Positions 1 to 64,000 of a stretch of 64,000 nucleotides of DNA are shown here, in pieces. A program made the position numbers and the translations under genes. Source of the DNA: Lytechinus variegatus (taxonomy: Eukaryota; Echinodermata; Echinoidea; Temnopleuroida; Toxopneustidae). The notes below the pieces were generated by a model, which was not told the DNA's origin, did not search any database, and saw only the letters and a list, made by a program, of their open reading frames with translations. Position 1 is the first letter of the stretch. Each line of letters opens with the position of its first letter. Location: contig NC_054747.1 in assembly GCF_018143015.1 (NCBI RefSeq), positions 32,271,233 through 32,335,232 of the forward strand, read 5' to 3'.

Positions 1-1906
1 CGAACCACCAACTATATGTAAATATGTCCCTTAAATCCTGTTCGTAATTGTTTGCAATACTTTGAACAATGCATTTCAGGTTCTGAGATCACCCATTTAT
101 AGTTGAAACTTACCTCAAACAGTTGTAGCTTTCTTAATGCTGGGCCTTGAAAGTCAATAAGCCTGTTCACGGTTGTTAACTTCGCGTGAGCAGGAAAGGG
201 TCATTAAGATATACCATGATGAGCTGAAGAGTAATAATAGAGCCTTCATAATCACTGGTATTTTACATGCAGTAGCCTAAACAATAGTGTTACGATACTG
301 CAACAAATAACAAACAAGATTTAATTTAAATTTCCTTTTTTTATTACAGGAAATAAATCATGTACTTATATAAACAAAATAAAACCAAATAATCTTACAT
401 TAATCTCTTGAAGTGTCTGATGTACAATCCAGGGTTATAGTTCACTGTTATAGTCCAATATATATTCCAGGTAGGCTGGGAAGATTCCTTATTGATGATG
501 GCGATGATGAAACTGATGTTTAAGTCCGATGAATAATAAGAGTCACTGTAACAAGTTGAAATGTCCGTGAAGATGATGTTGATGATGATTAACAGTCAAT
601 TTCAGCAATCCATGGGTTGAAGCGTGTTCATTGAACAGGTTGATGATGTTGATGATCTCGATGAGAACTGATAATTTCTCTCTCAAAATAACTGCAAACA
701 GTTCATTGATGGTGGGCATAAACTGCTCTGATCTGATCTGGTGAAGTGATCTCATATGATGTGATGTGATCTCCTGCTCTCATATGATGTGATGATCAAG
801 TGATCTAATATGATGTGATGATCCTTAGATAATCTGCCAGCCTTATCTACTCATTACAAGCATGACAAGTATTCTAGATCATTCTCAAAAATTTCACCAC
901 CATGGAAGGTTCTAGCACCTTCTTCCAAAAGAACATTCTCCTTTCAGGAGCAGTCAAAATCCAGAAGACTCTTGAATGACCTCATTGAAATCAACAGTGT
1001 CAATAACATAGCTAAGCCTATTGTTCCTAATCTCTATTCAGAAATAACAATACAACTCCTTGGCCATTAAATAGGCAAGGCCTGCTTAATAAAAGACATT
1101 CTGGAACGTTCTTTACAAATCTTGGCTATCCTTAAAGGGAAATAACTAATAGATGAATGTAATTGCTTTTAAAATTCTTTTACAATTATTCTTATATATA
1201 ACAATAGTAAAATGTGCCAAAGGCAGAAAATTAAACAGATTTCCATACTTTATCCCTGATGTACTATTCTAGTCACCTGGTCTATACCATGCCTTTTGTT
1301 CGTAGAATTTGAATACTCTACGGTATAAAAGCTTAGGCAACATCTGCATTTGAAAATGAAAGTGCTTATCCTAACATGCCTAATGAAAAATCACAAAGGT
1401 CATTTGAGAAAAGTTGATCATGAGGTAACCGTGAACTGGCATATACAACCCGAAAAAATGGTGAGCTCCATTTATTCGTGTTAATTACTCTTAACTTTAT
1501 TCATTGTAAAATTGTTAAATTACATTGAACTTTCGTTTGCTTTCTTCTTCGCCTTCTTCTTCTCTAGTCTTTCTCCTCCTACATGCACTTTGTTTTTTTC
1601 TCTTTAACTTAATTCATCTATTTCATTCTTGTTTCCTTGTTCTTTGTTGATTTTCTTGTTCTTATAAGATTTTGTTCTGCTTGTTTTAATGTTCAGCTTC
1701 GACTCCTTGTCATATATTTCCATTATTCTCATCTATTTATATCCTCCTCCTCCTCCTCAATATTCACTTCCTTGTTCAGTATTATCTCCCCCCCCCCCCC
1801 TCTCCTCATTGTTCTTATCTTCTTTTCTGCTACCCCATCTCATTTCTTTTTACCAATGTAAACTTATGTTTACATGGTCACTCTCCTATCCTCATTATTG
1901 TTGCAG
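1..1906. other. Region without recognised exons
   Basis: I see no convincing exon here. Positions 480-830 are rich in gatgatgt and tgatctcatatgatg-type short repeats, and 1530-1860 is a pyrimidine-rich tract ending in a C run near 1790. The 5' exons of gene 1 (signal peptide and any AMOP domain) should lie to the left of the window, because the first visible exon starts inside a codon. Confidence 0.5.
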
Positions 1907-2071
1907 CATTGTCGTTTGGAGATCCCCATTATATCACAATGGATAGGAATAATTTCACATTCAACGGGCTCGGGGAGTACACCCTACTTCGTTATGCTAT
2001 GAGTGGGACTAAGACAGGACCATTTGACTTCGAGCTCCAGGGGCGACAGATAAAGACACTTGATAAAAACG
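1907..2071 (+). CDS. Gene 1 exon: VWD domain start
   Basis: Acceptor ttgttgcag, donor gtaaga; enters with two bases of a split codon and leaves in phase 1. It encodes SFGDPHYITMDRNNFTFNG followed by GEYTLLRYA, the canonical opening of an SUSD2/mucin-4-type von Willebrand D domain. Confidence 0.88.
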
Positions 2072-5000
2072 GTAAGATGATTTCATTTTGCCAACACTTC
2101 TAATGCTAGGATAGCAGATATCTCTTTAAATTGACATTTCACATTCTTAAACATGTTAAAGGTTAGATGATTATTTTTTGGTAATTTTTTTGTTTATTAT
2201 GACACTTTGGCCTAAGGAGGCAAAAAAGATACATTACTCTTGAATAAGCGCAATTACATCAACCAACAATATAGGTCTACATGAACTTCATAACTTCAAA
2301 TAAAAATGCATTATGGAGAACACTAGCACTGGTTCTGTGCCACTGATAATATCTTATTCATAATAAATATCTTCCTTAAAAAAAATAAAAATGTTCTCGT
2401 AAATGTCAAAGTTGATGTCAATGTATGACCTGTGCCCTTTACCCCCACCCTTTCCAATCGTGTTTCTTGTACTATAAGTGTATTTTTCCCCTACGTTTAA
2501 TTCATTACTGATTACTGAAAATTAATATTATCAATTTTGCGCTTAGTGTTTTTTGGCTATCCAGCCTTATACGTTTTGTATTACCTTTCGTGGAAAACCA
2601 CGCAATTAATTTATCATCAAACACATTCAATGTTTCTTTGTATTGTTTTATCTTATTTCTGAAATAAAGATTGAATTGAACTGATTCCGTCATTTTACCA
2701 ATGTTTGATATGTAACATGTATATTTTGTCTTTCAATATGTGGGGAAATGTAAACAAACAATGTTCAATTACTTCAAACCTCCAGGTAGGGAAGTTGATG
2801 TGACTAAACTATCTTCGATCGCAATGCAGGACAGCGGTTCGGATACCATCGTTGTGGAGGCTAGCGCCAGCAGCGGTATGGACGTTTACAGAAGGGGCAC
2901 GGAAGACAACGCTGAATGGCAGTCGGTTTATTTCTCACATCAGACCTTCACAGATTTACAAGGTCACGGGAAAGCAAACTCGGTTATAAAAGCGATACTC
3001 CAGGCTAAAGATATTCATATTTCAATAAATAAAGTAAAAATTTACGGAGCAAAATGCAGAAATTTTGATCAAAATAGATAGGATTACAAATAACTTAGTT
3101 ATTGAATTGTAAACATTTGCATTTATTCGGTGAAACAGTTCGAGGCATGTCTTCACGAATATTCAATGAGCAAACTGATGATGTCACATCATACTTGTTC
3201 TTTTGTAATTTATTAAATTAAATTAGGTTTATTCAAAATGTTCTACCAAGAACTACCACAATTGGATTGACAACTGATTAAGTACATTAGTTATTTGTTG
3301 CTGAAACTTAATACATTATAATAGATACATTAATAGATACACAATTATGATTTCATGTAATAACATAAGAAAAGGGAAAGTGGGGATATGACATTATCAG
3401 CCCACCTAATAAATATTTATGATGACGTGCATATTGCTGTTTTGTCAAAGTATTGCTGAACTTTGAAATTAGATAACTTTGTTATTTGTTATATGATTTT
3501 GATAAAATTTTCAGCATTTTGCTTTGTGAATTTTACTTAATTTACTTGGATATAAATATTTTCAGCCCAGAGTATCGCTTTAATTCGAAATCACATTATG
3601 ACGTAGCCTAATTGAGGTAAACGGTGATAATAATACCTATTTACCAAAGGTTGCCGCTTTAGCTCCTGTGATCCGTTTTTTTCTGTCGAGCAAAACATAA
3701 AGTCTTCTAAAACGAGAGTCTGACAAAAAGGAAGAAGGTCTCATTTTCCCCGATTGCTAGGTCTCATTCCGAGTTTAAGCGATTTCCTGTCAACGAGGTG
3801 GTGTGGTCACTCTACCACTGAGCTACAGTGTCCGGTAAAATGCAATTTACACTGATTTAAATGATATGCATTTGTTAACATCCCGGCTTTTTGAATTTTA
3901 GATCCGGCACTGATTTGATAGTTTTGTAATGATTGATACAGCTAATAAACGAATCTAATCCAGTGCTTCGTAATGTTTACGTGATTGAAAGCCCCTGCCC
4001 TCTATGAAAAGATGACGTATGCAATTTTTACTTAAATTTAGAGAGTTGGAAAGCATTGCTGAAGATAAAGCCCGCGCGCGCGGCAGAGACTAAATGTTAG
4101 TTATTTTCTCTTTCTCCTATATTTGGATTGTTCGTTCCTTATTTGTCATCAGATTTTGAAACCCCTTTAAAAATATAATGTTACATATTGCCACAGGTCT
4201 TGAATAACCATTCAGCCTAATTGAAATGGCAAATAAAAGGTGAGATAATCTTTACAAATGCAAGAAAAGGGGGAAAACATCCATACACACAAGATAAAAA
4301 CAATGTAAAATAGTTAGGATATGTACAATCTTACGATCTTTCCTAGGTTGTGTCGTAGGCGTCACAGAATTTAAACTCGATGTCCAGATCCACGGTGTCG
4401 TCGTCATGTTCAAAGAAACCGGTATCGGCGTTGCAGTCAACTACCACGACGGAATGCTTGCTGTACAACCAATCCTGCCGTCGACAATAGATGTAAGATG
4501 TGCTTCTTTTCACCACAGTTACACCCATGAATCCGACTCGAGACCCACCAAAGGCATTACGTTATTACCAAGGACATACAATCGGTCGTTTTGGAGTCGG
4601 TTATGTTTGTGTGGCAGTGGCATGCTATCGTTATGTCAGGGAAAGTGTTGGCAAACTTGCTCTGCTCTCAGTCAATCAGAGTCAACTATTTCAGTAGCTT
4701 TAAACATTCTTTGTTCATCTAATGTTTAACTTTGGATAGTCAATCGTGTTAGAAATCTCGAACACAAAGTGTTCAAGTTTACACCACGTTTGAAGTTAAT
4801 TGAGCACTCTTCAAATTTTGTATTATTTTCTCAGCACTAATAGTCATATTATTCTTGGAATCGTTTTAATATTTGTTATCATCATCTAATTATTGGTGAT
4901 TAGACTTAGTGTAATTGATGATATCATTATCATTTTACATTATTGTCATCTTAACAATTGTGAATATTATCATTATTATTATTATCACTATTGCCTTTTG

Positions 5001-8000
5001 AGTAGAAGAAATAGTCGTATTATCATAATAACTATTGCCATTTATCATCATCATCATTGTCATTTTTACAAAATAAATTTGAATGTAACTTCTATATAAA
5101 ACAATTTTTATATTTGTTTTTACTAGAGCGATCATTTGTCTGGGTTGTTTGGCAACAGGGATGGTGACCCCAGCAACGACTTGGAGGCACGGAACAGAAA
5201 CACCCCACTCGAGGATTCGACAGATGAAGATATTTTCCAATTTGGCCAATCATGTAAGAAACACCACGATGACATTACTTTATTGCAGGTGTTTCTTGTT
5301 TATAACATTATCATGGGACCTTAAACATAATGTACAGGCCCTTATCCTAGTCTCGGTGAAGGGGGCATCGGGGTGCCCAAAGAGCCCCCCCCCCCCTCCC
5401 CATTCTTGTCATAATGTACACGAATATTACCTCTCCCTGGGCATTGGTTAGTGACGGAAGCTTCCTTTTTTATCACAGACTTTTATGGACTTTTTACAGA
5501 CTTTCAGGAGTAAAATCTTTCCCATTTGAAAACGATTGGGAAAGATTTTACTCCTGAGATTATGGGGGTGACATGACACAATTGTAGATAGCAAAGATGA
5601 CCAACTTTATTTTTCATTCCATGCTTGACAATAACAACAATAACACATCCCCTCCCCATTCCGAAAACTGGGATCCGCCCATGCTAAAAAATGGACCCAT
5701 TAAGAAGGGGAGAATGGGACGGAAAATACCCTTTTCACAGTTTTTAAGCATACACTTCTCTCCAGCTAAATAATGTGAGTTCTAGTCTAGCGCTGAGAGT
5801 TTATCTAACACTGCTTTCAAATCTAACATGGATGTTATATTAACGTTGAGTTTACAATGTATATCTTACGCTGAGTGCAAATCTAACGTTGAGTTTATAT
5901 CCAACGCTGAGTTATAATCTCGTATTCCACCATGGGCGGAAATTCTTTCCCCAAATGTATGTGGGACCAGGGGCTGGAAAATTGAAAGGCAAAAAAAGGA
6001 GGTTATTTACTTCAAATCACATGTATTTTTCGGTTGTGAATGATGTATTTTTCTCCATCATAAAAGACCAAAAATAGTAGGGGGACATCTGATATTGTGT
6101 CCCCTTAGGATTTCCGCCCATGTATCTAACATGTTTAATGCTTAACCTCATTATCTTTTTTGATTCCTAACAGGGGAGATCGAAGCAGATTACACCTTAT
6201 TCCGATACGTGTCAAACAGGGACCATTCCTTCTACCACAATGCGTCATTCGTTCCTCGTATGAACGTAGTTCTCCCAACACTTTACTCACCCTGTAACAA
6301 CATTTACCAATGTCTGTTCGATTACGAGGTGTCAAATGACGACGAGGACCTAGCCCTGGCTACATTGGATGCTTACGAGAAATTTAAGAGCAGCTCGGAA
6401 AACATTCGTAAAAGTAAGCCAACTAGAACAAAATATGAGGTTTCTCTTTCCCATCGAGGTTCTATGAAACCAATGTCCATTCTTATTTAAATCATATAGG
6501 CTTGCAAAGGTACAATTAAAACCTAGGCCTACTTATATATTTTCCTCTTATTATTGTTTATATAATGTAGTACTCTTTTATTTATTTGAAAATTTATCCC
6601 TGCAAAAATACATGCAATAATAAATAGTATCCCGTTACTTATTCATCTTTGTTTCATAGAATGCATAAGCTAAAACGTATCGGCATCGGAACTGTGATGT
6701 GGATATTTTTTGCATATCTTCCTTATTTTATTTTTTTCAGAATCTCTTTAAAATAAAGTATACTGCTAGAAGGGCCTCACTGATAAAATAAACTACTTAC
6801 AAATCAATATTCTTTGAGCACTTCTAAAGTGATACTCCCAATATTCGAAAATTCTTCTTCATCTTGAGATGGGCTTACTGTAGATTTTTTTTTTGTTTAC
6901 TTCGTAGCATCTTTGAAAAAAATCTCTTTCTTTCCTTTACGTAGTCGACGCATGCCCGTATCTGATTACACCTTACAATGGCACAAAGTCGTACTCGTCA
7001 GATTCGAATAAATATTTTGAAGGCGCCGAGGTCACATTTACCTGCGATGAGAGTTTATTAATGGTTGGCTCATCCTTCAAGCGATGTGAATATGACATGG
7101 AGGCAGGAAGCCTTGTATGGACCGGATCAGAAGGGGATAATGAATGTATAGGTAAGAGCTTTGTGCAGGAACAATCCACAAACTCAACCTATACCTCTGC
7201 AATATGTAATAAACGTAAAAAGGGAGTTAAAAAAGGTCATAGTGATGATTAAGATATTACCAATAATACTAATAGTGGACCCCCCCCCCCCCCCCTCCCG
7301 ACCCCCAAAACACGTGAAAGGATATCGTTTTCAAGATAGGGCACGTAACGTAAGAAGGGTGTCAAAAACACAAAAGGGAAAATCACGAAAAGAAAGCTAC
7401 GTGTTTAGGATCAAATTTGCGGGGATGATAAAACAAAATTAAGATGTTTTATGAAGGATGTCCTTTTTGCCCCAACACTACGTGTTTAGAGTCCGATTTG
7501 TGCGAGGTGTGGGCCGTACAAATCCAAATGATGTGTAAAGGTAAAACCGACGGACCCGTGACATAATAAGATATCGCTGTTCGCCCCGACATGCATCGGT
7601 AAGTTTACCTTTCCCATATGCCCTTTCCTACATTTTTATCATATTTTTCCATTCCACTCCAATTAAATGGCTTAAACCCCACCCGGTTCAAAACTTTTTT
7701 TTTTGTCACGTAGGTCTATAATAGCGGGCATAGTGGTCCAGAAGTAAAAATGCTTTTGACCTTTGACGCGCAATATCTATGTGCCCATGGATGGTATGTG
7801 CGCGCATATATTTTAGTTTATGTTGGTGAGGGTGTGTGAGTGCGTGTGTATTCATGTTCTGGGTGCGTGTGTGTGAGTATGGAAAAAAAAGTGAGGATAA
7901 CGAGAGAGGGGGGGGGGGGAAGCTACTTCCGATACAACCCGACAGAGTCCAAATATATGGAGAGAAGCGAGATGAAACAGCAAATTTATGTATGGTTTTA

Positions 8001-11000
8001 TTTGTGTGAGGGATGTGCGGTGCGCGCGCGCGTGTGTGTGGGGGAGGGGGATGTCTGTGCTTGAATGCCAATTAGAGCGTGTGGGTGTGTAAGGGTGTGT
8101 CTGCAATGGTACATGTAGACCAACTCCATTGAGTGTGGGTGAGGATTTGTGGGTGGTGTGTGGTTGTGAATGTGTGCGTCTGCAGTGGAGTGTAGAGTAT
8201 TTTATTTTTACTTTCTATACAACAAAAAAGGACAAAATAAAGCAGAAATCACTTTCCATCATTGTGCATGTATAGTTTAGGGGGAGAAAATGATTACAGA
8301 AAAAAAGGCGGTGGAAATTTTGGTTTACAAAGAGGTACAAACTTCAATGCACAGGATGATGTTGGAATAATGTTTGAAGGGGAGGTTTGTTACACGCATA
8401 AATGTACATGTAATAAACGCCCACAAATGTGATAACAACTACAAATGTAATAACACTTTAACAACAAATGTGATAACGCCCACAAATGTAAAAACACTTT
8501 ACCCACATATGTAATAATTTCACCCACAAATGTAATGATGACTTTACCCACAAGTGATATGAATTTAAAGGGATTTTGGGCGAACGTGTTCTAAACTAAA
8601 ACTCAATAGTAATGCGTTCATATAGTGACCAGATTGTATAAAACATTTAAACAATCTTCCAAATAAAGATCCCAACATTAATTATTCTTAATATTGAATA
8701 ACATGGAAGTATAGCGTAGTCTTTCATTCAGACCCATATACTTCAAATAGCAAGTAAAAATGATAAATGTTAATAAAAAAGACCCTCACTATCTTATTAA
8801 TGTTAAATAGCATGGAAATGTAGCGTAGTCTTTCATCCAGACCCACATCTTTCAAATAGCAAATTATTAATAAAAATGATAAATAATGATAATAATAATA
8901 AACAAAGATCCACGATCCTATTTATGTTGAAAAACATGGAAATATAGCGTATTTCCTCCAGACCTAGGTATAAGAAATCATTAAAAACAAAACAACAACA
9001 AAAACAAAGACCCTGCAATCTCAGAAACATTGAATAGCATGAAAATATGTTGTAGTCTTTGCTCTAGACCCAGTTATTTCAAAATAGTAAATAAAAAGAA
9101 CAATAAAAACCAACAAACGATATTAACAAAGACCCCACAATACATTAAAGTTGAATAACTTGAAAATATGTCGTAGTCTTGCCTCAAGACCTAGTTTTTA
9201 TAAACAACGAATCATAAAAAAGATAGATAATAATAAAACAAAGATCCCACAATCCTATTGATGTTGACTAACATGGAAATATACACAGTCTTTCCCCCAG
9301 ACCCAAATATTTCGATTAAAAAAATCATAAAATACATATAATATTTTTTTTAAAAGGCCCACAATCTTATTGATGTTGAATATCATGGAAATACAGTGTA
9401 AAGTTTTCCCCAGCCCTACTTATTTCAAAATTACTAATCATTTTAAAAGGACCCCCTATCTTATTAATGCTGAATAACTTCTTCTAATTCTCTCTTGTGT
9501 TGAGTTGGCAACCAGTCAGAAAATGACTGTTTTTGCCTCTGCTTTGATTTGGATCCTTCTTTGTGGGGATGGAAATTACTTTCTCTTCGGCATCATTTTT
9601 CCTATTTTACTTTCTTTTCTTTCCTTCCCATTTTTTTTTATTTTTCTCTCTTGTTTTTTCTGTGAATATTTTTTTCTTTGTCTTTTCTTTTTCCCACCTC
9701 TTTTCTTTTAGTTTCGTTTTTCTGTTTTCTTTATTTTCTTATGCTTTTCCTTTTTTTCTTGTTCTTTCCTTTTCTTACTTTTTTCTTTTTTTATCTAATT
9801 CTTTTCTCTATCTTTATTTTCCTCTCTTCTTTTATTTCTCTTTTTCTTTTTTCCCCTTTTTCTCGTCTTTTAACATGGGGAAATGGCGTAGTCTTTCCCC
9901 CAGATCCAATTATTTCAAAATAACAATCATAAAAATCTAAGACCCAACTACCCTTCAAACTAAATTAAGTTTTTTTCTATTCCAAACCTTGTCATTTTCA
10001 ATTATAAGACATATGAAATCTTTATATCTAAGACTTTATGCCTGTTCAGCACGATTAAATTGATTGGGAGCATTTCATCAACATTTATACTGTTTTGGTG
10101 CTGTTGTATTGTTATTCATAATATATTAACTTGGTGTGGCTGAAAGACTACGCTATATTTCCGTGTTATTCAACATTATTATGCGGTCTCTATACTGGTA
10201 TTTGAATTATTTATAATTTTGAAATAACTCGGTTTGGAGGAAACACTATGCTATATTTCCATGTTATTCAATATTGCCAAGAGTGTAGGGTCTATTATTA
10301 TTTTTTATAATGATTTTTTTCGGTAATGGATGATGGACTACACTTTATTTTCATGTTGTTCAACATTAATAAGATTGTGTAGTCTTTTTTAAAGATTTGC
10401 TGAACGCTTTAAACAACCTGGGTCCGCAAAAATGTCTTTGTGCTATATGAACACATTACTATTGGGATTTAGTTTTTAGTTTTAAGTATCTGGGTCTGGA
10501 GAAAAGACTACGCTTGATTCTCATTTTATTTCATAAGAATATCATTATGGTATCTTAGTTTGGACTTATATTATATTTTTTTTAAATAACCCGGTCTGGA
10601 AAAAAAGACATTGCATTTTTCGCTATATGAACACAATACTAAAATGTTTTAGTTTTGAGTAACCGGGTCTGGACAAAATACTACGCTTGATTCTCAGTAT
10701 ACTCTTAGCGCATATATTCTCAATATCGCCATATAAGTAAAAAGGACATTTATTCCACAAGTTTCAATTAACTTGGTCTGGAGAACTAAGTTCGGTTTTT
10801 ATTCCACTGGAATATCATTATGGTATCTTAGTTTAGACTTACATTATAATTTTTGAAATAACCGGGTCAGGAAAAAAAAAGACGTTGCACTTTTGCGCTA
10901 TATGAACGTAGGATTTTAGTTGAGAACGGATTCGTCCAAAATCTCTTCAAATTTATTACATTTGTGGGTAAAGTCATTATCACATTTGTGGGGGATAAAA

Positions 11001-14000
11001 AATATTTCATTTGTGGGTAAAGTGTTGTTACATTTGTGGGCGTTGTTACATTTGTGGGTGTTATTACATTTGTAGGTGTAACAAAGGTTTAACTTGAGAA
11101 GTAATACAAACCGAAGCTTTCTACTAATTCTTTATTTCCAAACTAATGCTAGTAAATATATACAATGCGTAGGAATATATAATAATCACATTATGATTTT
11201 ATATTTACATGTATTATTGTTTTAAGTGAAAAATAAGAACCTGATAATTGCGATATGAACATGGAAAATGTGGGGATATGAATGATAAAAAACATGAATT
11301 GTGATTATGGCATTCAACAAACCACGCCTCAGCCTCTATCAATGATCAATGTAGCCCCGAATTTATAATGCCTGCAAATTGGAGGTCTGTGGAGTGTGAA
11401 AAGTTCTGGTCAAAAAATAAAAATTTCACATTCATTTGTACTTATAGATGAAAAATTGTGCAGTATTTATATATTTTGAACTATCTCCTTCATAGGACAA
11501 TGGACAGAACCAACCCTCCTTTCTCCCACAACTGGTATGTACTCCTGTTCCCTATTATTTAATCAATTCATACTTTATCGAAGATTGCAAATCACATGCC
11601 ACGCTTTTCAATATATTGCACAGATAGTCAATTTTTCTTTATCAGTGGAAAGGGATACAAATTTTTCTCTTATGCAATATTGCATATCAGATAAGTTTTT
11701 ATCTAGTTTATATTTCTTTGTATTAACAAGGGTGTGTTTGAAGCTCCCGAGAATCATGCTTGCATGGAAACGAAAACAATTAAATTGATATACATTTGTA
11801 CTTCAAAAGGATATCAAGGCAAACCATTGGCATTGGAAGGGTGTTTTTTTTCTTCGAAATGTGGTGCTGGTTTTGAAAAAGAAAATAACAAGCAAATTTT
11901 TTTTTCACTTCAAAGTTGAGGTGCTTTTGGTCAAATTTCACTAGTTGAGCATGCCGTGATAACTTCGAGGGTTGCCGCATACGGTATTCCAGCACCCCCA
12001 GCAACTCCGCTTAAAATGAAAATGGGAAAAAAAATATTTGAACACATTACGATTTAGTCGTGAAAAGTATGCCCTTGGTTATTACTTTTCTTGCGGCGGC
12101 AAGGCCCGTAAATTTCTTAAAAGGAACTCGAAAGCGAGGGAGCAAATCGACCGAGCTCGTCACGGGAGCCCTTTAGGATCTCCTGAATTGACATTTATGC
12201 TATCTTCCGTTGTAAAAACGTATTTTTTTTTATATTTACCCGCAGCATACAATCATGGAATCGTTTCTGTTTTAGTCCATTTCATTATAGCATGAGCCGT
12301 AACAGAGTTAGCCTATTATCTAGGCGGAGGCTGCAGTTATTGTCTTTGCTTCACATTGTTTCAACTATGCATAGTGGCTGCGTTAGCCAATACACTCTGT
12401 CTGCCCAATCAATATTCATGTATTCATCTCGTCCTTTCACGTGTTGTGGAACCGGGATCCGTACCCGGCAGCTGTTATTCCCCACTTTTCGCTGTGCCAA
12501 CTCAGACGGACTTTGCGACGGTGTATTGATTTTGGAAGACTTTTGGGTCCGTCGTCATGGTCGTAAAACACTGTCCTGCAATGCAAACTGTGTTACATGA
12601 GAATTGTTTTCGTTTCGCAACTCCAACGGAAGGATTCAATCTGCGTTTTTGTGTGCAAAATTCTGGTTGCTACTATGGTAAAAGCGATATATCTGATTTA
12701 GGACGACTTTCCAGAGCCACATTTGGTTCCTTCTTGAGCTCCAGAGGCCACCCGGGGGCCCAATGCCATTGACGAGTGGATACCAGGCGCGGCCATGCGT
12801 AAAAAGCGAAAGAGTGGTCAAGTACGTTACGTATTAATAGGCCAAATGTAACGTTATAAGGGTGTCAAAAACGATGTCTAAAATACTTAAAAATTTATAC
12901 ATTTCCAGTACTTGTAGGATTACAGGAGCCAAGTACTTGTTAAGAGATGCATTTTCATTTTCTGGAAAAGACATGCTTCCCTTGTTTATGGTGTTTTTTA
13001 AAAACCCCATGATCGCTCCTGGTATCCACTTGTCAATGGAAGTGATCCCCCGAAAATTCGAATCTAATCCCCCATTTCGGGGGAGAGTAAAACATAATGC
13101 TCATTACGTTGTGTGCTAGAGGCATATAGATGAATTTTGCACACGAAAAGCAGATCTATAGCGCCATTTTCATTTTCTGTACTAGATTTAACCCAGATTA
13201 TCAAAGAGAGATATTTTACATTGTACTTAAACCGATAAATAGTTGTACAGTTACTCATATCAGCAGGCAACCGGTTCCACTCTTTAATACAAGATGTTAT
13301 GAAAGAATTCAAGGAAACATAGTTCTTACATAAGGTCGGTGGATGAGGTTTTGTTCACGTGTATTGTAATTATGTATTTGGGAGTTAATCGGGAACATGT
13401 CTTTAAAGTGGCAAATTTGTGGACAAAAACGAAGATTAAACATGAAAATCAACCGATTAAATGCAACTAACTCATCAAGTGGAAGCAACTTTAAGTGAAG
13501 GAATAAGGGTTTACTATGATGTCTGGAAGTTGAATTGGTGATGAGCCTCAAAATTTTCTTCTGTAAAACTTTTAGTTTGTCAATGCAAGTCTTAAAAGTA
13601 TTGCCCCATGCAACTTTGCAGTAGGTCAGTTGGGGAAGCACAATCCTGGTATATAAGGTTTTTAAAATAACCTCAGGTAAAACACATCTTAATCTACACC
13701 TCGAGAAACCTTTGTACACACTGACTCTAAGTGGGGTTTCCAAGTCAAATGCTCATCGATAATTACTCATAGAAATTGAACATGCTCGCTACGAGCAACA
13801 TTGTGGCCTCCAACATCAAGATTATCCACAGTTTCTGGAATACTTTTGCCTCTTGATCAAAAAATAATACATTTTGTTTTCTTAAAATTCATCAAAGTTT
13901 ATTACAACAGAACCAAGCTAGTTTATGACGTTTCGACCAGCGTGTTCTGATAGTCATCAGGAAAGATGACGACCAGAACACGCTGCTATTCTCTCAAAAA

Positions 14001-17000
14001 ATTTGCTTACGATAGCTGTCCACTGCATTTTGTATTATATGTATGTCTATGTAAATTATTCTATTATGTAATCGTCACAATTTGTAATTCTTTCATTTCA
14101 TTTTGTATTTCTTTGTGCATGTATGCATTATGATTACTGTGTTTCATATATTGAATTTTCAATAAATGCAGAAACACCTTCCAAAAAAATTATTTATTGA
14201 TTCTCTCGATTGACTTTTATTTTTATGAACAGGTTCAACTATACCCCCGTTGACAATTGGTATGTATTAGTTTCGACATTTTATTAATTTAATTTACAGT
14301 TTTTGTGTATTTAATTTGTTCGACAACTGAATCAAATCATTAGAATGGGGACCATAAACCAATATAGACTGTTTAGGAATTGATATTTGGCGATATGGAA
14401 TGTGGACTGCACATATTGACATATAGCAAGATGTCTTATCTAAATATTTTATGAAGAAGTCATTTTGCACTTTTCGAATTTTTTACATACAAGTATTTTC
14501 CCTTCACAACGATAGAATAAAACATGGATAGACATGCAAATCTGTATTAAACCCTAGGCATAAAAATCCCCAAATTCAGGTTCAAACGTACATCCGTCAC
14601 CAAATATTCCATTTTACCTGTCATCCAAAATTAATAAATAAATTGGACATGGCAAGTTATATGTAACATTATGACATGCAAATATCAATGTCGCTTAAAT
14701 GCTTATTTGCCAACAATATGCGATTATTATTTGGTATTTAAGATGATAGGGTCCAAAGTCGGTTTATTATTTTTTTTCCTGGATTCCAGACGATGTGTCG
14801 AGTCCAAAAATTATTTCAAAAGTTCCTCTTTCGATGATCGGTCGTTTTTTCTGATATTCCCCTTTCCATCTTAATATTACAACAAAATAACAGTGCACCT
14901 CCGAATAGAATATTTCCAGATTGATGACGTTATTTATACCTCTTATTGCCACTATTTTATTAGTAGTAGTACTATTAATATTATTATATCCATTGATATT
15001 ATCATTAAGGAATTATACTGCAGACTTTAAATGAAATTAAAATACGTACCTTAATTTAACGTTGTAAAAAAGTTCGCTCGAAAATTAATGTTTTTGGTGC
15101 AGGAGAGGGTGGGAGCGGCAAAGGAAAACTGGTATAAATTTAGTATTACTGTATGAATATATTGTGGAAAGGTTTTTTTTTAACTTTAGAATAATCGTCT
15201 ATTACAATTTTCGGGATATGTTTTGATGGAGGTTCGACAATTGCAAATTTGACCAATTTTTAAGGCTGAAAAAAAAAACGTATACCTGTATACACGGTAT
15301 AAATGAGATGAATGCAGGGGTCAACATACAGTATCGCATACTGGGTTGAAGTGCGGACCTAGTACCTCTGGATCCATGGTAAATCTAAGGGCCTTTTTTA
15401 CACATGAATCTTGAATCCTCGTTGTAATGATGAATGTAAGCGTTCATTATTCTAATCATGTTCTAATTTAGTTTCACACGTGTGGCTGATGATGTCATAT
15501 CCCCAGTTGTTCCTTTGTATTTTATTATATGAAATTAGGTTCATTCAAAATTGTTCTCCCAAGAACTACAACAATTGGATAGACAACTGATTAAGTGCAT
15601 TATTTATCTATTGCTGCAACTTATTTCATCATGATGGAGACACATCATTTACACATGTATGAAAAAAATGAAGCAATTATGATTTCATGTTATAAAATAA
15701 GAAAATGGAAAGAGGGGATGTGACATCATTAACCCCTAATGAATATTCATTACGATGTGCAGCCTGTTTTCACAAAATATCGAAAAATTTTTAGATTCAA
15801 TAACTTCGTTATTTGTTATCCGACTTTCATATTTTTTGTCGGCAGTTTGCTCTGTGAATTTTTTTCCATTTATTTCGATATAAATATTTTAAGCCCGGAC
15901 CATCCCCTTAATAGCAATTAAATTTGTAAAAACTGTTTTAACCTCTGGTGAGGAACCTTGCTCACCAATCATAGACCACACCCGACCTATGTACTCCGCC
16001 TGGATTTCCCTCTCATTCCTCTTCAGGAATAGTTGTCTTAGCCATCCTTCTGTTAGCTTCAATCATCATCAACATTGTACAGCTCATACTTCCAGTGAGA
16101 AAAAATATTCCAGGTGATTATTATTCATCAGTTCCTTTAAAATGTTTAAAATGAGAATGCAAAAGTTGATTTACACCTTCAAGAAAGGGGACAACCTTAA
16201 AGGTGTATCTCCAAATGTGCTCTCAGTATTTGTAAAGGCGCACAGTTGAACTTTTTTACAAGATTATATGCCCTATAAACCTTATGATGAATAATAAATA
16301 TTTTATTGCAACATACAGGCTATAACAATTACAATTCCATAAATCCAAGCTGTAAACCTTTTGTTTAGGAGGGGGTGAACTACTGTTTAATCCCCGTCCA
16401 ACTTGAAACGTATGACGTCATGTATTTTACGCCCATGAACAATAACGAATACTGAGAGTATCATAAAAGACATAGCAAACATGTTTTTTCTCCTCTGATA
16501 CCTGTATGGTGTATTATCACGTATATAAGGTGGGTTGGTTACTAGTTTTTACCAGATTTCCTCTCGATGCTAACATTTTGTAAAAAACCTCTCTTCCGTA
16601 ATTTATATTTATTTTATGGAAAAATTGGAACTGAAAACCTATAGTGAAGGTATATTTATCTTTAACATCTTAACCTCGAGTAATAAATCTTTTTCACATC
16701 TCAGCTTACACGTGGCTTCATTTCATTTCCTTATAACTCTTTGGCAAATATTGTCTATTTACATTTACTATTTTATTTATTAGAGTTCGATAAGTCAAAG
16801 AAGAATGACAAAGGGTAAGTGGAAGGGGGAAGGGGTATTAATCACACGCCCAAATACACCCATCAATCCAACATCCCCTCTCGCATTATACTGTATACAA
16901 ATCCTCATTACCACAAACTGTTTCACACAGACACATCCTCAACTCTCCCCACATGTAAATATACACACGCACACCCATCTACACATTTTTATAATAACAA

Positions 17001-20000
17001 ACACCCTCGCACCCTCTTTCTCACATTTACAAGCGTTCATGTACACAAACTTATGAACCTTTAACACACATGCACGCACACATAGCTACCTTATCAAACG
17101 TACACCCACACGCGCATTTCCACATCCTGCCACGCCCACACTCAAACCCCAAAACCTCAACACTCACACACCATCAAACTCTCAGAAACTGGTAGGACAC
17201 AACCGAATATCTACCCTCACACATATCTATATACTATTTTCAAATACCAAACCACTCAAAGCACCGAACACAATTGTAACTATATACCCTTCACCTCAAC
17301 ATACCTGTCAGCATTAATACAAGTGCATCCAATTGCAACTTTGCAATTTTACCAAGGTGCATGTATACATGGTATATAACGTGCAACATAAAGACAAAAG
17401 GATAATTTCATTTTAGGAAATATATATTTTAATGCTCAGTATAAATCCCATTTCAAATATCTGATCTTCTAATGATATTTAGTATATGATAGAATTTCAG
17501 ATTTTGGTTCACTAGCTACTAATGTATTATTGAGTTTGCTCGTTTCTACTCTTGCCTAATCATCATATTTGGAAAATGTACTACGTATTCATCATATTGT
17601 AATTTTTGTAGTTTCAAGTTATTTTTTAATCCCATTCATAGCAACAATTTTTTTATACAAGCTCTAAGATAGATAATCGCTATCGGTAATATCTATTGAT
17701 CAATGTTTCACTGATTGTGCAGGAATGTTGTTAGTGCCATGAAATCCATTTGAATAGGCGTAAGTAACTATGAAATTAAATCATCTTGGAGTCTTTCCTT
17801 ATCGATGTAAAACAATCAATTATTTAAAAATTATTTTATTATTTTTAAAATAATACTTTCCTTGTACAGAGATGAAGTAAATACACAACAGGAGGGGAAT
17901 GATAACGTGGCCTATGAGATGATTCAAAGCGGAGATCGAGGTGAAAAATTATGCAAGAATGTTTCTAATTTTCTTTTCTCTATAATTATGCATATCACGG
18001 ATCATATTTCATATCAGATATACGGCTATAGTTTTCAATAACATCTTTTCCATCTGCGACATAGTGCCGTAGCTTTGCAACATCCTCATAATTCAAAATC
18101 ATCACATTTACTGATGAATATGATGCTAATTCCAAATTGTAAAACCTAAATAGCTAACATACACATAAACGGTTTCTCTTGTATTTTTTGTGTGAATGCT
18201 AATAATATAAACACAGCATTTATTGTGCGCCATCTATCTAGTAAACTATTACGAGGCGAGGAGTGATACAAGAAAAAATATGTTTGCCTGTCTGGAGGTA
18301 TGGTCAGATCAAATTACAGTAACATATTCAACCAAAGTAAAAAGAAACGAGAAAGGGTTTTGAATACTTTGTAAATGTTTAAAGCGATCCAATTGTTCGA
18401 ATCCTCAATGGAAGGTCATTCCAGAGAGAGAGAGAGAGAGAGAGAGCTGAAGAGGAACTGTTGAATTTTGCAATGCTTAATCTCTAATCTGTTGCATGAA
18501 CATCACATTCTATATACTAGAGCACGATAAACCTACGTTCATCATAATTACCTTTGTTTTATTTCAGATGGATTTGATGTTTTGATTATGGCAGTAAGTG
18601 TTCTGACTCAATTTCTTTTACGTTTCTTAAAACAATGCAGCATACACAGCGTTAAAACTTGGTGCTACCCACTCCTTCGTCATTGCCCATGAAAACTTGA
18701 CATTCTTTACCAGACTCGGTTCGATTGGACGGGGTGACTTCGGCGTGGTATGGAAAGGAGACCTCCGCTCAAACCAAAAACATCTTGATGTTGCTATCAG
18801 GCAAATACCAGGTAATAGTGTACGTAATTCACTTATTCAAGCATTTTTAATGAATATGACGGAAATTCGAACTTTTTAAGATCATGCTTGATTTGTCATC
18901 ACAATAAAAAAATGAATATCCTAATTAACGAATAATAGTAGGATGTCATTCAGGACATGTAGATAATGTAGATTGGAAAGTGATTCACTAGAAATTGGTT
19001 AAATTGTTTTCATACGACTAGTAGAGTCGGGTTCTCTTGGATGCAACTAACATGCCTAACATGAGGAGGAGGGTAGGGGTACGCAAATGAGGTACATGTA
19101 CATGCCCACAATTTAAAAAGTGTTCATTATTATTATCTTGTTACTTCACCAGAAATTGGTCATGGGAAAATAATCCTTGAATTTATATATATTTTTTTAA
19201 GTGAATGTTAATGATATTATTTTTATGTACCATTATTAATAGATCGCGTGACAAAATCACTTCACGTACTTCAAGCCATCAAGGTACTTTACAAGCTATC
19301 GGATCAACCAAATATTGTAAGATGTCTAGGATATTGTAAAGAGCAAGGTACGTAAAGCCTCTTTAATGATATCGGAAATTAAAATACAAGAGGTTCTCTG
19401 TAAACGACAGTGAAATGTATCCTCTAGTTTAAACGATAGATATATCTAGGTCGTAAGTACTGTTTTGCATTGTGTTTTTACATGTAAGTCCCGGGGAGTC
19501 CGCAGTTTGAAAGAAAATGGCCAATTCCAGCTTTGGAAATGTCATTCAAAGTAATCATGAATTCTATAAATAAGATAAAGGGTAATAATGATAAATCATG
19601 AGTAATAGTAAAAATAAAAAAAAATTAAAAAAAATCCCCTCATTTTACGATCACAGAACCCCTTGAAATGATTTAGTGTTAGTCTGATTCAAGAAAAGCG
19701 AAGCACAGGACATAGTATTCCATTCTTCTCCTGCAATACTAAGGATTGTTTATTAAACATAAAGTCACGGAACATACCTTTCTGCAACGATCGTTTATAT
19801 ACATTCAATTTGTAGGAAGTATCCTGTATGATTTCATCTCAGGGGGTACACTACTTACCTATCTACAGACTTCAGGGGTGCAATCTCAACCTACGTACAG
19901 CAATCTCAAACCAAACGGTGTTCGTATTGATGAGGGTACCCTACTTAACTTGGCTTGGCAGGTTGCTAAAGGGATGCATTTCCTTGCTTCTAAGAAGGTA

Positions 20001-22667
20001 ACATCATTTATTGGTATCCCTTAACAAAGGGAATCAGAGGTGAAACGGAAATTAGTTAGGATTAGAAATATAATTAACTTTCAAGTTTATGTTATTATCA
20101 ATTCGGGAACCTTTCAGTTTCAAACAGTGGAAGGGTAACCCAAGAGACTTGTTCATTCTCAAACAATGAAAAAGATCCAAATAAAATAATACCCCCAATG
20201 ACTCATAGATTTGGTTGTAATATTTTTTTTTTCCTTTTTATTCAGATCATCCATGGAGCTCTCTGCGCTCACAATGTGTTGCTAGGAGAAAGAAAACAAT
20301 GCAAGATATCAGACTATGGACTTTCTTCATCGTTCTTCGGTGACGTAGCTGTAAGTGTGATGTGTTATGCCAAATAATAAGGAATGTTTATTTTGTAACT
20401 TCATTTAGAGCTCTTCTCCTATTTCTGAAGATAAACGCAAATATCTGGTATTTAATGTAACAAGGTTGGTATCTGAAGAATTGATCCTTTTGGTTTTATT
20501 ACTCAGCCTGCAAATATACCAGATTTGCTGATTTTACATCATTATTCTTTGAAATTGTATACGTTAACTACAGATTGTAATTGGCAATCGATTGAATTAT
20601 TGCTTTAACACGATAATTTGTATACCGTCACAGAAACCTACAAGATGGAGTTCACCAGAAACCATGGTAACGGGTGACCAAACAACAGAAGGAGACATCT
20701 GGTCTTTTGGTATCGTCTTGTGGGAAATTGTGACACTGGGTAAGAAAGGGTGTGCACGAAGTTATGTTTGTAAATGTGTAATGTCCGATTATTAAATCTT
20801 ACATATCCATAGATAATGTTGTATATTAACGATGGTTGTTTTGAAGATGATAATAGTCACAGTACAATAATGATAATATGACTGTGCTGATAGGCTAAAT
20901 GATACCAACGCAACGACAATTATCACATGAGTACTACACCACTGCCCTTATTTTCCTGCTTCAACTTTCAAATCCAATAAAAAAGCGACGGAAAAAATTA
21001 AATATCTCTATTCGTTTTCATCGGGAGTTAATAATTCAAATTTCTTCTTGAACTGAAACGCCGGGTGATGTCAAACATGTTAATATGCTTTAAAATTGAT
21101 ATGAATTAAGTTATTAAAATGAAAAGTAGACAGGAACGCACAAAGTTTTGATTGACTATGAGAAACGATATGTACTGGAATATTGCAATACATACATGAT
21201 AAAGTAAAACTTTTACCTTTATTTCAGAGCACGAGCATTGTAACTTTCTTTATTCTGATAGGTGCAAGGCCATACCCAAATAAAACATTCGGCGCGGTTC
21301 AGACGGAGGTTGCTAATGGTTACCAGATGCCACGCCCTCGTCACTGTGCACAAGAAGTGTAATTTCAATAACATTCTTAATCTTTGATAGATTTTCCTCA
21401 AGCTTTCATCAATATAGTGGAAGAGCCGTGGTGTAGTTGTTCTGACTATCGCCCTGTAAACAGGGGGTCGTGTGTTTCAATTCCAACCGCGGTCTAGCGT
21501 CCTTTGGCAAGGCCTTAATCCACACTTTGCCACTCTCGACTCAGGTGCTAAATGTGTACCCGGTAGGATGTAAAAGATATTGTATGTTTGATTTTGCCAG
21601 CACCATAATGAGGCTGCGATGAATGCAAGGAATGATCCCCGGGGAGTGGAAATTGTGGACTCTTCGTGCGGGATTGAAATGAATCCATGACCAGGGTGAT
21701 AGTATGCTGTAACGTGCTTTGAGCCATTCTGGGAAAAGCGGTTTATAAAAATTGGTTATTATTATTTTTATTATTTTATGATTTTTTTCTGGCATTTTTA
21801 AAACAAATTTTTCTTCAGGGTGACCTTCCCCTTTGATAATTACGGTGTTATAGGAACGTCAATTCGTTCCCTTTACAGGAGCAATCCCATAAGGTATGGA
21901 CCTATGTACGTCCATGCATAAAGTGGTGTAATAAAAAAGAAGTGTTATAATATGAACAAAGACTGTTTAAATATCACATGAATTTAAGGATGGTGTAAAT
22001 CTCTATTTGTGGCTCACAAATGATAACATGGACTATTATTGCATTGTGAATAAAGAACTGATATCTTATTTCACAGGTACTCGGTTATGACTGGATGTTG
22101 GGAGAAGGATCCTACAAAGAGGACCAACTTTGATCGGATCCTGAAAGATTTGGAAAGGATTCTAGAAAAGACTCATGTAAGCTTAAATTTTGATTCCACA
22201 CAATTTGATCTCCTGCTGTGATACTGCTTGACTTTGCTGTTATCATGTTTATCAACCATAGGGCAACATACGATTGAAATCTATTGTTTTACCTGTATAC
22301 TATACTATGCAGTCGCGTTAGAATAATTAAGCCATGCGACTTACTTCCCATATTCAATAGCCGAAATTAAATTTGGGTACCCGGTTGCCTCAGATTGCCC
22401 TCCCCCCGTAGATTTGTTATTTTTTTCTTCCCCTGTTTAATAATTTGTATCTGTAATAACGTTGTAATTTCAGTAAATATTGAAGTATTCAAAAATTTGA
22501 TTATGAATTTGCTTGATGAAAAATGCTGAATACTATCTATTTATATCACATTGCTATTGGCTGATTGATAACGGACTTTAATTGTCTGTATCGTTCAATT
22601 TTCACAGAGCTACCTGTCACTTAATGACTTGGATGAGCAGTTGTATGCGTCTACCAGTGATATGTGA
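1907..22667 (+). CDS. Gene 1: SUSD2-like (VWD-sushi) receptor tyrosine pseudokinase, 5' incomplete
   Basis: This is a single-pass membrane receptor spliced by eye from 19 exons (listed separately). It gives 746 residues plus a stop, with all phases compatible. Order: VWD domain, SUSD2/mucin-4-type linker, sushi domain with four Cys, short stalk, membrane helix, juxtamembrane region with two Tyr motifs, tyrosine-kinase-like domain, and a short tail ending in Ser-Asp-Met. Seen: GRGDFG glycine loop, VAIR in place of VAIK, HGALCAHN in place of HRDLAARN, DYG, SPE, DIWSFGIVLWE, and GCWEKDP. Known: the VWD-linker-sushi-helix order is that of SUSD2, which has only a short cytoplasmic tail. Inference: the ectodomain is joined to a catalytically inactive kinase that may act as a scaffold or partner. 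Gene 2 shares the intracellular half exon for exon. The 5' end lies outside the window, so total length and signal peptide are unknown. Confidence 0.82.
2786..2962 (+). CDS. Gene 1 exon: VWD domain, second part
   Basis: The acceptor is a weak cctccag and the donor gtcacg is a poor match to consensus, but phase 1 at both ends fits its neighbours. It reads LSSIAMQDSGSDTIVVEAS and continues through a WQSVYF segment, as expected for the middle strands of a VWD domain. The donor could be misplaced by a few codons. Confidence 0.72.
3165..3585. repeat. Dispersed repeat, copy A
   Basis: This stretch aligns by eye with 15485-15913 over nearly its whole length, sharing ttaggtt-cattcaaaa, caattggat-gacaactgattaag, and the ending atataaatattt-agccc. 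Both copies lie in gene 1 introns in the same orientation. Its type is not evident; a MITE is likely. Confidence 0.75.
4347..4492 (+). CDS. Gene 1 exon: VWD domain, third part
   Basis: Acceptor ctttcctag, donor gtaaga; enters in phase 1 and leaves in phase 0. It encodes beta-rich VWD sequence including FKETGIGVAVNYHDGMLAVQ, which fits the late strands of the domain. Confidence 0.85.
5127..5253 (+). CDS. Gene 1 exon: VWD domain end with calcium-loop motif
   Basis: Acceptor tttttactag, donor gtaaga. It encodes SGLFGNRDGDPSNDL, the GLxGNxxGDPxxDL calcium-binding-type signature of VWD domains, and ends in FGQS with a split Trp codon completed by the next exon (FGQSW, as in SUSD2). Confidence 0.9.
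5505..5556. repeat. Short perfect hairpin in a gene 1 intron
   Basis: Two arms of about 19 bases (aggagtaaaatctttccca and its reverse complement) surround a loop of about 12 bases. It lies between the last VWD exon and the linker exon. It may be a tiny MITE remnant or a transcribed hairpin; nothing distinguishes these. Confidence 0.6.
6174..6413 (+). CDS. Gene 1 exon: SUSD2/mucin-4-type linker after VWD
   Basis: Acceptor cctaacag, donor gtaagc; phase 1 at both ends. It encodes WEIEADYTLFRYVS, then a segment with Cys-x5-QCLFDYEVS and DLALATLDAYEKF. This matches the conserved region between VWD and sushi in SUSD2 and mucin-4-type proteins. Confidence 0.88.
6945..7151 (+). CDS. Gene 1 exon: sushi (CCP) domain
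   Basis: One symmetric phase 1-1 exon encodes a whole sushi domain: Cys in ACPYLITPYNG, Cys in VTFTCDES, Cys in FKRCEYD, the conserved Trp in LVWTG, and a final Cys in NECI. Sushi domains are usually protein-binding modules encoded by one phase 1-1 exon. Acceptor ctttacgtag, donor gtaaga. Confidence 0.92.
7152..8387. other. Gene 1 intron with simple-sequence tracts
   Basis: It holds a C run near 7280-7297, a purine-rich stretch to about 7440, and a GT-rich low-complexity tract at about 7795-8190. I see no exon. Open frames within the GT tract are by-products of base composition. Confidence 0.6.
8388..11083. mobile_element. Fold-back element, copy 1 (2.7 kb, sub-repeat arms)
   Basis: The ends are TGTTACAC at the left and GTGTAACA at the right. 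The outer arms consist of short sub-repeats based on cccacaaatgtaataac (inverted as acatttgtgggta at the right), with tgaacgcattact-type sequence inside them. Further in, degenerate units of roughly 80-120 bases containing agtctttc-cagacccggttatttcaaaa run in one orientation in the left half and inverted in the right half. A T-rich pyrimidine tract (about 9580-9870) lies near the centre. I found no transposase-like frame and no clean target duplication (aggtt and aaggt flank it). It lies in the intron between the sushi and first stalk exons. A second copy is at 41953-44397. Confidence 0.8.
9580..9870. repeat. Polypyrimidine (T-rich) tract within fold-back copy 1
   Basis: Nearly 300 bases consist of T runs with scattered C and few purines. 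The long Phe-rich open frames here reflect composition, not genes. Confidence 0.8.
11496..11534 (+). CDS. Gene 1 stalk micro-exon 1 (39 bases)
   Basis: Acceptor cttcatag, donor gtatgt; phase 1-1. It encodes QWTEPTLLSPTT after the split Gly, a Thr/Pro-rich extracellular stalk. A comparable Thr-rich micro-exon (TTEKWTTSHPTT) occurs in gene 3 at 63684, which supports both. Confidence 0.68.
12040..13065. other. Gene 1 intron segment, repeat-like but unclassified
   Basis: I could not assign this stretch to an exon or a known element. Positions 12290-12860 have higher GC than the surroundings and look like part of an inserted repeat, but I could find neither ends nor a conserved frame. Confidence 0.35.
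13070..13885 (-). mobile_element. LINE fragment: 3' end of a reverse transcriptase ORF, minus strand
   Basis: Minus-strand frames read, in order, a degraded stretch near 13880-13745 resembling KTK-IIF and LDVGG-type RT sequence; then LYTRIVLPQLTYCKVAWGNT, LQKKILRLIT and IHNYNTREQNL; then FITSCIKEWNRLPADMSN. This is the C-terminal part of non-LTR (CR1/Jockey-like) reverse transcriptase ORFs. The 5' part is missing and the frame shifts between about 13310 and 13064, so it is a dead, 5'-truncated copy in the intron between the two stalk exons. Confidence 0.85.
13905..13990 (-). mobile_element. Penelope-like terminal fragment with a hammerhead-like core
   Basis: On the minus strand, CTGATGA is followed after 19 bases by GAAACGTC. 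The spacer can form an imperfect stem, and a neighbouring inverted copy (gaccagaacacgctg) suggests the ancestral stem was perfect. Penelope-like retroelements are known to carry hammerhead ribozymes at their ends, and tttatgacgtttcg looks like that kind of end. The assignment rests on this motif alone; no Penelope reverse transcriptase is present. Confidence 0.45.
14233..14259 (+). CDS. Gene 1 stalk micro-exon 2 (27 bases)
   Basis: Acceptor tgaacag, donor gtatgt; phase 1-1. It adds STIPPLTI after the split Gly. Its support is the two splice signals and the phase; being so short, it may be optional. Confidence 0.55.
15485..15913. repeat. Dispersed repeat, copy B
   Basis: Partner of 3165-3585, same orientation. 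Just upstream, 15395-15480 has another repeat (catgaatcttgaatcctcgttgtaat) related to 58590-58976. Confidence 0.75.
16027..16113 (+). CDS. Gene 1 exon: membrane helix
   Basis: Acceptor ctctcattcctcttcag, donor gtgatt; phase 1-1. It encodes GIVVLAILLLASIIINIVQL followed by ILPVRK, a hydrophobic helix with a basic stop-transfer end. The homologous gene 2 exon (33566-33703) starts further upstream and carries 17 extra codons of extracellular sequence. Confidence 0.88.
16784..16814 (+). CDS. Gene 1 juxtamembrane exon 1 (31 bases)
   Basis: Acceptor ttatttattag, donor gtaagt; enters in phase 1 and leaves in phase 2. It encodes EFDKSKKNDK. It matches gene 2 exon 34544-34574 in length, phase and sequence, which makes this tiny exon credible. 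Confidence 0.82.
16830..17230. repeat. CA-rich intronic tract shared by genes 1 and 2
   Basis: This C/A-rich stretch (acacacgcacaccca-like words) directly follows juxtamembrane exon 1. Gene 2 has a similar tract at the same intron position (34600-35200), so it predates the duplication. The open frames within it are compositional. Confidence 0.7.
17870..17940 (+). CDS. Gene 1 juxtamembrane exon 2 with first Tyr motif
   Basis: Acceptor cttgtacag, donor gtgaaa; enters in phase 2 and leaves in phase 1. It encodes NDNVAYEMIQSGDR. VAYEMI fits the ITIM consensus (S/I/V/L-x-Y-x-x-I/V/L), and YEMI fits the Yxx(I/L) half of an ITAM. The same exon in gene 2 reads NDNVAYEMVRSGDG. Confidence 0.87.
18425..18447. 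repeat. (AG)n microsatellite
   Basis: A run of about 11 AG repeats in an intron of gene 1. Confidence 0.9.
18641..18811 (+). CDS. Gene 1 exon: second Tyr motif and kinase N-lobe
   Basis: Acceptor acaatgcag, donor gtaata; phase 1-1. It encodes AYTALK, then FFTRLGSIGRGDFGVVWKGD and DVAIRQIPG. The glycine loop is intact, but the ATP-anchoring Lys of VAIK is Arg. Joined to the preceding exon, the two Tyr read YEMI-x6-YTAL. Confidence 0.9.
19243..19347 (+). CDS. Gene 1 exon: alpha-C helix region
   Basis: Acceptor ttaatag, donor gtacgt; phase 1-1. It encodes LQAIKVLYKLSDQPNIVRCL. By alignment to LxEAxxLxxLxHPNIV, the alpha-C Glu that should pair with the VAIK Lys is Ala. PNIV and the following LGYC are typical of tyrosine kinases. 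Confidence 0.9.
19816..19997 (+). CDS. Gene 1 exon: hinge and alpha-E helix
   Basis: Acceptor caatttgtag, donor gtaaca; enters in phase 1 and leaves in phase 0. It encodes the hinge ILYDFISGGTLLTYLQ, a kinase-insert-like loop, then LLNLAWQVAKGMHFLASKK, equivalent to the QVAxGMxYLxxKK of receptor tyrosine kinases. By eye there are 11 differences in 182 bases from the gene 2 exon. Confidence 0.92.
20246..20350 (+). CDS. Gene 1 exon: catalytic and Mg loops, degenerate
   Basis: Acceptor ttttattcag, donor gtaagt; phase 0-0. It encodes IIHGALCAHNVLLGERKQ, then CKISDYGLSSSFFGDVA. The HRD Arg and catalytic Asp are replaced (HGA). The Asn of the loop and the Asp of DxG remain. The activation loop is short and has no Tyr. 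Confidence 0.93.
20634..20739 (+). CDS. Gene 1 exon: P+1 loop and alpha-F helix
   Basis: Acceptor accgtcacag, donor gtaaga; enters in phase 0 and leaves in phase 1. It encodes KPTRWSSPETM (the counterpart of PVKWMAPE) and GDIWSFGIVLWEIVTLG, diagnostic of the tyrosine kinase group. Confidence 0.93.
21262..21358 (+). CDS. Gene 1 exon: alpha-G region
   Basis: Acceptor attctgatag, donor gtaatt; enters in phase 1 and leaves in phase 2. It encodes ARPYPNKTFGAVQTEVANGY, then QMPRPRHCAQEV, matching the PYP...GYRMPxPxxC stretch of receptor tyrosine kinases. Confidence 0.92.
21415..21775 (+). mobile_element. tRNA-derived SINE
   Basis: A tRNA-like head (gccgtggtgtagttgttctg as box A region, gtgtttcaattcc as a worn box B) is followed by a unique body and an AT-rich ttattatt tail. 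It is inserted just after a gene 1 kinase exon. Confidence 0.75.
22077..22176 (+). CDS. Gene 1 exon: C-lobe CW motif
   Basis: Acceptor ttatttcacag, donor gtaagc; enters in phase 2 and leaves in phase 0. It encodes YSVMTGCWEKDPTKRTNF and DRILKDLERILEK. This is the CWxxDPxxRPxF motif, with Thr in place of Pro. Confidence 0.92.
22608..22667 (+). CDS. Gene 1 last coding exon
   Basis: Acceptor ttcacag; phase 0. It encodes SYLSLNDLDEQLYASTSDM followed by TGA. The gene 2 counterpart differs at a few residues and also ends in Asp-Met. Confidence 0.92.
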   Translation, partial: SYLSLNDLDEQLYASTSDM

Positions 22668-23542
22668 ATTATACTTACCGCATCCATCGTGTAAGAATAT
22701 CATCAAGAATGTATTCCTTACATAATTATAAGTGTGCCTGATCGTTGACGTACATTAATCATGTAAAAACGCTGGAAAAAAAGCCCGTCACTCTAACAAG
22801 CCGTTTACACTTTGAACTTTTTAGAAATTGTTTCAAAACTATTGTAAGGATAAATAATGAGAGATATATTGATATATCACATTTTTGGCTATTCGATAGA
22901 CCTATACAGTGATTCAAGGGACCCTTTTCAGACTTTCCCGTCGATTTTGTTTCCTGACAAGCAACAGAATAAAGGTAAACACTCCAATCTCACCTCGACG
23001 AAAGAGAATGATGCCAACAACGTAATTTGCAAAATAGAGAATGTTTCGGTGTAACAATGAATGAATATCTCAATAGGATTCTCACACGTCTACAATATCT
23101 AATTCAGGAAGAGATGCTTGATGCTTATCGTGACCAAAATATACTTTACCAAGCTTTGCACTCAAATTGATTTATTATACAGTTATTTTACCACTTTTAA
23201 GTCATTTTAATCATATTAGGTTAATAGCTATTAATCTAATTTTTAACAGCTATTTGTAATACAGAAAAAACATTAAAAATTATAACCAAATGTTCCGAGA
23301 ATGTATTTCTGACAAGTTAAATTTAAGCACCATTATTCACTCACTATCAATCTCGCAAAAAGTAACATTTCCAATTATCTAAGGTAAAATTAAGCTGATC
23401 ATTAAACTCGCTATTTAATGTTGTAGTTGGTTATTGGAATAAGTTTTTTTATGTTAATGAAAATAAAACACGATCAAGTTCAATTGTAAGTAGTTGTAGA
23501 GCATTTCCCATTCGACATTTCTTCACATCAATCTATTCCTTA

Positions 23543-23772
23543 CACAGTAAAAACGCTGTTTGATTTTTTATACAACGCTGTTTACTATATGAACCTTACA
23601 GTACCTATTTAAACGGTTTAAACAAGTGTTTAAAATCTTAAACAACAAAGTTTAATTTTCAGTATCGAATCTTCAATAAATTAAACATGATAGTTTAAAC
23701 TTTTAAACAACTACTGTAAGGTTCATATAGTAAACAGCGTTGTATAAAATCTTAAACAGCGTTTTTACTGTG
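23543..23772. mobile_element. Palindromic MITE with TA flanks
   Basis: Arms 23543-23605 and 23705-23772 are near-perfect inverted copies (cacagtaaaaacgctgttt; cgctgtttactatatgaacc), flanked by TA on both sides. It lies in the presumed gene 1 3' UTR, where its transcript would fold into a strong hairpin. Confidence 0.85.
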
Positions 23773-23916
23773 TACGTTCGATACAGTTTTTACCGTGTGA
23801 TTATTTACTATTCGGATTATGTAGGCCTAGTATTTATTTCTTTCATTTGTTATGTTGAATGTAAATGGCAAATTATTGTTTTATTTTTGTATATCTACTT
23901 GTGCATATTTAATGCG

Positions 23917-23922
23917 AATAAA
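23917..23922 (+). terminator. AATAAA poly(A) signal, gene 1
   Basis: An AATAAA hexamer lies in the 3' block that is conserved between the paralogs. The gene 2 counterpart has a diverged aaatag. Confidence 0.5.
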
Positions 23923-24675
23923 GAGAACATTGAATTGATTTGTAAAATGTGAGTACGTGCATATGTTGTGCGCGTGCGTGCCTGTATGTAATAAATGTAC
24001 AGTATATATGCCGAACATGCACTTAAGCTTTGCTTTTTTACTTACCATGTTTCATATAGAGTCTGACTTTTCATTTGTATAATAATATTATGTTTTTGTA
24101 TATTGCATATACAGTATATCATTATTAGTGAATTTTGAATATTTTTTTACGGATGACACCACATTTCGTACCGATAAAAAGTATACACTTTGAAAAATTC
24201 CCCCAAATTGAAAAAAGGAATTTTATTCACACTTATATTCAGGCATTGGTCTCATCAGTTATATGAAAGTAAACTTTTTTTTATATAATCTTTTGTTTGG
24301 GTCGAGTACTGTGGTTTGTGTATGTGTGTAGGGGATGGGGGTAGTGGCGCTCGAGGGAGTCTTTTGGCGAAGGACACAACATTTACTTTTAGAGGAAAAA
24401 TGTATCTTCTAAGTTAAAAATCCATGCACTCTTCATGATTAATACTTACTTTTATTCATATAATAAATTTCCGCAAATTATTTTTCGTTGATTTTCTAAA
24501 AGTAGGTGTGCTCATACAAGCGAATTTTTTTGTTGAAATTCATAATGTCCTTCGCTTAAAGAGACCTGTATCAATATATAAAGATGCGGTAAGGAGCCCC
24601 AGGTTATTATAAATAAATAATTTTATAGTAGTATCCCATTTTATTATTTTTTTAATGAAATAGTACCCTACATTT

Positions 24676-24870
24676 CACTCTAAAAAAGGGTTTGCCCAAT
24701 GTTGGGAAAAATGGGAACGTCTATGATGTGGTTCGGTAAAAAGATACCGAATATCTAATAAATTTTTCCCAATGTTGCGTTTAAATAGCCAAATATGGGG
24801 TAAAGGACACGACTCAGCAAACATGCATGTTCCCTTTCTACCCAATGGGTAAAACTTTACTCAGTGTTTT
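24676..24870. mobile_element. Possible short MITE
   Basis: The stretch begins cactctaaaaaagggtttgcc and ends gggtaaaactttactcagtg. The ends are only loosely inverted. The first end resembles that of the MITE at 62843-63101. Confidence 0.4.
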
Positions 24871-26029
24871 GGGGAGAAACCAACTTGATTTTGAACACTT
24901 TCCCTATCGATCTCGGAGTAGGATCTATGTTAGGGCTATTCATTTTCATATTTGTTAAAAGATCAATAAATATTCTCCTGCTATAAGACGTAATTCATAC
25001 ATGTATATGTAATACTGTAGTTATACATATGGTTGAGATACAGCAGTTTTAATCATGCTAATATGTAATCGAATGAACGCTAGATAATCAGTTGGTCAAT
25101 CTGAATTACTGGATGATCAGAAATATACTAAGGTTAAGATACAAAAGCATTGTGTTTTGTGTTAGAATACATTTTAAAAACATTGTTGGGGTAAATATAC
25201 GAATAAATGACCATTTGTTTTATCTTATAAAGTTACTGAAGAACTTATTGCAAAAACGAAAAACAAACTCAATAAACACAATGTAAGATGGCAAAACATA
25301 AACAAGTATTTTTCCATTGCATAAATTGTAACCACTGTAATATTTTGTGTAGTCGGTTTTTTGTGACTTTGTTTTCTCTTCTGTTCATGTTGTAGTGGTG
25401 TTTTTGATGTCATGTTAATACATGAAAATGTCATATTTTTTGGTTGCGCTATACCCGGCGATGCCGCCAGGATGACACTGGACCGTTGGGTATAACCGTA
25501 CCCCCTTCTTCTTCGGTTAATGGATCGTCCTGTCGGCAGCGCTAGGATACAATTTCTTGTAAATTAAGATTATGTTGTATTTACTTATACAATTTTCATT
25601 TTGATTGAAGTGAAACGATATGTTTTGTATACTTTGATTATTTTTATGACGAATAAAAACTGCAAAGATAAAAAATGGTCATATTATCAATTATATGATA
25701 ACTTTTTTAAAAAATGACAAATAAATTTTGCAAATGATTTGCCAGAATGTTTTATCACCTAATCTTGATAATGCTTATGTCATAACTTTCTACGACAGAT
25801 TATTTAAACAATCGAAAAATGTGCAAAATACTGCAGTGAGCATTGTTCCCAAAATATTGACTTGGTCGGGTCTTTCTAATATAACAAGCCATGAAATGCT
25901 ACACATAATTGTGTTTACGTTCTCTATATGTGTAGTGTCTGCAGTATAGACAGCCATGGACATCGTCTTACAAAGGGTTCTGATTGATCCGAACAGCAGT
26001 ATCTATGGAAAGCCAGCAACACGGACAAT

Positions 26030-26218
26030 ATGCATATGTCCGGTAGAAGAAATATTATGACATTGATGGACTTCCATATAGTCTATGATGATGGATCAAT
26101 CGAACCTCTTTGGAAGACAGACCCAGGTGTTGGTGTATGGAGAGAAGTAAACAAATTTTCACAGACTGTTATATTTAAATTTGAAGAAGATGGTCTGTTT
26201 CCATGCCTGTTCGGGTGA
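26030..26218 (+). other. Unassigned open frame
   Basis: A 62-codon frame contains MDFHIVYDDGSIEPLWKTD and WREVNKFSQTVIFKFEEDG. The amino-acid texture is protein-like, unlike the simple-repeat frames nearby, but I recognise no family and see no splice context. It abuts the MITE at 26231. It could be a relic exon or chance. Confidence 0.25.
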
Positions 26219-26230
26219 CTATTATATTCC

Positions 26231-26582
26231 CAAAGGCAAATTTCACCCTGTCAAAAAGTTTATTTTGAATATAGCAGAAAAAATATATGAAGGTTTTGGG
26301 GAAATCTATCAAAGGTTAATTACAGCTTTCTATTATCATGAATTACAAAATTCAATGAAATATCATTTGCTTAAATAATTTTTTGATGGTTTATTGTATA
26401 TACAGCATATTATAATAAAGGAAATTTATCAATATCAATATAGTATGATAAACAGGCAGCTGCTCCTATCTGACGTCATAATTCAAAAAACTTAAAATTC
26501 TAATTACTTTCTTGATTTTTTATTATCATTTTCCTGATATTTTTACAATAAAGTTTTCGTCATGGTGAATTTTGCCTTTAAC
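26231..26582. mobile_element. MITE with long degenerate inverted ends
   Basis: The left end aaaggcaaatttcaccctg is mirrored at the right (catggtgaattttgccttt), and similarity continues inward for roughly 80 bases. No coding capacity. Confidence 0.75.
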
Positions 26583-26859
26583 ACCTACATAAAAGTACAT
26601 TCATATATCTATCCTGCGGGTGAAGTAAGTCTATACTTAAAATATGTGTCGACGCAGGTTCAAAGATTAACATTGCAGCGCTGTTAACCATTTATACCCA
26701 AACCTAATTGGAATTGCCCATCTATAATAGATCTACACTATACCATCATTACCCGGTTTGAAGTACCCCCTCATTCAGTGAAATCTGGATCAATTCTCTC
26801 CATCTTTCTCTATCAACTACTGGTTTTGCTATTTACTCCTTCACCAGGTAAGGATAGCA

Positions 26860-27040
26860 GGTTCAGTGTGTGTGTATTTGAGTTTTGTCAGACGTGTATC
26901 AATGAGATACGATTATTTACGTCTGGATCGACCTTTAATGTCACCATCCGATAGACGTGACCAGGGCTCGAACCTCTGCATCAATTTGTAACATCCACAC
27001 ATAGCTAGGATCACAGGCGCACGCCACAACGCCCAGTTCA
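26860..27040 (-). mobile_element. SINE with a 7SL RNA-like 5' end
   Basis: On the minus strand from about 27038 it reads CTGGGCGTTGTGGCGTGCG, then CCTGTGATCCTAGCTA. By eye this matches the 5' Alu-domain start of 7SL RNA (GCCGGGCGCGGTGGCGCGTG, CCTGTAGTCCCAGCTA) at about 33 of 41 positions. A perfect B-box-like GGTTCGAGCCC follows at 26964-26974. The rest of the body is not 7SL-like, and its 3' end is uncertain. Confidence 0.55.
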
Positions 27041-28419
27041 GCATTTAAGTACGTATAGTAGACATTGTCATAAAATAATCTAGGAACAGTGAGAAACACG
27101 TGTTCCTCGGACGACGATTGCTACAATTTAACAGTTCCCTTATATAAGCAAATGAGTTTGAGAATACACGAATTTCGTATTGTATTTCACCGTATATGCA
27201 TCAAAATAGTAATACCATGTATACGTTTCCGATGAATTGTCACCTTGCTCCTGGAGGAAGTAGGGTACTCTAAAATGATTCAGCGTCCTGATTTCTTTAT
27301 AATTGTTTGTTCATACGAGGTTTCTCTTTTCAGCACATGGATATCAAGTCTTTCCCGCTCACCGGTATAAGCAGTGATAAAATGTATTATATCCTTCATT
27401 ATTTAAGCTTTTTTAAAATTCATTATTTTTATCACAGTAAAAGAAGTAATTATGGATATAAAAAGTTTTTTGACATATTTATTGAGTGTCTAAATATTTC
27501 GACATGATTTTCGTGTTCGTCGAATGAGGAATAGGGTCTGTAATCATCTATTTTGGATAAAATGTTATGCCAATGCCAAGTTCTTTTTTTATAACTTCGA
27601 GAACATTGGGTCAGATGCATAGAAAGTAGCAATTGCTTTAAACACGAGCAAAATATCACGTCTTAGTAATTGCTTTATTTCGTATGCATAACGCTTTGTT
27701 TGCGCTTAAACAATTTTCTTGCCTTCTGGCTTCAGAAAGAAGCTATTTGAACAATGGGCAATTCCATAAAATATGTACCTCCGTCCCCTATATGAGGGAG
27801 CTTCATGAAATGTCTCTGATTACTTGTTCTTTTGAAAGTCCCCCCCCCCCCCAAAAAAAAAAAAAAAAAAGTTAGGGGGTTCTGAATCTCTGCGTAAAAA
27901 GTGAGTTAAAAAAAGAAAAAAAAATCCTCCCCTCTGCGTACGCCCCTGATTAATTAACTTATATATCTGTAGTTGGCATTCAGTTTGAACTTACTCGGGG
28001 AATGAATGTACATGTCGGCTTCTTACATCTCCGGGTTCTCAGGTACAAAAGCATGATTAGAAATATCCAAACGCCCCAATCAAGTAAACGTTCAAGCTGC
28101 TCTAATGTAGCTTGAAAAAAGTAAAATACTTAAACGCACAAGCAAAAGGTTCGCTTTATGAATATGTTTTTTAAGCAATTCCTTAACCATCAACTAGATA
28201 AAATTGCTAGTTTGTCATGTATCTGACAGATTGTTTGTCCCAACCGATTTAAGAAGCAATTACGAAAATACTGTTGATATATGTTGAAGGAATAGATAAT
28301 ATTTAGAATATCAGTTTTCACTTGTCTTTTATACCTATGCATGTTTTTTTCCAAGAAGAATCATCGACAAGGGATGAGAAAAGGTCCAAAGTCATTGGAA
28401 ACCCATAAATAATTTGATA

Positions 28420-28474
28420 ATGATGGCACCTTTCACGGCTTTCCGAGTTTATACAGCCATTCTGCTTGTTTACG
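28420..28474 (+). CDS. Gene 2 exon 1: signal peptide
   Basis: It begins with two ATG codons and encodes MMAPFTAFRVYTAILLVY, then a split codon with donor gtaatt. It has a short polar start and a hydrophobic core. The phase 1 exit fits the Ig exon, and the total frame divides evenly, which supports this start. Confidence 0.72.
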
Positions 28475-31400
28475 GTAATTTGTTTTCATTTAGTGTATTT
28501 ATCATAATTATGACCCTTCTGATCTTCTATGCTAAGAGATTATCTTCCTTTATTTTTCATTAAACATACAGACATTGAGATTTAAAATGTTCGAAATATA
28601 AAATTGACAGCCATATTTTGCTTAATCCTTTAGTGAGATAGTGAATTTGTTCATTATATATTTATTTAATATTATTTTGGGGGGTATTACTCGAACGGGT
28701 GGAAAAAAAAACATTTTGGACAGGATGGTTTTCGGTTTTGGCTGGACAGCACGTAAGGTGCTTGATGATATTTTTTTGTATATATCATATTTATTTGTCC
28801 CTTTAATCATGTATGTTTATATGGTATATGAATGAACGGATAAATAAATCATTTAATGTACGCGTTAATTAAATTCTTTGTTATGATTACTATTATTTTT
28901 TATCATTACCAATAATATTACTTTTGGGTTTATTTAATTTCAAATATCTTATGAGTGATTGATTTTACTTAAGTTATTTCTGTTATCTATTTATTTTTAT
29001 AGGAGGTGTTACTATACTAACAAACTCATGTTAGGTCTTTGATGAAGAAAATTTCCATGTAAAAGTCCGTTGCGATAATGTTATAAGTTTGCAGTCGTTG
29101 GTAAGGGAATATTTTTTAAAGAAAGAGTGACAGAGATAGACAAAGGGAGAAAGAATAGATAATTATGATGGGGGATGATCGGGAAATGCATGGGTTTAGC
29201 ATGGTGTACAAGTTCAAAGAATGATTTTCTAATTCTGCAGACATACATAGTCAAGTGATCCCGCCTCCGTCAATGGTTGTTCGAATTGGAGATGATGTAT
29301 CATTGACCTGTACTTCTTCAGAGAGCGCCCCAACATTTAAATGGACTTTCGCATCAGATGATGTTTCATCCCAGCTATTATACTTTGGGGATATAGACAG
29401 GGCACCTCAAGCAAGATACAGTAACATAGTGCTACGAAGAGGTACTGATATTCATACGTCAATTTTAGGAATCAATGCTATTCAACTTGAAGAGGAAGGA
29501 CGGTATCAATGTACTACTACAACAGCATCATCAACACCTCCTGCCACAGTAGTGGCTGTGAAAGGTAAGGAAGGACGCATGTATAAAATCTTTGAAGACC
29601 ATTTCGTAACCCTTACTTTATTTCATTTTTTTCAATTTTCATTTCTTTTTATTTTATTTCGATTTAGAACATAATACAAAGTAATATAAGCAAGACAAAT
29701 TAAATTCTTTGTTATGATTACTATTATTTTTTATCATTACCAATAATATTACTTTTGGGTTTATTTAATTTCAAATATCTTATGAGTGATTGATTTTACT
29801 TAAGTTATTTCTGTTATCTATTTATTTTTATAGGAGGTGTTACTATACTAACAAACTCATGTTAGGTCTTTGATGAAGAAAATTTCCATGTAAAAGTCCG
29901 TTGCGATAATGTTATAAGTTTGCAGTCGTTGGTAAGGGAATATTTTTTAAAGAAAGAGTGACAGAGATAGACAAAGGGAGAAAGAATAGATAATTATGAT
30001 GGGGGATGATCGGGAAATGCATGGGTTTAGCATGGTGTACAAGTTCAAAGAATGATTTTCTAATTCTGCAGACATACATAGTCAAGTGATCCCGCCTCCG
30101 TCAATGGTTGTTCGAATTGGAGATGATGTATCATTGACCTGTACTTCTTCAGAGAGCGCCCCAACATTTAAATGGACTTTCGCATCAGATGATGTTTCAT
30201 CCCAGCTATTATACTTTGGGGATATAGACAGGGCACCTCAAGCAAGATACAGTAACATAGTGCTACGAAGAGGTACTGATATTCATACGTCAATTTTAGG
30301 AATCAATGCTATTCAACTTGAAGAGGAAGGACGGTATCAATGTACTACTACAACAGCATCATCAACACCTCCTGCCACAGTAGTGGCTGTGAAAGGTAAG
30401 GAAGGACGCATGTATAAAATCTTTGAAGACCATTTCGTAACCCTTACTTTATTTCATTTTTTTCAATTTTCATTTCTTTTTATTTTATTTCGATTTAGAA
30501 CATAATACAAAGTAATATAAGCAATACAAATCAAGTACATTTTTACAGAAGGGCATTCTTACTTCATAAAACAGAAAAAAAGTATAATACAAGCATATAA
30601 ATGGAAATGAGGGGATACACTAAAAAGCAAAGCTTGTAAAGTGTGGATCCCCTTGGAAATAAAGAAATTGTAGTTGACTTATTCTTATATGTGTACATGC
30701 ATGTGTAACAGGAAAGAAAAAGAGAACAAAAAAGAAATCATATTGGTGCAAACATAATTACTGAACAAATGCAAAGCTTTTCACACAAAGAGGTCTTCGT
30801 TATAAATATCATTTTTAAAAACTGAAACATCCTTTTCAAAGGTGTCCAAACTTCCCAGTTTATTACACATGTCAAGACGGGCATGGTTATCGATCCGCTC
30901 AATCACAAACAAGCTCCAGGAAAATTTAAATGACTGGGACAGTTAAACAGCCATACGCACCCCGCCCCCTGGGATGTCCTGGTAAACGGGGGATAGTCTG
31001 AACCTTTGGTTTGAACTCAGTGTGTGCCTGTATCTCACTCAGGGCATTTTCAAACGTGAAACTTAATGATGATTGCTGTTGTAATTGTCACTGTGATTCT
31101 AATGACGTTCTAGTTTGGTTTCGCACGTGATACACATTCGTCATTAGTCTTATTTTCCACTAGAATCATCACTCAAATTACCATTTTTTACCGTGTGAAA
31201 GAGCGGTCAGTCAGACATAGAACACGGTGTTCACATTATCGCCCGCTTATCCCCCGCTAATCTGTTAGTGGCTGTAACATTGTTCCCGAACTTCCAGTAA
31301 CTTTTTTTTTATTTTGTTTCTTTAGTTTCTTTGTGGTCAAAAAAATCACTGTCAAGGACATTTGTGATAACATAACCGGGAAGGTCTTTCTTTATGACTT

Positions 31401-34400
31401 TGGTTTATCAAACTAATTGATTTTAGGGGCTATAGAATCTTTGTGATTGAACTATCTCTTCATTGAATTTGCTTATATAGTAAAGAAAACTGAAGCGGAC
31501 CCGTGTAAAACTTTTTTTAGAGAGAGAGAGAGAGGAATTTGTGCGGTGTCCTTGTAAAATTTGATAGGTTTCTTTGGGAGCCCTTTTTTTATTCCATAGA
31601 AAGTCCACGTGGTGGATCAATGTTGATAAAAAGAAGGTTTACACTTTCTGCTTTATTCCAAGAAAAGTTACGTACAGCCTTTGTATCTTTCACGCAAGAA
31701 TGATCAAACACAATTTAAGGGAGGGATACCAAACAGTCACTTGACTGGCGTATCTGGGTTTCAAAAAGAAAACCACAATTTTAAAAAGTTCAGCATCTGC
31801 TCTTTGACTTGATAATTCAGTTACAGAAATGTTAAATAAAAAGTTCTTGTAACTTGAAAAAATGCTTGAATTTTAATAATTTCATAAAATGAAAAGGTTT
31901 TACAGGCTAGCGCTCAGACTCACTCGACACTCCGTTTTGCTGACGACCAGCCATGCATTAAATCCTCTGTTACCCGTGCGAATAGCTTCTCTGGGAAATA
32001 GGTGGAAACACTTTTTTCAGTGAAATTATGGAAATACAAGCATTGTTTCGAGATAATAGAACTTTTCTCTTTACTCATAGCCATGTTAAATACAGAATCA
32101 GAAAATCACTTCTGGAAACAAGATATTTTTTCTCTAAAATGAAATACTATTTGAAAAGGTAGTCAACCTACTTATACACTTAAAACGGGAAAATTGTAAC
32201 CTCGAAAGCGAAATAACAAGAGCTTTTATGTGGATATATTACTTTGATAAATATTTTTATGAAGTAACCTCTTTCAGTTAATTGAAATATTTTAAGCGGA
32301 TTTTTCAATTACAACATTCACGATGAACGCAAAACTTTTCAACGTATAAAAATACATGGTTAGATATGTACAAAATTTGGTGATATTGAATTTCAGAAAC
32401 GTAAATGTAAGAGAATGCTTAATCGTTGCACTCTGCGCTAGAGGCTTGATATATCTGTAATAGTTACGATGAAATACTGCATGTTCATGAAAGTTATGAC
32501 AATACATGTATACAAACTTGAGAACGGTCAATGTAAAGTTGATGTGCATCGATCCCTGTAAAGCTATTGCTTGTCTCCTATATTTCAAATCCGAGGAGAT
32601 TCCAAAGTCCGTTTATTGTTTATTCAGACTCAGCATTAACACAGCCTCATATTTTCAAAGAACAGTTCTGCTTTGATAATTTCTATTATTCAGCGAATCC
32701 TCTATACATGAATATAAATGTTGGTACTGTATAGTGTAAGATTTCTACTGAAATGACGTTTGAAATTACCTTACTATCACTGCTGCTTTAACTGAAATCC
32801 GACTTCGGGAAGTTCGTCGTATCAAACTCCAACCACAAACATGTAAACTTAGTTATTGGTCTCCTAGCAGATGGCCTCGGATCGGCGAACAGCCTCGTCA
32901 TCTCGTGGCTGAATTCAATAGGGCTATTATCAATTTTCTTCTTATGCCCCGATGGACTTATTCCCATTTCATGTATGCAATATTTTGCAAGTTTTCAAAT
33001 AAAAGGAGATTCAAAAACAATTCATCGAATCATTCAGAGTGGTGTTATAGACGAAGACATTGTGCGAAATGTGTATAGCTTAACCAGAAATAAATGTTAA
33101 AATATTTAGGCTAAGTGTTTACTAGACTAGGCATATACCATGCGCATGATGTGGGATAAAGCCACGATGTGGGTGTAGACTAGTATTTATTTTTAATGTT
33201 TTTAAAGCTTTCTGTCACAAGACAAGCAAATCGGCACAATCAATATTACATACTATTACATACATTGTACATCAATATTATATACATCCTGTACTTATTG
33301 AATCGTTATATGTCTACATGTGGCAGGAGTGAGCATTGAAACGCGATCCTGTAAACAATGTGTTGAAGGAGGTAAGTCGGTGCCAATTTTACAGAAAGGC
33401 TTTGAATAACAGTAGGTGATCTGTGATTAAATAAGAGCGTGGAATGTTTCAAACGACCATTTCTTTTAAGATGAATGTTGCATCATTATTATTTTGTAAT
33501 GTTTTCTCCGCACACTACTCACTAGGTAACCACGGTAACAAAAATATATAAAATTTAATACCTAGGCACCACGGTCGAATCCTCACCGTCTGGTCTGAGT
33601 TTTGGAGACTATATAGGGATTGCTGTCTTAGTCATCCTTCTAGTTGCTTCCATCATCATCATCATTGTTCAGTTCATACTGCTAAGGAGGACTATAAAAC
33701 GGGGTGATTGTTATTCATCAACTCTTATTTAAATAGCTAAATTGAGAATGCAAAAGAAGATAAAGTAATGCAGTTTTGATATTTTACATATGTGCTACCT
33801 GACTACATAGAAGAAGTAAAACTTGCCAAGTGACATTTCAAAGAATATCATTTTTTAAATTTTTCTTGATCGGATGAGCTCAAAAAACGTTGCACAGTCA
33901 AGGCCTGAGGGTACATAACAAAGTCACAGTGGGAGTAAATTCAAATACACAATTAAATACTAATTTGTACCGTGATTATAAATTGCAAATTTGAAGATAT
34001 TTTACATAGTGTATGCCCTATAAATCTTTGTGAGAACATTTTTTTTTATTGCAACACATATAGCCTGTAAATCAAAGCGGTTGACCTGTTATTCAGAGGG
34101 TGATCTATTGTCTCGTCCCCGCCATAGAATGACGTTATGTACTTACGTCCATGAACAAAAATTAATACCGAGAAGTTCATAAAAAAGTAGCATGCATGAG
34201 TAAATATATGACTGCTTTCCTCTGATACCTTTTTCGTGTTTCTTTTATCTAAGCTAGGTTCGGTACTAGATCACACCATATTTCAGCTTTATACCAAAAT
34301 CGTGTTAAAAGCACTTTTCCGTTATTAAAAAATAAATAGGGCGGATCTTAACAGTCGTCAAATCGTTATTGCTTTTATCATGGAAATATAAAACTGAAAG

Positions 34401-37400
34401 TCCAGAGCGAAGATATGTTCATTTTGAAGATCTTGACCTCGATTGCCATCGTGAATTTATTTCCCCTCTCAGTTTACATAGGCTTTATTTCATTTCCCTA
34501 TCACTCTAATAGAAACATGTCTTTTATAATTTATTTTAACTAGAGTTTGATGGGTCAAAGAGGAATGATAAAAGGTAAGTGGAAGGAATCAAATAGTTTG
34601 TTGATCATACAGTACATACAAATACACACTCCAAGCCAACACCAACACTAACATTTTATATGAATGAAATGCCCCAACCTATCTACTGTATGTTCATCAA
34701 CCCGAACCCAATATTTTGCACAGGCACATCCTCGACTACATCCCACATGCACAATTCACAAACGCACACACACATCCACTCACAAAATCTTAGAAACTAC
34801 CTCGTACCCTCTCTCTCACACATTTTCGCACAGTTCATGCACTCTCATATGCCCACTCAATCATACACACCCATCCTGGTATTTCAATACCCTCTCTCCT
34901 GAACACCCTCAACTGAACATAAACACACACTTAACACTCACACTCGCACGTCTCACACCCACACCCTGAACACACAGCCTCACATTTACATACCCCTACT
35001 CACCTTACTCTCTTTCTACATGTTTTTCGACATGTTTTTATTAAAGATATCATTCAAATAAACAAACAAGCGAGCGCAACATCACACTCACTCACCCACA
35101 CGCATACGCACACACCCTTAACCCCTAAACCCTCTCGGAAAACTCATACCGAATACCAACCCCAAAACACTTTTATATAGTTCACAATATAATGCCACCC
35201 ACAGAACCAAACGAACATAACCTTAACAAACAGGCCAGTAATACACAGGCGTTCGATTCCAACATTCAGGCACCAATTTTTACTGAGGTACGTATGAAAA
35301 AGAGAAAGAAAATGATAAGAATGATGAGTTCAATTCAGTCATTGTGTATTTTTCTTAATTCTTGTACTCAATACGTAAAAACCGGTTCAGATATCTGATC
35401 ATATATACTGATATTTAATGACAGATTTTCAGCTCTATTCAATTAAAGTTAACTGGTTTACCACGACACATTGGATTTATTATTTTGTTGCCTTCTATTC
35501 TGTTCTAATCATTTGTTCGAAAAATATAATACGTTATGTGATTCTTTTAGTTTTAGGTTAAGTACACTAGCTACCACTTTACATATATACAGTGCGTATC
35601 AAAAAAAAGTTTACACTTAGAAAAAATCCTGTAAAATTATATATTTGTAATATCCTGAAGATTTTTCCTCATTTTAACATTGGTACAGATCCATTTAAGC
35701 AAATGACGATATAACTGTCGAAAAATATTTCCGCTTGAGTGAGCACCACTTACTTTTGGAAAGTTAGTGAAAAATGATTTGCGCAGAACTTGGAAATATT
35801 TATGCGAATAAAAGTAGACCTTAATCATGAAGAACAGGTGTTATTTAGCTAGTAAAATTGATTTGATGTTATCTTTTGCCTTTTTAAACTTGTTTCCTTG
35901 CCCAAAGCACTTCAAAGTGTGCATTGCGCCCCACCTTACCCCCGCACACCGAGGCTATCTTGACGATATTTGCTTTACACTGAGCTGTGATTTACATGAA
36001 ATGGCTAAGGCTTCATTTTCATTTTATTAACCATTGTCAAGATTGGGAAAAGTGTGGAGGAAACAAGTATCAAATTAAAAATGAAATGTAAACCCACTTT
36101 AATGACACAAACTTAGTGAAAAATGCTGGAGATGTCTGATATAAACTTAAGTTCAGATTTAGGTATGTCTTCAGATCAAGCTGGCACACAAAAGTGTAAA
36201 GGTTGTGTTTACTAAGTGTTGAAATTTCAATTTGGGTGGCAAAATTGTTACAAAATGCTGGAATGTATCCGATTTATTTCAATCGACTAAAAGTTCAAGG
36301 GAAATGAATGAGAAATGTTTCGCAGGGTAAGTTTGATTTCGCCCTTTCCCCTTGACACAGCGTGAAAACGAGCATTTCTGCGCAAACAGATTTCTGCGAG
36401 CTTTACAAAAATGGACAGTGCTCACTCAAGTGTAACATTCTGTCAAAACTTTTACTTTCATTTGATAGATGAGACCCAAACCCAAGATTATATGTGAAAA
36501 AAATACCCACATGTTGTATATTTTTTTATTGCCAGTGCTTTTTCAAAGTGTAAACTTTTTTTGATACGCACTGTATATTAACAAGACCTTGCTTTGTTAT
36601 CATCAAGTTCTGTCGTTTTGAGTATATATATATATATGTTTGTGTGTGTGTGTGTGTGTGGATGTGTGTGTTTGGGTGTCTGTCTGTCTGTTTGTGTGTG
36701 TGGGGGTGGGTGTGGAGAGAGACATAAAGAAATTGAGATGGAGATATTATATTTCTACCATGGAATGCCTTGAAATTGCTTTAAAGAAACTATTTGGTAT
36801 TTTATGTGTTGAGACTACGAAATGAAATGGACTAATCATTCTTTTTCTACAGAGTGGAAGAAAATAAACCATTGGAGGTGAATGACAACGTGGCTTACGA
36901 GATGGTTCGAAGCGGTGATGGAGGTAACAAGTCATTCTAGATATTGTAATTCAATTTTATTAACGTATTATTTCGATTTTAAGCCCTACATTTCCGAGAT
37001 CATATTCTCAAAATCTGTTTTTAAACACACTATTTTGTTTTACTCCTACCAAATTGTACTTCAACACATCCTGATAATTACTCGCTCATAAACTCTGGTC
37101 AGTGAGTAATTTAATTCAAATTAAAACGTAATCTGAGGAATATCTTGTTAATTCCTAATCATGAAGGCCAAAATAGATATTCTAAAATACTTTTGTTTTG
37201 TGTATTTTTTTCTTGTGTCGAATCTAATACAAAATAATTGTTTGAGTTGCATGAATTCATGTCCAATGTAGCATATTAATTTCAAATTCTCCGGAAGTAT
37301 TGAACATCTCGTGGACGGTCATTGTATATCATCAAATACTGATCTTGCTTTTGATTTGATTTATTGCTTGAATTTAACCTTTCAAGTATGTTAATAAGTT

Positions 37401-40400
37401 TACTTAAAAATATGCATGTTTCTCCCCCCCCCCCCCCAGAAAATGTAGCATACACAGCGTTAAAACTCGATTCATCCCACTCCTTCGTCATTGCTCGTGA
37501 AAACGTGACATTCTTCACGAGACTTGGCCCGATTGGACGGGGTGACTTCGGCGTGGTATGGAAGGGAGACCTCTGCTCAAAACAAGACCACCTCGACGTT
37601 GCTATCAGGCAAATACCAGGTGATTGCGTCATTTGCATGCAACCATGACAGAAATCCAAACTATCTTGAAAATGTCATGCTTAATTTGTCATCTAAATAA
37701 AAATTTAATTTCATTATTACCTAATGATTGTAGGATGTCAATCTAAATATGTAGATTGGAAAGCACACCACTACAAATCAAATAGTTTTTATGCGGCTGG
37801 CCTCCCCTACATTTTAATTCAATCAACAATGCTACCATGGGAAGGATGGGGGGGGGGAGTGCCTCGTTTTGAAGAAGCATATTATTTCGATTTTTACTTT
37901 TGCCTGCCCAGATATTGGTGATGGAAAAGTTCTCCTGACAAGGATTGCCAACATTCGTCACATAGTTTTACAAGCATATATGAATATCCCTACAAAAGCA
38001 CATGTTTTCTGGTTTTAACGGCTTCTTCAATCTACATAATTTACTGCTTTTTTATACTTTAATTCATTTGTACTATATTCATGATATCCTTTGTTTATTT
38101 TATATGTAGATTATTGAAATGTCAATCAGAAGAAAATACATTTTTGTCTCACCTGCATAGCAGAGTGAGACTATTGGCGCCACTCTTCTGACGGCGACGG
38201 TGGCGGCGCCGTCAACACAAATTCTGAACCAAAGGTTAAGTTTTTAAAATGACACCGTTACTTAAAAAGTATATGAACCCAGTTAATGAAACCTAGACAT
38301 AAGGTAAATCAAGTATTACATGTATTAAACATCCAGCCTGAGTTTCATGTCACATGACCAAGGTCAAAACTCATTTAGCGTCAATGAACTTAGACCATGT
38401 TAGCGGAATCAACATAAAAATCTTAACCTAAGGTTAAGTTTTTAAAATGACATCATAACTGAGAAAATATATATACCTAATTCCTGAAACTTTAATATAA
38501 GGTTGACCAAGTATGAACTTTGGCAAAGTTGGGGGTATTTGTTGAAATACCATCACAACTTTAAAGTTTTGTTGGTCTAGTCATAAAACTTAGACATAAG
38601 AGTAATCAAGTATCACCGAACAGCCAGTGCGAATATCAGGTCACATGACTAGGGTCAAAGGTCAATGAAAATTGGTCATGTTGAGGGTATATGTTGAATA
38701 ACCATCCTAACTCTGAAAGTTTATGGATTTGATTCATGAAACTTGGGCATAAGAATAATCGAGTATCACTGAGCATGTGGGTTTCAGGTCACATTATCAA
38801 GATCAAAAGTCATATAAGGTCAATGAACTTTGGCCAAATTAGGGGTATTTGTTGATTGAGAATTAACATTTTAACTTCGAAAGTTTATTGGCCTAGTTCA
38901 TAATAATAGAGGTAGTGATTGGATTGCTATAATACCTTTCAAAGTTTATACTGTAGATACATGTATCTTTTATAAAATGTGGATAACAGGGTAATCAAGT
39001 ATCACTGACAAGTCTTTAATAGGTCGCATGATCAAGGTCAAATGTCATTTATTGTAAATGAACATAGTATTGTATCATTTTATAAATGGTGTTTTCTTAA
39101 TAATTATTTTATAGTAGTTTTCAAAGTCAGCACTGCTGCAATATTGAATCGTGTGATGCAGGTGAGACTGCCAGAGGCGCTCCACTTGTTAATTAATTGA
39201 ATGGAACATCCCCATTGCTTTTTTATTGTTTCCCTTTTCTATTCCTGGATCTGTCCTTGCCCAATCTGTTTGAAAATATTAAAATGTGGTGGTTTTTATA
39301 ATCTTAGATCGCGTCACAAATTCATCACAAGTACTTCAAGCGATTGAGGTTCTTTACAGGCTATCGGATCAACCAAATATTACCAAATGTCTCGGTTATT
39401 CTAAAGAACAAGGTATGTGAAATATTTAGATAATGTAGACATTAAAAAAAATGTTTAAAAGTCAGTGAAAGGTATCATTTAAAATATTTGTAAAAATCAG
39501 TATCATCAGAGATTTTGTAGTTAACCCTATCTAGGCCGGGGGGAGGGTTCTCGGAGCCCCCCCCCCCCCCCTCAACGGATCACGCAATATTTTCGTCGCG
39601 CGAAATTTTTTGACCGCGCAACTCGCTGACTTTTTACTTTCAAGTCTTGTGCAACTTTTGAGACCAACTTTGCGTCATCCGGGTACGTGGTTCCAAAATT
39701 ACGCAACATTATATAAGTGCATATCAGACCGAAAATTGCTCAAAAACGTGATTTCGTGTACAAAGTCAGTGCAGCCTTATTTCGTTTTCGGATCAACGAA
39801 CCAAAACTCCTCAAAAAAAGTTTGAAAATCTTATCTTGATCGATAATTTCTCCTCGGTTTTAGTAAATATCAATGGGTAATTAATATCAATAAATATAAC
39901 ATTTAATTGTCTTTTATGATACCCTACATGATATGATTATGGTTCGCATGGAGGTGCAGTGCCTTGAAATGTGGGGCAAGGGAAAAAATTCAGAAGCTGC
40001 AAAATGACACAATATCGGCAAGGCAAATTTCGTGGGGTTTTTTAGTAACCGGTATAGTGCTTGTTTGCCTCTTACCCCTTCAAAGGCACCCCATCGAGCG
40101 AGAGTTGGCAAAGTGCATTCTAAAGGGCAAAATGTCCCCAAGAGATAGGAAGAGAGGTGGTGGTGATGAGGTCTTCTCACCCCTCATTTGGCAACCTGGA
40201 ACTCAATGAAACAGTTCAAATAATTCTCCAAATTTCAAGCACAATCCGATGGTTTACTAGAAAATGGTCATTGAGTCTACCTTTCTCTAACGATCTACTA
40301 TTCATATAGGTAGTATTCTCTATGAGTTCATCTCAGGGGGTACACTACTTACCCATCTACAGACTTCAGGGGTGCAATCTCAACCTACGTACAGTAATCT

Positions 40401-43400
40401 CAAACCAAACGGTGTTCGTATTGAGGAGGATACCCTACTTAACTTGGCTTGGCAGGTTGCTAAAGGAATGCTCTTCCTTGCTTCTAAGAAGGTAATTTCT
40501 TTTGATGATATCTTTTTATAAACGAAATAAGGAAACACACGAGAAAGAGTTTGTTAGCCTTTCAAACTCGTGACATTATGAACGTTTTGAATATTTAAAT
40601 ATTTAGTTCATGCATGATTGTATCGCTCGAGCTTTACTGGCAAAGTGATTATTCAGGAGTCCCGATAGAAAATTCAAGTGTAGGGTACCCCATATCCTAA
40701 TAAATATTTCTAGTAGGGCCTAGCCATCCTCTCCTTGGGTTGCAGACCCCCCCCCTCGACGCTTTACGCGATATTTCCGAAACGCGAAAAGAAATCACCT
40801 CAGAATTTTATGATTTATTTTTTTGGAGTTTTGAGACAAAATTTGCGACATACAGGTCTAGCATCGCGACGCCACGTGACTTTTTACGAGACAATGTCAA
40901 AATGGCTTATTATTATACTTTGTGTACAAGGTCAATGGGAAATTAAATTCATAAAAGGGGGAATATTTTTGTTTTGTAATTGGTCTGCTTAAATAATCTA
41001 TGGTTTAATTAAGTTCTTTAATAGTCCGTAATAATTTCCATTGAAAAAAAACAACAGTTTAAAACAAAGAAAGTCTAAAAAAATACGAAATACATAAGGA
41101 AAAAATTGGCTTTCGCAATTTTTCTTTCGGAAACTTTTGAATTAGAGAGAAAATTTGAAGTGAAACTTGGTGTTAAAATTTGCCAATAATGTTTTTCACG
41201 AATAGATTTGCATATTCTATTCATAATAAATTAAATATATATTTTTCAGATTTTGTTTTATACTGGCTCGTAGTTTACGTGGCAAAGAATGTGCGTGTCA
41301 ATTTTTTTTTGCGCGAACGGCGGCCAAGATCAGAGGGGCATAGGGTCCTCAATAGCAGAGTTATTCTAGGGTTAATACATCTGCGACTGAAAATTACTTT
41401 TAAAAGTATTATTGATCATACAATTTGAATAGGAGCGGTTTACCTTCTTTTCTATCAACCAATGGAGAGAAAAGAAGATAGATTTATCTATTTGCAACAA
41501 AGATCCACATACACAAAAAAATCCCTAATGATTTCATAGATTAAGCTACATTGGCTGATTTTCCTTTATTTTTTCTTGAGATCACCCACGGAGCTCTCTG
41601 TGCTCACAATGTCTTGCTGGGAGAAAGAAAGCAATGCAAGATATCAGATTATGGACTTTCTTCATCGTTCTTTGGTGACGTAGCTGTAAGTATGATCGTT
41701 TTGCCTAACAATAATAAATGTTATATGTTTAGGCACTGGCGGATCCGTGGGGGAGGGCTGCCGGCCCGTGCCCCCCCCCCTTGAGAAGCAAGATTAAAAT
41801 TTGTAATGTAAAATGCCATTAAAACTATAGTGCCCCCCCCCCTTGGAAGTGAATCCCTTGTTATTGTTTTTTTTTGCTTGCTTGCCAACTTTTTTTTCGG
41901 GGACGAAATATCATTAATTTTTGGTTAAAAACCTTTTTTTTGGGGGGGGGGCTGTTGCACCCACAAATGTAATAACGCCCACAAATGTAATAACGCCCAC
42001 AAATGTAATAACACTTTACCCACAAATGTAATAACGCCCACAAATGTAATAACACTTTACCCACAAATGTAATAATTTTTGATCGCCCACAAATGTAATA
42101 ATGACTTTACCCACAAATGTAATAAATTTGAAGGGATTTGTGGCGAATCCGTTCTAAACTAAAATCCTATAGTAATGCGTTCATATAGCACAAAAGTGCA
42201 GTCTTTTTTCAGACCGGGTTAATAAAACATCAAAGTACAAGTCCAAAGTTTTTCTTCCAGACCCGGATGTTTCAAAAATTATAATATAGATCCAAAGTCT
42301 TTTTTCCAGACCCGGTTGTTTAAAAAATATAATAAAAGTCCAAAGTCTTTTTTTCCAGACCCGGTTGTTTAAAAAAAATGTTATGTAAGTCCAAATTCTT
42401 TTTTTCCAGACCGGGTTAATAAAACATCAAAGTACAAGTCCAAAGTCTTTCTTCCAGACCCGGTTGTTTCAAAAATGATAATATAGATCCAAAGTCTTTT
42501 TTCCAGACCCAGTTGTTTAAAAAATATGATAAAAGTCCAAAGTCTTTTTTTCAGACCCGGTTGTTTAAAAAAATTGTGATATAAGTCCAAAGTCTTTTTT
42601 TCCAGACCCGGTTGTTTAAAAAATTATAATATAAATCCAAAGTCTTTTTTCCAGACCCGGTTGTTTCAAAATTTATAATATAAGTCCAAACTAAGATACG
42701 ATAATGATATTCCTGTGGAAAAAATGGGAATCGAGCTTAGTCTTTTCTCCAGACCCAGTTAATTAAAACTGGTGGAATTAATGTCTTTGTTGTTGTTTCA
42801 ACTTATACGGTGGATATTGTGAATATATGCACTAAGAGTAAATTGAGAATCAAGCATAGTCTTTTCTCCAGACCCAGTTACCTGATATTTAAACATTATG
42901 AATAGCAGTTTAAAAACAGTATAAAGACCCCATAATCTTATCAATGCTGGATATATAGCGTAATCTTTCAGCCCGACCATTTTTTTCTTTAAAAAAAAAC
43001 GCTAATAGTAAGAATTAAAAAAATCAAAGTTTAAGACCAAACAAACCTTCAACCTAAGAACCTGTTTTAAAAGAGGTTTAGAGTGTTGTCTTTATTCCAG
43101 ACCTAAATAGTTACGAAAAAAAATCTTCTAACATAAGACCTTATATTCTTATTCTCTTGGAATAACACGAGTTTTTAAACGTACTCTTTCCTCCAGACCC
43201 GGCTATTTAAAAAAAAAGTAACTGAAAAAAGTTCGAATCTAAGACCAAATTTCCAAAGCCTTTTCACCCAGTAAAAATATGTCTTTTTTTAAATAATACT
43301 ACTACCCCTACAAAACATTGTAATAACGCGTGGGTAAAGCAGACATCCTTTCTCCAGACTTGGTTACTATTTGAAACATAAAATAGTTTTTACAAATATT

Positions 43401-46400
43401 CTAAAACGAATACCCAATAATCTAATTACTGTGGAACAACATGAAGACCGATTGTCGAAGATCGACTTTCCTCCAGACACAATTATTTCAGGAATAAAAA
43501 ATCAATAAAACTCAACCCCAAACAACGAATCTAAGAACCAACAATCTTCCAAATTAAGACCATGCATGTAGAAAAGCACACGTTTAGAGCGTTGTCTTTA
43601 TTCCAGACCCGGTGATTTAAAAATGATTTAAACAATCCTAAAAACAAAAGACTCATATTTTTATTCTTGTGGAATAACACGATTATTATGCTTAGTCTTT
43701 CGTCTGGACCCGGTTATTTAAAAGATAAAGAAATATTGAAAAAAATGACAGCTGAGACAAATCTTCAAAATTAAACCCACTTAAAATGCTTGGGCTTAGA
43801 GTGTTGTCTTTACCCCTCACCGACGTATATTATAACTTTTGAAACGACCGGGTCTGAAAAAAAGACTTTGGACTTGCATTATAATTTTTGAATTAACCGG
43901 GTCTGGAAAAAAGACTTTGGACGTATATTATAATTTTGAAACAACCGGGTCTGGTAAAAAGACTTTGGACGTATATTAAAATTTTGAAAAACCGGGTCTG
44001 GAAAAAGACTTGGACTTGTACTGTAATATTTCATTAACCGGGTCTGGAAAAAAAGACTTTGAACTTTTGTGCTATATGAACGCATTACTATAGGATATTA
44101 GTTTAGAACGAATTCGCCAAAAATCACTTCAAATTTATTACATTTGTAGGTAAAGTCATTATTACATTTGTGGGTAAAGTGCATTATTACATTTGTGGGT
44201 AAAGTGTTATTACATTTGTGGGCGTTATTACATTTGTGGGTAAAGTGTTATTACATTTGTGGGCGATCAAAAATTATTACATTTGTGGGTAAAGTGTTAT
44301 TACATTTGTGGGCGTTATTACATTTGTGGGTAAAGTGTTATTACATTTGTGGGCGTTATTACATTTGTGGGCGATTATTACATTTGTGGGTGTAACAGGG
44401 GCTTATAAAATTTTCGTCGGAAAAATGTGCCCACCCCTTAAATTTTTCTTGATCCGCCCCTGGTTTTAGGTTTAAATGCTTTAAGCTCTTCTATTTTTTA
44501 AGATAAATGCTAAAATCTGATAACGGAGCTGAGACCTGAAAACTCGAGACTTGTGACTTCTTTCCAAGCCTGCAGCCTTACCAGTCTTTCAATACCTATT
44601 ACATTAACTTTACAGTGCGTATAAAAAAAATGGGACAGTTTTGAAAAGTCTATAAAAAAATTGTTTCAAATTATGATATCTATATTTTGATGTTAATCAA
44701 TGTTAATGTTTGCTCTGAAATCTTATCTTTGAAATGCAATTTAAAAAATAAATTTTGTTCATGCTTGAGCGAACAAGAGACGTTTTTGTGGGGGGTTAAA
44801 AAAGAGGCTTGCGCAAGAATGGCGGAATATGAGTAATATGATGAACAGACTTCTTGATTATCAGCAAACCTCCTCTTAACCTGTGCCATATTTTTCGAAT
44901 TATGCTGTCAAACTTTATTGAAGAATTTATTTATTTACTTATTTTTTTTTTCATTTAAACTTCTTTTAACTTTGAATTTTCCTTCATAAGTAAGAAAAGG
45001 AGACTTCTTGTAAACCAAAGCAAGAAGATTTGCATTATTAATTGGGAAAACTTGAAATTATTTAAATCCTTTTATTATGTGAAGCACGTTATGCTATGGT
45101 ACCTATAAAAGACATGAATCCACTTTTCAAGGGGTTACTGATCCCTTCACCAAGTTTAAATATATGCTTGACAGGATAATCAGGAAGGGATTCATGTCTT
45201 TCAATGACAAAGGTGTATTGAGTCAACTTTGAAGGCGCTAGATATGGAAGATCGGGTAAAATTTATTAAAAAGTTGTGAAAAAGCGAAGCGAGCACGCAA
45301 ATATTCCCACTTTTTTATTAAAATATCAAATTTTGTGATTTCGACATAATATTCAGAAAGTAATATCATATTTTACTTTCTATTTTTCCTTTTATTTCCT
45401 TGGCACTTTTTTTTCTTGGTCATGATTTTTTTTTCGGGGGCATCCCCGAGCCTCCGCCCATCTGTTTAGCACTGTTCAAAAGGCACCATAACCTTTGTAG
45501 CACACACTGAAAGGATTTGAAAAAAATACACGCTCTTCCATACTTCGGTTGAAAACAAAATTGTTCTTTTTGCGTAAAGAAGGAATACTCAAAAGCTAAA
45601 AGAGAACATATGAAAAAGAAACAACAACAGAACAATTCAAGCAAATAAAAAGGTTTGAAAATGAATTTTGACCGCATAATTTTGGCAAAATTATGGCAAA
45701 GATAATGCAAAGGTTAAGAGGAAGTCTGCTGATTAGCAAGAAGTCCGATCATCATATTTATCATTTTATGCCAATTTGGCGCAAGCCTCGTTTTTGAACC
45801 CAGACAAAAACATTCCGTGTTCGCTCATGCATGAACGAAACTAATTTTTAATGGCATTTAAAAGATAAGACCTAAGAGCACCTAATAACAACAAAATATA
45901 GACATCATAATTTGAAACAAAAATTTTACAGACTTTTCAAATCTGTCCCGTTTTTTATACGCACTGTATATTGTAATTTATAATCGTTTGAAGTATCGCG
46001 TTCATGCGATTATATGCAATTTGTACACCGTCCCAGAAACCTACAAGATGGAGTTCACCAGAAACCATGGCAACGGGTGATCAAACTACAGAAGGAGACA
46101 TCTGGTCTTTTGGTATCGTATTGTGGGAAATTGTCACACTAGGTAAGAAATGATGTTCCAGAAGCTACGAGTGCACTGTGAGAAACTTTTTACTTAAAAC
46201 AAGATTCCAGCAGCAGAGTCTTGAGAACACTTGAAATTTTACTGCATTGTATAATCTTAGATACATTTAAGTAAAATTAGAGAAAATTGGTATCTGGTGA
46301 ATGTAACCTTACAAATCTGTTGTAATAAAACTTTTCTCTTTTTTCTTTAAACAGACCTGTTCTGTAAAATTGTAAAAAAAAATATTTCCTGTCATACCTA

Positions 46401-49257
46401 TTTAAAGAATGATTTGTTCATTTCTTTCTGTAAAATCTTCTGTTTATTCGAACAAAGTGTAAACGTTTATTAGCCTATGACACTACATTTCTTATCTACA
46501 GTAGGGGAAGGCGTGGTAAGTTGAGCATAGGGGCAAGTTGAGTCACCACCCCCATTCTAATAATGAATGAGTCAGACATTGTGGTGGTGTCATGTTTTGA
46601 TGACCCATTGTATAACCCTTTACCCCACCATTTTGTTTTCGACTTTGAAACAAAAAGTACTTTTTTGAGGTAAAAATACAAAATTCAGCCAAAAAAGTAC
46701 AAAAAGGGTGTGAAATAGATTAGTGCTTATTACCCACACACGTCTTTAAATATATTATACAAATAAGAACAAATTGTTAGTCCAGGTATAGATTTTCACT
46801 CTTGTCATAGTCTTTTACATGATGAATGCATAAGAAATGTATGGATGTGAAAATATCGCAATAAGTTTGGACTGGGGTATTTAAAGCCAAATCGACATGG
46901 GGCAAGTTGAGCCATGATTATTCTTTGGTGATGTATAATAAAAAAAATATTTAAAAAATGTACAAAGCCATGATATGCAGGCAGATATGAGCGAATTCAC
47001 ATGACAGATCTTCTACTTTTAGAAGATGTTAGTATTTATAGAGAATTAGCAAGTGAAAAGACTTTAAATGAAAAATTGACATCCTGGTTCTTCCCGCATA
47101 CATTTTGTACATAGTTTTTGTGGCTCAACTTACCCCTGACGGTGGCACAACTTATCCCACAGAGGGGGCAAGTTGAGCCATTTGACATCGTTTTTTTTTC
47201 AAAGGTCACAATGACATTCAGCGTGGGGGGGTAGAAAGTTATATATAGGTGAAAAATATTTCCCAAGAATCAAATTTAAAGGTAGGATACTTATTTCTAC
47301 AATATTACTAGTCATATCAATTCTAACGTGCAAAATGCAAAAGGTGTGACAACTTACCCCGCTTTCCCCTATATATCAGAAAAATAGTAATGGTAATAGT
47401 GGTGGTGGTGAAATACTCACACAAATTGTCGAGGATAAAATGATGATGAAATAGGCTTAATGAAACAAAAGCAACAACAACGCCTTGACTACCATGACTA
47501 CTGTACTACTACCCCGATCTTGCTTTTACTTAGTTAGAACATGCCTCAAACAGTGACAGAGATATTTAAAACAATAATAATACTCAATTCGTTTTGGAAG
47601 GTGATGAAATCAGAATTGTTCTTAAAACTGAAACGCCGTGTGATGTCGGACACGTTGAAGGGATTTTAGATATAAATAAACTTATTCAAATGAAGAATAC
47701 ACGCAAACACTGAAAGTTCCAGTTGACGATTTAAAGAGTATTTTTTATATTTATTGAAGCATTATAGTAAACAACTACAATGCTTCAATAAATATATTAA
47801 AGCAATATTTTAAGCTCGAGTAAACGGTACTAAGACTTGGAAATGTCCAATATTCAGATATTTCAGAATATCATCATGCTAATTTCCTTTATTCTGATAG
47901 GTGCGAGGCCATACCCTAATATGACCTTTACCTCTGTCCAGACGGAAGTTGCTAATGGTTACCAGATGCCACGCCCTCGTCACTGTGCACAAGAAGTGTA
48001 ATTCCAGTTTTACTCAGCCGTCTTAACCTTGAACAATAATTGTATTTGAAGGAAATTTAATGAAAGATGAAGAAGTTGGTCATGATATGAAAGTATATCA
48101 TTTTAATACCCCCAATTGGATTACAGAAATATAAATAAAAGTAGACAGCTCTGTAAATGAATAAATTGATATAATAGTTGACAATGACTGGCGCCACGAT
48201 TAATGTTAAAAGTGATATGATTTTGATAAGATGTAACATTGACTATATAAATATTGGTAATAGTTCCAGGTATCTTATAATATTCAGATCAGCAAAATTT
48301 CTTTATATCTTATCTTTTGATTTATCTCTCTTCATGAATTCAAATAACAGGATGCCATTGGGAATCTGACTAAAATACATTAGTGGAAGTTCTAGGCGTA
48401 ATTAAGTGTAAAACTACTCATATACAGTGAGTGCTATACAGTGTAAAGAACAACGACAATCCGCCCTCGGAGTATATAACAATAATCCTAATGCGTTAAA
48501 ATAACCAAATATGGGTGCTGAAATAAAACCACAAATTTAATATTCGTGTAAAATGATTGTTGTGGCTGACTAAAATGGTTATCGAAGTGCACATAAAGAA
48601 TCTTTATCTTATATCACAGATATGCGATTATGACTGGTTGCTGGAAGAAGGACACCACAAATAGGACCAACTTTGACCTAATCCTGAAGGATTTGGAAAT
48701 GATTTTAGAAAAGAATCATGTAAGATTAAAATATCTTCCAAACAGTTTGATTTCCTGCTGTTATGCACCTTTCCTTTACAACCATAGGCCCACATATGAG
48801 TGTGCTAATTATATTGTTATACTAAGCAAAACGCCTATAATAATAGAGCCATGCATGAATAGAGTGTCACAAAGGATAAAAGACAAGCCTGCTCTTTGTT
48901 TTCAAATGCAGATATTTAATTTTAGTAATTAATTCGTCGTATATCCCCCTTTGCTTTGTAAATATTTGTTTTTCTTCTCCCCTTTGTATGATTTGCATTT
49001 GTAATAACTTTGTAACTTTTGATGTTAATTAAAATTCATTAACAGTATTGAAATATCAAACAAAAATCTAGTAATGAATTTGCTTGATGAACAATGCTGA
49101 ATAATATTTATTTACATGATTTATAATTCATCATTAATGACATCATGTTGTTATTGTTAACAGTCTTCTCATTGTCTTTATCATTTCATTTTCACAGAGC
49201 TACTTGTCTCTGAATGACTTGGATGAACGGTTGTATGCGTCTTCTATTGATATGTGA
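28420..49257 (+). CDS. Gene 2: Ig-domain receptor tyrosine pseudokinase, complete
   Basis: Fifteen exons sum to 1,923 bases, giving 640 residues and a stop in one open frame. Order by residue: signal peptide 1-18; Ig 19-126; a second identical Ig 127-234; stalk to about 266; membrane helix about 267-289; juxtamembrane Tyr at about 321 and 334; tyrosine-kinase-like domain about 345-620; short tail ending in Asp-Met. Catalytic residues are lost exactly as in gene 1: VAIR, no alpha-C Glu, HGA for HRD, and a short Tyr-free activation loop. DYG, SPE and WSFG are kept. From the helix onward, exon phases match gene 1 throughout and lengths match except for the helix exon and the first kinase exon. 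Dropping one Ig exon would keep the frame (532 residues). The ligand is unknown; a cell-surface recognition or scaffold role is inference. Confidence 0.85.
28867..29697 (+). repeat. Tandem duplication unit 1 (831 bases)
   Basis: This unit, containing an Ig exon with both splice sites and flanking intron, is followed directly by a second copy at 29698-30528. Reading both, the only clear difference is near the end (gcaagacaaat versus gcaatacaaat). Confidence 0.95.
29241..29564 (+). CDS. Gene 2 exon: Ig domain, first copy
   Basis: Acceptor aattctgcag, donor gtaagg; phase 1-1, 108 codons. It shows the Ig hallmarks: Cys in VSLTCTSS, Trp in FKWTF, and LEEEGRYQC with the D/E-x-G-x-Y-x-C pattern of V-type domains. 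Confidence 0.92.
29698..30528 (+). repeat. Tandem duplication unit 2 (831 bases)
   Basis: Second copy of 28867-29697, head to tail. The identity of intron as well as exon indicates a very recent event or an assembly artefact. Confidence 0.95.
30072..30395 (+). CDS. Gene 2 exon: Ig domain, second copy
   Basis: I see no difference from 29241-29564. Being phase 1-1, it can be spliced in addition to, or instead of, the first copy without a frameshift. Confidence 0.88.
30529..33326. other. Gene 2 intron, no recognised exon
   Basis: About 2.8 kb without a convincing coding exon. Positions 31040-31215 carry a repeat (ending accgtgtgaaagagcggt) related to 58590-58976, and an AG run lies near 31520. 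Confidence 0.5.
33327..33371 (+). CDS. Gene 2 stalk micro-exon (45 bases)
   Basis: Acceptor catgtggcag, donor gtaagt; phase 1-1. It encodes VSIETRSCKQCVEG after the split Gly. The two Cys could form a local or intersubunit disulfide. It has no sequence match in gene 1. Confidence 0.65.
33566..33703 (+). CDS. Gene 2 exon: membrane helix
   Basis: Acceptor aatacctag, donor gtgatt; phase 1-1. Extracellular TTVESSPSGLSFGDYI is followed by GIAVLVILLVASIIIIIVQF, then the basic RRTIKR. It is homologous to gene 1 16027-16113, including the adjacent intron sequence. Confidence 0.88.
34544..34574 (+). CDS. Gene 2 juxtamembrane exon 1 (31 bases)
   Basis: Acceptor ttttaactag, donor gtaagt; encodes EFDGSKRNDK. 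It has the same length and phases as gene 1 16784-16814. Confidence 0.82.
34600..35200. repeat. CA-rich intronic tract, gene 2 copy
   Basis: Counterpart of 16830-17230 at the same intron position. It gives overlapping Thr/His/Pro-rich frames that are not genes. Confidence 0.7.
35590..36573. mobile_element. Mariner-like non-autonomous element A
   Basis: The terminal inverted repeat CAGTGCGTATCAAAAAAAG with tttacact behind it is mirrored at the right end, with TA on each side as for Tc1/mariner. The interior (about 980 bases) has no transposase-like frame. Confidence 0.85.
36618..36720. repeat. (TA)n/(TG)n microsatellite
   Basis: A TA run is followed by a long imperfect TG run grading into tgtctgtctg and gtgggggt, in a gene 2 intron. 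Confidence 0.9.
36853..36923 (+). CDS. Gene 2 juxtamembrane exon 2 with first Tyr motif
   Basis: Acceptor tttttctacag, donor gtaaca; enters in phase 2 and leaves in phase 1. It encodes NDNVAYEMVRSGDG. VAYEMV fits the ITIM consensus. Confidence 0.87.
37424..37448 (+). promoter_or_regulatory. Poly-C tract with tandem splice acceptors 9 bases apart
   Basis: A run of about 15 C ends in cag at 37439, and a second tag lies at 37446-37448. Both acceptors keep the frame. The upstream one adds three codons (Glu-Asn-Val); the downstream one is at the position gene 1 uses. The choice changes the spacing of the two juxtamembrane Tyr. Confidence 0.6.
37440..37619 (+). CDS. Gene 2 exon: second Tyr motif and kinase N-lobe
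   Basis: Taken from the upstream acceptor; donor gtgatt; phase 1-1. It encodes ENVAYTALK, FFTRLGPIGRGDFGVVWKGD and DVAIRQIPG. VAYTAL is a full ITIM match. Arg again replaces the VAIK Lys. Confidence 0.9.
38147..39190. repeat. Dispersed repeat (tctcacctgcat ends), about 1 kb
   Basis: It starts tctcacctgcatagcagagt and ends with atgcaggtgaga followed by a gaggcgctcc block, giving short inverted ends. Inside, units such as aaggttaagtttttaaaatg, cttagacataag and tcacatgaccaaggtcaaa recur several times. I remember similar repeats from echinoderm genomes; the class is not clear. Confidence 0.6.
39308..39412 (+). CDS. Gene 2 exon: alpha-C helix region
   Basis: Acceptor tcttag, donor gtatgt; phase 1-1. 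It encodes VLQAIEVLYRLSDQPNITKC. The alpha-C Glu position is Ala; a Glu two residues on is not in register. Confidence 0.9.
39528..39840. repeat. Dispersed repeat, first of a pair around an exon
   Basis: It has a G/C-run start (ggggggagggttctcggagc, then a C run) followed by ctcaacggatcacgcaatat. It resembles 40715-40990 (ccccccctcgacgctttacgcgatat) in order and spacing, and the two lie on either side of the hinge exon. Confidence 0.55.
40310..40491 (+). CDS. Gene 2 exon: hinge and alpha-E helix
   Basis: Acceptor ttcatatag, donor gtaatt; enters in phase 1 and leaves in phase 0, 182 bases as in gene 1. It encodes SILYEFISGGTLLTHLQ and LNLAWQVAKGMLFLASKK. Confidence 0.92.
40715..40990. repeat. 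Dispersed repeat, second of the pair
   Basis: Related to 39528-39840 by its C run and the ctcgacgctttacgcgatat block. Same orientation. Confidence 0.5.
41581..41685 (+). CDS. Gene 2 exon: catalytic and Mg loops, degenerate
   Basis: Acceptor tttttcttgag, donor gtaagt; phase 0-0. It encodes ITHGALCAHNVLLGERKQ and CKISDYGLSSSFFGDVA. There are eight base differences from gene 1 by my count, and only Ile to Thr changes the protein. Confidence 0.93.
41734..44462. mobile_element. Outer repeat split by fold-back copy 2
   Basis: The left piece starts actggcggatccg at 41734, and the right piece ends cttgatccgcccctgg at about 44462, giving inverted ggatccgcc-type ends. The fold-back element 41953-44397 lies between them, so it inserted into this older repeat. 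Confidence 0.6.
41953..44397. mobile_element. Fold-back element, copy 2 (2.4 kb, sub-repeat arms)
   Basis: It starts TGTTGCACCC and ends GGGTGTAACA. The outer arms are arrays of cccacaaatgtaataac/gcccac units, inverted at the right (acatttgtgggcgtt). Inner degenerate units contain aagtctttttccagacccgg in the left half and its inverse (ccgggtctggaaaaaagact) in the right half. It is flanked by GGGGC on both sides, a possible 5-base target duplication, though within G-rich sequence. No transposase-like frame. Same family as 8388-11083. Confidence 0.85.
44613..45966. mobile_element. Mariner-like non-autonomous element B
   Basis: The ends CAGTGCGTATAAAAAAAATG and their inverse are flanked by TA. 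The arms continue for nearly 300 bases (for example cttcttgattatcagcaaac mirrored near 45730). It shares only the outermost bases with element A at 35590. Confidence 0.85.
46037..46142 (+). CDS. Gene 2 exon: P+1 loop and alpha-F helix
   Basis: Acceptor accgtcccag, donor gtaaga; enters in phase 0 and leaves in phase 1. It encodes KPTRWSSPETM and GDIWSFGIVLWEIVTLG, with six base differences from gene 1, one of them changing an amino acid (Val to Ala). Confidence 0.93.
46502..47372. mobile_element. MITE with caagttgagcc sub-repeats
   Basis: The ends taggggaaggcgtggtaagtt and aacttaccccgctttccccta are inverted copies. The interior repeats ggggcaagttgagcc and its inverse several times. No coding capacity. 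Confidence 0.75.
47901..47997 (+). CDS. Gene 2 exon: alpha-G region
   Basis: Acceptor attctgatag, donor gtaatt; enters in phase 1 and leaves in phase 2. It encodes ARPYPNMTFTSVQTEVANGY and QMPRPRHCAQEV. Confidence 0.92.
48620..48719 (+). CDS. Gene 2 exon: C-lobe CW motif
   Basis: Acceptor atatcacag, donor gtaaga; enters in phase 2 and leaves in phase 0. It encodes YAIMTGCWKKDTTNRTNF and LILKDLEMILEK. The Asp-Pro of the motif is Asp-Thr here. Confidence 0.91.
49198..49257 (+). CDS. Gene 2 last coding exon
   Basis: Acceptor ttcacag. It encodes SYLSLNDLDERLYASSIDM followed by TGA. Confidence 0.92.
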   Translation, partial: SYLSLNDLDERLYASSIDM

Positions 49258-51030
49258 ATTTCACTTAAATCATCGAGCAAGAATGACATCATGATTGTAT
49301 TAATTAAAGAATTATTGTGTCTTATTCAATTCAATTCAATTCGATTCAATTTATTTCCACTATAAAAAGCAACAATATATATAAGTAAATACAAAGTTCT
49401 GTATATTTTCTCAGATTGAGACATGTAAAAACGCCGATTGAAATTTCAAGCACGTTGATTAAGCCAGTTAGTCAAACCAAAAGTTGTTAAAGCTTTTTGG
49501 ATATTGTTTCTAAACTATCATAAGGATAGAAAAGGTTAATTGGTTTATCACACTGTGTTAGCTACATGTTTACAATAGGCATATACAGTGTTTCAAAGGA
49601 CATCTTCCTACCTTCCGGTCTTTTTTCGAGCAAAAGAAGAAAGAGTCGAAAATCCAATCTCACCTTGACAATAAGGAATGCTGCCGAAAACTGTTATTTG
49701 AAAATTGCAGAGTATAGGATGTTAAGTTTTTAGGTGTAACAATAATTGACATCTCAACTTGATTTCACATAAGTCTACAACATCTACGTCAGTAGCAAGA
49801 AATGTTGGTGTTGTGTCGAGACCAATGTATACGTTGCCGCCAAGATTTCCAATCAAATTTCTTTATATTGCTTTCACCACATTGAAATTATTGTAATCAT
49901 ATATGGGTAGATACTTATAAATTCCTATCTTAAACAGTTGTATGTAACAGAATAAAAAAAATTAAGCCTACTATTATTCACAAATTATGCACCAACATCA
50001 TATGACTGAGTTACCCCTAAGACTATATTTATCATAATTTTTTTGTTTCCATGTAAATTAAATGATTTCTAGATTTCATGTACTATGAAGACCGTTATTC
50101 GCTCGTATAAAACCCACTAAAAGTCACATTCCAATGAAATCAAGGTAAAATTAAAGGAGAATGAAACCATTGGAACAAGATAGCTTGTGTGAAAACAGAA
50201 AAATCAAATAAAAAGATCAACAAAAGTTTGAGAAAAATCGGACAAATAATGAGAAAGTTATGAGCATTTGAATATTGCGATCACTATTGCTATGGAGATA
50301 GCAAATTGGCAATGCGACAAAGATGTGTGATGTCACTTGTGAACAAATCTCCCCATTACTTTAATATATATTTCACTTGAATTGCCTCTTTTATCACATA
50401 TATCCATCATGTCCATAGATCATGTGTTCTTTCTACATGAGGACATGTAATACATATTTTTTTAAGAATACATCATCGATAAAGAGTTTGCATCATCATA
50501 AGAAAAAGCAAAAAGACACATTTTGAGGGTATTTTATAGTCCACCAAAGGGAAAGTTGTTCATCAGTGACATCACACATCAATGGGTGGATCTCCATAGC
50601 ATTAGTGATTGCAATATTCAAATGCTCATAACTTTCTCATGATTTGTCCGATTTTTCTCAAACTTTCTTTATTCTAATTCTTTGATATTTCTGTTTCTAC
50701 ACAAGCCTATTTGTTCCAAAGGTTTCATTTCCCTTTAACATCATAAGTAAAAACAAAAACAAAAATCATTATTTCATGTTGAAATGAGGTAATGGAATAA
50801 CCTAAAATCACGAGATCAAGTTCAAATGTTAGTGGAATTAGGTCCCTCTTTCGGACAATTTCAGTCAAGCATTCTTCACATAAAGTTCGATTAACCTTTT
50901 CAACGTGTTATTATGTATATGTACATTTTATTTACAGGTGTTTCTTCATTCGTTATGTTGAATGTAAACTGCATTTTCGTTTATACTTGTATATTTTGTT
51001 TGCAAGTAAATAGAACATTGTATTGGATCG
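49258..51030 (+). other. Probable gene 2 3' UTR and downstream
   Basis: It holds an AATAAA at 49951-49956, a MITE (50151-50738), and, at 50945-51030, the block shared with the presumed gene 1 transcript end. Which poly(A) site is used cannot be told. Confidence 0.45.
50151..50738. mobile_element. MITE with long (about 140-base) inverted ends
   Basis: The left end ttaaaggagaatgaaaccatt and the following gaaaaatcggacaaat and gttatgagcatttgaatatt are mirrored in order at the right end (50600-50738). No coding capacity. Confidence 0.85.
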
Positions 51031-51207
51031 TATGTGAGTTTGAGCGCGTGATATATTGAGCATGTGTGTGCGTTTTTTTTCCCGTCTGCAATCTATGTAT
51101 ATTTGTTTTAGATCCATGCCAAACAAGAGTTTAAGCTTTTCTTTCATTCCTTATTTCTTACAAATAGATTCTGACTTTCCTTTGTCTAATTACATTATTA
51201 CATGTGG

Positions 51208-51488
51208 TGGAGCATTGTGGCCCAGTGGATTAGTCTCTGGACTCTGAAACAGAGGGTCGTGGGTTCGAATCCCAGCCATGGCGTAATTTCCTTCAGCAAG
51301 AAATTGATCCACAATGTGCTGCACTCAACCCAGGTGAGGTAAATGGGTACCTGGCAGGAATTTATTCCTTGAAACGCAGGGCGCGGAACAGCTGCCCTGC
51401 TAAAGCCAGGGTAATTATGCTGCATATTGTAGAGCGCTTAGAGACTTCTGACAAAGTAAGTATCAAGCGCTATATAAGCAAGTATAAT
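51208..51488 (+). mobile_element. tRNA-derived SINE
   Basis: The tRNA-like head has a box A-type tggcccagtggattagtc and a perfect box B, ggttcgaatcc, with a clover-leaf-compatible anticodon arm (ctggactctgaaacagag). A body follows that ends near gcgctatataagcaagtata. It differs from the SINE at 21415. Confidence 0.85.
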
Positions 51489-54211
51489 TAAATCTACATT
51501 GTACGTATTTTCTATGCAGTATATCCATGTATTATTATGACTAATTAACCGAGTATTGAATCTGTTTACCGGAGACAGTCGAGAAAGGGTTATTAAACCA
51601 TCTTTGAAATATTAAAAACAGTGGATCATTATTTTATCCTAAAATTATATGTCTACGGCGCTGATTAGGGTCAAGAAAAATAGTATAAAAAAATAATGAA
51701 AATGCATTGATTGGGGCTCGAAGTTTCGGAAGGATCTTTTTTTTTAGGTTTATTGGTTTTCTTGATTTGTTAGTTAATCAATGAGCTATCTTCTTTACGA
51801 CCTGGTGTGTATATTCATATTTCTATGATACTGTCGTTTTAGACATATTAATGTGTAATTATATCAAGGTTGGTCAATTTGGTCAATTTTCATTGATGGA
51901 TGATCAAAATTAGACTAAAGTTTGATAACAAAAAGCACTGCGTATCCTGTCAGGAAACACTCGTTAAAAACACATTTGGTTTGATCTATTAATGTTCATC
52001 TTATCAACCATGGGACATCATTACTCTAATTTGTTGTGTATATTTGGTCGGAAATGTGTTTGTGTTTACCATTTGATTAAATATATCGCACAATGTTTTT
52101 AGGTGTTTTATGTCTTTTATATTTGGAAATACCCCTTACATGTCTTACTTGAATCTAATTTGTTTGGCACGACGTTCTTACATGTTCCTCATCGCTTTCA
52201 TTGCTTAAATGTTTTTTATGTGTTCATATATATCTTGATAACACTAATTGCTATGTATTTTTTAATTGATTTTAATGCTAAAAATTGTGTTTGTAAACCA
52301 TCGACGGGTGATAAAAAAACTTTTAATAGTGTTTTTTTTAGGTATCCATGGCCATCAATCGATCGAGTTTTCCTTTCCTTGTATTCCTTTTGCCAGAAAT
52401 AAAATAAATGAATTCACGTGACACAAGTCGCCTGACTTTAATGTTAACAGTTTACATTGTTCAATTGCACGATGTGTACGGTCTGATTTCCAGTTTATTG
52501 GTAAAACCTGCCTGAGTCTAGTTGGGGCGATACAAGTACCAATAAATTTTCAGAACTGTTTAAAACCGACATGACTCCGGCTTCAAACCATATCCAAAGG
52601 TTGACTCAGTCTGCCCTCGCCCTTTTAAGCTGAACCAATGCCCATACCCTATCGACTATCAATCTGCTTCTAACATTCCTGCCAAGTAAACATTCATTTT
52701 ATTACAATATAAATACATTGAACATCAAAAGTGCATTGTAAAGAAAGTGGCGAAATTACGTCCTATTTATTATGTCGTTTCATGGCAGTATAGCGTCATG
52801 CAATTGCGTAAAAAAATGTCGTAAACTTGCACTATTCAGGAACAGTACGTCCTATCTTCATCTGTTTGGCTATGTTGACGTCCCCTTTCATGTAACTACT
52901 GACTGTTTTATGATGTCTTAAAAATGAAAATGATTTAGGTCAAATCACTACATTCTTGCAAAGCTACCAAATTATCAGGCAATGCGCAGTACAGCCTTAT
53001 ATTTGGTTCCTGACGACCCTCTCTCACTAAATCTTGGAGAGGGTGGATGGAAATGACCATGGCCGAGCTGTTTTTTTTTTTTTTTTTTTTTTTTTGGGGG
53101 GGGGCATTATTTGTTTTCCTTTAACTAATCGACCGCGCTCATAAGAGCTTATGAAAACGCAGGGACTGTGGGGAGTTTTGAAATCGTTTGTGTGGGGGGT
53201 GGGTGTACCACGTACTGGCCGAATGGGAAGGGGCCAACACAGCAACATTTGGGTACTTTAATACTGAAATATGCGACAGTAACCTGGCCAAATATAGTGA
53301 TCGTTTGCCATGATGTCTATTAATTAAAATGTGCTTTCTGGGAAGAAGCTTCTTTTATACTACAATTAAGAAAATAATAAATGCAACCAATTAATCAATA
53401 AATTAAGGCATATATCAATAAATCAAAACACTTTTTTTCTGAAATACAGAGTAATACAAAACAATCCATTGAAATAAAGACAACGAAAATGGGCCTATTA
53501 TCTAAAAAAAAAATAGTTTCTTGCAAGTGCATGCACATGATGCAGGGGTGTTGGACGAGACACTGATTTCACCATTGAGAAGATTGTCGGTAGAATGTTA
53601 GTGGTGACGTGACATTTGCTCTGGCGACAATTGCTCCGGGTTTATTTCGTGTAAGATATAATAGGTTAGGGCTATTGCAGTAGGGTGTTATGTTAAGGTT
53701 AGGGTTATTACGTTTAGGATAGCGTATAGTATTAGATCCAGGGTTGAACTTGGCCATTCCATTAATGTGTTGAGCAAATGTCATGGATCGTAGATCCTAA
53801 ACTCGTGTTACTGGGACATTTGGACAAAGCTTTTTTTCCATGTTTAGATCATATAACAAAATATATGTTTCGTATAAAACTCAGAAAATGGTAATCGATT
53901 GGGATTGATAAAAATGATTAGAAAGGGCAGAGACAGATATATAATTAGTACTGAATTTAATAACTAAGCACCCCCCCCCATCAAGTAACATGGTTAAAAA
54001 GGTCGAGCGATCCCTATTATTCAATTGCTTAATAGCAGCTTTTGACTTTTTTATTGGCTGCTGAGGGGGGGGGGGGCAACGGCTCACGTCAGCTATAGCT
54101 AGATCGGAGAAGTGGGAACATATTCACTGCCTAAATCTAAACTTTAAATTTTGTGTCTCATCACTCCAAACCATAAGGCCTTCAAACAGAGGAGTACTAA
54201 AATATTATACA
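51489..54211. other. Intergenic region between genes 2 and 3
   Basis: I see no gene. Notable are a T run joined to a G run (53071-53103), a C run near 53972, and a G run near 54066. Confidence 0.5.
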
Positions 54212-54271
54212 ATGGATAGAACTAGAAAAGGTAGAAGAATCAATTTACACGTTTTCGGAATAATCATGCTG
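54212..54271 (+). CDS. Gene 3 exon 1: candidate signal peptide
   Basis: It encodes MDRTRKGRRINLHVFGIIML with a perfect gtaagt donor in phase 0. Joined to acceptor gaag at 56959, the hydrophobic core continues as FIELA, giving a strongly basic start followed by a hydrophobic stretch. The alternative acceptor catag at 56966 would need a phase 1 donor and does not fit this exon. Confidence 0.55.
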
Positions 54272-57200
54272 GTAAGTTACCTATGATTTAAAACCTCCTG
54301 TCCTTAAAATATACCGAGAGAACGCACTTACTCTCAGGCGTACATTATGAAACCAATAACACAATGGCAAGAGCGTTTTTAATATAATTTTATTGTACGC
54401 GAAACTAAATGAGATTATACTTTAAAGGGGTACTTCAGACTGCCGATGTAAATAAAAAGAGAAAAGTAAAAAAAAAAATTTCAGAAAGTGAAAATATGAT
54501 AAGAAAATAATTCAATTATTGGACTTAAAGCCTGTGTATAGCTTTGGTAAAGGGTCAATAATGTGATTGATAATCGAATATCATCTAATATGACAGTCCT
54601 ACTGAAGCGTTAGAGACCGTCAGCTATTTTTCCAACTGCACTTCTCTGAGAAAATTTCAAATATTCAAATCTTAGATATATAGCGCCCTCTCTCGGCGAT
54701 GCTTGTTTTAAATTAAAAAAAAATGGGCATTCAAGCACTTATCTTATAAATTTAGTGATTAGATATCCAAAAGTTACAGACAAAGAACATATCTTGAAAG
54801 TTTAAGCCCATTCCATGATTTGGAATATTGAAAGACAAAAACACACAGATATTTTAATTTGATCGGGTGACCCGATCAAGTTAAATTTCCATGTAAAATC
54901 GCAAAATTTATCCTGTTAAACACATTTTAATTTCATATCCTCCACAACATAACTGTTATAGGGCATATCCATTCATATTAGCTAGCAATGAATTGGAATA
55001 GTGATAGGTGCATTTTGGTGGATTTACCAAAACTATACACAAGCTTTAACAAAATCTTTGATGATGTTATGTCCCCACTTTCCTTTGTTCTTATTCAAAC
55101 ATATTTTCATGCATGTTTATCACTGTTTGTGAGTCTGAGATTACCCTATATCTGTTCATATCACTTTCAACCTCGAAAACCTCCTTTTCGGGGATACGTT
55201 CGTTTTTCAGAAAGTCGGTTATTCCAAAGATTGGACTACTACAAGGATTCATTATTCCAAAAGTTCGTTTTTCCGAAGGTACGTAAGTCCGGAAACGAAA
55301 CGAGGTTTATTATTCCGGATGTTCATTACTCCGAAAATGAAATAATGCAAAATAGCTTTACCCCCCCCCCTTCCATAAAGCTGGCTACGATGGCTGCGGA
55401 TGGCTGTTTTGCCCCGCCCCCATCATGGAGCTGGCCACTGTGACAATGGTCAGCGCCTCCAGTAACAATAAAATAATCCTCAGTGGACAGGGTCCAGGCC
55501 CCCATCAGACACAAACATGATATCGATTCCTGCATGAAAATTAACAAGCACCATGAGCCTATGATCACCCCTTTCGAGAGAATCCTTCGTTCGTATAAAT
55601 CGCCCCGGTAACGATAATGTAGCTCTTTCCATACTCATAACAAATTAACAGCAACTGTGATTTTTTTCCCGACCCCCCTCCCCCCTCCCCCTTCATGCCT
55701 GCCCTTCCATTTTTGCGGCTTCGCCAAAAACTATTTCAGTTTCGGACTAACGAACTATATTTTATTTTCGGACTTAAGAATTTTATTTCGTTTTTGGACT
55801 AACGAATCTTCGGAATAACGCCACAAAGTTTCGGATGAATGAACCCATTTTCATTTTTTTTAACGAAAATCAAGGTGTCTGGCAATTTACGTGTTTCGGA
55901 GATACGAACCTTTGGAAAAACGAACTGTAACCTGACTTTTTTCTACTTCCATACCAATGGGTATCAATAGATTTTCTTTTGAAGACCTAACATAAGGAAA
56001 TCAAAAGCTTTGGATTGTTTAATATTCCGTTTTCTCCTGAAGCAGATAATGATAATGAGAACAGTAATAGTCAGTATTTATATAGGGCCTACTGCATAAC
56101 ACACAATGAATATATTTACAAGCCCTTAAGAAAATAAAGGAAAGAAAAAGAACAGTTGGTAAGTTTTCTTAATAGAGCTGAGATACAATTTTAATAGGAA
56201 GGTTTTAAGGGCCGTTTTAAATTTGTCAGCTGAATCAATTGTTGAACAGTTTTTCTGACATAACAATTTAGGCCAAATAAGGGCCACTCAGAAAAATAAC
56301 AAAATTCTAGTCAAGACTTCCCCTGTGAATTGTATAAACAAAAAATGAATTTAAAATCTGGAAATCAAGAAAATATTAATCTTATTTACATGTACATACA
56401 AATATATCTAAACACAAGCCTCCTGGCAGAGTATGATTTTTTGTAATTTTCGATCCTGCTGATTTATTCAAGTTTTTCTGAGAAAAAATAATCAGATGCC
56501 AAGCCATTAATATCCATGAAACATACATTGATGTGCTTTGTCATATTTGTAGTTTATAGGTTTCCATTTTTTAGTTTAAGTTTTTTTTTATAACCAAATA
56601 AAGTTAGAGCTTATGCCATAGGCTTTCGTCTTTATCATTCGTGCTTTTTCACATTTGAATTATAATTCAATCGACTTTTTATATATTGCTAAAGGGCATT
56701 TTTTATATGTTTTACGGGATTTTGATTCACAAAAGAAGAAAGAATGGAGAAGAAAGCACGTGGGAATTAGCAAACCATGTAAATAGTGTATAAATTGGCA
56801 GTCCGAATTAACGCATTGTGGTGGTTTTGACACATGTGTTTGCGAGAGGAGTATAGCAGACTTAACCCCCTTCCTCCGATACATAGGACTTAAGCTATTC
56901 CTTCTTGTTTCTCCTTTGAATAATATCTTGTTTATAATTTTGTTTATTGATTTTTGAAGTTCATAGAACTTGCGAAAAGCCAGTCCCTTTTGGCTTTCTA
57001 CGGACCTTCCGCGGTAGAGAGAGGACATAATGCCGTTTACAAATGCGGGCAGACCCCTGATTCTATAGGCATAGGAGGTTCATTTCGATGGACAGATGTC
57101 TCAGTAGTTCCAAATGTTGACATTTTCAGTGGTACACTAAGAACCTACCCAGCAGAAGCAACAAAATATGACAATTTTGATGTATCACAGACGGGTGGTG

Positions 57201-60200
57201 CTTATCCCCTATCCACTATGACAATCAGTAATTCACAGATAGACGATGAAGGACGGTATACATGCTTCTCAGGGTCATTGGAGACTGATGTCAAGGAACT
57301 TAAAGTAGAAGGTATGTTAAACAAAGATGGTAAATTCAAGTTATATTCATCAACACCTTATATTTAACTGACACTGACACAAATATATTTCTTTTAAAAA
57401 CTTTTGAATGTAAGAGGTGTTCTACGTTTCATTTTATTATTATTGTTTGTTTTTGTGATTGGTAGAGAACTAATGCAGTCTATAAATGATAAAAGATTAT
57501 CTAAATGTTCATGTTTCGGAAAATAGTGGTATGAAAATGATTTGTAAAATGATTGAAAATAGATCAATGTCAGTAGACATACACATGTAAAGATAGAAAA
57601 TTCAAATTGTATTTTCAGTCCAATCAACACGATCATTGACGGTTGGAAGTGCTATTGCAGACGATGCTGATGTATATACAGCAACGTGTACAGCTACAGG
57701 AGGTAGGCCACAAGAAACACTCGAATTGATGCTAGGTGATGATCCTGCCCCGTGTGATGGTCTTCAAGAATATACTCTTCCAGCTGATCCAAGACTTTTT
57801 AGTAAAGAGATTGTCTGTACATTTCCAGCTACTAGGGAGAACTATGGTCAAACATTGAGATGTGTCATCAGAGGTCATGTTCTATGTCCTCTCAATGGAG
57901 ACATAAGGGAAGATCTTGAGATGCACAGTAAGCTCATATTCTTTTTATTTGGTTTAGTCTCAAAACAAAAGTATATGAAAGTTTGCACACTGATGAAACA
58001 TACCAAAGCAGAGTATTTAAGATTTGATTGTTGATTTTAAAAAAATAACACTGTAGCGTGGTATCAATTATTTTTATAAACATTCTAACATAGATCTACT
58101 AGCTTCTTAAGATGCACTGTAGGCACTTTATTGTTGTGAATAAGTTTTGTACTATTCAATTCAAGTTCTGCATTATCAAAATCTATATCATAATATAACA
58201 TTAAAAATTTATTTTAACTAGTATAACAGATATTGTCTGTTATACGCATGGGGAGTTAGCAAGGTCTTAATGTCCTTCTATGGCTCAACTCAAAATAATA
58301 GTGATACTAGCACTCACGCAAATTCACCTATTATTGTACTAGATACTATTGTATTAGCAAGAAAATGTGAAAAGGGATTTGAAAGAGAAAAAAAATCGGA
58401 ATTTTGCATTGAAAACGGACATACTGACATGAATTCGTCATAGTAAAATCGCATGAATGACCACGACGCTAGAGCGAAACAATATACATGAAAATAGAAC
58501 CGAAAGAGACAAGTGCATGTCCAGAAGCTTCAGTATGTCAGTTTTCAAGGCTATTATCTGATTTATCGGTTAGCAACACTTCGGGAATTTTCCCACGTGA
58601 ATCTTGAATCATCATTCTAATAATAATTGCAATTCGTCTTTACAATAGTCGGACCTTTTACACGCTCATTCGAAAAATGTGATTTGAATTCGATTTCCCG
58701 AGCGAAGGTGGTATATGTCCTTGGTGACTTGTCAATCAAAGCACTGCATCGCAAACACAATGCACTTTTATTTATTTCCGTGATACAATGCGTAAAAGGT
58801 CACGTAAGCTCCGCCCCAAAAAATATGAGTGACTCTTATCTGGAATTCACCTCCGGAGTAGAATTTGAATTCGTGATTGTGATCAGCGTTCGTGATTCTA
58901 ATCATGTTCTAGCTTATTTTTCACTGGAATCATCATTCAAATTGCGATTTTTTTTACCATGTGAAAGGGCGGTTAATTATTTACAATAAAAAACATGCGA
59001 GGCATGGTAATACTAAGGGGTTGGTCCTACTCTTCTCTTTGATATGGTTTACATGTAATGACTTCATTTGGGGGGTATCTGTTATAATGATAATAGTAGA
59101 CTTGTTAACTGCAAAAAAAGGGGTGAACGCTGCATTTTTTAGTACAAATGTCCCACTTGGCACAAATGTTCCTTGAGTCAAAAGAAAAAGATTCATCCAA
59201 AGAGACACGCTGTATGTATGCAAATAAGCAAGTAATTTGCATAAATTTGCATATTATGTCGATATGTAAAAACAAGTAATTAAGAATATATATTTCACCA
59301 GAACTGCCCTAAAATTGGAAATAAAGACTTAGGGTAAGACAGGGAAGAAACTGCCACACAATAATTGGGATATCCTTGTTTATTATTACCTAATTTACAT
59401 AAATTATGCAAATTATAATTTAAAACAGTATTTTTTTCAAGAATCCTGAACTGTTTTATAAATAACAGCAATTAATACAAAATGTCAACATTCTACATGA
59501 AAGAGAATATATTAGCGAAAACATTGATAATTTTTTTTTAATACATAAAACCAAAAAGGGAAAGGGTATCCTAGGCATGCTCCTGTTGGGTTATAGCCTT
59601 TACTGTGCTAGAGCACTATTACAAACGGCAGAACAATAATAATAAAAATAATAGTAATAATAATAATATTAATAATAATTATAATAATATCAATAATGAT
59701 GAATGTAAGTATGAAAATATAGATATAAAATTTGCTTTATTATACCAAAAAAACGCAATTTGCCTTGCCGATGGCTTTAAAACATGATATTTTTTTATTT
59801 AAAGTCTAAATAGGGGATGGGGTGAATTCGGAGGGGTCCCGTGGGCTTAAATAAACAAAATTAAAAAACTTTTTTTCAGGAATCATGTTGTCTGATGTCC
59901 CATACATCTGTGTTTTCCAAGTTGATAATACAAGTCAAACTAGTTTTGTAAAGTAGTGGGAATGCCGGGGAGATGCAGTTTTGCCACTTTGGGGTCTCCA
60001 AAACATATATATTTTAACAAAGTTAATATATGGATTGAGGTAGGGTACATTCGTCATGATTCATGTGCCAGAGCTTCATTAAAGCAGTAACCTGCAAAGC
60101 AATGTCTCCTGTAAATTTTCCAAGAGAAACAAATTAGAAACAAATAAAACAAAATTAATAGTGTTTTACCGATACCGAAATGCATTTTGCCCGTATGTAT

Positions 60201-63200
60201 CATAGATTACGGTGTGGCAGACACACCAACAAAAGCGATACGAGAAGCCGATGGAAGTTATTGTGTTGAGATTGTGTTATCTCGAATGACATACCATTGA
60301 TCGCTTTATTGTCCGATTCGTGAGTGTGACTGTGACATAGAGGTTGTTTTGGTCTCGTTTTAGCGCAATATCACGTCATACATTTTGATATTATATTTGC
60401 CCTCTTTCTAAGCAACTTAAGACACTAATCAGTGTAGTAAAATCACGCGAAATCGTCATTACGCAAACATGTAATAAAATGAGGTCACCACAGTGAATCG
60501 ATAACAGCGAGAGCGCTGCACATTGCCAGCGGTTCACGGAGATTTGCACGCAAAACCTATGAGAAACGAGCGAGAGCGAACGATTCCACGAGCTCTTCCC
60601 CCTTCTTTCCCTTCCCGGCGATTTGTCCCAAAACAAAAGGATTTCTGCAAAGTACGATACTTTGTTTTTCAACTTTATTAGCATTCGATCTATCCGCGCC
60701 GATTTTTTTTTTACCGTGGCATTTTGTTATAAATTACCAAAAGAACCTGTACATCAGTTTTGCCGAGCTGAATAAAACGACTGATAGGCGTTTATGACAG
60801 CCGTCATTCACGTAAACTTTTGTATCCGATATGTAAACTTTCATTCTACACGTAGTGTACTGATCAATATGCACACAACGTCGTACTTGAAGGTTCGTTA
60901 TAGTATTAATATTCATAGGTGATAGCAACGGGGAACATAAGATTGACATGTACAATAAAAACCAGTAAAAACTATTTAAAAATGATGAGTCCTTGATGCA
61001 GTTCACCGACACAGTGAAGGATCAGGATCGTCAATTACAAAACAGATGAACATGATGAAATTATAAAACTTACATGACTTGTCCAATATCGCATGAATCA
61101 TTAATATCCCTTATTTTTCCTTTGGCTTATGACTGTTAAGTGCAGAAAAGGGGGAAACGGTGAATAATTTGGTACTGGCTGTATGGTCCCGTGGTCAGTT
61201 AGCGTGCATGTTTGTAGGCCTACATTCACAATGATCACGTCGATGGTCAGAGAACAATTTCCCTCATTCATCTCAATCCTGTCTTATCATTACATGTATC
61301 ATGTGTATACCAGGGAGATGGGGGTTGGTGTGTGCATTAACGTGTGCATACAAGGAAAGATAGCCGAGGTATAGGCCTTAGTTTGTGTGTAAGTTCATTG
61401 GGCATGTTGGGTCGTCTCTTCGGTCAAGAGCGTGGGTGCTGTGTGCATCATTGCACGGTGCAAGCTTGTGTGTCAAATACGCGCGAAACGACTAATAACA
61501 GGCTACAAAAATCACTCGACCATGCTGCCGCTATGCGAATTCGGTGTGCGAAGATTACGTAACTTTCACCGAAATTAACGCTACACCGTAATGACGATTT
61601 CTCGTTATTTTACTACACTGCTAATACTGTCATGAAGCATATCGATGTTTTCGCTAATATATTCTCTTTCATGTAGAATGTTGACATTTTGTATTAATTG
61701 CTGTTATTTATAAAACAGTTCAGGATTCTTGAAAAAATACTCTTGTTTTAAATCATAGTTTGCATAATTTATGTAAATTAGGTAATAATAAACAAGGATA
61801 TCCCAATTATTTTATGACAATTTTTTCCCTGTCTTACCCTAAGTCTTTATTTCCAATTTTAGGGCAGTTCTGGTGAAATATATATTCTGAATTACTTGTT
61901 TATACAATATCGACATAATATGCAAATTTATGCAAATTACTTGCTTATTTGCATAGATACAGCGTGTCTCTTTGGATGAATCTTTTTCTGTTGACTCAAG
62001 GAACATTTGTGCCAAGTGGGACATTTGTACTCAAAAATGCAGCGTTCAACCTCTTAACAAGTCTACTATAATATACAAATAATATCATTATATCTGCTAT
62101 CCAAAGAATACATGACGGAAATACAAATGCACATTATATCAGTACTCCCCCTCCCCCCTAAACTGCAATATCGGACAAATATGTTCCGTGGGACAGAGCT
62201 CAACATAACTTTCCCAGTCGTCAAAAGTAGGAATGAAAATTCCGAATTAATATGCTCGAATATTTATAAAAGGGTCCGAAGTTCGTGGAAAAAATCATGA
62301 CATAAAGCATGTTGCATAATTTTAGTTGTTTGTCTAGGAGATTTCTGCTCAAACACACACACCCTCACACACGCACCCTTACACACAAGCACACACATTC
62401 ATTGTAAGATATTGTGAATAAAATCTTCAAAGATTTTTATTTGTCCACATTTTAATGGAAATACGCACAGAACTGCTATAGAGAGCATTCACAGGGGCAA
62501 TTTCCCCATGTGATTCTGCTAACTGTTTATTTCAACTTTTGCATTTCATCATTTATTCAGGTGCCCCTAGAAATGATATTGTGACAGTAAAGTTTGGTTT
62601 TCTTGATTCAAATTTGAGAGTTACATGTGACATTGATGCTGCCAACCAACCTTTTCCAGTGGTAAGAAATTACTTCATATACGCCAATGATACTCTGAAG
62701 CATGCATCTTCAACAGGATATAATTTTGTGGATATAACAAAATCAGAATATTATCTGTCAACAGAGTTTGAATGTGTTGCAGGGAATTACCTTGGAAATA
62801 CAACAAGTGGCAAAACAAGATATGGCCCAACAAGTAAGTCCATTACACTCTAAAAAGATATTAGGGAAAAGTGTTCCATAAGGGTAATTATATGTCCAAC
62901 CAACATTGGGCATTTCTTTTTGGCATTTTTAGTTATCCAGTGTGATGAAAATTTTGCCCATTCTTAAGTAATTGCTGCTTATTTTTCAACATCACTGGAC
63001 AATTAGCTTTCCGCATTGGATGAAATATTGCTCCAAATTGGTTTGACACATAATTACCCTCGTGATGGTAAAAATGTTACCCAATATTTTTTACAATGTA
63101 AAGAATACACTGGGTAAATTAACTTTCTTGAGAAATCATTGTTATACAATGCTTCTATGAGCAAGGTGAATGAATCTATATGCATGCAGATACCAGTGAA

Positions 63201-63734
63201 TTGAGCACCTCCCTCATTTGACAAGAAAGTCGGAATGATGTAGATGTTCTTTTTTGTTTCTCTCGTCATTCGATTCGACCATGGCAATCTGTAAAGAAGG
63301 ATCATGTACATGATAGAGGAAATAAAAAAATAACATGTGATACAATATCACAATGTGTTTTCCGTCGATCTATCATGCCTACCGTTGTACTTATCTTAAC
63401 AAGCAAGATTACGTTTTAATCCATTGTTTACAATTCGGTTATTGATAAAAATCTGTTTTTCAGCAATAGTCACATAATTATAGCTATCATGTAGAAAACC
63501 GTAACATATGATTCAAACGAAAGACAATCAAAATAAGAGATGACCATTGAAACAAAGGAAGGACAATATCTAGATTAGTTATTCTGTTAGCCACGGATAA
63601 TGAAGCTCTATACATCGTTGATATAGAAATGGGAAAAAATTGTCCCATAAGATAATACTACGTTGTTGATGTATGACTTTCAGAAACTACCGAAAAATGG
63701 ACGACGAGCCATCCAACGACAAAATATGAAGAAG
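54212..63734 (+). CDS. Gene 3: Ig-domain receptor of the same family, 3' incomplete
   Basis: Five exons are visible: a signal peptide, three Ig-like exons and a Thr-rich stalk exon. The gene runs off the right edge, so its membrane helix and any kinase-like domain are not in view. The assignment to the same family rests on position, strand, phase 1 symmetry and the stalk's likeness to gene 1, not on sequence identity of the Ig domains. The frame is open through all joins. The pairing of exon 1 with the first Ig exon is inferred. Confidence 0.65.
55185..55930. mobile_element. Second type of fold-back repeat (ttcgtttttccgaa units)
   Basis: The left part (55185-55340) repeats words such as gttcgtttttccgaag and ttattattccggatg. 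The right part (55735-55930) carries the inverse (ttcggactaacgaac, ttcggaataacg). The unrelated middle contains C runs. Ends are approximate, and it lies in the first intron of gene 3. Confidence 0.6.
56960..57311 (+). CDS. Gene 3 exon: first Ig domain
   Basis: Donor gtatgt, leaving in phase 1. It encodes ERGHNAVYKCGQ, FRWTDVS and SQIDDEGRYTCFSG, a V-type Ig pattern with both Cys, the Trp and DEGRYTC. Confidence 0.88.
57619..57927 (+). CDS. Gene 3 exon: second Ig-like domain
   Basis: Acceptor gtattttcag, donor gtaagc; phase 1-1, 103 codons. It encodes ATCTATGGRPQETLELML, several extra Cys, and YGQTLRCVIRGH, resembling C2-type Ig domains of the nectin/kirre kind. The Tyr before the last Cys is replaced by Leu-Arg. 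Confidence 0.82.
58590..58976. repeat. Dispersed repeat with cacgtgaatcttgaatcatc-type end
   Basis: The left end (cacgtgaatcttgaatcatc) and right end (aaattgcgattttttttacc, then atgtgaaagggcggt) recur at 31040-31215 and in part at 15395-15490. Its class is unknown. Confidence 0.55.
59070..62105. mobile_element. Unclassified element with about 450-base terminal inverted repeats
   Basis: Arm 59070-59535 is matched in reverse by 61640-62105 over nearly its whole length (for example cccacttggcacaaatgttcc, aagacttagggtaagacag). The right arm continues inward to about 61590, and its counterpart on the left reappears at 60430-60465. The left arm is therefore interrupted by about 0.9 kb (59540-60425), which includes an AAT-rich tract. 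No transposase-like frame was recognised in the interior. Confidence 0.8.
59630..59705. repeat. (AAT)n-like simple repeat
   Basis: Imperfect aataataataatt runs within the stretch interrupting the left arm of the long-inverted-repeat element. Confidence 0.85.
62561..62833 (+). CDS. Gene 3 exon: third Ig-like domain
   Basis: Acceptor catttattcag, donor gtaagt; phase 1-1, 91 codons. It encodes SNLRVTCDIDAANQPFPVV and YYLSTEFECVAGNYLG, an Ig-like pair of Cys with FECVAxN as in C2/I-type domains. NDT and NTT are potential N-glycosylation sites. Confidence 0.8.
62843..63101. mobile_element. MITE directly after the third Ig exon
   Basis: The ends ttacactctaaaaagatatt and aatattttttacaatgtaa are inverted copies, with a further inverted pair inside (gggtaattatatgtccaa, tttgacacataattaccctc). 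It begins about 10 bases after the splice donor. Confidence 0.75.
63684..63734 (+). CDS. Gene 3 stalk micro-exon (51 bases)
   Basis: Acceptor tgactttcag, donor gtaaga; phase 1-1. It encodes TTEKWTTSHPTTKYEE after a split Lys, a Thr-rich stalk resembling gene 1 micro-exon 11496 (QWTEPTLLSPTT). Confidence 0.7.
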
Positions 63735-63784
63735 GTAAGATTATCTTATAAACTTTTTAAATAAATATATAAATACTTACATGT

Positions 63785-63833
63785 GTGTATATATATATAT
63801 GTGTGTGTGTGTGTGGGTGGGTGTGTGTGTGTG

Positions 63834-63879
<46 letters not shown>

Positions 63880-63880
63880 G
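63785..63880. repeat. (TG)n/(TA)n microsatellite
   Basis: TA, then TG with tgggtgggtg interruptions, then a long TA run. The Tyr/Ile-rich frame over it is compositional. Confidence 0.92.
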
Positions 63881-64000
63881 CAACAAAAAAGGTAAATCCC
63901 CCTTGAACAAACATCAATACTTTCCGAAGCAATGCGAGTTTTTGATATATTTTTACATGAATGTTAAGGTAATTTTATAAGCTACCATCTGAGTAAATGT

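Follow-up and report, generated by a model that had tools for sequence, protein, structure and literature searches.

A candidate chimeric receptor gene joining a Mesh/SUSD2-like ectodomain to a predicted pseudokinase in Lytechinus variegatus

Mesh is a protein of the insect smooth septate junction with the domain order NIDO-TIG-AMOP-VWD-sushi-TM, which PMC4964579 gives for a beetle orthologue too. In human SUSD2, the GDPH site is cut between D and P in the ER, and disulfides between the two fragments are needed, the protein staying tethered at the cell surface (PMC6696261). Regarding the evolution of receptor tyrosine kinases (RTKs), PMC8662651 describes ectodomain shuffling, a phase-2 intron at alpha-H in most human longDE kinases, and the CCK4 family, which it names as pseudokinase receptors. 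Finally, re-analyses in lancelets warn that an apparently new architecture may stem from the merging of adjacent genes during prediction (PMC4967905, PMC6071037), which can give rise to claims of new domain combinations in invertebrate genomes. Merged neighbours are also the main rival to the combination reported here. A preliminary description of the present locus knew of no described receptor kinase with a SUSD2-type ectodomain, and we likewise found no receptor combining a Mesh/SUSD2-type ectodomain with a kinase in the literature searched, which covered few subscription papers. We also know of no pseudokinase receptor with an ectodomain of the Mesh type.

We analyzed a 64,000-nucleotide stretch of Lytechinus variegatus DNA (C8:32271233-32335232, hereafter the window, whose coordinates we use throughout, on the plus strand unless stated). 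Translated exon by exon, the spliced frame of gene 1 is open from 1907 to 22667 across 16 exons, giving 713 residues and a final TGA. All of its introns are GT-AG, and the phases agree at every junction. This bears out the single open frame previously proposed from a VWD domain via a sushi domain and a membrane helix to a kinase, although the 19 exons then counted were not reproduced. Six exons run from VWD to sushi, one encodes the membrane helix and nine encode the juxtamembrane and kinase parts. In Pfam, the 713-residue model gave a complete tyrosine kinase fold (217.5 bits, profile positions 6-258 of 258) and a VWD domain (29 bits, cut-off 22.9), together with a MUC4 C8-3 region just below the cut-off of 25 (24.3 bits) and a sushi domain below its cut-off of 20.7 (18.3 bits). 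Over all Pfam searches, the latter two scored 24.3-24.9 and 18.1-18.7 bits, respectively.

The VWD domain is spread over four exons, at 1907-2071, 2786-2962, 4347-4492 and 5127-5253, with the GDPH motif at residue 4 of the model, near the start of the first one. A MUC4-type C8-3 region with two Cys six apart follows at 6174-6413, and then a sushi exon with four Cys and a phase-1 donor (gtaaga) at 6945-7151. An internal-exon scan with a codon model picked 14 of the 15 internal exons of gene 1 at their exact borders, the transmembrane (TM) exon at 16027-16113 included, and missed only 19243-19347; on the entire minus strand of the window it gave seven candidates. Since the codon model was trained on the very gene 1 exons that it recovers, this recovery is partly by construction, which does not hold for the gap that the scan leaves empty between the sushi and TM exons. 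Independent confirmation of the ectodomain exons comes from a paralogue at C8:36.52 Mb (paralogue A), while a second TM-kinase copy within the window confirms those for the membrane helix and the kinase.

Gene 1 extends to the left beyond the window. The last 17 bases of its second AMOP exon, which starts at coordinate -257, occupy positions 1-17 and end at a donor (gtaaat) in phase 1, matching the phase of the exon at 1907. When the exon scan was applied to the 30 kb left of the window, the joined exon peptides gave a NIDO domain with 61.8 bits and an AMOP domain with 127.8 bits (profile 2-141 of 143), both against a Pfam cut-off of 25. Another exon in this flank, reading LSVTPARCGMMGGERIYLYGPCW, is unnamed by Pfam; by eye it is TIG-like and resembles the TIG domain of Mesh. 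The exon set recovered there is partial, as some listed phases mismatch and NIDO lacks one exon or more, and the scan found no start codon for gene 1 in these 30 kb. As the flanking DNA adds NIDO, the TIG-like exon and AMOP, the gene 1 ectodomain is, by its predicted domain content, of the Mesh/SUSD2/MUC4 type, and Mesh is therefore a closer namesake than SUSD2 alone. Of the SUSD2-type ectodomain with a kinase-like domain proposed earlier, the joining of the two between phase-1 introns stands, while the ectodomain needs to be renamed.

By searching the 869.6-Mb genome with the VWD-sushi part, we recovered the window itself and copies at C8:36.52 and 38.77 Mb (72-92% amino acid identity, depending on the matched stretch), which are about 98.4% identical to each other. 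More distant copies lie at C8:5.99 and 6.05 Mb (47-76%), and four weak matches were to VWD only. Paralogue A contains all six VWD-to-sushi exons with equal lengths, intact splice sites and 91-96% identity. Its own membrane exon lies about 2.1 kb past the sushi exon, is in phase 1 and reads DGDIDPGDNNALVIALSVVFSLIFIVLVVVGVFVFLRYWQYGSFNTEKQA, that is, a helix and a short tail, the end of which is uncertain because a TGA overlaps a possible donor. Similarity between the window and paralogue A ends at 8040, about 0.5 kb short of where this TM exon would fall. With E values up to 1, the exon matched only two places in the genome, at 36.525 and 38.771 Mb, and none in the window. From this comparison of copies, the ectodomain copy in the window has lost its own membrane anchor and short tail. 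Near-identical stretches such as those at 36.52 and 38.77 Mb, as well as a repeat spaced by 831 bases in gene 2 of the window, could suggest an assembly misjoin that put a Mesh-like copy next to a kinase array. There is no N in the window, however, and with 4-9% difference between its exons and those of paralogue A, the window copy cannot be A in a wrong place; we consider a misjoin exceedingly unlikely.

The intron that follows the sushi exon (7152-16026) appears to be chimeric. At 8.9 kb it is longer than any of the other 14 modelled within the window, which counts against the fusion. Stretches up to 8040 match the intron of the Mesh-like paralogue A, similarity to the kinase family begins at about 15970, and between these points only repeats match anything that we compared. 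The scan that does find the TM exon at 16027 gave no internal exon candidate in 7152-16026. Among the repeats, a dispersed element made of short ACATTTGTGGG-type units in both orientations occurs at 8388-8625 and 10437-11091, as well as in a gene 2 intron (41967-42188 and 44072-44405). On the minus strand, 13312-13752 holds an open frame of 147 residues which looks by eye like a C-terminal fragment of a reverse transcriptase and has no Pfam match.

One could read this locus as two genes: a truncated Mesh-like copy, secreted and ending after the sushi domain, and then a gene for the kinase of gene 1 (K1) with an own, unseen start. Were the sushi donor left unspliced, the frame would continue for about 32 residues before a stop (ORF 6917-7252), and an AATAAA at 7208-7213 follows directly after the sushi exon; besides, weak ATG candidates and two TM-like terminal frames are present in the gap, and fused annotations of neighbouring genes are common (PMC4967905). 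A relaxed start-exon scan gave four candidates in the gap, none of them convincing, where the rate on the minus strand, 13 per 64 kb, would predict about 1.8. The strict form gave none in the gap but none for gene 2 either, and therefore has low power. Regarding the two TM-like terminal frames, compared with none in another 16.5 kb of the plus strand and two on the minus strand, one lies in a pyrimidine run at 9712 and the other, at 12324, has no Pfam match. Against two genes, each of these gap candidates is of low complexity, adjoins the sushi exon, shows no homology or crosses the TM exon in the wrong frame. The gap has no internal exon candidate, the sushi donor is strong and kept in paralogue A, the kinase would be left without an ectodomain, and a new in-phase acceptor has arisen at 16027. 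Taken with the points in its favour, two separate genes seem improbable to us.

Two narrower variants were rejected. A kinase gene starting within the gap was discarded for want of a good signal-peptide exon, in a scan of low power whose relaxed form gave the four candidates against about 1.8; and a Mesh-like part keeping its own TM exon in the gap was discarded, the TM exon of paralogue A being absent there.

In unit U of the kinase family (C8:31.877-31.887 Mb), the TM exon includes the stalk TTPEPTPCPCAPSGLSSGASAG, and the stretch that encodes it is pyrimidine-rich in gene 1. Positions 15970-15985 of gene 1 match unit U in 15 of 16 bases, the sole difference changing the acceptor AG to AT. 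None of 20,000 shuffles of the 120 bases before 16027 matched as well, and neither did any of 1000 shuffles when any 16-base word of the unit U stretch was allowed; a MAFFT alignment of this stretch differs from the ungapped match. These 16 bases are thus a putative relic of the older TM-exon acceptor of the kinase family. At the acceptor now in front of 16027, 19 of the 20 bases before the AG (16025-16026) are pyrimidines in gene 1, versus 12 of 20 at the same site in unit U and 10 of 20 in gene 2. Using a matrix trained without the TM exons, the acceptor scores were 7.0 for gene 1 and 3.0 and 1.8 for unit U and gene 2, respectively. When the sushi donor is spliced to 15975, the frame is wrong and runs to a stop, whereas splicing to 16027 gives the helix and the kinase. 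A mutated old acceptor and a strong, in-phase one at 16027 are the pattern expected if the join of 7151 to 16027 is in use, and we infer that it is. We also considered a duplicated block beginning exactly at 16025, which was rejected given that the similarity to unit U reaches 15970.

The mutated acceptor could also be a sign of decay, with the two halves lying side by side in a chimera that is functional no longer. On the other hand, the frame is intact over 16 exons and the acceptor was replaced, and we found purifying selection on both branches. Counting by parsimony, we placed 15 nonsynonymous changes and 17 synonymous ones on the ectodomain branch of the window (omega about 0.24, P = 8e-5 versus neutrality), and 9 and 12 on that of paralogue A (omega 0.20). 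This test covered 340 of 353 codons, left 10 changes unpolarised and used as outgroup the 5.99-Mb copy, whose synonymous sites are saturated. On the kinase-1 branch we counted 9 nonsynonymous and 10 synonymous private changes (omega about 0.28, P = 0.006) over 220 codons, those covered by three or more reference units being the only ones used for K1; L018 (the same unit as K3) and L015 (on the other strand, with no codons) were left out. Both halves of gene 1 are under purifying selection on their own branches, part of which, on either branch, may be older than the fusion. A decaying chimera is hence, in our view, very unlikely.

The membrane and cytoplasmic half of gene 1 starts with the TM exon (16027-16113, phase 1 to 1) and the juxtamembrane exon (17872-17940, NDNVAYEMI). 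The kinase exons, assigned by the open frame together with the unit alignment or the exon scan, carry the Gly loop and VAIR, with the Lys lost (18641-18811); alpha-C (19243-19347, from frame and alignment); the D-E insert and alpha-E (19816-19997); HGALCAHN, with HRD lost, and DYG (20246-20350); SPE and DIWSFG (20634-20739); a segment ending at an intron before YSVMTGCW (21262-21358); and the end of the C lobe (22077-22176). The last exon, placed by the frame, is 22608-22667 and ends in the TGA. The intron at 21358/22077 is in phase 2 and falls at alpha-H. In the units of the family whose exons could be aligned, VxIR replaces VAIK, and with it the catalytic Lys, in all six having that exon, while eight of eight distinct units have lost the HRD Asp and read G[AST]L there, with the H aligned in seven and DYG kept. 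In the alignment of gene 1 to TIE2, and depending on it, the alpha-C Glu falls on Ala. The full-length tyrosine-kinase-like domain of the preliminary description is accordingly complete as a fold but catalytically degenerate, and is a predicted pseudokinase from a tandem family. An active kinase was rejected, as the catalytic Lys and HRD Asp motifs are lost.

The TM, juxtamembrane and kinase exons of gene 1 are homologous to those of a tandem array on C8. The D-E-insert exon was found at 11 places on C8 between 31.24 and 32.35 Mb, with weaker matches outside this region, two of them on C17; the C8 region holds at least 11 units of a pseudokinase receptor family, interspersed with Ig exons, and is a notable receptor family in its own right. 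A search for relatives gave none in a viral sequence collection and a single match in a prokaryote collection, 22% identical, in a bacterial MAG. The next unit, gene 2, has an Ig exon at 29241-29564 (Pfam Ig, 39.7 bits), with a second copy of identical translation at 30072-30395, and a possible signal-peptide exon at 28420-28474. By paralogy to gene 1, its TM and kinase exons run from 33566-33703 to 48620-48719, with a last exon from 49198 and a stop at about 49255-49257; its TM acceptor is weak (0.7), so the border of that exon is less certain. The two genes share the membrane and kinase part and not the ectodomain. In blastn, collinear pieces, introns included, extend from 16025/33615 to 24091/51198, and the kinase domains differ with dN 0.062 and dS 0.35 (288 codons). 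The interval between the genes has an open frame of 76 residues without a Pfam match (TLMDFHIVYDDGSIEPLWKTDPGVGVWREVNKF..., 25988-26215). Both Ig exons of gene 2, together with 28867-29166 and 29698-29997, form a direct repeat with a spacing of 831 bases, identical over 300 bases and in the Ig translation, which reflects either a tandem duplication of very recent date or an error of the assembly.

When we searched with the gene 2 Ig exon, all ten matches were on C8, between 31.70 and 32.30 Mb: the two of gene 2 itself, four with 63-69% identity and four with about 30%. These matches were located by similarity, and the splicing of each Ig exon to a kinase is an assumption. No exon of this type matched between 32.2027 and 32.3005 Mb, the span holding gene 1, although diverged Ig exons could escape; the search also misses diverged Ig-like exons that the window itself contains at 57-63 kb. 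Those lie at 56967-57311, about 57618-57875 and about 62560-62820, upstream of a third kinase unit (K3); two of them have sub-cut-off Pfam Ig matches and the third has none. In the same region, a long inverted repeat (59121-59529 and 61640-62051, arms 92-99% complementary, about 2.1 kb between them) is probably a mobile element. The exons of K3 span coordinates 70075 to about 76962, and its TM exon was not found by similarity; downstream of it, at about 85268-88972, open frames resemble a retroelement polyprotein by eye. To the left of the NIDO exons of gene 1, 26.9 kb left of the window (coordinate about -26859), an open fragment (PATAGTDVTITCDI...) looks Ig-like and has no Pfam match. It may belong to gene 1, to a neighbour or to neither, and could be the remnant of an older ectodomain; gene 1 may thus have an older Ig exon upstream.

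Altogether, gene 1 is probably a real chimeric pseudokinase receptor gene that arose by an intronic fusion between two phase-1 introns, as read from the DNA. Exon shuffling at phase 1 introns had been suggested before; both junction introns are indeed in phase 1, but the event looks like an intronic gene fusion and not as if one shuffled exon had been inserted. We propose that a Mesh/SUSD2-like gene (NIDO, TIG-like, AMOP, VWD, C8-3, sushi) was duplicated and that the copy lost its own membrane/tail exon; a join within an intron would have linked it to the TM and cytoplasmic half of one member of the tandem pseudokinase receptor family. Gene 1 should encode a type I membrane protein. Given the GDPH motif and the SUSD2-like Cys spacings, processing as in human SUSD2 is likely: the VWD domain would be cleaved at GDPH in the ER, with disulfides keeping the pieces together. 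By analogy with Mesh, the ectodomain might have a role in adhesion or at epithelial junctions. Catalysis being unlikely with the Lys and the HRD Asp gone, the cytoplasmic part would not phosphorylate and could serve as a platform for docking or allosteric control, with a partner kinase phosphorylating its juxtamembrane tyrosines.

These tyrosines lie in YEMIQSGDRAYTAL, where YEMI-x6-YTAL (17872-17940 plus 18641-18811) fits an ITAM-like pattern. The arrangement is also found in K3, and unit U appears to have it. It is a lead only, as it is common in shuffles (365 of 5000 of the K1 tail) and its strict form is missing in K2. It is conceivable, though we would not expect it, that gene 1 is a young gene whose product senses the state of epithelial junctions, with a GDPH-cleaved, disulfide-tethered Mesh ectodomain and an ITAM-like tyrosine-motif/pseudokinase platform taken from an expanding array; one intronic fusion would then have turned a barrier protein into a signalling receptor. 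Close relatives of both parents of gene 1 survive in the same genome, and the lost exon and the replaced splice site are still readable. If its transcript is confirmed, gene 1 would document well how a new receptor architecture was born, and would allow one to test what an adhesion protein gains from an inactive kinase.

By comparing gene 1 with the known systems, we found that its kinase has TIE2 as the best single-domain match in the PDB (172 bits), a two-copy EGFR chain ranking higher only as the sum of two 104-bit stretches. In that alignment the activation segment of TIE2 is longer than that of gene 1. Like the longDE RTKs, gene 1 has a phase-2 intron before YSVMTGCW; unlike TIE2 and the longDE RTKs, it is without the VAIK Lys and the HRD Asp and has a Mesh-type ectodomain. 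With the pseudokinase receptors it has in common a degenerate kinase domain carried by a receptor. AMOP and VWD with GDPH are shared with SUSD2 and MUC4, and so, probably, are C8-3 and sushi, which score below their Pfam cut-offs; the Cys spacing is 6, 37, 30, 14 and 20 in gene 1 versus 6, 36, 26, 14 and 13 in human SUSD2 (one further Cys of the VWD domain being uncounted); gene 1 differs in its cytoplasmic kinase fold and in the presence of NIDO. Finally, gene 1 follows the order of Mesh, with NIDO, a domain that is TIG-like by eye, AMOP, VWD and a probable sushi domain before a single membrane helix, but has a pseudokinase half where paralogue A keeps an exon for a TM helix and a short tail.
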